This document shows, piece by piece, positions 1-64,000 of a stretch of DNA of 64,000 nt. The notes under the pieces were generated by a model that searched no databases, was not told where the DNA came from, and saw only the letters and a list, made by a program, of their open reading frames with translations. The stretch lies in assembly GCA_037043015.1 (NCBI GenBank), contig CM073322.1:12907601-12971600 (forward strand), in the 5' to 3' direction. The DNA is from Bryum argenteum. Its lineage: Eukaryota; Streptophyta; Bryopsida; Bryales; Bryaceae. The translations under genes and the position numbers were made by a program. Positions within the stretch are counted from its first letter, which is position 1. Every line of letters starts with the position of its first letter.

Positions 1-872
1 TGTTTTTACAAGCAGTGAAACTTTTATTGCATACATTTCGATAAACATTTTTTTCAAATTTGATAAAACTTGGTGGATAAAGTAATTGGAGGGCTCTAAA
101 TGCGATCCTACTATTGGATTTCTCAAAAGCAACTATATAATTTTTAAATTTTCTAATTCATTAAAATAAAAATAAAGAACAACTATTTCAAAAGGGATCA
201 TTTGGAAAACATTGTAGACCAAAAATTATGGAAAAAAAAAAAAAAAAAAAAAAACAACTTGATGAAGATCTCAAATTGCATACATCATGAACACTACAAA
301 ATAGAGCAAGAACTTCTCCAATGTCATATTCTATTTCAAATTCTAGCCTCATTGGTGAAGTCAAACGACCTCATCGAAGACCCAAATTTCAATAGAACAT
401 AGTTACGACCAACACCCAACATAACTTAGAATCATGTCCAATTTCTAACACATGTGTTCTATTATGTATGTTTGACCAACGCTAATTAAGTCTCCAATGT
501 ATGAATTTTGGTACCATAAATCCCTTACTCATGACTTGCAAATAATCTCTATACCAACATATGTGTCAAAAAGTATTGATAGAAAAATTAGAGCCAATAA
601 TGTAATGGAGGTTAGTACTCTCATTATACAACCTCACAATCCTAGAAATTGCAACAGATTAATGAAATAGTCTCCATGAGCATAATGAAAGGTAAAATTG
701 TGGTACAATTAGTGTACAAGGGTACCACATTAAATCAACTGATTAAATCTCATCACAACTGAAATGTTGATCCCCTTCCAACAAATACTTCAACTAATTG
801 ATTTTGTTGATGTACCTCATCAATTTCTACTCTTCTAGAATCACACTCTTCTGACAACCTTCCAACATATGT
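1..872. other. AT-rich stretch without a recognisable gene
   Basis: AT-rich sequence with an A-run near 234-254. I see no reading frame with family resemblance and no clear element ends. Confidence 0.5.
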
Positions 873-889
873 TTAACCCCTATATGTTT

Positions 890-929
<40 letters not shown>

Positions 930-1205
930 CACTATGAGAATATTATTTTTCTTTTTTTAGACTCTAGAGATTCTCGATGCAATATTGTCAAGAATGATCT
1001 TCTTCTACTTCATACGTTTAATAATTTAATCTAAACATAGTTTAAATAGACCAACTATAGAATCTTAAAGTAAATTAGACAATTTACTCACATGCCAAAT
1101 TTGAATTGTCGATTCTTTTTCATTTGTGGGATCATAATGGTTGAATTTTTATCTTGTAGAAACCCCAAAAAACTTTTTTGGCTTTCTTGGATCTTAATGG
1201 GTTAA
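873..1205. repeat. Diverged TTAA-ended MITE (TTAACCCCTA family)
   Basis: It begins TTAACCCCTA and ends GGGTTAA. Its interior resembles the better preserved copies at 10916-11173 and 20040-20305, for example the 'ggctttcttggatctt' end and the 'ttcttctactt' block. A run of 39 T lies just inside the left end (891-929) and makes this copy longer than its relatives. No coding capacity. Confidence 0.6.
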
Positions 1206-2298
1206 CCCAACTCTTAACCTCGGCCGACGTGGAGTAATTCCTTCTATACATATGCTTGTAGTGAAAAAAACTTCACTTGTCTCCAAAATAATAATAAATA
1301 TTTTACTAAATAACTTGGACTACACAAGACCTAAGAATCAATCACTCTACTCCACGTACACATGAGGTAAAAATTCATTCAATCCAAAAATCAAGACTGA
1401 GTAGTTTCAAAAATATGCACAAATTTAGTCATATCAACCTTTGAGGAAGTAGTAGTATCATTCTACAAAGGGCTACACTATTTTCTCATCTTAAGTTTTT
1501 TTGAACTCAACATAATAATTTGAATTAGGAGGGGGGAAGACCTTTTGATGCGAAACCCAATGTTAGTTTTCCGTTAGTCATCCTAATCCCTTATTGGCCC
1601 AACAAAAGCAACAAAAGCTTGGAACAAGGGGAAGAAAAGGGCACAAAAGTCTAGGAGCTTAGCTTAGAATCCCAAGATATTTGGCATGGCAGAGAACTTA
1701 CATTTCAAAAAATGGAGCTGTTTAGTGACAGCCCTTTGAACTCTAACAAGAATTTAAATTAAATAAGCTCGGCCCTCTAGAGAGGGTAGTACCTTTGCCC
1801 CTTTGCAGTCTTTTCATTCTGCCAAAAGAACTGATCCCAATGATTTTTCTGTTTTATAACCACTTTCTAGTGGCTGCTATTAATTCTTTTAAAAAATGTC
1901 CTTATCTCCCTACTACTCACGATTATGATTTGGAGCCCAAATGTGGGTTCTTTGTCATTGGATTTTGTAAGCAAAAGTTGAATTTCTCATCGACATAGTG
2001 CGTATTTTGTAACTCTCCAAGGAAGTATTCATGAAATCATTAAAAGAAAATTAGTTTTTTAAAATATTATGTTAGATATAATTTTATCTTTAGGACACGT
2101 ATATAGGCCTTAGACACCTATAAATTTACACATATTTACATATTATTTATTGATTAAAAATTTGGTGGGTAGACTAATCAAACAATTACAAACAAGATTC
2201 TATGGCTGTAAGTTTCAAATTTGAATTCGGAAATAAAATATTCACGGAGTTTAGATATGGTCGTCTATAGGGTCATTGTAGAGTTTCTCTTGTAGGAG
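1206..2298. other. No gene recognised
   Basis: AT-rich sequence. Short open frames here show no domain, repeat or signal that I recognise. Confidence 0.5.
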
Positions 2299-3000
2299 TT
2301 AACCCCTAAATTTGAGGCCGAACCGAATCTGATCAATTGGTCAGCCTTTTCTTAAGGGAGAGTGCTCAAAAAAAGGAGCAATGACAATAATGGAGAACCA
2401 AGCTACTTAATCCCTAAATCTCCTTGATGTTTTTTGGGAACTTGAAACCTCAAACTTGCGATTCTCTACCTCTAAGTACTTGTGGGGGTGTGAACCAATT
2501 TCTTTTTCTTTTTTAAAAATTCCAACCGTAAGATCTTGTACCTAAGAATATGCTTGATTACTGTTAAAAAAATTGACCGTTGGATGTTTACCATTTGAGA
2601 TATCATGACATCAAAAGTTTGTCTCCCAAGTTTTTTTGGGCATTGCGAAGATTGGTTTTGAAATTTTTGGAGGTTGCCCTTGTAAAATTGGTAAACATTT
2701 TGACTTGAGTCACTTTGAAATTTGATTAGTGATTTAGTAATGAACATGTTTCAAAAAAAATATTTAATAATAATTTAAAAAGTTAATTTTTTAAGCTGCC
2801 CCATCTCGGCTCGCAACCCAAGGATCGTCCTAGATGACTCAAAGATTGGAATTCAACTTTGCAAATTTTACCACATACACTTTGCAGTATAAGGAGGACC
2901 CAATAAAACTCTTGGGCAAAAATATTACTTCTAACCACTTCATCTAGGCTGCCCAAAATTGCAAAACCCATTTCGGGCTTCAAGGAGAGTTAGGGGTTAA
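2299..3000. repeat. TTAA-bounded element with TTAACCCCTAA ends
   Basis: The left end reads TTAACCCCTAAA and the right end GAGTTAGGGGTTAA, so the outer 11 bp are inverted copies of each other. At about 700 bp it is longer than the 257-267 bp MITEs. It could be a longer parental form or two elements joined. No coding capacity was recognised. Confidence 0.45.
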
Positions 3001-3919
3001 CTCATAGGTATATAATAGCTTCGTATTTCAAGAGTCTCATGCACTTATTCCAAACATTATAGGGTGTGAAATTGGGGCACCAATTTAGAAACATTGTTAT
3101 CTTCATCACAAATTGAGAAATTTGAAATTTGAGCCATTTTTCAGCATCCTCCCTTTTCTAAATATAGATCTCATGGAGTTAGAACCTTTGGCGGAGTCTA
3201 GCTATTTTCCATACCTTTCCAAAAGGTTATCCCATGCTTCTAAATTCCTCATACTTTATGAGATATTCACGGCCAAAGTTTGAAAACACTATTTAAAAAT
3301 TTCTCAAATCGTTGTACATGCTCATTTATACTCACAATCTGCCCCAAATTGATTCAAACAAAGAATCTTCAAAAATTCACCAAAAATTGAGATATTATTT
3401 TTCCCCGACTTTTGTCTTTTGTACATGTAGAAAAGGTAATAAAACATGATCTTGCTATTCGGATTTTCAATCCAATAATCTTTTAAGTGCCTTTCAAATT
3501 GTTGAAAATGGGCCTTTGTATTTGAATTTCAGCATACCTCCATGTGGAAAAATCAAGCATCTCTTTGGGTTTTACAGGTTACATGAGGGTAAAAATTGCA
3601 TACACATGTTCCTATCTCACCTATGAAGAAGAATGTGAAGAGCCTCAAGTCATATTCACCTTTGCATATGATATTTTGGCCCTCAAAACATTCCTTTTCT
3701 TTTCACAAGAGAAAAAATAAATAAAAAAATAAAAAAATCCAACTTTTAACACTATGATCTCACAAACGAGGAGGACTTAGAATATAAGCTTTGGTGTCCG
3801 TGACTTTGTACAAATTCAGTACAAGATCTGCAAAAAATGCTATAAAATGAAAAATCTCACCTTGCATTGAAAGAAGGTAGTAAAGCATGCAAATAGTGCC
3901 TTGAAACTTTAGGGGGTTA
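2997..3919. repeat. Dispersed repeat R1, copy a
   Basis: A long AT-rich repeat lying between two TTAA sites. Blocks such as 'catacctttccaaaa', 'gtacatgtaga' and 'aatcaagcat' recur in the same order at 20302-21123 and in inverted order at 56980-57660. No open frame is shared between the copies. It is probably a non-autonomous element of the same TTAA-targeting system, but its exact ends are not proven. Confidence 0.55.
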
Positions 3920-4894
3920 ACTTTGAAATTCTTAGACAATAAAAGTTGAAGATTCATTGCAAAGTGGACTATAAACACCCACCAGAGTCCAACGGATGAA
4001 AGGGGGAATTGACCCACCCTAACTTACTGTAGGCTCGGTGGGAGAGGTAAAGGACCCGGTACAGATCCCGATGCAATCTTGACTAACAATAGTACCCTCC
4101 CCCCACTGTACCAGTGGAGCCATTAATGAAAGAGGGGGGCTCCAATATAGAGGGCCCCCCATGCGACCGTTTATTTGTGCACACCACGCAAGCGTAGCTG
4201 CACGTCCACAGACATGGCCCTTATCATTGCTCCTCACTTCATCCCCTTCCATTCCACTGATTGGAAAGGTACCCTCTTCAAAGCAACATTTTAATCGATA
4301 AAATTGTGTGATAGAACGTTTCGTACTAAAAGGAGAATCTTCCATAAAGAAGAAGAATTGCTAAATCTATTCGAGGTCGATGTGAATAGAGTGTTTGATC
4401 GACCTCGCCTTGAATGTATGTTTGACGGTCATCACACCAATCATGGGACTATGCTAGTTTCTGCCAAGTCGTCAATGTCTTAGACTCTTAGGGATACCCA
4501 ACGTGGTCCACCACAGGGTTTTGGAGTTATTCATACAACAAGGTCCAAGAAGTCATCATAGTTCGGGTGGACTTGCCTTTTCCACCATCATAAATAGGCT
4601 TTTGTATTTGATTATCAACACACCCCATGTAGAAATCCAAGTCTTTTTAAAATTTCTATATGTCATACGAGAGTTGCATTTGTGTACATACGTAGATAAC
4701 TTGCTTCAAAACAAGAATCTGAAGAGTCTTAAATTTCTTTTTATTAATTGGCTGATTTAGCCGCCTTATCATTGCTTCCACTTTTTTTGAAAAGTGAAAG
4801 ATAGCATATTTTTTATTAAATTTGGTGGTTGTGATCTCAAAGATGGCAAGGAAATAAGATGAAATCTTTTAGCTCTCTTTGAAAAAGGGTAGTT
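3920..4894. other. No gene recognised
   Basis: Mixed-composition sequence. The part around 4020-4350 is less AT-rich than its surroundings, but no family resemblance was found on either strand. Confidence 0.45.
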
Positions 4895-5161
4895 TTAACC
4901 CCTAACTCTCCTTGTTGCAAAACGGTCTAAGCCACAAAATGTGACCTTCCTTTGGATTAAGCTCAAACAATCTCAATCCAAGCATTTTTAAAAAGATTCA
5001 ACCGTAAGATCTCAAAGTTCACTTGACATTCTTCTCACATACCAAATTTGAACCGTTCATTCTTCCTCATTTGTAAGATTATAATGGTCAAAGTTGACTG
5101 ATTTTTTCTCCTGCGGGAACCTCCAAACCCGATTCGGGTTTTAAGGAGAGTTAGGGGTTAA
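4895..5161. repeat. 267-bp TTAA MITE, family 1
   Basis: It starts TTAACCCCTAACTCTCCTT and ends with the inverted copy AAGGAGAGTTAGGGGTTAA. Copies at 9352-9618 (opposite orientation) and 61551-61817 have the same 267-bp length and nearly the same sequence, so the family is young. A TTAA target with ends starting CCC is typical of piggyBac-type elements; Kolobok elements also use TTAA. The superfamily is inferred. Confidence 0.85.
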
Positions 5162-5671
5162 GCTCAAGAGAGAATTATGAGTTCTTTTGAGATAGATAGA
5201 GCAAGGAAGGCAAATCACACACTGCCACGTTAAGGTGGAGGCTCACCAAAAATCTGCCAAGAATGTTTCCCGTATCCGCACGCACAAGACAAAAACACTC
5301 TTTGCAAGTACCAAGGCCCTACGAAGCTGTGTTTGCTTCCCATTTACAAGGCGCGATAACCTTTTACAATAAGGAATGCCCTTAGAACAAAATTACATAC
5401 GATATAATGCGTAAAGCAATAAACTAAAAATATCAATAACAAATAGAAAATGAGCTGAATAATTTTGCAAAATGGCCGATTGGAGTTTCAAGGTTCAAGC
5501 TTTTTTTTTGAAAAAATACTCCAATATCACCAGGTTATCACATGGGTATCACCCACGTATGACACGGGTATCAATGAGACTCACGAGATAGACATGTGAA
5601 GTAAAGGATTTTAACCGGGATGACCTCCGAAAACTTCCTGGACACTGACCTTTAGCAGTGTCTTTAGCACT
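5162..5671. other. No gene recognised
   Basis: No supported feature. A short direct repeat of 'cacgggtatca'-like text occurs near 5540-5575. Confidence 0.45.
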
Positions 5672-5890
5672 ACACTGAATAGGTAGATTAGTGTTAGATT
5701 TTTATAAGATTTGAAAATGCTGTAAGTTTTTACTTATGGTAAAAAAAAATTACCAAGAGTATTGATTCCAATACTGTGGAAGGATCCCCATCTTGACGGA
5801 TGTTGAGGGTAAAAATATTGACAAACAGTAAAAACTTATAACATGTTTATATAAATTAGTGTATCTAACACTAATCTACCTATTTAGTGC
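5672..5890. repeat. Foldback MITE
   Basis: The left arm (about 5672-5699, containing AGGTAGATTAGTGTTAGAT) is matched by an inverted right arm (about 5861-5890, containing ATCTAACACTAATCTACC). A second inner pair, 'gtaagtttttact' and 'agtaaaaacttat', extends the stem. No coding capacity. The transposase superfamily cannot be told from the arms. Confidence 0.7.
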
Positions 5891-7619
5891 AGTCAAGATT
5901 CAGCACTTTGTGTGTACATAAAGGCAACATTTATGCAAATGTTCTTGAGACCATCCTCATAAATGCTGCCGTAAAAGGATTGATTGATTGAAGAAATGGG
6001 GCCTTCGGAGGGGAATCAAACTATCAATGTATCATGGGGCCAAATGATTTTTTAAATTTTGCAGCTTTGTTGACAAATCTGCATTACCCCAGGTAAAAAA
6101 TTTGTTGCATGAAGACTTTTGGTTAATTGTGAGTAATTTCCCTAGAGCTTCTTGCATAGGGTCCACGTCCTTTCCAATAGAGATTGCTTGTTTCTCTATC
6201 ACTCTTACTAGCAATATTTGCGAATTTTAGTGGGGTTCAAGATGTTTAATCTTTTACATCTTAGTTTGTCCATGCACATAAATTTCTTGCTTGGTTGACT
6301 TCACTACAAGATTTTCCACTAAAATTTGTGGCATTCCCCATGAGGTTACCTTCTAGACCCCTTGTCCGGTGGCCATCGGGATATTAGCATTATGAACAGC
6401 CACTTCTTTCACGCCGGCCCCTTAGAAAGGACCGGAGTTTCTATCTATTTATCTTACCTTCTAGTCTCTATCCATAGTGGTTAGTCTTTGTCCACATTTG
6501 AGTTTTAGCTCCTTTGCCTTAAGGTAGAGTGCTCCTAATTTAACCAAGTTGAATATCAGTAATAGAGCTCTTGGCCTTCGTCACAACATAATATTGTAGC
6601 TCTGCAATTCAATAGCACCATGTACTAATGGCAAACATGTTAGGGTACCATTCGAGAAACACCTCTAAGTCCGCTCTCAAGAATACAGAACAAGTCGTAG
6701 AAGCATCCACAAAAAATCACTTGTTTCATCCTCCAACATACTTTCCATGTATGCAAAAATTACTCATACAATTAGCTTCACTGCATATTTTCCACGGGGC
6801 AAAGGGCATGATATGGGCACTGCTGAGACGCTTCTCATCATGTGTGACCTATGTGTAACTCATTACATATGTGCCAAAAATTCCTTTTTTAACCCCATGT
6901 ATACAACTATAGCCATGTCACCTATAATACCATTTAGTTAGAACAAATTTTCATTTTTTTTGTTTTGTTTTAATCATTAAAGTAGTTTTAAAAAATCATA
7001 CTATTTTTGGAGGGCGTACTCATATCATACCCTTACCCCACGGTGAAATTTGAGTTATTATTGAGCACCTTATCTTACACCTATATAGTCATGGATGGGC
7101 ATGAAGCCACAAACATGGAGCCATTTAATATAAGAGACTAAAATGATTGCATTGTACTACACAAAATAAGTTGGTTTATGTTGGAAGTTTCTTGAATAAA
7201 TGAGAGCTTCCATGACATGATGTGTTGAGAGTCCAAGCATTAACAGCAGATGATTGGGGCAGTGGGAATGTTGGCAGTAGAGGATGTTGCATTTAAATTT
7301 GAAGTTGGAAACTTACACATGGCATTCATTTTGCTTTTTGGCTCAAAATTTATATTTTGAAATATAAGGCACTTATGTTAACACAGCAAGGACTCTTGGT
7401 ACTTTAGTAGAGCGTTGAATTTATAAACATAAGAAAAAGTGAATGTATGTATATATGTCCAAATAATCGGCACTGTCAACTCTGTTCATGAAGAGAAAAG
7501 CGAAGAGATTTGTTTGTGATGTTGACAGAGGTGATGATTTGGGCTTTGAGGTGCTTTAATTTCAAATTGTCTGATGATTGAATATTATAACATCCATCAA
7601 GAAGCACAACAACAAATTA
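5891..7619. other. No gene recognised
   Basis: AT-rich sequence. Short open frames around 6030-6210 and 6630-6940 show no recognisable domain. Confidence 0.45.
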
Positions 7620-8004
7620 GAGCATGCCCAGCCCGCACTGTGAGCCAGAGAGTGGAGCTTTGTTTGGAGTGTGAGGAACCCCAACCCGCACACTATCCCA
7701 ATAACCCGGTCAAGAGGGTTGAGGTCTCCTAAATTCTATTACACCATAAATTCAAGTTACCTTGTGCTTTCATTCACATTTTAGCGTTTTCATTAACCAA
7801 TGGAAGTGTGCCATGTGGTACAAATTTTATCGGCACAATAGAATTATATTATAACATGCTTCTCAGCAAATGTGATTGGTGAGTGGCCCTTTTGTTTGCT
7901 CTATCTCTTAGCGTGAGGTGGGGTTTGATGTGCCTTGCCGAGCGACGCCTGTAAGATTTTCATGCACCGAGCGGTCCGCGTGAGGCGCAGAGTTGGGCGT
8001 GCTC
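7620..8004. mobile_element. PIF/Harbinger-type MITE
   Basis: The ends are imperfect inverted repeats: GAGCATGCCCAGCC at the left and the complement GAGCACGCCCAACT at the right. Both ends are flanked by TTA (7617-7619 and 8005-8007), which fits the 3-bp TTA/TAA target duplication of PIF/Harbinger elements. It is 385 bp and non-coding. A related, more complex copy may lie at 21207-21755. Confidence 0.7.
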
Positions 8005-9018
8005 TTAGTAAGATTAGTTGGCTTGACGAGAATTTTTATATTTGTTGGGTTTGTTAACTAACAAAATATAGGGTAATCTATGAGAGGTATATTTCCCTCG
8101 AGGTGGTTGAATATCATGTTTTTCCATACTCTATTTAGGTGCCTGATTTAGGTGATATGTTATCCTCATTTTTTTTTTTAGGTGGCCATGTAACAAGGTT
8201 CTTGAGTTTTTGATAGTAATCAAGTGAATCATAATAGTAATCATGATGCTCAAAAGGGAATTTGTACTTGATGGCCACAAGTCTAAACCATGCACCAAGC
8301 TTGTAGTGCCTCATAATTACTATCTTTTAAAATATATCACTTGTAATATATATGAACAATTGTAAATGATGGTGACAACTCTTCCAAAGCTCCAAGGTAG
8401 TATGAGAATAAATAAATCATAGTATGTGTACTAATGAGTCACAAATTCCAAGATGCCATGTTGTAATACTACATAGTTGGTGGATTACCATGTTACAAGG
8501 TGTAGTCATGCTGCAATAGTTAGTTTCATTTTAAAAATGAAGTGAACTTTTTTGTATGGTTCATGGAGACCGTTTTTTTATTTTTAGAGTACCTTTATGT
8601 AATAGAAGTAGTTATGAGATTTTTGAAGTTCAGTATATTTGTGGAAGAGTTACAATTGCTAAAGCCTCAATATCATGGTTAATTTTTAGTCTAGAGCCGA
8701 GTTTCTTGTAAGTGCCAAAATTGTTGTGAAGATAAGTTATGTGAATCTCAACTTCATAATTTTTAATCATATGGTCTCATAAGTTGCAAAATCAAGAATG
8801 TATAAGTGCTCAAGGAAGATCACGAAGTCTCATTATTTTCACTTTGGAAATGCTATCAACAAACCCATCACAAGTGAACGAATCTCCAAATAGAACTTTT
8901 TTCACCTTCATCTCATCAAAACTGTTATACCAAAATAGAAGCATAATTTATTTCTACTTTTTTTATTTATATTGTTTTCCTTCCTCAATATATAACCTTG
9001 CAATGGTAAAAACTGCCA
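8005..9018. other. No gene recognised
   Basis: AT-rich sequence without a supported gene, RNA or element end. Confidence 0.45.
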
Positions 9019-9275
9019 TCAACCCCTAAATTTGCAAGAGGCCAAAATCTAGTCAATTTGACTTTAGTCAACCTCAAATTTAGCACAAAGTTCAAACCTT
9101 TATTAAAGTACCAGGTTAGGCACAAAGTTCAAACCTTTAAGAGATAGTAGAGATGGTAAAGAAGGTGCCAAGTTAGGCACTAGGTCTTACGATTACAATA
9201 CTCAAAACACATTACAAAGTGAAAAATTCTCAGCTTGCACTGAAAGAGGGTGAAGCGTGTAACTTTAGGGGTTGA
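9019..9275. repeat. TTAA-family MITE with TCAA/TTGA ends
   Basis: It begins TCAACCCCTAAATTT and ends ACTTTAGGGGTTGA, an inverted match in which the outer TTAA has become TCAA/TTGA. Its length (257 bp) matches the neighbouring TTAA MITEs. Inside is a short duplicated block, 'aggcacaaagttcaaacc'-like, near 9080-9140. Confidence 0.6.
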
Positions 9276-9351
9276 ATTACCATAGAAAAAAACATAGTCC
9301 AAGACTAAGGCAATGGTTCGTGGTAGCTACCAAGGAGACACCCTAGAATCC

Positions 9352-9618
9352 TTAACCCCTAACTCTCCTTAAAACCCGAAACGGGTTTGGAGGTTCCCGC
9401 AGGAGAAAAAGTCAGCCAACTTTGACCATTATAATCTCACAAATGAGGAAGAATGAACGGTTCAAATTTGGTATGTGAGAAGAATGTCAAGTGGACTTCG
9501 AGATCTTACGGTTGAATCTTTTAAATAATGCTTAGATTGAGATTTTTTGAGCTTAATCCAAAGGAAGGTCAAATTTTGTGACTTAGACCATTTTGCAACA
9601 AGGAGAGTTAGGGGTTAA
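9352..9618. repeat. 267-bp TTAA MITE, family 1 (reverse copy)
   Basis: The same family and length as 4895-5161, in the opposite orientation. Its right-hand TTAA (9615-9618) is also the left-hand TTAA of the next element, so the two lie back to back with one shared target site. Confidence 0.85.
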
Positions 9619-9881
9619 CCCCTGAGCGCCCCCTCCATATCAAGCAAAATTAGGCTGTGGTGAACCTTGATCTGTTTAAAATGACGTGGCGCAAAGAAAC
9701 ATGGGATCAAGTAGATCCAACCGTTGAAGTTGGAATATGATTAGGGTATGAATGTGTGCTGAAAATTTGAGTCAAAATGACCGTATGGATTTATTTATTA
9801 TACTAGTCAAAGTTGGGTTGACTTCTGATCGGACAAATTCTTGGCGGACAGATTTAGTCCGTTGGGGCGCTCAGGGGTTAA
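9615..9881. repeat. TTAA MITE, GAGCGCC family
   Basis: The ends are TTAACCCCTGAGCGCC and its inverted copy GGCGCTCAGGGGTTAA. It shares the CCCCT outer motif of the other TTAA MITEs but has a different interior. It abuts the 9352-9618 copy through a single TTAA, which indicates insertion of one element at the target duplication of the other. Confidence 0.8.
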
Positions 9882-10342
9882 CCCCATCCATCCTCCATCC
9901 ACCCCTTACCAAATGAAGAATCCCTCGAGTAGAGACTTTATTACTACCCATGAAAAAATACCTTCTACAGAGTACAGTACACCTCAAAGTCAGGAATATA
10001 ATCATTCAATACCCCAGAATTGAAAAAAGTGGCATATTTACAACATAAAAAGGGTTTGGTGATCTAGAAGCCAATACGATTTTATCTAAACATTGATTAA
10101 TTGACACGCACTGAAACATGATGTATGAGGTCCTTGAATGCAAGCAACAGAGGGTGATTTTTAAGTCATCATACAAAAGTGAGGGGGTACAAACAACATT
10201 TACTACCAATAATTTACACACGCAAAGACTTGCATGTTGGATCTTAACTGAATGTGATGTTACTTTTAGTTTGGAAAAAAATAATATCCAGATTTTGATC
10301 CTGACAATGGAAGGTCAACACACACAAGTGATGTTTACTACC
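9882..10342. other. No gene recognised
   Basis: Short overlapping open frames on both strands, none with family resemblance. Confidence 0.45.
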
Positions 10343-10396
10343 CCACTCACTATTTTAAATTTCCACTCACTATTTTAAATTTCCACTCACTATTTT
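10343..10396. repeat. 20-bp tandem repeat
   Basis: The unit CCACTCACTATTTTAAATTT is repeated, with starts at 10343, 10363 and 10383. The third copy is partial. Confidence 0.85.
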
Positions 10397-10764
10397 CCCC
10401 TTTTTTTTTTGGGTGGTTTCACCGACCTGGTGGGTTCTATTACATGGGGGATTAAAACAGGGATCAGGTTTCGAGAATCTCTATACGTAGGACATTATGG
10501 GTCATTTATGGACAACACCACAAAGGCATTGGGTTCCATTGCTAGAAATCAGGTCTGTCACGGCTTCCCAAAACCGTCCTGCTCCCAGTCAGTCGCCAAG
10601 CCCCTTCCCACCCCCCCCCCCTGAGAGCAGGGCATGCACAATGTTGCACACTAAATCACACTGCATACTAAACTTTAACTTTGGACCCACCCATAAAGTA
10701 CATTAATTATTTATCGGAAATGCAGCTCAAATTGCATGAAAATCTTTGAGTACAAAATAAAATA
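10397..10764. other. No gene recognised
   Basis: A C-run lies near 10608-10621. No supported gene. Confidence 0.45.
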
Positions 10765-10850
10765 TACTCCCTCCATCCCACTCTAATTGTTCATTAGGTT
10801 CTCTCAAATCTTCCTCTGAAGGTAGATTTGAGAGAACCTAATGATCACAA
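10765..10850. repeat. Stowaway-like end with a perfect 21-bp hairpin
   Basis: The sequence TACTCCCTCCATCCCA near 10765 matches the usual Stowaway/mariner MITE end, but no matching right end follows. Within it, 10791-10811 (TCATTAGGTTCTCTCAAATCT less its last base is a 20-base core) pairs perfectly with 10824-10844 across a 12-nt loop. It could be a truncated MITE or a small-RNA precursor. Confidence 0.65.
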
Positions 10851-10915
10851 AGGATCTAGAATATAAGTGAAACGACGTAATGAAATATCGTAGTTTCATA
10901 AGTTGTTAACCCCTA

Positions 10916-11173
10916 AAGATTCTTGATACAAAATTGTCTAAATCATCAAAAAGAACTTTCTTCTACTTTAGGCCCAAAGAAACTCAATCTAAGCATTAAT
11001 TAGAAGATCCAACCGTAGGATCTTGAAGCTAACTTGACCCTTTACTCAAATAATAAATTTGAACCGTTAATTTTTCTCCAATTTTGAGATTATAATGATC
11101 AAAGTTGGCTGAATTTTTTCCCTGCGGAAATCCCAAAAAGCCATTTCGGCTTTCTTGGATCTTTAGGGGTTAA
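10916..11173. repeat. TTAA MITE, family 2
   Basis: It begins TTAACCCCTAAAGATTCTTG and ends ATCTTTAGGGGTTAA. Its interior (for example 'gatccaaccgtaggatcttgaag') is shared with 20040-20305 and, more distantly, with the family 1 MITEs. 258 bp, non-coding. Confidence 0.8.
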
Positions 11174-13315
11174 GGGTACAATATATCTTAACCCTACACA
11201 TCTCAAAGGTCTTTATGAACTATAAATAGGGTTTTTCAAAGTGTGACAAGAAGTGAGTTGTTTAGATCTCAACCCCTATATGCTCTTAGGTTTTTTTTTG
11301 CTTTAAGTTAAAGCATCAAACACTAGGTAGTTTTACTATGTGAGGTAAAGAAACCCATCATAAGCTTCCAATACTGACCATTATCATTTACCTCATGACA
11401 CTTGGACCTTGTTGTGGGAGTACCTTAAAGCTCTTTCAAGAATACCATATCCAGTATTATTAAGCGAGTATGACTAAATAGGAACTAACATAGCGTTCAC
11501 CTTCAAAGGGTTGTTAGTAATCACAACCATTAGCGTGCCTCCTCTCTTGGCATACATTCAAGGATAGGTCAAACAAACACTGTGTTCACTCCAACTTCAA
11601 ACAACTTTTGGAATTATTCTTCTTTGTCTAGTATACCATGCAATCTCTTCTTTTTACTAAATTAGTGAAAGTCCCTCCCGTAGCTTTCAATTATCTCATA
11701 TGATTCTCGGTTAGCCCGTAAAGTTAGTCAAATCTGAAATCCGTGAGCAATGTTTTTTCAAATTTGATTTTGGGAATTTCAACCATAGGATCTTGCTTAT
11801 AACTATCTTAATTAGGCTACTCTTATAGGTTTTATCAAAGTCCACCATACAGATCTTGAAGTATATTAAGTCAAAGTTCTATTTCTTGTAAAGAAGAGCC
11901 TATCCTTTTTAGAGCAAATCGACCCGATTGGGGCTTCTCTCCTTTAGGAGTTAGAGTCCGCCAGAGTAAAACGTAGATGTCAGGAATACACACATACGGT
12001 CCGACAAAAGCGTACACGACAGTATGCATACTGAAGCTCATTTGCAATGAAAATCGAGCTATGGAGGACGGAACAGTAGGTGACCAAAACGGAGAAGCTG
12101 TAAGGGACGGACGGAGATTCGGGGAAAACAAGACTGGCTGGTGATGAATAAGCGGCTCACCGGTCACGAAACAGTAAATGCAAATGGACTGGGTGGAGCT
12201 AGGGGGTGAGGAGTGCTGCATTCACTTGTGCAAGAAAGGCATGGCATGAAAGCTGTGCCAGGGGGCGAGTCAATGCAGAGCGTGCGTTCAGAAAAAGCAA
12301 AGTCAATAGGAGTTTACGCGATGCATAAAACACACAAGTTAACTTACTGTGGAGCGAGGGAGCGAACGAGGGAGGGAGGGAGTGAGTGAGGAGACAAGGG
12401 GCAATAGCAGGGAGGGAGGGCACAAGCTAGAGCTGGTCCCACTCGAGCTCCTCGCCTCTGACACTATCGCCAAGTTCCTTGCGTTATAGGAAGGCACTTT
12501 TTCTATATTTTGCCGCCTCGTTGCATCGGTCTCCCGCACGTCCGCCATAGTTTACTCTACTGGCTCCTCTGCAGGTATCGTTCGCTCGTCTTGGCTGTAT
12601 TCCCACACGATCTGTGTCGTTTTTCATGCGCTATGGTGTAATTCTGATCATGTTGCTGCCTGCGACGGTGGTGAGCGCAATTTATTGATCTCCTTTCTGC
12701 TTTCGGCTGTCCACTCGCCCGGCGGCGCCGTGGAGCAAGTTATCAGAGTTTCCTCATTTCTAGTGCTTCCATTTGTTCCGTATAACGACTTTGAGTTTAG
12801 AATGCTCCCGGGGATTCAATAGCAGCTTTTCTTGATCGATTCTTCGCTTCTCGTGTAAATCATCCAGACTTGTGCGGAAGAGCTGCGTGCTTGTCTTCAC
12901 ATTGCGGCGCGTCATCTTGTTTCTTGAAAGAATATTTTGTGTGGAGATTACGTTTTAGTAGGGTGAGTGCGAGAAATCTGCATTTGATTTAGTGAGTGCC
13001 GTTGTCGGACCGGGACGTGTCTGTAATTTGCGCGTTCTTGTTTTATCATTTGGCGCTCAGTGTCAAATTCGTGAAATAGGAATGTAGTAGAGGAATGTGT
13101 GAGAGCATTCTTTCTCGCTCCTCAGTAATGAAGTGAGTAGGAACAAGGTTTCTGGTTTGACGGAGCTGAATTAGTGAATATCAGAGGATCCAAGTACTTC
13201 CCGAGCTTGTAGTTGTCCTCAAGTCAATAACTTCACAATGTGCTTCCTGGAACGAGGGAGGTGGCTCCGCTTTTCTTTTCGATTACCGAATTTTGGAAGT
13301 CGTTAGCCTTGAACC
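11174..13315. promoter_or_regulatory. Upstream region of the BTB/NPH3 gene
   Basis: No gene is supported here. Base composition changes from AT-rich to mixed after about 11,900. A purine-rich GGGA/GAGGGA tract lies at about 12350-12420. The last 700-800 bases before the ATG at 13316 probably hold the promoter and 5' untranslated region; I could not place a TATA box or a transcription start. Minus-strand open frames at 11871-12548 look like composition artefacts. Confidence 0.4.
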
Positions 13316-15935
13316 ATGGCTCCTTCGGTGACGGATCCTAGCTTCTATCTGAGCATGGGTAGCTTCGATTGCGATTTCGACTCTTTTCAGAGTTTCACGT
13401 TTGACACTGTTCCACCGGATGTGTTTGCCTCCCAGCCAGTCCTAGAGACACGGTAATTATCTATTTGATCTCGAAGATTGTGGTAGCTAGTGCTAAGCTA
13501 GACTTGCCTATGAGGTGAAGGTCGGTGGGATTAGGATTGAAAGGAGTTATATTGGAGGTCTTTCTGAGCCTCAGGTGGCGTGTATTTGGACCGTGCACTG
13601 GTGCATCTCTGCATTCATGTACTGATGGAATTGTGGTTGTGTTTGTAACAGGGTAAGTAATATCTTTGAGATGGCCCTTCCGAGCTATCTGGAGGTGGAG
13701 GTCAATGCGGAGAGAACGTTTGTACTTCACAAGGTAAGAAGAAGCAGCTTCTCCACAGTCACGCTCTGGTCACTTTTGTGTGTAGGAGGTTGGTTTTGAA
13801 GGGCACCGCTGTCGTTGTGCCTCTGAATATGCATGCTCTCTATTAAGTGGAAGTTTGCAGCAACACGTTGAGTTGAGACCTAGAGTCAGCCATAATCTGG
13901 TCAAATTGTGTTTTAGAATGCGTTCTCTCACCTGCATTTGAAGATCTTACGTTCTTACTACTCCACATTTGCATGCAGGAACCTTTAGTTCAGCATAGTG
14001 AGCTTTTCAGGCAGCTTGTAGAGGAGGCTACCGACGCTACTCTGTATCCTTCATCGCCGGTAGCCGCACCCAAGCGCCTTTCTCTTCAAATCGATGACTT
14101 ACCGGGAGGATCCGAGGCATTTGAATTGGTTGCGAGGTTTTGCAGCAACGATGTAAGCTTTATTGTTACCTCTGCCAACGTCGCTAAGCTGAGGTGTGCT
14201 GCCGAGTTTCTGCGTATGACGGAAGGCACGTCGAAGCAGAATTTGATACGAAGGACTGAAGACTACCTTCGGACGGTGGTTCTGTGGAGCTGGGAGGAGT
14301 CGCTTGTCGTACTTCGATCGTGTGATGACTTCATCCAAGCCGCAGAGAAGACGCAGATCATTCAGCGATGCGCAAGTGCCCTTTCTGACAAGACTTCGCC
14401 GACTACTTCTTTCGCTGTTGAGCTCTCCAGCAGTCCTTTACACCCCGCCACCGACGCATACTTGGCTTCTTACCTTGTGTCGACCCCGAGCGGCAACAGC
14501 TCCCACAGGTCTTCCAAGGCTGCAACAGAAACTTGGTGGTTTGACGATCTTGCCACGCTCTCTGTGCACTTAATGGAGCCCGTCGTCAGATACATGATTG
14601 CCCATCGGGCAGCAGACAGTCGTGTGATTGCCAAATTTCTGTTGCACTACCTACGCTCTGCATTACCAGTGCTTGGCTACAGCTCTGCATCCCTATCCCC
14701 GATGAAGCTTCACGGCGACGGTGACGAAGAGAATTCCTTCAACCAGGGAGAACGGATTCAACGGGAAGTGGTCGAAGTTGTGGTGAATCTGCTGTACAAT
14801 CTCGAGAGGAGATCGGTGTCTTGCAGATCTTTGCTTGGTCTTCGCAGAATAGCGGTGGCTCTCCGGGCCGGAAAACATTGCAGGAGGGACCTTGAACGCA
14901 TGATAGGCAGGCAGCTGGACAAGGCAACGCTGGACAACATATTAATTCCTGCTCTGCCTCCGCGGAGCTCGTCGCTGTACGACGTTGACCTCGTTCTTCG
15001 TCTCGTCGAATTTTTTCTCAAGGAGAAGGCTGAAGCATTGATGCTCCCGTCGAGGATGAAAAGATCAGAGAGCAGTGAATCTTTGTACTCTGCGAGGTCG
15101 GACAGCAAGATTTCTTCGATGTCGCGCTCAAACAGCCGGGCATCAGTGGCGGTGCCCATGAGTTCTGAGATGAGCGCGCCGGTGCAGATGGCGTTGCTGA
15201 AAGTCGGCGAGCTTATGGACAAGTACTTGGCCGAGATTGCGGCGGATACTTACTTGAAGCCCTCGAAGTTTCTTGTTCTTGCCGAAGCACTCCCAGACTA
15301 CGCCAGGCAATCGGACGATGGACTGTACAGAGCAGTGGATATTTACCTCGAGGTGAGTCCCTTCTCGTATCATTTCCAGGCTTCAAATACTCAAACCCTG
15401 TTTCTCGATACGGAGTACCCTCTCGCTGTTCGTTCTAGATTAGAGTTATAACAAACAGAAGGTTGACTTGGGCAATCCCAAAGTTATGGATGCTGACGTT
15501 GGACATTGACTTGTGCAGGCTCATCCTTTTGTGAGTGAGACAGATGCTACAAGGCTATTCAAGGTGCTGAACTACCACAAGTTAGGCGCCGAGACGTGCA
15601 AAGCCGCAGCACAGAATCCAAGATTTCCTCCGAGCTTTGCTATTCAGGTGGCGCTCGTCCAACAGAAGCAGCAGAAGACAATCAGTGAAGGCTCATTTCG
15701 CAGCGACAGATCATGTTCCCCGATCAAGAGCAACTCGTCAAGAGCCGGTCAACAAACGGTGGTACATCTACAGTGCTCGTCATTCGAGTTCACACTTCGA
15801 CAGGAGAAGAAGAAGACGGTGAAGAAGACACAAGTGAGGCCCGAGATTCAGAAATCGTGTAAGCGGTCACGAGTGGATATGCCCGGTCTCTACAGACTGA
15901 TACAGCTATTCCACTCCAGGACACGACATCACTAG
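13316..15935 (+). CDS. BTB/POZ and NPH3 domain protein (NPH3/RPT2-like)
   Basis: NPH3/RPT2 family proteins are plant plasma-membrane adaptors that link phototropins or auxin transport to CUL3 ubiquitin ligases. I read four exons: 13316-13452, 13652-13733, 13979-15352 and 15519-15935. All have GT..AG borders and join in frame, giving about 670 residues, a normal family length. The BTB part is split over exons 1-3 (about residues 50-165). The NPH3 domain starts at a WWFDDLATLSV segment near residue 259 and contains the family's conserved DGLYRAVDIYLE motif, which spans the exon 3/4 junction and continues as AHPFVSE. A serine-rich stretch (SSESLYSARSDSK) and a basic C-terminus rich in Lys and Arg follow. 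The start ATG at 13316 is the first in frame with exon 2. It looks intact; the exact paralogue is unknown. Confidence 0.88.
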
Positions 15936-17997
15936 CTCCTTTTTTTCCTTTTTCCACCACCCCCTCCCACCTCTTGAGTGATGACTCTGTACACAACCCG
16001 CATTTTGTAAATACTTACAGAGCATATTGAGGTAATTCGGATTCGTGGCGGCAGGCTGGTCAGAGTGATATGGTGGGGATCACGAACAAGATTTGCCTCG
16101 TGTGGGAAGCCCAGACCATGATCTGATGACTCCAGAGCCACTTGAGCTCTCCCTTCATCCTCTACTGAGTACGCAATGGTTAGGAAAACCGCGTCAAAGT
16201 TCCCCAGGTTTGTGAGCTCGATACCAAAGCATGGTGATAGGTGATCCTTTGTACTTTTAATCAACACACAGAATAGTGGCGAACAATACTTTAAAATAGT
16301 CGTAAGTGTTACATACTCCCCAGACAGAAGTAGGTTACGCATCCATCAATGTACGAGTACCTTTTTTTTATGAAAAGAAACCGGTTGCGCCATTTTGCAA
16401 GTTGATTGGCATTTTCCTTGTGCGCTCGTTCGGAGAAGTTAAACTAGGTAATGTCCGCGCATGTGAAAGATGTGCGGCAGCCACTTCTCCCCGACCAACC
16501 TTCATCAGACATCCCCATCGCCTTGCACCTGAAGAAAGTCAGCTTGATATGTTGGATAGTATCAAAGAGAATCATACTAGCTTGGCCATGGAATGTATTT
16601 GAGTTGCTCTTGCCTACATGCTGTCTTTGTACTTTGATCTTGTGTAGTTTACTGTTTTTGCACTTCGGTTAAGTGTTCTCATTGCTTTCATGTTAAACTA
16701 AATATGATAGTTGTTATCAATAATATTGCCCTAAGAGCTTCAATGTAACTTCTCACATGTTGAATGTGGTACACTTCTCAAACATGGCAACCTTTTGATA
16801 TAATATTGGAATATACATCTATACCCTCAAACACATCCTATCTCTTCAATGTCATCCTTCTAACCTTTCTAATAGCAAACCTAGTCCCTATTTCATCCGA
16901 CCTTTGCTTTAGCACCCCCTCCTTCCCGTACAAGAGCATCACATATGGTCTCCCCCCAAACCGCCCTCAAAACAATAGATGATGGAAGCTTTCCCAAGAG
17001 CCTCGAGGTGCTAGGAGTCTTTTACGAGAATTTGAATGAATGTCGCCCACGAACGGCTCTCTCCATGCATCGACTTCTCAAATTTCTATTTGTCCTCTGA
17101 GAAAGTCGTTCACAAAAGCAACAATTTTCACGTGCAACAAGACACACAAAGGTTTGTTGTCTTGTTGTTACAGGGGAGAGTGAGAACTCATGGCGAGTGA
17201 GGTGAATTTGATGAGACCGGAAACTAGTTGGCGGGAGACGGAAAAATGACATAAGTCTTGTCGGTGGTGTTGGGGCAAGAAAACTGAGGTGCTCCCCCGC
17301 TATAATGCCACCCCGCGAACCATGTCACCATATACCTGACCTACTAACAACAATAAAACCATTCCATTGTCCCATGCCTCCGTCCCAAAACTGAGGGTCC
17401 CAAAAGATTTCCAAATCAAAAAAAGTCCGTGAAACCATAGGCAGAGAGGTAGTCTCAACCTGCAAACATCCACCATAGCTTCACAGAAGCTACCTCACCA
17501 GCCCAGTTTCAAAGCAGAGGTTGCATAAACAACTATAAGCTCCGATTGTGCAACAGGAAGTGTGCGAGTCAGGAGCCTCGAGCGAGAACAGTACCAGCCA
17601 GGCAAAGCCAGAAACGCGGGGATTGTATCGTTGCAACGGTGGCTTTGCCTCGGATTCCGAGAAAAGGGAGAATCGAAAGCCGTGAACTCGGACAAGTGAA
17701 AAGAATCGGTCCAAGCTTCGTCCTTCAACGATCTAGTGTCCTGCCACCTTCATCTCTGGCCTTTCTAATCTATGATACCATATCTATACCAGAAACCAGG
17801 AGATCGTATCTGAAGGTCCATCCAGAAATTCAGGAAAGGAGACTGAGTTGATAAGCAATTGTTTCAGGTGTGTTGTACTGTACATGGAGCGTAGGTGGTA
17901 GGGACTTGGTTTTGGTGCTAAGGTAGGTTCGGTTTTTGATGTACAGTACACTCTGTTTGTAGACATAGTAGTGTAGTTTCGAAGGGGTCATTAACTA
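15936..17997. other. 3' flank of the NPH3 gene and intergenic DNA
   Basis: The first few hundred bases probably hold the 3' untranslated region. Open frames near 16306-16670 and 17022-17850 show no recognisable domain on either strand. I see no RNA gene. Confidence 0.4.
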
Positions 17998-18230
17998 TTA
18001 ACCCCTAAAGGTCTTAGCGTGCCGTGGTGACCAGTAAAATACGGTGTATTTTGGTTGTATTTGGAGTGAATGCACACCTTTAATGGGTTTGAGTTCAAAG
18101 AAGAAGTTGACATTTGAATTAATGCGGTTCTAGTGAGCTATTACAATTCAAGTTTAGAGTTTCTTGTTGGTATCAAATCCTAATTATACGACAACGTACA
18201 TACTATCCCCAAGGGACTTTTAAGGGTTAA
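17998..18230. repeat. TTAA-family MITE, uncertain right end
   Basis: It begins TTAACCCCTAAAGGTC. A degraded inverted end (TTTTAAGGGTTAA) lies at 18218-18230 and another similar one (GTTTAAGGGTTAA) at 18563-18575, so either may be the true right end. Non-coding. Confidence 0.5.
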
Positions 18231-18622
18231 ACACTCATGGGGTCTGAAACGGGCACCCCAAAATTGGATCACAACATCTTTTGGACTTGGGCATCATGAA
18301 TAGTGCACTTTTTGAACTTGAATGAACCACTCAAATGATGAGCTTGCAACCTCCTACAAGGTTATGTACAACCCCAACCTACCTACCACAATCCTTTCAA
18401 ACCACAAAATCACTCATACAAGTTGTGAAATTTCACTTTTTGAATGCATCATAAGAAGAAGGTGACGAGTTTGAAATCAAAATGTAAGTGAAAAGTTGAG
18501 TACAGTGAGAGCTACAAAGCAGATTGGAAAAAAAGAAGCACTTGGGGCTTGCTTGCTTGGGCGTTTAAGGGTTAAGATTTACATGAAGTGAAAACTATGC
18601 CATATTTGAGATAGCATAATAC

Positions 18623-19168
18623 TTAACCCCTAAAGACCCGAGGGGTTTGAAGAAAAACTTAGATGTGTTATAAAATATGGATTCGGTAACCTTTGTGAAG
18701 TAGCAATCCAAATATAGTATAAAGATCTTAAATCCTAAATTAGATATACGGTAGAATTTCCTAAAGTAAGTAAGATTTGTTTCATAATTAATCAAAGAGA
18801 GTAAAACTCTGAAGACCAAATAAAATGTAGTTTCTATTATTAGTAATTGAAAATTTCTATGATTGGCTAAAATCACATATTATATGATAAAATGGAGAGG
18901 GGCCACAAGTAACCTATGAGGAACCTTATTAGTTTCCCAAAATAGTAAAATTTCTTACACTAAGAAAACTTTGCCCTGTTTGTGTTTGAAGGCTTCTTCT
19001 GAACAATCTATGAATCCAAAAAGGGTTCTGTAAATTGGATGTGGTTCCCAACTTACCAAACTTCTGGAATGTTAAAAAACATTCCAAAAAATTCTTTATT
19101 TATCCAGGTACAACTCCGAAAAATTCGGGATCGACCATAAAATGGTTGATTGGGCTCTTAGGGGTTAA
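18623..19168. repeat. TTAA-family element, 546 bp
   Basis: It begins TTAACCCCTAAAGACCC and ends GGGCTCTTAGGGGTTAA, which are imperfect inverted ends. It is longer than the 260-bp MITEs and contains no recognisable coding sequence. Confidence 0.55.
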
Positions 19169-20039
19169 GTTTGATGATATATCAACTAGTACTTTGAACT
19201 GATTCTTCAGTGTGAAATGGAACCGGATATTTTGATATGAGCATAGTTATGGGCCGACAATGTAATTACATACGTGGACCTTAATTTTATCAAGAGGAAG
19301 TGATCCCTTGCTCATTTTAACATCCTCAACTCCAAAGTTTGATGATGGAGTCTGATCAATTGACAACAAGGTGTGTTCTAGGAGAGTGCTCTAAATTGAA
19401 GTAGATCCAATACTTGAGCTTTAATAATTTTCACTAAGAGGTGTATTATAAAGTCCCAATCTAATAGTATCATGTAGTGTGAGTAGGGTGTCGTTTTAGG
19501 ACACCATTTAAAAAACACCTATAAGTTCAACTTCAAAAATTCAAAATTCATTGTAGAAGAGTTAAAAATGATTCCACTTGCTTTATCTTTCCACTTACTT
19601 TCTCCACGCTCGACAATTGCTTGTACTTTGCTATAATTTTCCCTTTCTGAAAATTGAGCCAATATTGAGCACCTTACTATATATATAGTGAATTTGTATT
19701 TTGAGGTACATGTACCGAGCTTGTTACATGTATCGTTGCCATTTCTCACTTAGGGCATAAAAACCTTTAGTGAATCCACTAGTATTGATCGTTGTTTTTA
19801 ATTTTTTTTAATTTTTTGCTTATTGGTATTCCGTGCCCTTATCTCTAACCACCCCTTAATTGCCCTTATCTCTAACCATCCCTTAATTGAAGTGCTACAC
19901 TAGCAAGTTACAACAACTAGATGTCAAAACTGATAAGTGATGACGTACACAAGATGAAATGTGACTAAAACGAGGAAAATTAACCCTTAAAGTAAAAAAG
20001 AGCCCAAATCGAGACGTTTGGGGTTTCGTCAGCCTCTCA
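19169..20039. other. No gene recognised
   Basis: AT-rich sequence. A short duplicated block, 'cccttatctctaacca', occurs twice around 19838-19880. A lone TTAACCCTTAAAG end lies near 19981. Confidence 0.45.
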
Positions 20040-20305
20040 TTAACCCCTAAAGGTTCTTGATGCGAAATTGTTTAAATTATGAAATTAGACATTCACCTAC
20101 TTCAGGCCTTAAAACTTTCAATCTAAGCATTATTTGGAAGATCCAACCGTAGGATCTTGAAGTTAACTTAGTCTTCCACTCACTCGCCAAAATTGAACCG
20201 TTGATTCTTCTTCATTTGTGAGATTATAATGATCAAAGTTGGCTGAATTTTCTCCCTGCGGAAATTCCAAAAAGCGATTTCCGCTTTCTTGGACCTTTAG
20301 GGGTT
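20040..20305. repeat. TTAA MITE, family 2
   Basis: It begins TTAACCCCTAAAGGTTCTTG and ends ACCTTTAGGGGTTAA. 266 bp, with an interior shared with 10916-11173. Its right TTAA is also the left edge of repeat R1 copy b. Confidence 0.8.
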
Positions 20306-21123
20306 AACTATGTTTAGCTTGCTTGGAGTTGAAGCCTTTGGCAAGTTGTAGAGTTTTCTCATACCTTTCCAAAAAGTCATCTCATGTTTTAAAATCCCTC
20401 ACATTAGGAGATATTGGCACTCAAAGTTTAAAAACACTATTTGAAATCCGCCCAAAACTGCCAAAACTACAGTATATACTCATTTGTTCTCAAAATCTGC
20501 CCAAAATCAACTAAATTGCATAAACTTCAAAAAATTACTTTTTCCCGAGATTTGTTGTATGTACATGTAGATAAGATTTCAGACATGGTCTCATCCTTCG
20601 GATTTTCTATCCAGTATTCTTTACATGCCATTTTTGTTGTCACATATCAACCTTAGTTTGTTGTTGAATTTCAACATATCTCTATGTGAGTAATCAAGCA
20701 TTTCTATTGGTTTTATAAGTCATATGAGGGTAAAAATTGCATAGACATGTTCCAAACTCATTTAGAAACAAGAATCTGAAGAGCCTCATATAAGATTTTC
20801 TACCAAAAATGGTATCTCTGACCTTCAAGAAACTACTTACCCCTTTTCCAACAAGCGATAAAAACTTTTTTTGATTTAAAGATTTGGCATACATATGACA
20901 TACAAGTTAAGTTCAAGATCTCAAGGTTAGATTCCAGAAAGTACATCAAGAGTTGAAAATTTGCACCTCGCATTGAAAATGGGAGTTTTGACGGTTTTTT
21001 GTAGTTATTTATTTATTTATTTATTTTTAAGAAACCAACCAATGAATCACTTGAGAGAAATACAGTCATGAACCTTAGTAGATTTTTTTGCTTTTTGAGG
21101 CCTTGAGGGATATAAGGGGTTAA
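20302..21123. repeat. Dispersed repeat R1, copy b
   Basis: Shares ordered blocks with 2997-3919, including the 'catacctttccaaaa', 'gtacatgtagataag' and 'gtaatcaagcat' segments. It is bounded by TTAA at 20302 and by GGGGTTAA at 21116-21123. Non-coding. Confidence 0.6.
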
Positions 21124-21206
21124 AATAGACAAAGAAACTTAGTGCATAGAGCTATCTAAAGCGGGTGCAAACTAATCGCGAGTGCGAGAGACCGTGGTTG
21201 GGAGGC

Positions 21207-21755
21207 CTTGAGAGCATGCCCAACCCAGAACGCCAAGCGGGGCCGGAGAAAGCTTGTAAACACGTAATTCGTTATAATGGGAATATTCAGATTATCAAAT
21301 TGAGCTTGAGTTGAGCCAAATGTACTGTGTGGGTACATTTAGCTCGACTCCACCTAAGCTCACATTTCTCAAAATCAGTGAATAATACCATTATAACGAA
21401 TTACGTGTTTGTATGGCCCCCAAAGGAAGCAACGGGGTGTGGCGAGCGAGCCGACCCCCGAGGCGGTGGCAGAAGAGCAGGGCGGCGGAAGCCATTTCAA
21501 ATGGCTGCAAGCCGCAGGCCGCGGAAGCCTTCACAAATGGCTACAAGCTGCGGGCCGCCACGAGGCACTCTTGCAATCGTTAACAGGAACATCAAATGAA
21601 AGAAGGGACTGTAAAACTTGGAATTATGACAAGCTATAATACGTGGACGTCGACACAAGGCTCTTGGTCAGGTTACAGGTTTGCTGCGTTGGCTGGGGTT
21701 CTCCCTACGGCAAAAGCGACTCCAGCCTCCGGCCTGAGGGGAGGGCTGGGCATGA
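21207..21755. mobile_element. Possible Harbinger-type MITE carrying a nested foldback
   Basis: The left end GAGCATGCCCAACCC resembles the 7620-8004 element. The right side has the inverted motif GGGCTGGGCATG but lacks the last bases. The interior is much more GC-rich than its surroundings and has an imperfect tandem repeat encoding KWLQAAGR-like text (about 21496-21560), which I do not take for a real protein. A separate foldback lies inside (21258-21410). Confidence 0.4.
21258..21410. repeat. 153-bp foldback element (long hairpin)
   Basis: Bases 21258-21280 (starting AAACACGTAATTCGTTATAA) are the exact inverse of 21388-21410. A second inner pair (GAGCTTGAGTTGAGCC and its near-complement around 21341-21360) lets most of the segment fold into one hairpin with a loop near 21326-21332. 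It is a small palindromic MITE, and a transcript would be a plausible small-RNA precursor. Confidence 0.8.
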
Positions 21756-21869
21756 TTTTTCCGGATCCATGAACAGCCGACTATGGCCTCAGCACAATGT
21801 AGCCAAGTTTGCAGTTTTATATGATATTGTACTGTGTGTACAGTCTTGTGAATGGGCCAGCATCAGAAT

Positions 21870-24800
21870 CTACCGAATCCTACTGTAGCTCCGGCGGTGG
21901 GTGCTGACTCCGTCCTCCCGCTGGATCCCCATCGTTGCCCATGCTCTCCATGTGTCCTGCAACCACATCTTGTGCTTCAGGTCTCGTCTGTCAGGGTTTC
22001 CTGCGCTCCACCGCAACTTTGAGGATGCCAGTTTTGTGCAGTACTGAAGCGTTTGTTTAGTTTTCTGGAGTTTTGGATCACTCGTGCGGCTTGTTGCCGA
22101 TGGCTTGCTAGGCTGTTTCAGGGGTGCGCTATGTGCTGTGTACCGTGGAAGGCAACAAGGAGCAAGGTTTCGTGCGCTGGAAGCGGTGTGGGTTCCGAGA
22201 CGCTGTGCAACGCGTTCCTGAGGAAGCCCCGGGTTCACTGCGCTTGTGCACATCAGAAGGTAAGACCCGATGGTTTCATCTTCCTTGTCTGTCGGACTTT
22301 CACGATTTGTGTCGGTAAGTGCTTGGTGACATCTGAGAGCAAGTTTTGGGTCCTCCATCACGAGCTTGAGTATTGCGTGTATGGCGGGTCTGTGCGCTTG
22401 GGGCTTGCGGAGTTGCTCTCTTTGTGAGCATGAAAGATGAGTCTTTTAGCATCAGCAGGAACTAGGTACGTAGATGATAATGGAGGCTCGATTACCGTGT
22501 CTAGATGTATGGCCATCGCTGAATTGGTGAGCTCCCCATGTCCATGTTCTTAAGAATTGGATCTTGGACATGATCAGCAAAGCTTGATCTTTAGCTATGG
22601 CCATGTTGTGCATACTCACATGTAGGAGAAGAGGATCAGAACATGTGTGGATAGATGTGGAAAGAGTGTTTGATTGGAGGCTTGGTTCTTGTGACTGAAT
22701 GCACACTCGATTCCAGGATTCGTATCAGCTGTGGTAATTCCGTGTGACCACTGAAAAGAAAGTGGGCGATTATCTGATGGTACTAATTTAATCCACAAAA
22801 TGGATACTGTATGTGGCAGGTGAAGAAATTGAGCTATTTTGGGACTTACGAAAGCGTTTCGTAGGAATTACTACTGTACTGTGCTTGCAAGGTATTGTAC
22901 AGTCTCTACATTTTTATTGTGAGTAGAGCACAGCACAAACGCTTGGTGGAATGTGAGTAGAGCACAGCACAAACGCTTGGTGGAATGTTGTCGGTCGTTA
23001 GGGATTCACGTTTCATTGAATTGGTGTCCAAGTGCCAGCAAGTATGTTGCTTTACTTGAACAACATTCAGCAAACCCCACTTCAAATTCTAATCTTATTA
23101 GTGGTTTGAAAATCTCTGAATCGGTCATCACTTGATGAGTACGACTGTAGGATCTCTTATTCATGGTGGCCATGTTTGATAATACTCAATTTTTAGCTAT
23201 GGCCCTGGCCCTGTAATGAATACTCGCATGCTGCATATGATGAAGAAATAACGAATTGGCGGTGCAGACAGATGTTGGAACAGGATATGATTGGAGGCTT
23301 GTTTCTAGCACTTGGCTATGATGTGTTATGCTCAGTTTTTGGACTTAGCTATGGGTCGAGTCCGTCGTGAGCATTGAATTGAAGGTGGGGAGTCGCCTGT
23401 CATGTTTAACAAGGATTGCTGAATCGGACTGTGTGTGTTTGGCCAGGTTCTTTCACTAAGCTATCTCATTGACAAGGAAAGGCGTTCCTTCGTGAGTTGT
23501 TTCATAGACAAGGAAAGGCATTCCTACGTAAGGGAGCGGATTGGATTGTGCGTGCAAGGTATTGCCTGACTTGGTACTCAGCTACTCTTCTGTTGACGAG
23601 AGCCCTACACGAAAGCTTAGTGGGATCTGATGTGCTCCGTCTTGTGCTCGTGTTAGAGCAATTGATGTAGTGATTTTAGCCTCACATCAGCAATATTTGT
23701 ACGAGCATCGCTTTTGTTCTATTAGAAATATCCATTGTGATGCTTGAGAGCATGTTAGTATCACAAGGAACTAGGTACTTTATCACATCGAGGTTAGTAG
23801 ATTATGATGAATGCGTGTAACTTCCGTCCGAATATGTGGGCCATCTCTGAGTTGGTAATCAATTGAATCATTCAGCAGTAGCATGTTCTGATGCCTTGCA
23901 TGGTGGACATGATCAATTGGACATGATCAACAAAGTTTAGTTTGTCGCTATGGCGTAAGCGCTGAATACTCGCATGTCGGACATGGTGAAGAGAATACGA
24001 ACAGGCTGTTGTACTGTATGTTTCTCGATCAGGTTTTGCCGAATCCTAAGTTGCTCTGGCTCTGACACTGACTCCGTCCCGCTCTCATCCATGCCCCAGA
24101 CTCTCCAAGTTCCGTGCACTTCATCGGACGGACTGCATCCTACCGTCTCATTGTCGGGGTCTCCTGCGCTCCGCCAGAACTTAAGAGTTTCGGAGCAGAA
24201 CTTAAGAGTTTCGGAGCAGGAGTTGGTGAGGTAAAAGGGCAGGTGCGGGTTTGAGGCATTGCTGAGGAAGCCGAGGTTCACTGCAGTTGTGCATTTAGGA
24301 GGTGGGTCTGCAGGGATGGGTTCATCTTCCTCGGTAGTCTTCTATGTCGGTAACTGACGTTTGTTTGGATCTGAATTGTGTGGGCTCGGGTTTTTGTGGA
24401 ATTGCTCTGTAGTGCTTTGGAGCATGCTACTCCCCGATGCTAGTATTATCAGGATCTTGTGAATGCATGGTCAGATCTAGGACTCGTAGTAGCTGTGGAA
24501 AAGTCTGTGGTGAGCACTGAAATGAGAGTGGGGATTATCTGATGGTACTAATTTAATCCACAAAATGGATACTGTATGGGGCAGGTAATGAAGTCGAGCT
24601 ATTTTGAGACCTACGAAGGTGTTGCGTAGGGACTACGACTAGATTGTAAGGTATTGCCTGACCGAGAACTTACCTACTCTATAGTTTGTCTTCGTGAGAT
24701 GTTCCCGGTAGTCAGGGAATTTGAGAGATACATGCTACTGAGTTTGTGTCATGTGCATGTTCGTGCATTTCTAAAATGGTGATTTATTGAAGAATGTAGT

Positions 24801-25060
24801 AGCGGCATCGATTGTTCATGTTCTTGAGACTTGCAGTTTGATCAACAGACCTTGATCTGCATCTATGGCCATGTTGTGAACGCTCGCATGTCGAAACATG
24901 AAGAGGAGATACCGGCAGATAGGAAGTAGTGTTGGGGGTGCTGATGAAAATCGTGCTGAGGTTCGAGATGGTGGTAATATATCAAGGTTGGTGGTGGCTA
25001 TATGAACATTATTGCCGAATTGCAAATTCGTTAGTTGCATGGTCCTTAATCAGTAAGTGT
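21870..25060. repeat. Diverged duplication upstream of the receptor gene
   Basis: Blocks in 21870-22900 recur in 23750-24660, such as the 'gaactaggtac' block, the 'ggtactaatttaatccacaaaatggatactgta' block (22779 and 24545) and the 'ctgactccgtcc' block (21906 and 24067). Parts of the 'tatggccatgttgtg' block occur three times. This stretch may hold the missing first exon(s) and promoter of the TIR-NB-ARC-LRR gene. I could not identify a start codon exon with confidence. Confidence 0.6.
22921..22988. repeat. 34-bp tandem duplication
   Basis: The unit beginning GAGTAGAGCACAGCACAAAC occurs twice, at 22921 and 22955, identically. A similar short tandem copy (21 bp, AACTTAAGAGTTTCGGAGCAG) lies at about 24179-24220. 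Confidence 0.85.
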
Positions 25061-25206
25061 AAATTTAGTGTCTTTGTATAACTTCTAGATAGCATAAATT
25101 CGAATTATATCCTTGGATGTGGTTCTCACTGAAGTGCACATTCCACGCGTAATTTTGCGCAATTAGATTATGTAGTTTCTGACTAACAAGTTCTTTGTTT
25201 GTGTAG

Positions 25207-28200
25207 GAATCAAACTTTGGAACCTAAGCATAAGGTGTTCCTGAGTCATAGCGGTACCCAAAAAGATTTTGTGGAACAACTGTGTGTGGATTTGGAGAGG
25301 CGAGACATATTTCCATTCTTTGATAAACGATGGGCTAGTCTACCGATTGGTTGCAAATTTCCGGAGGAGATCTTCAAAGCTATTAAGCAATGTGAAGTTG
25401 GAGTATTGATACTATCTGAGGAATTCTTCACAAGGTCCAAATGGCCAATGCTAGAGCTAGTAGCAATGATGGACAATTTGAATCTAGTGATCATGCCTGT
25501 GTATCTTACCATATCATTAAGAGATGTTCGAGACCCCACAGTCTGCGGGAGATGGAGGGAAAAGTGGTGTGAATGGGCAAAAGTGGATAAGAGGATAATC
25601 ATTGAAGAGTGGGAGAGGGCTGTAAAAAATCTAGGTCCATTGAATAGTTTATCATATGGTGGTGATGGGGAAGTTGGCTTTCGTGAGAAAATTATGGATG
25701 CAGTGTGCATTGAGGTGCCTCCTTTCTCAAGTTGGAGGGTTAGTCACATCCAAGGTCTTGAGCGGGTAGAAAAGGTTAGTTTGACCTAATGGATGATTGG
25801 CTTTGAACAATATAGAGTGCATTGTATAGACTGCATGTTTATCAAATTTAATCTCTAGCTACAATTCCATCCTATGATGTTAATGAAAATTAGTGTTACT
25901 TTGTACTAACTTGAATGTTTAGTATAATGAGTTTAAGATTAGTCCTTGGCAAAATATGTTTTAAGAGTGACTAATAAAGTGTCATCAATTTTGAAGTCAT
26001 GTTTGAATGTGCTTTGTAAACTTATCATTGCAGATTTTATATGATAAGATGGAGCAAGCAGCAAAATCAAGACCTTATGGAATTATGGGCGTTTACGGAG
26101 TAGGTGGTATTGGGAAGACAACATTTTGTCATGTGCTTTGTAATCGTTACCAAAGAAGAATGCTTGGGAGAGTAGTCCATATTGAGTTGGGGAGTGTGAA
26201 CGACGAAGAATTGTTGTTGTGCGCTTTGAAGAGATTGTGCGATAAAGATCATACTTATTTGTCTAGACAAAACAAAAGTCAGGTATGGCTCGTGTGTGGT
26301 ACATTTTAAATTTGTATCCACATATCGTGCATGTTGAATGCAAAACATTGTGAGCTATCGATTGTGTGATTCAGATTTTTTGTTTTTTTTGTTGAAGTAT
26401 TGACAATGATTTGTGCTTTGTGAGTGAAGCGTGAAAATCTGCTGCAAAATGAGATTCGGAGCAAACCTATATTTTTGGCCATTGACAATGTAAGTGAGGA
26501 TATGAAGTCAATTGAGATGGTGAAGTTACTATTGAATGGAGGATTTCGTGAAGGTAGTAGAGTTTTGATTACAACGCGTTCCTTGGATGTTTTACAAAAT
26601 GCTCATCTTGGCATCGACGAAAGGAATATGTTTGAAATGCCAGACCTGCATAAACAGGAAGCAAAGTTGGTACTATTGAGATATGCTACTAAAGACAATG
26701 AAGCAAGCCATGTGGACGAGGATGTGATTGATAAGTGCTTAATGCAATGCCACTTCAAAAAAGGTGATAAGGAGAATTCTCACTATTATCCGTTGGCATT
26801 GAAGACTCTGGGAATTCAACTAGGGTGTAAGAAGTATAATCGAGAGATTTGGATGGACTTGCTAAGAAAAGTTGACCGGAATGATATATTCTCTATTTTG
26901 AGGATAAGTTATGATGCCTTGGAAGAAGAGGATAAAATGTTGTTCATGGATGTAGCCATTTTCCTTCCGAATCCTGTTATTTCTGATGATGGTGAAGTTG
27001 GGATTAAGATGACAGCAATTGATTGGTTGAGTGCATTTCACAAAGATGTTGAAAACAAGGTGAGTATCTTCTGCACTCAAGAATCTTGATTTATTGAAGG
27101 TATGGAAGATTGGGTGGAGTAAAGTTTGGTACTTAGTATTGATTGTTATAATTATGAAAGTTGTAATTTATGTGATACAAGTTGTCTTCATGTCATGCAA
27201 GAGATTTGTTGAAATTATTAATTAAAAGAGATTTTGTGGGAATGCAGTTGGATTTATTAAAAAAATGGTCATTAATAGAAGCCCTTGGTGATGGTGGCTT
27301 CGAGAGCATTGGGATTCATGATTTGTGGCGTGAGTTTGCAATTATGGAAACTTATGCAGGGGAATCTCTAAGTCGAAGGTGGGCATACGTGAACGGAGGG
27401 CCAATTATTGGAGGTGATCCTCCAGGAAATTGTTGGTTTAATATGAAAAGAATTTGTTTGACAGACATAAACAATGAGTTGGAGGTGGACTTTGGACAAT
27501 ACTCAAATATTGAGATGTTGCGGCTCAAATGTAAAACTCCAACTCGTGCTATTGAGTTGAATTTGAAGTATTTGAAGAGCTTGGAGATATTTGGATATGG
27601 AGATGGTGATCTTCCAGTTTGTCATTTGACTGCTATGAAAAATCTCAAGTTTTTGCGTTTGGAAAGTGTGGAGATACAAAATCTTGATGATATTTGTAAT
27701 TTGTCAAAGCTTTGCACTTTGATTATTGTGAAATCTCAATGTCCCTTATTTCCAAATATAGGAGGATTGCCGTGCTTACAAGAGTTTCATTTTCTGAAAA
27801 ATAAGACAATGACTTCCACACTTGACTTTAGTTTGAATCCATGCAAATTACAAGTGCTAAACTTGAAAGAGCTTGTAGAGTTGCCAAATCTTCAAGAGCT
27901 TATTCAGTTGAAGGAGTTATGGATTGAGGAGTGCAACAAGATAAAGTGCGTACCGGGCTTGGATAGTTTGGTTGCTTTGGAGATATTTTCAGCTAATGGT
28001 TGCACGGAGATTGTTGAGTTGGCCAATTTAGGAAGGCTAACTCAGTTGAATGCGTTATATATTAATGAGTGCAAGAAGATTAAGTGTGTGCCAGGCCTGG
28101 ATAGCTTGGTTTCTTTGGAGACATTTTCAGTTAGTGGTTGCACGGAGATTGTTGAGTTGGCCAATTTAGGAAGGCTAACTCAGTTGAAGGCGTTATGGAT

Positions 28201-29854
28201 TGATTATTGCAAGAAGATTAAGTGCGTGGCGGGCTTGGATAGCTTGGTTGCTTTGGAAACATTTTCAGCTTATGGTTGCACGGAGATTGTTGAGTTGGCC
28301 AATTTAGGAAGGCTAACTCAGTTGAAGGCGTTATGGATTGATGAGTGCAAGAAGATGAAGTGCGTGCCAGGCCTGGATAGCTTGGTTGCTTTGGAGACAT
28401 TTTCAGCTAATGGTTGCATGGAGATTGTTGAGTTGGCCAATTTAGGAAGGCTAACTCAATTAAAGCACTTGAGTATTGATGAGTGCAAGAAGATGAAGTG
28501 CGTGCAAGGCCTGGATAGCTTGGTTTCTTTGGAGACATTTTCAGCTATTGGTTGCATTGAGATTGTAGAGTTGGCCAATTTAGGAAGGCTAACTCAGCTG
28601 AAGGCGTTATCGATTGATTATTGCAAGAAGATTAAGTGCGTGGCGGGCTTGGATAGCTTGGTTGCTTTGGAGACATTTTCAGCTAGTGGTTGCACGGAGA
28701 TTGTTGAGTTGGCCAATTTAGGAAGGCTAACTCAGTTGAAGAAGTTATGGATTGATTATTGCAAGAAGGTTAAGTGTGTGCCGGGCGTGGATAGCTTGGT
28801 TGCTTTGGAGACATTTTCAGCTAATGGTTGCACGGAGATTGTTGAGTTGGCCAATTTAGGAAGGCTAACTCAATTAAAGCACTTGAGTATCGATGAGTGC
28901 AAGAAGATGAAGTGCGTGCAAGGCCTGGATAGCTTGGTTTCTTTGGAGACATTTTCAGCTATTGGTTGCACGGAGATTGTTGAGTTGGCCAATTTAGGAA
29001 GGTTAACTCAGTTGAAGAAGTTATGGATTGAGGAGTGCAACAAGATAAAGTGCGTACCGGGCTTGGATAGTTTGGTTGCTTTGGAGATATTTTCAGCTAA
29101 TGGTTGCACGGAGATTGTTGAGTTGGCCAATTTAGGAAGGCTAACTCAATTAAAGCACTTGAGTATTGATGAGTGCAAGAAGATGAAGTGCGTGCAAGGC
29201 CTGGATAGCTTGGTTTCTTTGGAGACATTTTCAGCTATTGGTTGCACGGAGATTGTTGAGTTGGCCAATTTAAGAAGGCTAACTCAGTTGAAGAAGTTAT
29301 GGATTGATGATTGCAAGAAGGTTAAGTGCGTGCCGGGCGTGGATAGCTTGGTTGCTTTGGAGATATTTTCAGCTAATGGTTGCACGGAGATTGTTGAGTT
29401 GGCCAATTTAGGAAGGCTAACTGAGTTGAAGGAGTTGAGGATTGATGAGTGCAAGAAGATGAAGTATGTGCCAGGCCTGGATAGCTTGGTTGCTTTGGAG
29501 ATATTTTCAGCTTGTGGTTGTAGCGAGATTGTAGAGTTGGCCAATCTTGAAAGGCTAACTTTGTTAAAGGAGTTACGGTTTGAGGACTGCAAGAAGATTA
29601 AGTATGTGCCAGGCTTGGATAGCTTGGTTTCTTTGGAGATATTTCTAGCGAAGGGCTGCATTGAGATTGTAGAGTTGGCCAATTTAGGAAAGCTAACTCA
29701 GTTAAAGGAGTTATGGATTGATGACTGCAAGAAGATGAAGTGCGTGCCAGGCCTGGATAGCTTGGTTGCTTTGGAGACATTTTCAGCTAATGGTTGCACG
29801 GAAATTGTAGAGTTGGCCAATTTAGGAAGGCTAACTCAGTTGAAGGCATTATGA
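25207..29854 (+). CDS. TIR-NB-ARC-LRR immune receptor (5' end not found)
   Basis: Exons read: 25207-25774 (TIR), 26034-26282 and 26430-27059 (NB-ARC), and 27182-29854 (MHD-like region and LRRs). All have GT..AG borders and keep one frame, giving at least 1,370 residues. The TIR domain runs from VFLSHSG through SEEFFTRSKWPMLEL, whose Glu occupies the NADase catalytic position known for plant TIRs. The NB-ARC shows a P-loop (GVGGIGKTT), kinase-2 (FLAIDNV), RNBS-B (GSRVLITTRS) and a GLPL-like YYPLALKTLG; the MHD site reads IHD. Exon 25207 begins inside a codon and has no early Met, so at least one upstream exon is missing from my model. The frame stops at TGA 29852-29854, inside a repeat where the other copies have TGG, and the array decays beyond. 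It may be a functional truncated form or a recent pseudogene. Confidence 0.82.
27890..29821 (+). repeat. Fourteen 138-bp LRR double units
   Basis: The end of the receptor is 14 consecutive 46-codon units, each two 23-residue LRRs: an L..LTQLK.LWIDECKKIKC half and a VPGLDSLVALEIFSANGC half ending EIVELAN. All units are exactly 138 bp. Several are almost identical in DNA (the eighth and tenth encode the same residues), which points to recent unequal exchange or gene conversion. Variable residues sit at the same few sites per unit. Confidence 0.92.
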
Positions 29855-31620
29855 ATTGATGATTGCAAGAAGGTTAAGTGCGTGCCGGGCGTGGATAGCT
29901 TGGTTGCTTTGGAGATATTTTCAGCTATTGGTTGCACGGAGATTGTTGAGTTGGCCAATTAAAGAAGGCTAACTCAGTTATAGGAATTATGGATTTGTGA
30001 GTGGAACAAGATTAAGTGCGTGTCGGGCTTGGATAGTTTGGTTGCTTTGGAGATGTTTTTCAGCTTATGGTTGCACAGAGATTGTAGAGTTGGCCAATTT
30101 AGGAAGGCTGACTCAGGTATGGATTGATGAGCGCAAGAAGATTAAGTGCGTGCCGGGCTTGGATAGCTTGGTTGCTTAGGAGACATTTTCAGCTTTTGGT
30201 TGCACGGAGATTGTTGAGTTGGCCAATCTAGGAAGGCTAACTCAGTTAAAGGAGGTATGGATCAATGACTGCAAGAAGATTAAGTGTGTGCCGGGCTTGG
30301 ATAGCTTGGTTGCTTTGGAGACATTTTCAGCTAATGGTTGCACGGAGATTGTAGAGTTGGCCAGTTTGCAAAGGCTACCGCAGTTGAAGTAGTTATGGAT
30401 TAATGGGTGCAACAAGATTAAGTGTGTGCCGGGTTGGATAGCTTGGTTGCTTTGGAAATATTTTCAGGTAGTCATTGGTAAGAGTCTCTAGAGCGTTGAA
30501 TCTTCAGAGGTTAATTGAGTTTATGGGCAATGAATCTTTATAGGTTAATTGAGTTTAAGGTCGTATGTATTCTCAAATGCAGCAAGACAAAATGTGTGGT
30601 TGTGTTGAATAGCTTGGTTGGTTCGGGGCAGTTGTCCCCTTATAGTTGCATATAATTTTAATGTATTTCAATTTATGGAATTTTACTTAAATGAAATAGT
30701 TATCTATTAATACGTTCAGATTGATAAAGATTGTGTTGGGCTTGGATATCATGGTTGTTTTAAAGAAATTTTTAGCTTAGAGGTGCAAAGTGATTGTAGA
30801 GTTGACCAATCGACAAATTTTACTTAGTTGAAGGAGGCATGTATTGATGGATGGGACGAGATCAAGATTGTGCGAGGCTTGTATTACTTTGTTGTTTTGA
30901 GGATATTTTTAGCTTCTGGTTGCAAAAAGTGTACAATTCCCAATTTACAATAGTCTACTTCATTGTGGAATATTAGCTTGATGCATTAAGATTAATCTTG
31001 TGCCAAGCTTAATTGACTTGGTTGTTTGGAAGAGATTTTGAGTTGATGGTGATTGATTGATCGTGAGGATTTTTGATTGTAAAGTTGTTCAATCTTTTTT
31101 GATTGATTGCGAAGCTTATTGATTGATTGCAAAGATTATTGATTGTAAAGTTGCCCAATCTTCTCTCACTGGCTTGGTTGAAGTCTTTTCATGTTTATGA
31201 GTGTAAGTATTTGAGTTTTTTTTGAATTTAGGTGACTTTTCAGTTCCAAGGTAATATTGGCTTGATCGTTGCTAATTTACTTTCAAAACAAGTTCCTTTA
31301 ATTGCGGAATTTAGAAATTGTCCAATGTAGAGTTCTCAATCAACGAAACTCCAATTCCCTAGAAATTTTACGGATGTATGTATGCAACAAGATATCTAAG
31401 CATGGCATAAAGTCTAACTTGGTTGCTTTGATGGCATTTGAAACTTGTAATTGTGAAATCATTGTAATGTATAAAGCCACAAGAAAGCTTACTTTCACAA
31501 GTAAAACGATAGAACATGTCTCAATTTTCAATCAATCACCATGTTCACAAAAACGATTCAAATGGCCAACTACAAATTGTATTTTAGAGATAATGTATTA
31601 TTTTATATCATGACTTGAAG
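29855..31620 (+). pseudogene. Decayed continuation of the LRR array
   Basis: The same 138-bp units continue to about 30470 with in-frame stops and length changes (for example TAA at about 29960 and a unit shortened near 30115). Weaker LRR-like text (LDSLV.., NLVALMAFETCNC) goes on to about 31600. The copy at 52280-54170 and its flank show the same decay. This is the relic of a longer ancestral LRR region. Confidence 0.75.
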
Positions 31621-32026
31621 AAATTCCAACAAAGATTGGAATCCTATTTCAATGTTACACTTTTTAACATATTTTCTAATATCTATCCTTAGGTCTTATC
31701 ACGAGCTACTTTTACTGAGGCATGACACGATGGAGAAGTTAAACCTTCTCTAAAGAAAGCTATTTTGATGCACTTTCTATATAAGCACTTGTCTTTTGAA
31801 AAAAATTGAATTGTACCCTCTAAGAAGCTCACCTTTGGACTTTCGTGCTCTAGATTGAAGTGTAGCGACAAACAAGAGCAACTTCAAAGTTCAAACAATC
31901 ATAAGTACCACCATAAATAACCAAATTCCATCATACTACCACCAATGCGTTGAAATGTAGTAAATGTTATCAAGATTATAGTTTTCATGATAATCTAAGC
32001 CTCATGTGTAGGAAAAACCTACGAGC
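31621..32026. other. 3' flank of the receptor gene (left part)
   Basis: Non-coding sequence that matches 55240-55674 downstream of the second LRR copy. It ends in CCTACGAGC (32018-32026), the target duplication of the transposon that follows. Confidence 0.7.
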
Positions 32027-32611
32027 TCGGGAAGGGCACTACATGTGTAAGTTAGGTACTACCTGCGTTCAGAGGGTATTTTATGGGGGGTTACTTAGCA
32101 CCTAATTTTGAATTTATCAGACCATTAACTTAGAAAAAAAACGGTTTGAAGAGCATATTTCAGACCTTATCTTACTTGTAAAAACTGAGGCTGACTTATT
32201 TTTTGCACCATATATTACTTATATAAATCTTAGAAAAACAACCATACCAGTAGAAGATAAAGATTACTGTTAACACACAGAAATTTATCATTCATTCGTA
32301 TGGACGAAAATCATTCACAAAAAACATACACAATGGCAGCAAAGGCAAATTGGAAGTAAAAACCTTTAATTGGCCTTAATTACTTCCCAAACAAGGGTTC
32401 TCTTGGAACCTCTGAAATTCAAAATGCATTGCACGTTAAAAGTTTATAGTGGCATTTACAAATGCAATGTTCAGAAAGGTCACACCAAGAGAAATTGTTC
32501 CTCATGAATCTGCTACAGTAAATCAGCTTCTCCTAACAACTCCTACGCAAAACTTGTCCTCCAAAAGGACAAGTTAGAACTATCCCCGGAGCTCTAATCC
32601 TGAAGAGTCAA

Positions 32612-35600
32612 TCAGTTTTTGTTGGAAACGAAGGTATCAAAAGAACTTGCATCTTCAGAATGCAGGCTGTACATTTTTGTAGCGGAATTATACGTCAACG
32701 CTACACTTGATATAATGGACTCAACGTCCACCCAATTAGAGTCACTGACATCATACCTGAATTTGAGCCGACCTGAGCCCCTCGAATAATAGTTCAAGTA
32801 AATCTGGATGCCAGACTCCGAAGCTCCTTTCTTCCCGGTTGACGATAGCAGATTCATCAAATCAATTGGATGTTTGAGAATACCATAACCTCGTCCTTTG
32901 CGTCTTCTGATCCTTTGCACCCGGCCTATCCACCAGGATCCCTCCTCCACCGCTTGGGATACTCTGACTGCTGCAACACCTCGCGACTGTTTTCCCCTGG
33001 TTCGTTTTTGAGCAGTGGTCACAGTGGAGGAACGTTGTGGTAATCCTGCACCTAAGAAGTAGATGCCACAGTCGCTACCACACCCTATCAGCATCTTCGA
33101 ATTCGATGAGGCGGCACTTAGGTAGTCGTCAGCGTTGTTGAAAAATATTGAATTCTTCACTCGTGTCAATCGGTCCTTCGAAAGGAATGGGTTCGCATTC
33201 AATTGAGACACTAAAGTAGATTTATAGATGGTTTTGCCAGCGTACATGACATAGGGCAGTATCTTCACGCTCACTGCAGGTGTTCTGATCTGCTCCTCAG
33301 ACTCGTTTAGGAGCTCAGTGATCACATCTCGGGTCTCCTGCTCAACAGTACAGGGCAATCCGTCTTGCTCATCGTCTTGATCATTCTCCGGCGCTATTTC
33401 CTTATCGCCTTCCTCGTCAGATTCCACTTCTTTACGGTCGGGCAGGGTTGTTATCTCATGCATTACCTCCGAGTCGCCATCCTCACCTTCAACTGGTTTC
33501 TTGTTCGGCACAAAAGCAAAGTGCTTCGGGTCTGCCAACTCACAGGTCCAAGGACTGCTGAACCACCTTGAACTTTGAGCATTTGCACCAAGACGAGGAC
33601 CCATATTGAGAGCCCTGAGAAGACGTTGAGCCTCTTTCAACCCTTCTTTCAGTGCTGCAATCACATCATCATTAGTAGAAATGAGGGAATAGTTCCCCAA
33701 GTCGCATGGAGACTCCTCTGGTGCCAACGGATGCAAATCAGCCCAGACGTTCGTCATTTTGTTATGGACCCTATTAAATTTCAGACCATTAGCCCCATAC
33801 TCAACCGCCGCTAATCTGTTTACTGTATTAGCTGTATTTACAAGCTCGTGAAAATCATACGCACGTTCTAAGCCAACCATTCCCCCTATGTTACTGAAAA
33901 AGATCTTGCATAAATCGCGGCCTGTAAGATGCAACGGCACAGGGGGGTGAGAGTATTTATCACGAAAATGACAGATTAGTAACACTACAAAATTACAGGA
34001 CAATTGCACATCAATAAATGACTGCTGACTAATGAAGTTCTCCTTCAGAGAGAAAGAAGCTGTATTGCCAAGTACTGAATGATCTCCGTATTTAAACCAC
34101 AACTTCCATAATCTAAAGAAGTAAGAGACTTTTGATGCTAATACTAATCTAGAACGGAGATCCAATGACGGGGATGCAAAAATATCTATGTAATCTCCCA
34201 CAACAGAGAGGTAGTACTCTGTACCAATAGTCCGCTCTCGTTGCACATTACCTGCCAGCCGCACCTTCGCCAAATTGTCCGTCACTTTTTTCTGGCAAAG
34301 TCTTTGAGCAGACGCCCAGTTCTGGCGATCGGTGCGGTCAATGTCACCTTGTCGCAGCCCATGCTCATCTTGAGTAAACTTATTGTAAATCGCTCCGACA
34401 TGCTCTAGCATACAGACATCACCACCAAGCATCAATGTTCGCCCTCCTTGATCAATCGGGTTTATGAGTTTTTTGCCGTTGTGGATGTAATCCTGGTCAT
34501 GCAGACCAAATGCATCTCCATTATTGTCGACGCCAGCAGAGAATAGCCATCCCTCCCAGTCTAGTTTCAGTCTCGCTCCCCCGGTCTCCTTGTAATCTGC
34601 CAACATCAACTGCCGCCTGCGACTATCTCCGTCGCTTGCATGTTCAACGATGGGGCCAACTTCCCCTTTGCAATCTTTCTCCCATAGCCGCTCAATTGTA
34701 GACCACTGGGCCCGCACCCACGCTGCATTGAAACAATTGCACGTACACGAAACGACGAGGACTAGACGGGGCAGTTTGTTGTGTAGAGGATTAACCACTA
34801 CCACCCTGGCAAAACCGCCAACTTTGTTAGTACGGAACCCTTCGACTACTCAGCTATAGCCTTCTTCTCTAGATCCGACAAGTAGCTTATAGTCAGAAAC
34901 ACACACATGATTCTTTTTGGGCCCGCAGAATCCGGCCAAAGAGTCCCACTTCTGCTCATACGCGACTCTGGATTTCACTTTTGTTTCATCTTCCGCTAGA
35001 ATCACAGGGACTGGCCCTGTAATCCCGTGGACTCTCTTCGCATCCGCATAAATCTGAGCAACGGCCTTAAAAATCTAAGAGTGCTCACCGGGGACAAACT
35101 GAACCCCTTTTCTACAATCTCGTTTCACTGTGTTGTATCCAGGTCCAGCATAATTCAGCGCAAATAAGTCACACATTTGTTTCCCTCCGTACATCTTCAT
35201 GGCCTGTGCAAAAGCCTTACTATTATCACTAAATCGGTGAGCAAAATTCTTTCGATTAAGATTCGCTACAAAGTCCTTCATGAAGTCCCATAACGCTGGC
35301 TTACTTCCGAAGACCCCAGACCGGTGAGCAGCAAGAATGTTACTGCAAAATTTCATTAGATCGTGTTCATCAGATGCTAATTTTGCCGACTCTTTCAACG
35401 TCGGCCTCTTTACTTTAAGCTGCACTATCCGAGCCTTTGCTGCCCAATGCAACGACCTCTCTCTCCTGAATTTCTTCGACAACTGACGACTATGCGAATT
35501 CACCTCTAGCAGGTGAAGGTACCCTACTCGGCGACCTCACCTTGTCGATCTCGTGCCCCTCTTCTCAACTGCTCGATCCTCACGAAGTACCCGCATCCTA

Positions 35601-37082
35601 AAGTCATCCTCTGAGGGAATAGACGCGCACTTCGTACATGTTAGATTCTCAAATCCATCATCAGAAGCAGAGATCCGCAAACAATTTCTATGCCTAAAAG
35701 CACCCTCAATACTCAACAAACCCCCTTCCAGCATTACATCACCACGCAAACAAGGTTCAGCAAACCAATTCTTTCCTGGGTGAGTGTCATTGATAAGTGC
35801 ACGGATATTGTAGGGCTTACCTCCACACAAACACGATGGACCTCTAAATCCCGAGCAAATGTATCTAAGCCCAGCCCCTCTATCCCATGAAGTAAAGTCA
35901 CCTATCTGAGATCCTTCACCGCTGTGAGGGAACCAGGAATGTAGATTGGTTTGACTCCGGCTCCCTGAAAATCCAGCAGTACGACTCGGTCTCCCTCGCT
36001 TCCCTGTGGACAATGGCACTCCTAGTGTCTTTCTTTGGGCTTTCTCATGCAGCTCCTTGTGCTTCGAACCGGCAGCATGGGCAGTCAACGTATGTTCAAG
36101 ATTTCTCTTCGGCGGACACAATTGCAAGAACTCGTTGCAGCTTACGCACTTCACCTTCGTCCAAAAACACTTCACCTGAGTCGCCAACGGATTCCCCACC
36201 ACTTCGAAACAGGGCTGAACCATCCCCTCCAAAGCATTCACTTTCTTCACTATCTCGACGCCATCTGCTATGAGCTTCGCATGATCTTCAAGAGTAATAA
36301 TCACTCCTTTTCCAAGTCTACCCGCTTCTGATCAAGGATGGTGTTCGAATGGAACATTGTGTCTCTTGCACCAATTCCTATCATGTGCCGTGCTCCCTAG
36401 ATGGTTGCCCTTGAAATTGTTGAAGAGATTCTGGATAGCATGACTTGTGTGATCCCCGCTAATTCCTCCGTGATGCTTGTTACATTCGAGGCAGTAGATC
36501 TTCACGACCCCCACGCCATTGTGATCAAAAGATTTTAGCTTCCAATTGTGGTCTTCCACTGAAATTCCCTTCAACTTCCATCTCACGTTCTCCTCCTCCA
36601 AGATGTACTTGTCCATTTATCTCCGCAAAAATTAAGGTGGATTGCAAACAAATCTCCGGCACAACAGGCGGTGCCTCTACTGCACTCAATCCAGTAACCC
36701 TGGACGTCGATGGAATAACGCCAACAAATCCCTCGACTGGTTCAGTCGTCCCCTCCAACTCCACACTGTTCGAAGGCAGCCCCCCTACACTCTCAATGTC
36801 GTCCTTGTCGATGCGCTGGCGCTTGAAACCTGGACCGCCTTCACCTTCAGTTGGGATAAAATGCACAACTGCTGCAATACTGTTCAAACTCTCCAACTTC
36901 ACGTTGATACGGCAACTGTCTTCAATATCCCAGAATTAGAACTTCCACGGCAGAATCCCCACGGACTCCAACCTCTCCTGAAGACTGCTGTAAGACGCAC
37001 CATCGTCAGCCCAAACAGGCCCAATAAACCTTGGTTCCGCGTCTTCGTGGTCAAGAGCGTAAATCTTGATCCTTAACGCCAT
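32612..37082 (-). pseudogene. Transposase-like protein of the 32,027-38,392 element, broken
   Basis: From the ATG at 37082 (MALRIKIYALDHED) to the stop at 32612 most of the sequence reads as one long protein. An N-terminal part has WKLKSF and a C..C..H..H zinc-finger-like segment (IYCLECNKHHGG). A BED-like CVSCNEFLQLC segment follows, then FCSNILAAHRSG and GGKQMCDLFALNY, then an AEDETKVK motif (about 35000) and a SDGDSRRR motif (about 34636), the likely catalytic acids. Further on come LTGRDLCKIFFSNIGGM and a Glu/Asp-rich tail. Five stops interrupt it, at about 36933 (TAA), 36334 (TGA), 35539 (TGA), 35077 (TAG) and 34840 (TGA), plus one frame change near 36615. The catalytic assignments are inference. 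Confidence 0.75.
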
Positions 37083-37602
37083 GCGAAACAATAAACCGAA
37101 GAGGAACTCTTCAACCCTAACACACGAACACAAGCTTGTACATTTAGAAACCCAATTCAACCCGAAACTCAATTCAACTCAGAACCCAACATTGAGAAAC
37201 ACCATTGAGAAACACGCACACGCACAGCCAAACCACGCACACGCACAACAATGAACAAAAGCACTAGTAGGCATTGCTTGTGGACCGTGACCGAGGAAGG
37301 CTTTTTCAGGGAGAATATGGGGTCTGGCATAAAAGAGTTCATGCACACTTGGAAGTGATCGGACTGTAAAGGTATTAGTCCAATCGCTATATCCTCTCAT
37401 TCAACATGCATGATTGTGAACTATCTTATAGAGTTACAGATAGAGTATTTTGTTGTACCGTCGCTTGATTGTGTAAATGGATTCCATTTAAATAGCAAAC
37501 TTACCTCTCTAATTTTGCAGGAACCTCGCGAAAGGAAACGTGCTGTGAGAATTTATCAATGACTTCCTACACATCCAATGAGCAAAGACTATACCCAACA
37601 AT

Positions 37603-37803
37603 AAAACCCTTTGGTCGCAAAAACTGAGAATCATGCACAGCCAAACCACGCACACGCACAACAATAAACAAAAGCACCAGCAACAATGAAACCCTTTGGT
37701 CGCAAAAACTGAGAATCACGCATGTGCAGCCAAACCACGCACACGCACAACAATGAACTAAAAGCACAAGCAACAATGAAACCCTTTGGTCGCAAAAACT
37801 TAC
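37603..37803. repeat. Tandem repeat of about 85-90 bp inside the transposon
   Basis: The block starting 'aaccctttggtcgcaaaaact' and running through 'caaaccacgcacacgcacaa' is repeated a little over two times. A partial copy of its second half lies near 37216-37262. It sits upstream of the transposase start and may be promoter sequence. Confidence 0.75.
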
Positions 37804-38401
37804 CAACAATGTCTTCTTCAATCGTGAAACCCAACACCGCAACCGACCCAAAGCTCGCAATCGCACTCAATGAATCGCTGAATTGCAACCACAACTGTGT
37901 CTCTCCACCCTCGCAATACGCGCACAAGCACTGCCGCAACGCAGAGAGTTCCAGAAATTACTCTACAGACTTCGAAGCAAACCCTAACCGAGCTCCAAAA
38001 TCTAAACAACGGGAAAGAAGAGGAAAGATTCGAGAAAATGAAGAAGCTCAACAGTAAACCCCAATCATCAATACCCCCGCCATCTGGATCTCATCCAAGA
38101 GTTTTGGACAGATTCTTCACTCTTTTCATCCATCACAGGATCTCAAGATCATCAACGTTGATCCATTAATATTTTCATTTTCTTAAATTTTTTTGCCTGC
38201 CATATATTATTTCTAAAAAAAAAAAAATGGAGGTATTTTACGCTACCATTATTTTCTTCTAAGATGTAAACCTCCAATTAATTCATGTTATCTTACAATA
38301 AAAAAAAATATAAATTTTACCTCGAAAGAATTAAAACCCCCATATCTTTGAACTCAGGTACTTTCTAAGTTGACGCACTGTGCCCCCCCGGGCCTACGAG
38401 C

Positions 38402-39066
38402 AATGAAACAATAACATTGAAATAGAATTCCAATTTTTCTACTTTAAAGTGTGTATATTACTTTGTCAATAAGAGACAATGTCAAAGTTTCTTATATCAA
38501 CTCAGTTCAATATTTGAGAATGTTAGCCACATATATGTAAAGGGCATCAAAAGAGGTTCTTGAAGGGATATTTATACTCTCTTTCTTAACAAACCTCACT
38601 ATGTAAAGGTCTTCATAAGAGCCAAAGGTAGATACTAAAAACTATGTCAAAAGATACTAAAGTGATCAACACTTTATTAAAAAAAAAAAAATCATGTATT
38701 GGTAGAAAAAGTGAACTACCTTCCTTGCGTACTTCATAATTTGTGATTTGGATTAGTTTTACAAGCATGGAGGTCATCTAAAAGTCACGGGTTTGTTATT
38801 TTCTATTGATGTAAACATTGTTGTTATTTATGTAAAAATCTTTGTAGGCATTGTATTTCAATGCATAAAAGGCTAAAAGCCTACTCAATTTCCTAGTGTG
38901 AATGGCGGAATCCTACGAAATATAGCCCTCGGAATAAGAAGAATAACTCATTATTGGGTCAAAAGACAAACATAAGATTTGCATGCGTGTAAGTTCCCGT
39001 GAATCATTAAGAGTGTGATTATTTACGCAGATGAGAGCTTACAAACACTCTTATTTCTTGCCTCAT
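38402..39066. other. 3' flank of the receptor gene (right part)
   Basis: Continues the sequence interrupted at 32026. It matches 55675-56290 downstream of the second LRR copy block for block until 'ctcat' at 39062-39066, where the match stops. No gene. Confidence 0.75.
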
Positions 39067-39603
39067 TGTTACCCCCCCACGGCACCGCGGGTATCATTAC
39101 CGAAGACCAGGAGAGCCACGGGGAGACCAAGGCATAACAACGACCACGGGGCTCGAGGCCGAGGGTGCAGTGTCAGAACCACGGGGATCGATACCACGGA
39201 CGCAGAATAGTTAAGGCAAAAGCCAGTGCAAGGAAGTTAGGTTCTATTATAAGTAGAGAATGGAATTACACAATAGCCAGTTCCGGAATTGCACGAGTAT
39301 AGTGATAGCCACGAGCGCATTGTCGGCTTGTCGCCACTCCTTGTAGCCATTCGGCATTCACTAATTCAATGCAAACCCAAGACTCGAACTGATTCTACTC
39401 TATGTTCTACTTGCTTTCTAAAACCCTTCCCTTCCTACTCGAGTATTCTAACCCTTGTGCAAACCGTGGCGCCGCGGAACTCCCTAGGTTGAAGCAATTG
39501 TGTCTCAGGCTCCGTAACGTGATTGCAAGACGTCATTGCAAACATCGCCACACCAAAGAACAGCTTTCCTCGCGGAGCAAATACCTTGACCGTGGAAGCA
39601 AGA
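39067..39603 (+). mobile_element. Remnant of an LTR element (5' LTR and primer site)
   Basis: Homology with the duplicated flank stops exactly before TGTTACCCCC. A TATA-like 'attataagtagag' lies near 39245. At 39461 a CA is followed within a few bases by TGGCGCCGCGG, which resembles a tRNA primer-binding site of Ty3-type plant elements. I read this as a 5' LTR of about 395 bp plus leader, interrupted by the CACTA element that starts at 39604. Only a fragment is present, so the element is broken. Age cannot be judged without a partner LTR. Confidence 0.45.
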
Positions 39604-39954
39604 CACTAATAGAAAAGCATGTCAATTCTGACTAGTTGCGAATGACTATGCTGTCAATTCTCACTCTGGCTAGTCAAATGCGTTTTTAGATCGAAAAACC
39701 TTAGTCAGCTACGAGGGTAGTAATAATTTTAGTCATACTTTAGTCATATTGTAGTCATGTTTGTAGTCATACGACTATTCGTAGTCAGATTTTTTAGGCA
39801 CCTCGATGATTTTACGGTTGGGGAACGCCGAGAACGTGGTTATTTACGGTCGGGCAGGCATATGACTAGAGTAGTCATCTTCTCGACTACGGTTTCGGGC
39901 AGCGACATGACTACGCATGATTTTCTTGTAGTCATCTGACTACCACAATGGCTT

Positions 39955-41010
39955 TTTTTATTTTGGTTCCGAGCACTCATAAGACTAATTTCGTGATTAC
40001 ACTAAATTCCCACCTGTCTTATGACTACTGTAGTCATCCCTTAGTCAGCACATCCGAATGTTTTATTTCGTTTTGTACCATTTATAAGACTAATTTACTA
40101 TGTACACTAAATTCACACCTGCCTTCTGACTACCGTAGTCATAACTTAGTCATCAGGGTAGTTTTATAAGAAGTGGTTTTGACCACCGATAAGACTAATT
40201 TAGTGTCTACACTAAATTCCCACCTACCTTATGACTGCTGTAGTCAGAACTTAGTCAAAGGGCTTTTTTTTTTTTTTTTTTTTTTTTTTTGCCCCGACCA
40301 CTCATAAGACTAATTTGTTGTCTACACTAAATTTCCACCTACCTTATGACTGTCGTAGTCAGAACTTGGTCAAAAGGGGGTTTTTTTTTTTTTTTTTTTT
40401 AATCATTTTACATCTCCGCTAATAGGACTAATTTATTGTCTACACTAAATTCCTACCTGCCTTATGACTGCCGTAGTCAGAACTTAGTCAAAAGGCAGTT
40501 ATTTTTAATTTTTTTAGATTTTGTCATCTCCGCTAATAAGATTAATTTTTTTTCTACACTAAATTCCTACCTTCCTTATGACTGTCGTAGTCGGAACTTA
40601 GTCAAAAGGCAGTTAGTTGTTTTTTTTTTTAAATTTTTTTTTCATCTCCGCTAATAAGACTAATTTATTGTCTACACTAAATTCCTACCTGCCTTATGAC
40701 TGTTGTAGTCAGAACTTATTCAAAAGGGAGTTTTTTTTTAAATTATTATTATTTTACATCTCCGCTAATAAGACTAATTTATTTTCTACACTAAATTCCT
40801 ACCTGCCTTATGACTGTCGTAGTCAGAACTGAGTCAAAAGGCAGTTAGATTTTTTTAAAATTTTTATTTATTTTATTTATTTATTTTTTATTTTTACATC
40901 TCCGCCAATAAAACTAATTTATTGTCCACACTAAATTCTTACCTGTCTTATGACTACGGTACTCATAATTTAGTTAACCCAAGGGTTTTTTTATGCAGTC
41001 ACTGGTTCAA
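39955..41010. repeat. Subterminal repeat array of the CACTA element
   Basis: About nine units with a period near 105-125 bp. Each has 'taagactaattt', then 'ctacactaaattcc', then 'ccttatgactg..gtagtca', then 'acttagtca', separated by T-rich spacers of variable length. Palindromes of the type ATGACTAC..GTAGTCAT fit the subterminal sites bound by TNPA-like proteins in En/Spm elements. Confidence 0.9.
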
Positions 41011-41146
41011 CAAATATGACTATAATTAGCAGTAAGTCGTTCACACAACAGAAATCAACATGTAGCCGATTCTCATCAGGTACTCGTCCACACTATCTCT
41101 CACACTACGCGTACTACATGACCGTATATACCGACAACGCTTCTTA

Positions 41147-41881
41147 TCACTTCTCTGCATCCTCCTCGGAATCCAGCAAGTTCTGGTGGGCTTCCTCTGT
41201 GGTCAATCTTCTAGCAGTGCCGTGATTATGAGTTTGTACTTCTGCTTCCACGAGTGTGTACTGTGGTCTGAGGCCCTCATACTCTTCGTCTCTACCTAAC
41301 CGTAGACTCTGCAATTCCGGTCTTCCCGTAGCTGTTGACTCCACTCTTGCACCACGTGGCTGTCGGCGTAAAATGACCTTCCATCCGCTGTTCTCTTCCT
41401 CATCGCAGAAAAATACTTGTTGTACGTGAAGGGGAATTGCGAAGGAGTCCGCTGAGTATGGAATCAACCGATCAAATCTGAACAATGTGAATCCATATTC
41501 GTCGGTTTTCATTGTAGCACGAGCTCCCCTTCTATTTGCTTGTGCCCACGTACAGTACAACACCACAACTTCAAATTTCCCCTAGTCCACGCTGAGAATT
41601 TCGTCCACCCACCCCACGTACTCCAGATTTGTTGTCCTCAGATTGCGGTCATGCGAACTAGCGCGACAAGATTGGAGGAACGTAGCTGCTACTGCGCTGT
41701 CACATGTGGCCATATCAGCTTCTATTCCACGTACACGGATATGATTTCCATATGCGTACATCGACTTGTATCCCTTTGCCTGGACTGAAAGGGGGGTCAG
41801 CAACGCTTGGATGTCCGCGGAGACATCTGTCCCTGTCGCCATATCGTTGGATACAGCATCGTGAAACCACTGATTCAATTG
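41147..41881 (-). pseudogene. CACTA transposase, C-terminal DUF4216-like part
   Basis: The exon starts after a CACCAG acceptor at 41881 (QLNQWFHDAVSNDM). It reads through a DUF4216-like segment (YGNHIRVRGIEADMATCDSAV, VGWVDEILSVD, then GKFEVVVLYCTWA and IPLHVQQVFFCDEE), the usual end of plant CACTA TNP2 proteins. One in-frame TAG (41582-41584) sits where relatives have Tyr before GKF. The C-terminus is rich in Glu and Arg. Confidence 0.75.
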
Positions 41882-42189
41882 CTGGTGCTGTATGTCGGTG
41901 GGGTAATCTACGCGTTTCTTCCTCTCGTCGCTTCATTTCACATGCGTAACGCCTGTAGCAAGCCAGCACTTCGAATTAGCCTGCGTTATTTCAAATTAGC
42001 CTGTTTTTACAATGACCACTATTTGTAGGCCCTTACAGATGGCCTATGACTATGCGTAGTCATTCCGCAGCGGGAGAATGACTATATGCAGACATACTCT
42101 TAGCCGACGCATGCCCACATTCCAAAATAAAACTAGGGGTTAATTCGACTACGCATGGATGTTCCCCTTCAAGTAATGACTACGGGTAG

Positions 42190-43173
42190 TCATCTTTTGC
42201 ACGATATCCTGTACGGAAATGTTTCCGAATTGTGAGCACAAGTTCCATGCAACTCCAAGAGAGGATTTGGTGCATACTCTCTGTACTCTTCAATGATTTC
42301 AGCGTTGTTCATCACGAAAACATGGATCCATTGCTGCAGTTCCGAAGAGAGTAAGCGCCGTCTCCCGTTCCCCTCTAGAACTTCATCATTCATAGTAGGC
42401 TCCTCTTTGTCGTCCCATACACGCCGTGTCGTTATGCTGCAGTTCTTCATGTACTCCGTGCAAAATCCGAGCGTCTCCTCCATGATATACCCTCGTGCCA
42501 TCGAGCCCTCCGGTTTCGCTCGTTGCCGTACATATCCCTTTAAGGTTTTGAGATACAGTTCCACGGGGTACATCCAGCGTGTATGCACCGGGCCACAAAT
42601 GGCTAATTGTTGCACTAGGTGGATTGGAAGATGTGACATGACATCAAAAAATGACGGTGGAAATACTTTTTCCATCATGCACATGGTCACAGCTGTTTCC
42701 TCCACCAAATCGGACATTGTTGACGGATCCACAGACTTCTCACATAGTCGCACAAACACCCTGCATATCCGAATGATGGCTGCCCGAACATCTTTTGTTA
42801 GTAATGTCCGGAGACACAAAGGGAGGACCTGTTGCATCATGATGTGTTAGTCATGTGACTTAAGCCCACGAAGGTCTCCATCAGGGGTGATCCTCTTCGA
42901 TAACTGCCCCACGTAATGGCTGGGAGTCTTTAAGTTCCGAATAGTGTTGATGAATGTCGCCTTCTCCACCTTCGTAAGAACGTAAGGAGCAGCCGGTAGT
43001 ACGATGGTATCACTCCCGACGTGTTGAGGGTGCAGTTCGGGGCGTATATTGGCCTCCTTCATGTCTAGACGGACTTTGAGTGTGTCTTTCAATCCCCATA
43101 TTGTCCTCATGATGTTTTCGCAGAGATTCTTTTCGCAGTGCATGGGATCCAACACATGCCTGATTATGAGAGT
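42190..43173 (-). pseudogene. CACTA transposase, TNP2 core end and DUF4218 part
   Basis: The exon starts after a GCAG acceptor at 43173. It holds IIRHVLDPMHCEKNLCENI, the conserved TNP2 'RH.LD.MH.EKN' block. It continues through LKSHD to a DUF4218-like part (PPSFFDVMSHLPIHLVQQL, GPVHTRWMYPVELYLKTLKGYV, ARPEGSMARGY-like text). One in-frame TAA (42847-42849) lies in the LKSHD-HIMMQQ motif where relatives usually have Tyr or Cys. Confidence 0.82.
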
Positions 43174-43470
43174 CTGCGATGAAGAACACATCGTATCTCA
43201 AAACATAACTAATATTACTAACATGCATGTTCCAGAGTAAGACCATTGCTAGTCGTGATTTTGCTGAGAATGAGGAGTCCTACTCATGCGTTCTCCGCAT
43301 ATGACTGCTGTTAGTCCTATGGTCTCATGGTATGACTACTGTTAGTCACAATCTATCAGTAGATGACAACGGGTAGTCGTTGTGTTCTCAAAATCTGACT
43401 ACTCTACGAAAAAACACTTTCATATCATGAGTAGCACCAGAAAGGTGGTTTACAGCGTAAGCATGACTAC

Positions 43471-43990
43471 CTGCCAATATGAAAGATTGTAAAGAACTGA
43501 TAGCCTCTTCACTCCGCTCTGGTGCACTGGATCACTCTCGCCTCCTTCTCTATTTTCATCACTGGCTGCTAGCCACCCTCCCTACCTTTAGCATGGCGCA
43601 CAATATCTCGTCCATTGAGAGACCTTGGGGGTGCTCTTATTTCCTCCGTGCCATCAAATGCTCTTTTCAGTCGTCGATACGGATGATTCCTCTGCAAGTA
43701 CCTGCGATGTCCGAGGTAAACATTCTTTCCTAGTGAATCTGATCGACGAGTACTAACGTTAGGGCCGCATTCAAGACAGCCTTTGTACCCCTTTGTCACT
43801 TGCCCGGAAACAAGACCGTATGCTGGGTAATCGTGGATGCACCACATCAACATTGCTCTAAGTGTGAAATTGGTGTTGTGAGTGTCGGCCGAGACATCCA
43901 CGGCATTTACACCCTCCCAGAGTTGCTGCAGCTCTTCGATGAGAGGGGCCAGGTACACATCTATATTCGATGACGTCACACTCTCCTTCC
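43471..43990 (-). pseudogene. CACTA transposase, TNP2 middle part
   Basis: It reads GKESVTSSNIDVYLAPLIEELQ, LWEGVNAVDVSAD and LRAMLMWCIHDYPAYGLVSGQVTKGYKGCLEC, all diagnostic TNP2 blocks. After about 43586 the exon structure is unclear. A segment ending VKRLSVLYNLSYWQ before a GT donor at 43470 is evidently coding, but the link to it is in another frame or needs a splice I could not place. Confidence 0.75.
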
Positions 43991-44256
43991 CTGGAATGAG
44001 GAAAGCAAGCATGATAAACTTTAGTGAAAGAGAAATCCTGCGGCTTGAGAAAATTGATAATGTTTGTCCACCGCTTTAAGAACAAGTATAACGTTCGTCC
44101 TGCAGTGTTAGAATCCTACTGCGGTTGGTCTTGTTATTTTTAGATATAACTAATGTTGGTTTTATTATAGCCATGGCAGAATGTTTGACTTCACCATACG
44201 TCTGACTGCAGAAATGTAAATAACAGCGTGGTCGGATTCACATGACAGCAATTTAC

Positions 44257-45172
44257 CTGGGATGATGAGAGCTAGCATTGGAAAGAACCGTTTTGTTACT
44301 AGCCAAGGAGGTAGGTTGTAATTTAAAAGTATCACTGGCCACGTTGAGTGGCTGAGTGACTGGTTTGAAAAAGGATTCACTCCATCTCTGGCCAGAGCTA
44401 ATCGTACATTCCTCTCGTCAACTGCGAATTCCGGATACAAAGCGTTGATGTGTTTCCAAGCTTTTGAGTCCGGTACACACTCCATATTGCCATGTATGTC
44501 TTTCCGTGTTGTGTGCCACTTGTTCAACTCGGCTATCTCCTTACATCGATACATTCGCAGTAGTGGAGGTATAAGTGGAAAGTGCCTCAAAATCTTCACA
44601 GGCCGCCCACTATTCTCCGATGCGTATCGCTGTTGTCTACATTTTGGGCACGTCAACGCCTCGGCCAACTCCCCTCGGAACAAACAACAACCGTTTTGGC
44701 AAGCATGGATTAGCTTGTAATTCAACCCTAGTGACCGTATGAGTTTATTCCCTTTCAAGTGCGACTTGGGAAGTTTGTTGCCCTTTGGAAGAAGTTTGCT
44801 GATAACGTTCAATAGTTCATCTGCACACGTGTTTGATACACCGTGTACTGTGAAACAATTGAAAATTAAGAGCACTGCCACCAATAGCTTCGTCTCACAC
44901 CCTTCGTAAAGTGGAACACTTGATATGCGAACGAAGTCGTCTGGGTATATGTCAGGGAGGTTGTCGTCATCAACAGCATCGTCAATTTCGTCCTCATCCG
45001 CAGAGTCGTCATCAGGTGGAGGGACACAATCGTATCTGCCGAGGCACTCCGTGATCATCCTGGCAACGTCGAAATGTTCTGAAGCAGTTGGCATTGTTGT
45101 GTTGCCCTCGTGAGTTTCGTTTGGTTCATGAAGGTCTTCACAATCATCGTCACTCTCGCATGTAGCAGTAGA
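44257..45172 (-). CDS. CACTA transposase, TNP2 N-terminal exon
   Basis: The exon begins after a TTGTGCAG acceptor (STATCESDDDCEDL). It has an acidic lead, then TNP2 blocks: LLNVISKLLPKGNKLPKS, IRSLGLNYKLIHACQNGCCLF, CPKCRQQRY, VKILRHFPLIPPLLRMY, DSKAWKHINALYPEFA and RLALARDGVNPFSNQS. It ends at a GT donor after CCAG (LALIIPG), which joins in phase to 43990. No stop lies inside this exon. Confidence 0.85.
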
Positions 45173-45667
45173 CTGCACAATAAAATTTTAGACACTTGAA
45201 TGAGTTTGTGAGGCATACATGTATCCATGTAAACAGGAGCTACTGCTGTTCGGAACAGTTGTAATGGTCAAACGCCATGGATTTGAGTACAGGAAATGTT
45301 CCCATCACTTAGGAACGCGACTTATATTTTATCGGTTTGGGCAAAACATACCCGCGTCATACATGATAAACAACTGACTCATGCTAGTCGGCAAACGGTG
45401 GACTTGTCTAAGGAAATATGACTAACATTAGTCATATGTATGAAAAGGAGGACTGCAAGTAGTCATCGACGAGAAAAGTGGTGGTTGCACAGTTAGATCA
45501 CGAACATGACCACTGATGCGGTCATTGGTCATCTGTACAAAGCATATGAGTGCATTCAGTCACTCAGGTGTGATCAATATTAGAAGTCATCAAACGATGT
45601 ATAAGAGTACAAATTCCTGTGGTGGTACCCTATTCATTAACAACCTCTGAAAGACATATCAGTTTAC

Positions 45668-46255
45668 AGGGTAAGATGTGAAAAGTTCCTCCCCCACTTC
45701 AATGTCACGCGCTGCAACAGTCATGATATACCCCCAAGTATACGGATTCCATGGGGTAGGCAAGGATACATATTCCCAAATCACATTCTGTATGTGCTCT
45801 CGTCCAATTGAACTGTTTATAAATCCTGCTACATTTCCTTTCAACACATCTCCATCGAGGTACGTGTTTTTCTTCATGCGTATTACATATTTCAGAAATC
45901 GCGGGTCCTGCTCACACTTTTGAAGGACCTCGGCCTCTGAGAAAACATTCCCAACAAAGGGCAATAACTCTTCACCCAATTTTGCTGGCTCCATAGCATA
46001 CAGGCCCCATCCCATGTGCGGATGTGTTGACACTCTCACCTGCCACTTCCTCTTCCAGAATGTGAAGACGTGGAGCTTTGGGATGGGGCCTATGCTCAAT
46101 TTTTCATTGTCTCCATCTGTGCCACTAATATGACGAGTCTCTTTGTTATTGTGAGACAAAGTACCTTGACCGGTCGTTGTAAGCGGGAGAGGATTCGAAA
46201 TTATGAAATGTAATGCAGCAATTGCTGCGGCCAATACAACAGGTCTTTGTATTTC
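45668..46255 (-). CDS. SET-domain exon inside the CACTA transposase gene
   Basis: SET domains transfer methyl groups from S-adenosylmethionine to lysines, classically in histones. This 196-codon exon reads GWGLYAMEPAKLGEELLPFVG (SET start), Y.IRMKKNTYLDGD, GNVAGFINSSIGREHIQN (the GN..RFINHS..PN position, here NSS instead of NHS) and ARDIEVGEELFTSYP (the GEEL..Y motif with the catalytic Tyr position). It has an AG acceptor at 46256-46257 and a possible GT donor just after TAC CCT at 45668. Both are in phase with the TAD exon before and the TNP2 exon after. If the donor is not used the protein ends YPVN and stop at 45659. The SET call is confident; catalytic activity is not shown. Confidence 0.83.
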
Positions 46256-46346
46256 CTACACGAACATATTAAAAGAGTAAGGCAATGATTATGGATCTCT
46301 ACTAATGTGACACCAACATGATCAAAAACAGTCATGAGTACCGTAC

Positions 46347-46544
46347 CAGAATGGATGTCTTGAAAATTGGATCGCGCTTGTACTTCCGTAGGTGTTTACG
46401 GATGGTGCCTCTAAAAACCACTCTTCCACCCATGCATTTCTTACATGGGCAACCGTAACTTTGTAGACCGCGGAGGTCTGCTTCTTTCTCTTCGATGTCC
46501 CACAATTGCAAGTGTAGGAGATCTTCGCGCGATGTTCGATCCAT
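46347..46544 (-). CDS. Transposase-associated domain exon of the CACTA element
   Basis: It starts at the ATG at 46544 and encodes 66 residues including LRGLQSYGCPCKKCMGG and a basic RKHLRKYKRD segment. This is the usual layout of the transposase-associated domain (zinc-binding C.C..C) at the start of plant CACTA transposases. It ends before a GT donor (CTG then GTACGG) and its 91-bp intron ends TTCGTGTAG. The join to the SET exon is phase 0. Confidence 0.8.
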
Positions 46545-47851
46545 AATTACTTGCAATCTCCACCTACACACACATCTCACTTTGAAACACCGACAGCCGA
46601 AAGAGGTGCCTCCAGTCACCGTAGTCTGACCGTCTCGTGAGATTCATGAACATGGTAGTTTAGTTCAAATGGCATTATTTCACGTGTCATTCTGCCATAT
46701 CAAAATTCGTAAATTGCTTATAAAATCATCATCAAACTTTCTAATATTGATCACCAATGTAAATGGATTGTAATACTGAAATATTGTAGCGTATGAGCAC
46801 CCTACGTATCACATGTATTTGGTGGCTTTATCTTGATTTTAACCCTCTCTGAAAGTGCCATTGTTACAAGGTTGAAACTTAGATATGAGAAAAACTGGGT
46901 GGAGCGAAGCTAGCGGTTCAGCAATCGAGAAGACAGACACTGACCAGGAAATGGAAAAGGAGTAGCCTCGATATTAGGAAGAACCAATTTCACATCGGCA
47001 AGCGCGACATTGTTGATTCCGAGAATCAAACTGACTGCAGCAGCTCTAGTTCCGGTCCACAGAAAAGACCGACGTGACTGAAACTTGCTCTCATCTGCGC
47101 ATCTGCTCACCATGCAGTTTTCAGATCCCCACAAAACGGCAAAGCATATTTACCGTCAAAGGTTCAGATCGATGAATACTGACCCTAGTTACAAAAACTC
47201 TTCAGAAACAATTCGGTCCAGTTCATACTGAAAAAATCAACAGTACTTAAAAAATTCAGTGATTATGGTGTAAAGTTTCTCTGAATCTCCCTACTTAGCA
47301 ATTCGATTTTAGAAATGGGATCACGAAATGCGATCAGAGAAATGCGATCAGAGAAAGGGATGAGGAATGAACGCAAAACTCGGAACACACAACTCTCTAC
47401 CAATGTTTGTAACCAGGGCCCCATGTGCATTCAAATCTGTCTCACCCGGGCATTACTGAGAAAAAAAATTTCCTTCAGATCTACTGTGATGGGTATGATG
47501 ACATCCAATATCTACATGTATCCGCAAAATAATTGAGAAAATCTCAAAAAAGATATGACTACGACTAGTCATGAGTTTGAATCGACTGACTACCAAATGG
47601 CGGCTATGAGCATTTATTGCACCTAGCCGCCAGTAATTAAACTTCATCTCCTCCGAAATTAGCACTCAATTGCACAGCCTCTCCACTCGCACGGTGCTTT
47701 ACCTCCCCACTCTCTCTCAATCAAATGATGAATTCATCATTGCTCTCCACCCACATACCTCGAAGGACCGATTTCGAAAAAATGGCCTCCACTCACTTTC
47801 GTGTTCTCCTCTGCTTAGTTTCTGTTGTTTCTCAGGGTCTTCTCTGTAGCA
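46545..47851. promoter_or_regulatory. Divergent promoter region of the CACTA element
   Basis: It lies between the leftward transposase start (46544) and the rightward start (47852), so it must hold both promoters. A 15-bp tandem copy 'gaaatgcgatcagag' lies at about 47330-47358. TGACTA/TAGTCA motifs occur at 47557-47592. No TATA box could be fixed. Confidence 0.5.
46910..47134 (-). other. Possible captured exon with a thylakoid-type targeting signal
   Basis: The minus strand reads FQSRRSFLWTGTRAAAVS then LILGINNVALAD, followed by VKLVLPNIEATPFPFPG and a GT donor-like GTCAGT. A twin Arg, a hydrophobic run and ALAD look like the thylakoid-lumen transfer part of a nuclear-encoded plastid protein. 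I do not recognise the protein. It may be a fragment of a host gene captured by the CACTA element, or chance. Confidence 0.3.
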
Positions 47852-49451
47852 ATGGCGCCTAGGAAGCCTGCAGTTCTTCCTTCACCAACTTCGCATGAGC
47901 TTCAGAGGACTGAGAGTGAGGTGGCAGCATCGCTAAAAGAGTCGGAGAAGGAGTTCGACGAGGCGGAGGAAGGATCAGAGAGTAGCTCGGAGGAAGGATC
48001 GGAGAAGGCAGCCTCGGAGGAAGGATCAGACGACGAGGACGAGGCGAAGGAGCAATCGGGGGAGGAGTCCGAAGACGCTACTTCAGCGGAGGGGGAGGCA
48101 TCCGAGGGAGAGGCGACCTCATCGGAGGAGGAGGCAGCAAGCGGGTCGAAGGAGAAGGCAGCAAGCGGGTCGGAGGAGAAGGCAGCAAGCGGGTCGGAGG
48201 AGAAGGCAGCAAGCGGGTCGGAGGAGAAGGCAGCAAGCGGGTCGGAGGAGAAGCATCCGGAGGAGAAGGCAGCAAGCGGGTTGGAGGACGACGAGGCGGA
48301 GGAGGAGAAGGCAGCAAGCGGGTCGGAGGACGACGAGGCGGAGGAGGACGAACTGCCGAAGGCAGCAAGCGGGTCGGAGGAGAAGCGTCCGGAGGAGAAG
48401 GCAGCAAGCGGGTCAGAGGAGGACGAGGCGGAGGAGGTCCAAACGCCACCCACACGGCGTCCGCGCGCGCGATCGGCAACGAAGAAGAAGGAGGTCGGCC
48501 CTGGCGGGCTGCTTCCCGTCAGGCACTATCGCTCCAAAAGTCTGCTGCCGTGAAAGCAGAAGGTTCTATCGCTCTCCAGCGACAACGACTCTGCACCGAA
48601 GCGTAGGAAAGTGCGTGGGAAGACGAAGAAGGAGAAGGGGCCCTCTCCAAACCCGTACGAGATCGCCCGCGATAAGAATGTCGAGTTCAACCAGCGTGTT
48701 CTTAAGTCGTTGGGTATTCAAAATCTGACTACGGCTGCCGAAATCACCACATCTCCCCCGAAGACTACTTCCCCGTACGTATGAGCTGTATGTAGATGTA
48801 GATTCTTAGTCAACATTAAATAGTACTATTTGCCTAATTCCAGGAACAATGACCACTGAATATAGTGCCTCGGTAGAAAAGATAATGAGGATGGTAGCAA
48901 ATTTACCTGACAATTGCGTAGCAGAGGTTTTTCAAGGAATCGGTAGAATGCCACAAATCACTAGTGTAGCCTTGCATGAGATGGCTAAAGTATTAACGGA
49001 AATTTTTCAAGAGTCCAGGGAGGCTGTGAGTCCACAGAGGAGGTCCAATCGCGTCACATCGAAGCAGCCGGCAAGTACTGCTCGAAGGAATCGGAAGTCC
49101 AAGAAGGACGCGTCCGAAACCGAGTCTGAAAAAGAGGAGACGGAGGCAGACTTTCTCTCGGAGGACGAGGCGGCGTCATCTGAGGAGGACAAGGCGTCAT
49201 CTGACTCTTACGTGGACGAGAAGGCAAGTTCGCAGCACCGCAAGACAGCGCCCTTAAAACCTAAGGTTCGTAACATGGGGCCAAATGTGGATGAGGAAAT
49301 GAGGGCAGTAAAGAAAGACATACATGTTTTTAAGATTCAGTTCATGCTCCATGAAATGCTAGAAGTGTCCGTTGCTATCCAGAAAAAGGCCGCTCAACTG
49401 CAGGAGGAATGTCAGCTTGTGTTGGAGGATATCACAAAATCAGATTTTTGA
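47852..49451 (+). CDS. Acidic repeat protein of the CACTA element (two coding blocks)
   Basis: From the ATG at 47852 (MAPRKPAVLPSP) the frame runs through a Glu/Ser-rich region with an eight-residue repeat (KAASGSEE, 24 bp) to an in-frame TGA at 48551-48553. The frame then continues (APKRRKVRGKTKKEKG, NLS-like) to a donor at about 48775. A second block, 48849-49451, encodes SASVEKIMRMVANLPDN, a Ser/Glu/Lys-rich middle and a helical end. I could not join the two blocks in frame. Its function is unknown; the position suggests the accessory (TNPA-side) gene. Confidence 0.5.
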
Positions 49452-50059
49452 AATTGTTTAAGTTGTTAAGTCTGAACATGCCAGCTTTGCAACCTTTTGA
49501 CTCAAAGAACTAACATTAGACCAAATCCCTGAAAACCCGACTATCACTACTCAGATTTCCTAACTATTTTGACTTCAGCAGAATCCGTGTTTATAATAAC
49601 TCCGTGACAAGGCTTTACTAACGTGTCTTTACGAGCGGACATTGTATAGTCACGCTAGACTTGTTTTACGTCGTGTCTATCTTTAGTCATCTACCCTGCC
49701 AACGTGACTATTGAGAGCAATATCCCTTTAAATATCTGACTACCTCTAGTCATCACTCTCTCTATATGACTTTACTTAGTCATATACTAACCATTTTAAA
49801 CTCGAATCAGTCCTGTGAGGCCACACATATGACTATATATAGTCATAGAGACGCGTTGAATTACTACACACAGTCATCTCCACGAAGCATCTGACTAGAT
49901 ATAGGCATTTAGCATGTCTTAAGAGGTAGTATACGAACTGCCTCTAGAACTTGAGACAGTCGCATCCGCAGCTGGGGTGGCAACCATTGCGAAGCCTTCT
50001 ATGGCCATGGCAGAATGTTTGCCATTGCGCAGACGCCATTACTGATTATCTGCGGCGAG

Positions 50060-52280
50060 ATGCAGAAATCCAGCGCCAAGGGTCCTCCTCCCCCGAAACC
50101 CGCACCTACACAGGCGCTGAACAACGCAGCACCGCATCCAGCCCCTTCGAAACGCAAATCGAAGGTACATCTACATGTCTATCCTGCATTCAGTTCACTC
50201 CAATTTTTCTAATCTAGAATGTGACTAAGTGTATTATTCCTTTTACAAAAACTAACTAATGCTAGTCATGCTCTACCAGAAAAGGGTGAAGTCCACAGGC
50301 CCCATCCACTGGGAGGTGACGCGGAGAAGGCATACAAAATCTCCGAAGACGTTCAAGGTTCCAAAGAGCGGCAGCAAGAAAAAAATTCGTGACGATCCAC
50401 TTGCTGCAACTAAGAAGATGAGTCGGGCATCATTGTTTTCTGATGACGGGGAGGAGCACAACTGGTTGGAGCCTGTACCACACTTTCCGCCGCCATCGTC
50501 ATCCAATGTATCCAATCGGTCTTCATTAGACTTTGACTCCAAAGATGAGGACCCCGACATGGTAGCACTGGCCATTGCGCAGAAGATCAAGAAGCTGAAG
50601 GCTAAGCAGAAAGCAGTCCTCATCGGTAAGCGACCGAAGGCCAGTTCGCTGGACCGCAAGAAGAGGCGGGCAGCAGAGCGAGCTTCTGAGGAGGAGGCAC
50701 GCGAACGAGAGGACCATGGTGGCCGTCGCTACCTAGTGGAGGTGGACATGAGGGGCATGCCTTGCGGTCAGCACCGGAAGAAATGGATGGATTGCCTGCG
50801 AGGCCATTCCCAGCATGTGGACTTCTCAGTCGACAACTACAACCATCACAGCACCCGGATGCTACTTGCCATTAAGAAAAAGGTGGACTCCACCTTCGAT
50901 TACGAGGGAGGTCTTGGGTATGTCACGGAGGAGTCTTTTCACCAAGTATTGAGGTCTCAATTGAAGACAAAGCGATATGAATTGAAGAAATTATTGCTTA
51001 AGGGGACGGGCAAGCCACAACACATAGCTAGTGAGCATTGGGTCAACCTCTCCATGATGATTGCAGAAGAGGGAAAGATCAAGCAAGCGCAGACGCTGAA
51101 GGGAAATCGTGCGGCTTTGAAGAAGGCGGCCTACTCGGAGACTAAGGCTCCCGAATTGACTGACCAGATGGGAAGCATCTGCAGACATCGCTCTTCATCT
51201 CCGAAGCACTCAAAGGTGGCGCAGCAAAGTAACCCCGACATCGAGACACGCATAGAGGGTATGGAGGCAAACCTCAAAATGATCTTAGAACATTTGAAGG
51301 TTGCAGGTGTTGCATCTGCAGCTACTCCACTTCTACAACAGGGACCCAGTGACATGCACACTCTAGCACCGCTGCACCGGACGCGGAGAAGGTATTTGCA
51401 TGACTATTTGTAGTGTTATGGATAGTCATCCGTAGTCATCCGTAGTACTAAGTAGTCATAGTCACAGTAGTCTAATCTTACCATTGAATTTTGTGAAGAA
51501 GAAGTAACAAAGGTTGGACTTATCTCATTTCTTTCTGATTGCCATAACATGGTTCGTGTGCTTGGGCGGTGTGGGGGAATAGAAGCATGTCGCAGGGGAG
51601 GACACACAAATGGTAGAAGATATGAACCGGGCCGACAAGGAGGACGACACCGCAGTGCCATGTCTCATGTTGCTGACTACACAACAACCGCAGGAACGAA
51701 ATAACTATGAGGTAAACTTTTGAGATATAACTAATCGTAGTCACACACGCACACTGAATGACAATTTTCAGTCATCAACTTCAAGTAGTATGACTAAATT
51801 AGTTTACATGTCCCTCCCCCCCTCTTTCAATATCCAACATTCAATGTGGTTATTTTCCACCAATATGAGCAGGAGTCTGGAGACAGTGACGACGTCCAAG
51901 AGACTCAAGGAAAAAAAGGGAAGGAAGTGGTAGCAGACGGCACTGCCAATTCCCCGCAGAAGACTCGTCCAGCTGCTGAGAAGAGGAAGAGGGCTACCAA
52001 GGTTCAAAAGCTAATCGAAACTAGCGGGGGTGAGCAGAAGACAAAGCGTTCAGAGAAAGAGAAGGTAGTTTACACAAGGGCGGAGAAGGCGTCCGCTGCT
52101 GCGCAACAGGTGGTGACGACAGAGAAGGGGTCCGATGTTGGCCCGGAGAAACAGCCACGACAGAAGGGGAGTAAGCCCAAGAGAGTCAAGAACCCAGCTA
52201 TTGTGGCGAAAGACAGTACCGAGGCGGAGATGTGGAAAGTCCTGCCCCATGACGAGAAGAGCACACTAGTGGTAATGAGG
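50060..52280 (+). CDS. TNPA/Transposase_24-like protein, 3' truncated
   Basis: Exon 50060-50164 (MQKSSAKGPPPPKPAP) joins in phase to 50280-51413. That exon holds RYLVEVDMRGMPCGQHRKKWMDCLRG, MLLAIKKKVDSTFDYEGGLG, LKTKRYELKKLLLKGTGKP and a NRAALKKAAYSETKAPEL segment like the plant Transposase_24 (PF03004) family of En/Spm elements. It also has DIETRIEGMEANLKMILEHL, a probable coiled coil. Further coding exons follow at about 51600-51710 (QMVEDMNRADKEDD) and from 51876 (ESGDSDDVQETQGKKGKE). The last runs into LRR sequence at about 52271-52300 and so lacks its end. The shift from 51413 to the next exon is not resolved. Confidence 0.62.
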
Positions 52281-54170
52281 TTTGCATTTGTCAAACTAGG
52301 ACAATGACTTCCATACTTGACTTCAATTTGAGTTCAAGCAAATTACAAGTGCTAAACTTGAAAGAGCTTGTAGAGTTGCCAAATTTTCAAAGGCTTAATC
52401 AGTTGAAGGAGTTATGGATTGATGAGTGCAACAAAATTAAGTACGTGCCCAGCTTGGATAGTTTGGCTGCTTTAGAGATATTTTCAGCTAATGGTTGCAC
52501 CAAGATTGTAGAGTTGGCCAATTTAAGAAGGCTAACTCAGTTGAAGGAGTTATGGATTAACAAGTGCAAGAAGATAAAGTGCATATCGGGCTTGGATAGC
52601 TTGGTTGCTTTAGAGATAATTTGAGCTAATGGTTGCACAGAAATTGTAGAGTTGGCAAATTTAGGAAGACTAACTCAGTTAAAGGACTTATGGATTGAGG
52701 ATTGCAATCAGATTAAGTGCATCCCGGGCTTAGATAGTTTGGTTGATTTGGAGATATTTTCAGCTATTGGTTGCACTGAGATAGTAAAGTTGGCCAATCT
52801 AGGAAGGCTAACTCAGTTGAAAGAGTTATGGATTAATGTATGCAACAAGATTACGTGCGTGTCGGGCTTGGATAGCTTGGTTGCTCTGGAGATGTTTTCA
52901 GCCAAAGGTTGCACCGAGATTCTAGAGTTGGCCAATCTAAAAAAGCTAACTCAATTGAAGGAATTATGGATTGATGACTGCAACAAGATTAAGTGTGTGC
53001 TTGGGTTGGATAGCTTGGTTGCTTTGAAGATATTTTCAGCTAATGATTGCAGCGAGATTGTAGAGTTGGCCAATCTAAGAAGGCTAACTCAATTGAAGGA
53101 GCTATGGATTGATGAGTGCAAAAAGATCAAGTGTGTGTCGGGCTTCGATAGTTTGGTTGCTTTGGAGATATTCTCAGTACATGGTTGCATCGAGATTGAA
53201 GAGTTGGCCAATTTGCAAAGGCTGACGCAGTTGAAGCAGTTATAGATTAATGGGTGCAACAAGATTAAGTGTGTGCCAGGCTTGAATAGCTTGATTGCTT
53301 TGGAGATATTTTCAGCTAGTAGTTGCAGTAAGATTGTAGAGTTGGCCAATCTAGGAAGGCTAATTGAGTTAAAGGAGTTATGGATTGATGAGTGCAAAAA
53401 GATCAAGTGTGTGTCGGGCTTGGATAGCTTGGTTGCTTTGGAGATATTTTCAGCAAATGGTTGCATCGAGATTGAAGAGTTGGCCAATTTGCAAAGGCTT
53501 ACGCAGTTGAAGGTGTTATCGATAAAAAAGTGCAACAAGATTAAGTGCGTACCGGGCTTAGATAGCTTGGTTGCTTTGGAGATATTTTTAGCTAATGGTT
53601 GTACGGAGATTGTAGAGTTAACCAATATGCAAAGGCTAACTCAGTTGAAGGTGTTATCGATAAATGAGTGCAAGAAGATTAAGTGCGTACTGGGCTTGGA
53701 TAGCTTGGTTGCTTTGGAGATATTTTCTGCTAGTGGTTGCATTGAGATTGTTGAGTTGGCCAATTTGCAAAGGCTCACGCAGTTGAAGAAGTTATCAATA
53801 AAAAAGTGCAAGAAGATTAAGTGTGTGCTGGGCTTGGATAGTTTGGTTGCTTTGGAGATATTCTCAGCACATGGTTGCATCGAGATTGAAGAGTTGGCCA
53901 ATTTGCAAAGGCTCACGCAGTTGAAGAAGTTATGGATTAATGGGTGCAAAAAAATTAAGTGCGTGTCGGGCTTGGATAGCTTGGTTGCTTTGTAGATATT
54001 TTCAGCTAGTGGTTGTAGCGAGATTGAAGAGTTGGCCAATTTGCAAAGGTTGACGCAGCTGAAGAAGTTATTGATTAATGGGTGCAACAAGATTAAGTGT
54101 GTGTCGGGCCTGAATAGCTTGGTTGCTTCACAGATATTTTCACTTAGTCATTGGCAAGAGCCTATAGAGG
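52280..54170 (+). pseudogene. Second LRR copy (truncated receptor pseudogene)
   Basis: Similarity to the first receptor begins at the codons for T-M-T-S (52301 here, about 27808 there), possibly a few codons earlier, and runs through about 13 of the 138-bp LRR double units. The frame is kept throughout but is cut by TGA at 52622, TAG at 53243 and TAG at 53993. TIR and NB-ARC exons are absent; CACTA sequence lies directly upstream. Units are more diverged from one another than in the first copy. Confidence 0.88.
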
Positions 54171-55416
54171 GTTGACTCTTCTGAGGTTAATTGAGTTTAA
54201 GGTTGTATATATTTCCAAATGCAGTTGGACAAAATGCATGGTTGTCCTTAATAGATTGGTTGGTTTGGGAAAGTTATTCGTTCATGGTTGCATAGAAATT
54301 TTAAAGTATTTCAATTTATTGAATCTTTCTTAAATGAAATTGTTATATATTAATAGGTGCAGCTAGATAAACATTTTGTTGGGCTTGGATATCATGGTTG
54401 CTCTAGAGACATTTATAGCTTGGAGTTGCAAAGTGATTGTAGTGTTGACCACAAATTTTACTTAGTTGAAGGAGTCATGTATTGATAGATGGGACGAGAT
54501 TAAGTTTGTGTGAGGCTTGGATAACATGGTTGTTTTGAGGATATTTTTAGCTTCTAGTTGCAAAGAGAGTGTACAGTTGCCCTATGCCCCTGTTTACAAT
54601 AGTTTACTTTATTGTGGAATCTTAGCTTGATGCATTAAGATTAATCTTGTGCCGAACTTAATTGACTTGGTTGCTTGGAAGAGATTTTGAATTAATGGCG
54701 ATTGATTGTGAAGATAATTAACTATCAAGATTTTTTATTGTAAAGTTGATCAATCTTTTTTAATTGATTGCGAAGATTTTTGATAGTAAAGTTGGCCAAT
54801 CTTCTCTAACTGGCTTGGTTGAAGTCTCTTTATATTTATGCGTGTAAGTATTTGAGTTTGTTTTGGATTTGAATGACTTTTTAGTTCCAAAGTAAAATTT
54901 GCTGATGGTTGCTAGTTTACTTTCAATAAAAGTTCCCTGAATTGTCAAATTCAGAAATTGCCTAATGTAGATTTGTCAATCAATGAAATACCAATTCCCT
55001 GGAAATTTTACGGATTTATTTATGCAACAAGATATCTAAGCGTGACATAAAATCTATCTTGGTTGTTTTACTAGCATTTGAAACTTGTGATTGTGAAATC
55101 ATTCTAATGTACAAAGCCAGAAGAAAGCTTACTTTTCACAAGTAAAACAATAGAACATGTCTCAATGGTCAATCAATCACCATGTTCACAAAATCGATTC
55201 AAATTGCCAACTACAAAACGTATTTTAGAGTTGATGTATTATTTTATATCATGACTTGGAGAAATTCCAACAAAAATTGGAATTCTATTTCAACGTTATA
55301 CTTTTTAACATATTTTCTAATATTTGTCCTTAGGTCTTATCACAAGCTACTTTTGTTGAGGCATGACACAATAAAGAAGTTCTATATAAGTAACTGTCTT
55401 TTGGAAAAAAAATAAG

Positions 55417-55450
<34 letters not shown>

Positions 55451-56290
55451 TAAAAAAAATTACCCTCCAAGAAGCTCACCTTTGGACTTTTGTGCTCTAG
55501 ATTGAAGTGTCGCGACAAATAAGAGCAACTTTACAGTTCATACAATTATAAGTACCACTTTAAATAACCAAATTTCATCGAACTACCACCAATGTGTTTA
55601 AAATATAGTAAATGTTATTAAAATTATCTTTTTCATGGTGATCCAAGCCTCATGTGTAAGAAAAATTCACGAGCAATTATTGTACTTTAAAGTCTGTATG
55701 TAACTTTTCCAATAAGAGAGAGTGTCAAAGCCTCTTGTGCCAATTCGATATGAGCGAATAAGAGCGACATATATGTATAGGGCATCAAAAGAGGTTCCTA
55801 AAGAGTTATCTATATTCTTTTTCTTAACAAACCTCACCATGTAAAGGTCTTCATAAGAGCCAAAGGTAGATACTAAAAAGTATCTGTAAAGATACTAAAG
55901 TGATTAGATGTATCTACACTTTATTTGGAAATTTCTCATATAACGGTAAAAAAAGTGAACTACCTTATTGCATACTTCATGTTTTGCAATTTGAATTGAT
56001 TCTACAAGAATCGAGGTCATCTAAAAGTTGAAGGTTTGTTATTTTGTATTGCTTTGAATGTAAACATCTTGTAGGCATCATATTTCAATGCATATAAAAG
56101 CCCACTCAATTTCCTAGTGTGAATGGTGGAATTCTACAAAATATAGCCCTCGGAATAAGAAGGACAACTTATTATTGGGTCAAAAGACAAACATAAGATT
56201 TGCAAGCCTCTGAATTCCCGTGAATCATTAAGAGTGTAATTCTTTGCGTAGATGAGAGCTTACAAAGACTTTTATTTCTTTACTCATCCA
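54171..56290. other. Duplicated 3' flank of the second LRR copy
   Basis: Matches 30480-32026 plus 38402-39066 in order, including decayed LRR text, the 'catgacttg.agaaattccaacaaa' block and the 'gcatcaaaagaggttc' block. A short AAAT repeat lies at about 55416-55447. Because it lacks the 6.4-kb transposon it serves as the empty site. No gene. Confidence 0.85.
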
Positions 56291-56979
56291 ATAAATAACC
56301 TAAAACTAGTCGAATCACAAACCACTCTACCTATAGTAAAGTGCAAAGGAACAATAATACTCTTTGTACATTAGCTTAGCCCAAATCAATGTCTTGCTAT
56401 CAATAACATAACCCAAAATGGTTCAAAATCTTACTCTTATATTGTTAAGAAATCAACCTAGCCAAAAATATGATAATTTGTAGGGATCATATGTTAGTCG
56501 GTAATAACAAACAAAGGTACGACCACAACCCTTGGTGTATAACAAATCTCATTTTTTGTTACTATTGTCAAGCTCAACCTATATATTTTCTTGATGTATC
56601 ATCTTTATTTGTCTTTATCTAGATGTATAGGATAAAAAAATGGTTAGGAGGGGAACCATTTTACGAGAGTTAATCCTAGTTCCAAGAGATTGTGTAACCC
56701 ACAACTTACATTAGACATGAGTTGAAATTTTTTTTGTAAACAAAGATCAAGTGAAAAGTGCATAAAACGACCTTGCCCAAGTTCATGAGTGCACAACATG
56801 TTGTATAAGGAGATAATATTGCAATTACAATTATTTGCTATACTTATTTATCAATCAATTTGTACAATTCTACGTCTCTATACCAAGTGCATACAATCCA
56901 ACGTACAAACATTTGCTACAATAAACAACACTATTGTAACAACATGTCTGCATGCAATCAAACAAAAGGCATTAGTTGC
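56291..56979. other. No gene recognised
   Basis: AT-rich sequence with no supported gene, RNA or element end. Confidence 0.45.
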
Positions 56980-57660
56980 AAGATTCTCAATCCCTAAATT
57001 TTCAAGGCACTATATTTGCATGTTTTACCTTCAATACTGCCTTCTTTCAGTGTAAGGTGAGATTTTTCAATTTATGGAAAATTTTGAAGTATGTAATCGT
57101 AAGATTTGTACTAAACTTGTACAAATCACGGACACCAAATCTAAGACTCAAAATCCTCCCCATTTGTAAGATCGTAGAGTTCAAAGTTGGAGAAAAAGAT
57201 TTTTTCCTTGTTGCGAAAAGGAGGAGCAATGTTTTGAGGGCCAAAAGAACCATTTTTAGAGGTAAATAAGAATTGAGGCTCTTCACATTCTTCTTCCTAG
57301 GTGAGTTAGGAATATGTATATGCAATTTTTACTCTCATCAACTTGTAAAACCAAAAGAAAATCCTTGATTTTCCACATGGAGGTATGCTGAAATTCAAAT
57401 ATGATGGCCCATTGTCAACAGGTAAAAAGGCATAGATTTGAGTGCAAAGAGTTAAGTTTTGCACCTTTTTTTTCTTTGTGAAAATTTTGGCACTATTGCA
57501 AGGCCACTGTTTGCACCAAGAAAATTTTCTCACAAATGTTTTCAGTTCAAGTGTGTTATTGAGATGAACGTAAACATCTTTGTAGTTGGAGGTAGTTTCA
57601 TTGCAATAAGTATATACTGGTAGCATTTTCACTTTGAAATGAAATTGTTGAGATCTTGTG
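56980..57660. repeat. Dispersed repeat R1, copy c (inverted)
   Basis: On the minus strand it follows the order of 3540-3920: the 'ccacatggaggtatgctg' block, the 'gaagagcctcaa' block, then the 'ggtgtccgtgactttgtacaaa'-like and 'cactttcaaggcac'-like parts. It is inverted relative to copies a and b. Element ends were not found. Confidence 0.6.
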
Positions 57661-58357
57661 ATGTTTTTTGAGTATTAATACATTACGATCTTGCAATCTA
57701 AGAGACTTCATGACTCAAGATTAGAGCGACTTGATGTACAATATTGTACGCTTCAGATTTCAATAACTAACCCTTTTTCCATTTATAACACTTTCATTGA
57801 GAATGTGTTTGTTTCTTTACAAATGAGTCAAACCATTTAGGGGATAAGCTCCATGATTATGTAGTGTGTTGTTTTTTGCTTTGAAACCATATTTTATGTG
57901 AAATTTAGCTTCAAGGGTACCCCCTTATTATAGCCCCAATTTGTGCACTTTCGTGATATGGATCTTTCTTACAATTATCCCAAATGGCCCACAAATTAGA
58001 CCACTTAGAGTGAGTTTCCATGTAAGACCGTGCCCCGTAAATTTAGCCGGTTTTAATGAAATCTTTGCCACTTCCATGTTCTCCAACCAATCATTATTTT
58101 TACCAGATTTAAAACTATATTAAATACTTGTAAGGGGAGGATGCAAGCATGTAATTTTTTTGGTAACCTATTTTGAATATAGAACATTTCTACACTTTGT
58201 CACTTCGCCAAATTGTTTACACACGTCCAATCATTCGGCACTTTCGGAAATCTAGAATTTACTTGATGGTGAGTTCTTTGGCACTTATGGATTGTTTGAG
58301 AAAAGTCAGCAATAATTCAAAGCAAAGAGTTTGCTCATTGTTCTAATTAAGTTTATG
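57661..58357. other. No gene recognised
   Basis: AT-rich sequence up to the LTR element. The last five bases, TTATG (58353-58357), are the left target duplication of that element. Confidence 0.5.
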
Positions 58358-58638
58358 TGTTGTGATAAGCGACTGGCGGAACTCCTCGTAGAGATAGAGG
58401 ACCACCGGAACTCCCGAGAGTTATTAGAGTAGAGCAGTTAGCTGGGAGTTAGCCACCTACTACAACTGCGGTTAACTGCGGTTAACTGCAGTTAACTGCA
58501 GTTGACTCCGAGTGCCGTTAAGGCGCCGCCTGTTTCACCAACCCCCAGATCATATAAAGCCCGAGGATCTCAAGGCCTCACTCACTTTTTCGCTCATTCT
58601 TGTTTTGTTCTTCTCTCTCTCTTTCGATACTCTCAACA
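58358..58638 (+). repeat. Left LTR of the copia-type element
   Basis: 281 bp, starting TGTTGTGATAAGC and ending CTCTCAACA. It contains a short tandem 'ggttaactgc' repeat and a TATA-like 'atcatataaagc' at about 58550. It has one more copy of the 10-bp unit than the right LTR. Confidence 0.93.
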
Positions 58639-60489
58639 CGTTATCAGCACTTTCGCTCTTGTTTTTTGGTGCTAGGGTTTGAGTTTAGGGTTATTTTTTC
58701 TTTGCTTTTTGCTCGTGATGTCTTAATCTCGTTGCTTTTGTATATTTGCTTGTTAGATTTGTCGGTTTCTCATGTGTATCCAGATCCACCGTCGGCGTTG
58801 CTCAATCATAACCTCCTACTTGATTCTTCACGTTCTTCTGTCATTCAAGAAGCTCCTTTCTTTGTTCTCATATTAAATTGCTTTAGATTGTCTCGAGCGC
58901 TCTTTGCTTTTTCAGTTAAAACCCTCGTTTCGATCACCCCATTTGACCTAATTCTTCTTATTTTTCGTACTTTTTCAGTTTTCTCTTTTTTTCATAGTAA
59001 CCCTCGTATTGTAACTACTCTTGATGTTCATAACACCAAAGCACCGAAGCAGCCAAGCGCAACCCTTGCAACGACAGAGGATTCGGTCAGGGTCATGGGC
59101 GTGACGGCTACTCTTGTGGGCGTGAGGGACAACACTATGACTCAAGCCGCCACGACATGTACTATTACAGCCACCGCCACGACTACTACAGGTACGAAAA
59201 TGATATCTACCAAGAGACAACACACTCGAAGATTAGAGGAGGAAACCGTCAACAGTCGACCAGCGTAGTTGGATGAACCAATCTTCCAACCCACACGATA
59301 ATCTTATTGCAGTGTCCTTACTTTTGTTTTATTCTTAGTGTCGTTTTGTATGTGGACGTGTTTTACTATCTAAGTCAGTCTAATCAGTCGGAGGGGTCCG
59401 GACCCACCCAAAATGTATGTTATGAGTGTGAGTCTTCTTGTATGTGCGGATCCTGGTTGAATTGTGATAGCCTTACAAGCCGGAAGGCAGAACTTTAAGT
59501 TCCGCGAGGGCAGGGCAACAAGAGTATTGCCCGGGGTTTTCCCCCTCCGATGTGATAGAGCAATGTTTGCTCCTAGCCCACTCTCGGAGTCCGATCGGCC
59601 TACGAGACTGAGAGCTAATGGGATCCACTTTTCCATCGCGTATGGAAATGATGAAGAGGTTCTTGAGCATTGGTGAGGGTAGTGACGCCTTGCCACCGCA
59701 CAGCGGCAGCCAGACCTAAGCGTTGCATGATGCAAGCTAGCCCCACTTGCAAAAGTGAGGAAGAGGCTGGGATATAATGACATGAATGTCTCCCACGCCT
59801 ATCCCTGTAAGGGGTGCCCATGCCTTCTTTTCTGGCCGTCGGCTTTATTAAAGCTAACCTTGGGCATTACTGGTTGTGGCACCTTGGGAACTCTAATTGG
59901 CACTACCTGTTGGCACTACCTGTTAGCACTATCTACTGGATAGACTTATCTCCACGATGTACGACGTGCATTTCAAGGAAGCTTCATTTTCTACATTATA
60001 GAAAACCTACTAACTATACACTTTGAATTGGAAGTGTTGGGGGCACTTTTTAGTGTCTTGGATTACAGATTAATTGTTATCCAGATGAGAGCAAACTAGG
60101 AGTCATATGTTAGGAAGTTACAGAAGAATTTCAACATGGCGGACACCATCATGATTTCAACATCAATGATCGGGAGAAGCAAGACCGGGGAGGATCCATA
60201 CCGTCCGTGCGAGGAGGAGGAGGAAGAAGTTGATAGACCTAAATACCTCGCAGCAGACCTTGTGGAGATGCGGATGTAGCGATTCTTAAGATCGAATCCT
60301 CCAAGAACGTTGCAGACATGTTAACCAAAGCGCTGCCGCCGTTCAAGCACCATGAACTTGTTCAAGCCGTTGGCATGCGTTCGCTCCAAAACTTGTAAAG
60401 GACACACTCTTTTCTATCCTCGAACTTTTCCCATAGGGTTTTTATTCAAGGCATAGTTTTTAACGAGGTGTTCCTTAGTCGAGGAGGAG

Positions 60490-60760
60490 TGTTGTGATAA
60501 GCGACTGGCGGAACTCCTCGTAGAGATAGAGGACCACTGGAACTCCCGAGAGTTATTAGAGTAGAGCAGTTAGCTGGGAGTTAGCCACCTACTACAACTG
60601 CGGTTAACTGCAGTTAACTGCAGTTGACTCCGAGTGCCGTTAAGGCGCCGCCTGTTTCACCAACCCCCAGATCATATAAAGCCCGAGGCTCTCAAGGCCT
60701 CACTCACTTTTTTGCTCATTCTTGTTTTGTTCTTCTCTCTCTCTTTCGATACTCTCAACA
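60490..60760 (+). repeat. Right LTR of the copia-type element
   Basis: 271 bp, about 99 percent identical to the left LTR over the aligned part, with the same TG..CA ends. Confidence 0.93.
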
Positions 60761-61311
60761 TTATGCATAAATCTGCACATTTAAGATTAGTTTGGGCGCC
60801 CTAACTTTAGTATATGTTTTGTTCCTAACTCCCAACTTGTGTAAGTTCAACTTTTTAGTGCATATACATATTGAACCTCTTTAAGACTTTGCCATTTGTA
60901 AGATCATAGCATTAAAAGTTGATGAAAACTTTTTTTCCAGTAGACATAGTCTACTTTGTGCAAAGGAAAACGTACCTCAAACATCTTGCTCATATTTTTT
61001 TCCATCAAGATAACTAAGTTGAGAATGCACATGCAAAATTTTAGACACTCATTTGGCTTTTGAACCTTCATCCAATTTAATTACTAGAAGAAGGTAGAAA
61101 TGAAGGATACAGTAAAACATGCACCACGTTTATTGTATTTGGTTTCGGAAAGAAAATGAGCAGTGAGTAGGTAACTTCATGAGTTTGTGAATTTTGAAGA
61201 ATTCAACAAATTCCTAAATCTCAAACTTTAACAAATTTTGAAAAAATAATAATAAATAATAATAATAATCTTTTATTTATTTATCTTTTTTCTTTTTTCT
61301 TTTTTTCTTTT

Positions 61312-61343
<32 letters not shown>

Positions 61344-61550
61344 GCAATGTCAAACTCCAGATACACCTTGTAGTATAGAGAACACTTAGAAAAAACAATT
61401 GATTCTAACCCCTTCATCGAGGGTGCTCGAAATATCAAAACTGCCAAATTGGAGGTCTAAGTCGTTTAGGAGTTAAAAATCACCTAATTAGATTCGGTCA
61501 ACGGATCCAACAATCAAGAGAAACATAAAACAACACATCAGATTCCTACA
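60761..61550. other. Intergenic, R1-like fragments and T-rich tract
   Basis: Weak R1-like text occurs around 60780-61100. A long T/C-rich tract lies at about 61268-61343. A degenerate TTAA-family end ('gtcgtttaggagttaa') is near 61462-61477. No gene. Confidence 0.45.
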
Positions 61551-61817
61551 TTAACCCCTAACTCTCCTTGTTGCAAAACGGTCTAAGTCACAAAATGTGA
61601 CCTTCCTTTGGATTAAGCTCAAACAATCTCAATCCAAGCATTATTTAAAAGATTCAACCGTAAGATCTCAAAGTTCACTTGACATTCTTCTCACATACCA
61701 AATTTGAACCGTTCATTCTTCCTCATTTGTAAGATTATAATGGTCAAAGTTGGCTGAGTTTTTCTCCTGCGGGAACCTCCAAACCCGATTCGGGTTTTAA
61801 GGAGAGTTAGGGGTTAA
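61551..61817. repeat. 267-bp TTAA MITE, family 1
   Basis: The same orientation, length and almost the same sequence as 4895-5161, with TTAA at both ends. Confidence 0.88.
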
Positions 61818-62437
61818 GCTCGTCTCTAGATTGGTTTGGACAAGTAGAAGATCTTATTGTTTATTCACAGAAAACATATGTTACATATGTTACAACCTAC
61901 TTCTACATTTATGCACTATTATAACTAATTCCACCACATTGCACAAACAGTGTCAAGAAGGAGTACCATATGCACCTCCAGCTCAACTATTGACACCCTC
62001 GCCAAAATTATAAGATATCGACAAGTACTACTATTCTTCAAGCATTTGTATAATCAATGCTTACAAGACTCAGCATATGCTTCTACTAAATTAGAAAATC
62101 TAATTTCACATATGTGTATTTGTAAAAAATGTATTACACATATAGTAGAGTTCTCTTACAATAAGAATATGGCACAAGATAACCTTCCACCCTATTTGAA
62201 GGAGCCGCAAGGAAAAGCAAGAGAACTAGAAGTAAAATATACGAAAGTAGGCTAACTCTTTTGACTATATCGTCCATAAGTTTTCATTGTAACTAGTACG
62301 TTGCCCCGAGTTGCCACGCTCATACAAATGATTTTTAGTATTTTTGGGGCCATGAATACTTTGGAATTCAATATCTTGTGATCTGTCGATGCGTTTTGCA
62401 ATTTGATCGTTTCATACAACTTTATTTTAAAAATAAA

Positions 62438-62472
<35 letters not shown>

Positions 62473-62876
62473 CGGTTGTGTCCGAGATCATTTTGTTACA
62501 AAACAAATTACCTTCCTAAAATAATAGATTGATTTGTAACCCAATAAGCTAAAACTTGGTCAAAAGACCAAATATCTCCAAATTGAGATATGAATTACTC
62601 CTTGCGAAGTATTATTTTGTATTATTTCTCGAAGTCAACCCTACCAATAGTCAATAGGTCCATGCCTCACATTGGCCTCCATCTCACGTATAGTTTTTGG
62701 TGAAACCACCTATTGTCGTGCATTTAAGGAAAATTGTGGAAATCTATAAACTTGGAGTGAGAAATGAGTGGGTTACTATTTTCACGAATCAGGAATAGGA
62801 AAAGACGAACTTTCCCTATTTATATGGTTCTTTATAAACACGCATTTGTGTCTTTATACAAATCTTATAAAGGGAA
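61818..62876. other. Intergenic upstream of the acetyltransferase gene
   Basis: AT-rich sequence with an A-run at about 62444-62472. The open frame at 61950-62255 has no recognisable domain. Confidence 0.45.
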
Positions 62877-62973
62877 ACCTAAAGGCAGGCACCCTAAGTA
62901 TGTACGCTTGAGGTACATGCAACGGAGGTCACATCTTCACAAAGCCAAGAATCTTGGGTGCCCGCCTTTAGGT
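62877..62973. repeat. 97-bp palindromic MITE near a promoter
   Basis: The arms ACCTAAAGGCAGGCACCC (62877-62894) and GGGTGCCCGCCTTTAGGT (62956-62973) are inverted copies with one mismatch. It sits about 190 bases upstream of the acetyltransferase start, so it may lie in the promoter or 5' untranslated region. Confidence 0.72.
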
Positions 62974-63047
62974 GGGTTCACCATAACGCTCATCATACAA
63001 CTTGAAGCAACATTCCGAAAAGGAGCAGCCACATTTCCTTGTCGTGA

Positions 63048-63701
<654 letters not shown>

Positions 63702-63785
63702 TAAATTCAGGCGAAGCGAAAAAAAAAGGTTCAGGGGCTCAGACATTTTTATATATAGTAAATTGGCGACCTGGTGGACATCGAA

Positions 63786-63857
63786 GTGGCTGTAGTTTAG
63801 TGGTGAGAATTCCACGTTGTGGCCGTGGAGACCTGGGCTCGAATCCCAGCAGCCACA
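63786..63857 (+). tRNA. tRNA-His: tRNA-His (GTG)
   Basis: The acceptor arms GTGGCTG and CAGCCAC pair fully, with discriminator A. The anticodon arm CCACG/CGTGG encloses the loop TTGTGGC with anticodon GTG at 63819-63821. The T arm holds GCTCGAATCCC, which also serves as the B box. There is no intron and no encoded CCA. It is a nuclear-type tRNA on the same strand as the acetyltransferase, 113 bases after its stop. Confidence 0.96.
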
Positions 63858-63868
63858 GTTCTTGTCCA

Positions 63869-63872
63869 TTTT
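63869..63872 (+). terminator. RNA polymerase III terminator of tRNA-His
   Basis: A TTTT run 11 bases after the tRNA 3' end, the usual Pol III stop signal. Confidence 0.7.
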
Positions 63873-64000
63873 ACCAAATGATCCTTTTGCAGTCACCATA
63901 CCTTCAGTTGTCTAATAACGTGGTTATCGGATTACCGCTTGTAGATGCACCTGTAACCGACCATTTGAGAGTTTGAAGGCTTTGTTTTCAACTTTCTATG

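Follow-up and report, generated by a model that had tools for sequence, protein, structure and literature searches.

Transposons are usually the targets of histone methylation by their hosts. Why would the transposase gene of a plant transposon itself contain an exon for a SET methyltransferase-like domain? The question is raised by a 64,000-nucleotide stretch of the Bryum argenteum genome (contig CM073322.1, positions 12,907,601 to 12,971,600 of the forward strand; hereafter the window), for which a sequence-only reading had proposed that a CACTA transposase gene contains a SET exon between its TAD and TNP2 exons, that the three exons form a single open frame and that the primate SETMAR gene is the closest precedent. 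The first of these proposals holds, with the order of the exons kept in many insertions and in several old lineages, the second is doubtful and the third has to be revised.

A SET exon inside a CACTA transposase gene

In the window, the three exons lie on the minus strand, in the order TAD-SET-TNP2 and at the coordinates originally assigned to them. The TAD-like first exon (46347..46544) comprises 66 codons from the ATG and encodes the zinc-finger-like half of TAD (CPCxxC...H); it is followed by a phase 0 intron with GT..TAG borders (46256..46346) and by the SET exon (45659..46255), 198 codons and a TGA stop at 45659-45661, in which the conserved core extends from residue 56 (GPIPKL) to Tyr195. 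The SET assignment is upheld by a significant match to PF00856 over 45668-46255 (5.2e-10; 40.1 bits, cut-off 22.4), with scores of 31.9-43.4 bits in four other lineages, and the TNP2 assignment by the match of PF02992 to TNP2 exon 1 (44257..45172; 4.2e-28). The TAD assignment stands only in part: a portion of the PF13963 profile does match the window exon, but at 0.0019, below the cut-off, as are the scores of all five copies compared with this profile, and the TAD of one copy (L031) is better matched by the U-box profile PF04564 (22.9 bits, cut-off 21.4). Further along the same strand follow TNP2 exon 2 (43569..43990, its acceptor taken from the sequence; PF02992, 2.8e-44 for the ORF 43569-44075), the DUF4218 part (42190..43197; PF13960, 7.9e-39 for the ORF 42190-42846) and the DUF4216 part (41147..41932; PF13952, 4.2e-6 for the ORF 41147-41581, below the cut-off), which is the usual CACTA layout.

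The window copy is not intact: there are two nonsense codons, one in the DUF4218 part (42847-42849) and one in the DUF4216 part (41582-41584), each site being open in all 16 other copies that can be read there, and the 5' part is lost, similarity to the element ending at 52296. Divergent from the transposase gene, a second gene region on the plus strand (47819..52307) contains ORFs at 47819-48553, 48810-49451, 50256-51413 and 51798-52307, none of which matches a Pfam family above the cut-off; this region is common to the window and L009/L039 as far as 52296. At the opposite end, a subterminal region (39770..41009) contains ~105-140 bp tandem repeats and TGACTAnnnTAGTCA-type palindromes, and the 3' terminus (39604..39632), set at 39604 by comparing copies, reads CACTAATAG.. 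on the plus strand, in agreement with the CACTA ends of the other copies. Palindromes of the TGACTAnnnTAGTCA type are found not only in the tandem repeats near the 3' end but are scattered through the element (39770-51743). The 5' truncation may be due to recombination at an LRR array.

The remainder of the window has features of its own. ORFs with TIR, weak NB-ARC and LRR-repeat matches occupy 25187-29854 and 52364-54182, the second LRR array (138-bp period) starting at 52364, 68 bp beyond the lost 5' part, and an NPH3 domain is also matched; NPH3, TIR and the weak NB-ARC match point to a land plant. Long ORFs on the minus strand at 32612-34849 (745 aa) and 35537-36331 (264 aa) have no Pfam match at E 0.01. 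GC skew is strongly positive (0.20-0.42) over 22000-32000, a segment that overlaps the LRR gene.

Comparison of copies defines the mobile unit. The 5' end of the element, CACTACTAGAAAAACGTGTCAATTCTGACC, was derived from the upstream flanks of copies; the 5' terminus reads CACTACTAGAAAA.. in L037, L038 and L039, and the 3' terminus of the window copy, like that of the 10 copies aligned with it, reads ..TTAGTG. The terminal inverted repeats thus begin with CACTA, and the 3-bp target duplication matches in all three elements for which both ends are available. One of these, reconstructed from neighbouring stretches of a single contig (L039 and L009), is 14,473 bp long, with CACTA ends and the target duplication TTT; the other two (L037 with L019, 6,562 bp, GCA; L038 with L020, 6,997 bp, CTT) are derivatives that keep the SET region and are devoid of TAD, TNP2 and DUF4218. 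Elements bounded by both ends and target duplications contain SET, and therefore SET travels with the element. SET-only derivatives number five (L019-L022 and L025), with both ends known in two; L019 and L025 share 98-99.6% identity in three pieces, each of 0.8-1.0 kb, and 86-93% in the 3' part.

How general is this arrangement within the genome? A search of all 258.8 Mb (25 contigs) with the SET protein gave at least 92 matches, from 112 candidates scored, that merge into at least 72 loci. The window and 28 further loci (29 in total, L036 being covered over 4.6 kb) were surveyed for exon order, and TAD, SET and TNP2 follow each other in this order in 21 of the 29. Two others have TAD and SET without TNP2 (L027, L036), one has SET and TNP2 without TAD (L028), and in the five SET-only derivatives SET is accompanied by neither; TAD homologues are accordingly present in 23/29 loci. 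The approach from the transposase side, a PF02992 scan in which the best 150 of 596 candidates were scored, leads to the same exon order: a SET match lies 1.2-2.0 kb upstream on the same strand of 21 of these 150 TNP2 matches, each of the eight best among them, and the control, downstream or on the opposite strand within 6 kb, gave a SET match at none of the 150. The sequence-only reading would have been abandoned had no other copy carried the SET exon; other copies do carry it. A single-copy artefact or a chance ORF is ruled out by the copy number, the exon order, the 0/150 control and the signs of selection described below. No SET match accompanies the other 129 of the best 150 TNP2 matches (of 596), and therefore SET is dispensable for transposition, and CACTA elements of both kinds coexist in the genome. 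Contig C1, which makes up 44.1 of the 258.8 Mb, accounts for 68/150 TNP2 matches and 32/72 SET loci; it is a repeat-rich chromosome, perhaps the sex chromosome. Among viral contigs, 65 pattern matches included no relatives.

Lineages of the SET exon and selection

The SET exons fall into five lineages, namely the window clade, L023, L029/L030, L031-L034 and L035/L036, which are 41-65% identical to each other. Trees were built from 13 loci for TNP2 (L036 absent), 12 for SET and 13 for TAD. The SET and TNP2 trees agree on the terminal groups (window clade with L023, L029 with L030, and L031-L034), with low support for the deep branches; supports around L043, a relative without SET, are likewise low (0.39-0.77). 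Insertion of SET as an unrelated later event is ruled out by the splice sites common to the lineages and by the matching tree groups.

Synonymous sites are saturated between most lineages, and among the 10 copies chosen for the selected dN/dS comparisons, the window clade and L023 form the sole unsaturated pair between lineages. For this pair, represented by the window copy, the SET exon shows dS of 1.00, dN of 0.27 and dN/dS of 0.27 (bootstrap 0.17-0.41), with 0.18 in the core and 0.50 in the linker. The core DNA is 77.5% identical, while the introns, at 46% (TAD-SET) and 44% identity (SET-TNP2; 45173..45658 in the window, minus strand, from the SET stop to the TNP2 acceptor), are not alignable any more. 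Similar ratios were obtained for SET within two other lineages (L029-L030, 0.27, interval 0.12-0.57; L031-L033, 0.22, interval 0.11-0.59), and between the window copy and L011 the core has dN of 0.00 at dS of 0.09. Other close pairs present a different picture: the intervals include 1 for window-L015 (0.70) and L035-L036 (0.71), no constraint is seen for window-L009 (1.42) and window-L018 (1.08), and several close pairs have a linker dN/dS above 1. In the wider dN/dS sets, limited to loci with one matching piece over more than 80% of the length (22/29 for SET), the window clade averages 0.55 for SET (55 pairs), with means of 0.44 in TNP2 exon 1 and 0.28 in TAD, as expected for copies that decay after insertion. 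Purifying selection kept SET while the lineages diverged; the SET exon is part of an old CACTA (En/Spm) transposon lineage, and we hold it to be almost certain that it is a component of the element under selection.

Could this SET exon be nothing more than a passenger, captured by chance and devoid of function? The decay of recent copies and the broken SET frames in three of the five SET-only derivatives (L020, L021 and L022) are what such a history would leave behind, but the retention of SET by all five lineages and the low dN/dS of the window-L023 core, found where the introns have already reached saturation, make it highly improbable.

A second dispersed SET family, SUVH-like, is present in the same genome. 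The two copies examined, L040 (C3:24115341) and L041 (C6:14743137), each combine a pre-SET-like stretch, below the cut-off, with SET, and L041 has a convergent neighbour ORF that matches nothing in Pfam or the PDB and has at least 130 scored relatives (355 candidates). In a PF00856 scan in which the best 150 of 330 candidates were scored, 78 of the 150 matches lie within 6 kb of a relative of this ORF, all 78 in convergent orientation at a median of 1,480 bp; conversely, 78 of the 130 relatives scored are paired with SET. From its sequence arrangement, this family is probably another transposon type with a histone-methyltransferase-like gene. Descent of the CACTA SET from it is unsupported, the identity being 25% over 122 residues to the one copy compared, and the SUVH-like family having the pre-SET-like stretch, below the cut-off.

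Splicing and the predicted products of the gene

The 5' side of the SET exon is the better defined of the two. The TAD donor GT, which in the window directly follows codon 66, and the SET acceptor TAG are present in all 23 loci with TAD, that is, in all five lineages (the L031 acceptor and both L032 sites being counted after correction of an alignment offset); the TAD frame itself is broken by indels in L014, L017 and L032. In the window, the first Met of the SET exon is residue 81, inside the core, and therefore this exon needs the upstream TAD exon. An early Met is present in the SET exons of L023 and L035, so the requirement can be claimed for the window clade alone. Accordingly, a SET gene with its own start is unlikely in the window and the matter is less clear in L023 and L035.

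The 3' side, compared in 14 of the 29 loci, bears on the single TAD-SET-TNP2 frame originally proposed, in which the transposase itself would carry SET and mark chromatin at insertion or donor sites. Such a fusion protein is compatible with the window clade, where YP/GTAAAC (the slash marks the proposed junction) provides a phase-0 GT, the 588 nt of the SET exon up to that site are divisible by 3, and the TNP2 acceptor likewise has phase 0; phase-0 GTs exist in L029/L030, L031-L033 (ahead of the SET stop) and L035 as well. The proposed donor, however, coincides with a Val codon (GTA in the window clade, GTG in L029/L030, GTT in L035) that is replaced by a Leu codon, CTG, in L023 and L031-L033, and in L023 no GT was found ahead of the SET stop. 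The flanks of the site are poor in the window clade and L029/L030 and fair in L035 (agg/GTTGGG). Moreover, every readable lineage (the window clade, L023, L029/L030, L031-L033, L035) has an in-frame stop 3-16 residues past the last SET Tyr, the frames ending in YPVN, YDLNSAPI, YHVNQ, YSLQQGNI(D/G)KRVNVMKD and YRVGK; the exceptions are L017, which runs on past the stop site, and L018, which stops before the Tyr, and the end is unreadable in L034 and L036.

The TNP2 acceptor is GTGCAG in the window clade and L023, apart from GTGCAA in L026 and a deletion in L013. The window clade, L023, L032 and L043 have a clear acceptor in phase 0; in L031 a stop comes after it, and in L029, L030 and L035 no such acceptor was identified. 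Two relatives without SET illustrate how the gene might dispense with the exon. The more distant one, L042, encodes TAD together with TNP2 in one frame of 656 aa, and in L043 (63% identical in TAD and 57% in the TNP2 exon) the TAD donor is the same and a 94-nt intron leads to a TNP2 acceptor in phase 0, sites that would splice TAD directly onto TNP2. An in-frame TGA precedes the donor of L043 by 10 codons in TAD; L043 is therefore a decayed witness for the direct splice, and our estimate for a separate TAD-SET product was lowered because of this stop. The single frame is thus made doubtful by the unconserved SET donor, the stops behind SET and the direct succession of TAD and TNP2 in relatives without SET, and we consider a fusion protein rather improbable. 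The same three observations make it probable that SET serves as an alternative terminal exon, which would give a separate TAD-SET product of ~264 aa.

Possible role of the SET protein

In an alignment of 12 of the 29 loci (L032 being frame-shifted in its N-terminal part), the lineages retain the core motifs GWG, GNVxGFINSS, PW and G-E/D-E-L as well as the Tyr, with GxG and Tyr preserved at the level of lineages. The replacement of NHS by NSS, noticed in the window from the start, is borne out by the family: among 28 readable copies, 24 have NSS, three NNS and one KSS, and none has NHS. Because NHS is absent from all 28, its loss is a family trait rather than the decay of one copy. Loss of the NHS His is harmful in some well-studied SET enzymes, and PRDM9 is active without NHS. 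In a PDB search with a profile of 12 copies, the best matches, which cover the first part of SET up to residue 148, were H3K4-specific enzymes (2.8e-6), ASH1L (4.3e-5), SETD2 and NSD2; no SUV39-type structure was found at E<=0.01. A single-sequence search also brings up EZH2 (0.037), the SUV39-class EHMT2 (0.08) and a SETMAR chain (E 0.98). AlphaFold, given the window SET as a single sequence, returned no usable model (mean pLDDT 33.9). Judged by its motifs, the protein has about an even chance of being an active methyltransferase.

A scenario can be built on these observations. By alternative splicing, as suggested by the gene structure, one gene would yield two products, the TAD-SET protein of ~264 aa that ends at the stop directly after SET and a TAD-TNP2 transposase from which the SET exon is skipped. 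TAD, the zinc-finger-like part common to the transposase, would bring SET to the element's own DNA, where we expect TAD-SET because the transposase shares this part; candidate sites are the palindromic subterminal repeats and the TGACTA-type palindromes near the element end. There, SET, a relative of the H3K4-type, ASH1L, SETD2 and NSD enzymes, might methylate or bind histones and counter silencing, such that an H3K4/H3K36-class domain at the element would favour expression over silencing and the element would be expressed and mobile. The anti-silencing role taken separately is a tentative suggestion; the model as a whole, namely a selected SET exon, an alternative TAD-SET product and self-targeted anti-silencing, falls only slightly short of an even chance. 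More speculative still, and in our opinion doubtful, is the broadest version, in which a CACTA lineage turned a captured SET into an alternatively spliced, self-targeted histone methyltransferase used against silencing and the second, SUVH-like repeat family makes this a general strategy in the plant.

Two other fates of the SET protein have to be weighed. SET might no longer be a methyltransferase but a histone- or SAM-binding adaptor, or else the TAD-SET protein might, via the common TAD, compete with the transposase in truncated form. The lack of NHS in all 28 readable copies and the predicted combination of TAD with no DDE domain would suit such roles; nevertheless, the constrained core, in which GxG, G-E/D-E-L, the Tyr and the Asn that precedes SS are retained, together with the existence of active SET/PR domains without NHS such as PRDM9, leaves this explanation unlikely, albeit a serious contender. 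Alternatively, SET could lay down a repressive or self-limiting mark that lessens the damage to the host. En/Spm is known to regulate itself through element proteins, and EHMT2 and EZH2 are among the weak single-sequence matches, but the nearest solved relatives of the profile are H3K4-type, ASH1L, SETD2 and NSD rather than SUV39, a link that is weak either way, and we regard such a mark as quite unlikely. An element lineage has retained, under selection, a SET module closest to the H3K4/H3K36 class, linked to a domain that its transposase also contains; the anti-silencing model, if true, would mean that a plant transposon edits chromatin in its own favour. A single small protein would then suffice to test how old CACTA families escape silencing, and it would provide a natural histone methyltransferase targeted by sequence.

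Which parts of this model have precedents? In maize En/Spm, two proteins, tnpA and tnpD, are produced from one gene by alternative splicing, and the two-product splicing proposed here resembles this arrangement, with the difference that En/Spm is not known to contain SET. The VANDAL elements belong to the MuDR superfamily and their anti-silencing proteins are not known to be SET proteins, so that the SET-carrying CACTA element differs from them in both respects. The likeness lies in the proposed role, an element protein that counters the silencing of its own element, and the VANDAL anti-silencing proteins are named as such in a passage of PMC12730594.

Closer counterparts in terms of the enzyme are HarbingerS, a clade of Harbinger transposons that encode a SET lysine methyltransferase, and MuDR families of Phytophthora that carry SET (Kojima and Jurka 2014, as cited in PMC12730594). 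As described in the citing passages, these are DNA transposons with their own SET gene, like the element analysed here, but belong to other superfamilies and hosts, whereas here the transposon is a TNP2/CACTA element of a land plant and SET is an exon inside the transposase gene; the element is not a HarbingerS, its transposase being matched by PF02992, with CACTA ends, and not of the Harbinger type. With such SET genes already in print, SETMAR is not the closest precedent. A passage of PMC8616336 presents SETMAR as a primate host gene in which a SET gene was fused to a Tc1-mariner transposase; SET and transposase sequence are combined in one gene in both cases, yet SETMAR is a host gene, and here we deal with a mobile, multi-copy TNP2 element that probably makes no fusion protein. 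Assignment to the SETMAR type is ruled out, the transposase being TNP2 and not mariner and the fusion not supported. Fungal transposons, EnSpm among them, carry TET/JBP genes according to a passage of PMC12730594, which again are enzymes acting on epigenetic marks, albeit on DNA methylation and in fungi, unlike the SET of the CACTA element. Given the HarbingerS, MuDR, TET/JBP and SETMAR precedents in these passages, transposons that encode a chromatin enzyme of their own are not new. Searches of the open-licence PMC literature (Repbase and most subscription papers lie outside it) brought up no CACTA element whose transposase gene contains a SET exon. Finally, the Pack-CACTA elements of Arabidopsis, as characterized in a passage of PMC8616336, are CACTA elements that take up host DNA, and in this the SET-carrying elements are alike; Pack-CACTA are non-autonomous carriers, whereas the lineage described here has kept a single captured module, which forms an exon of the transposase gene.
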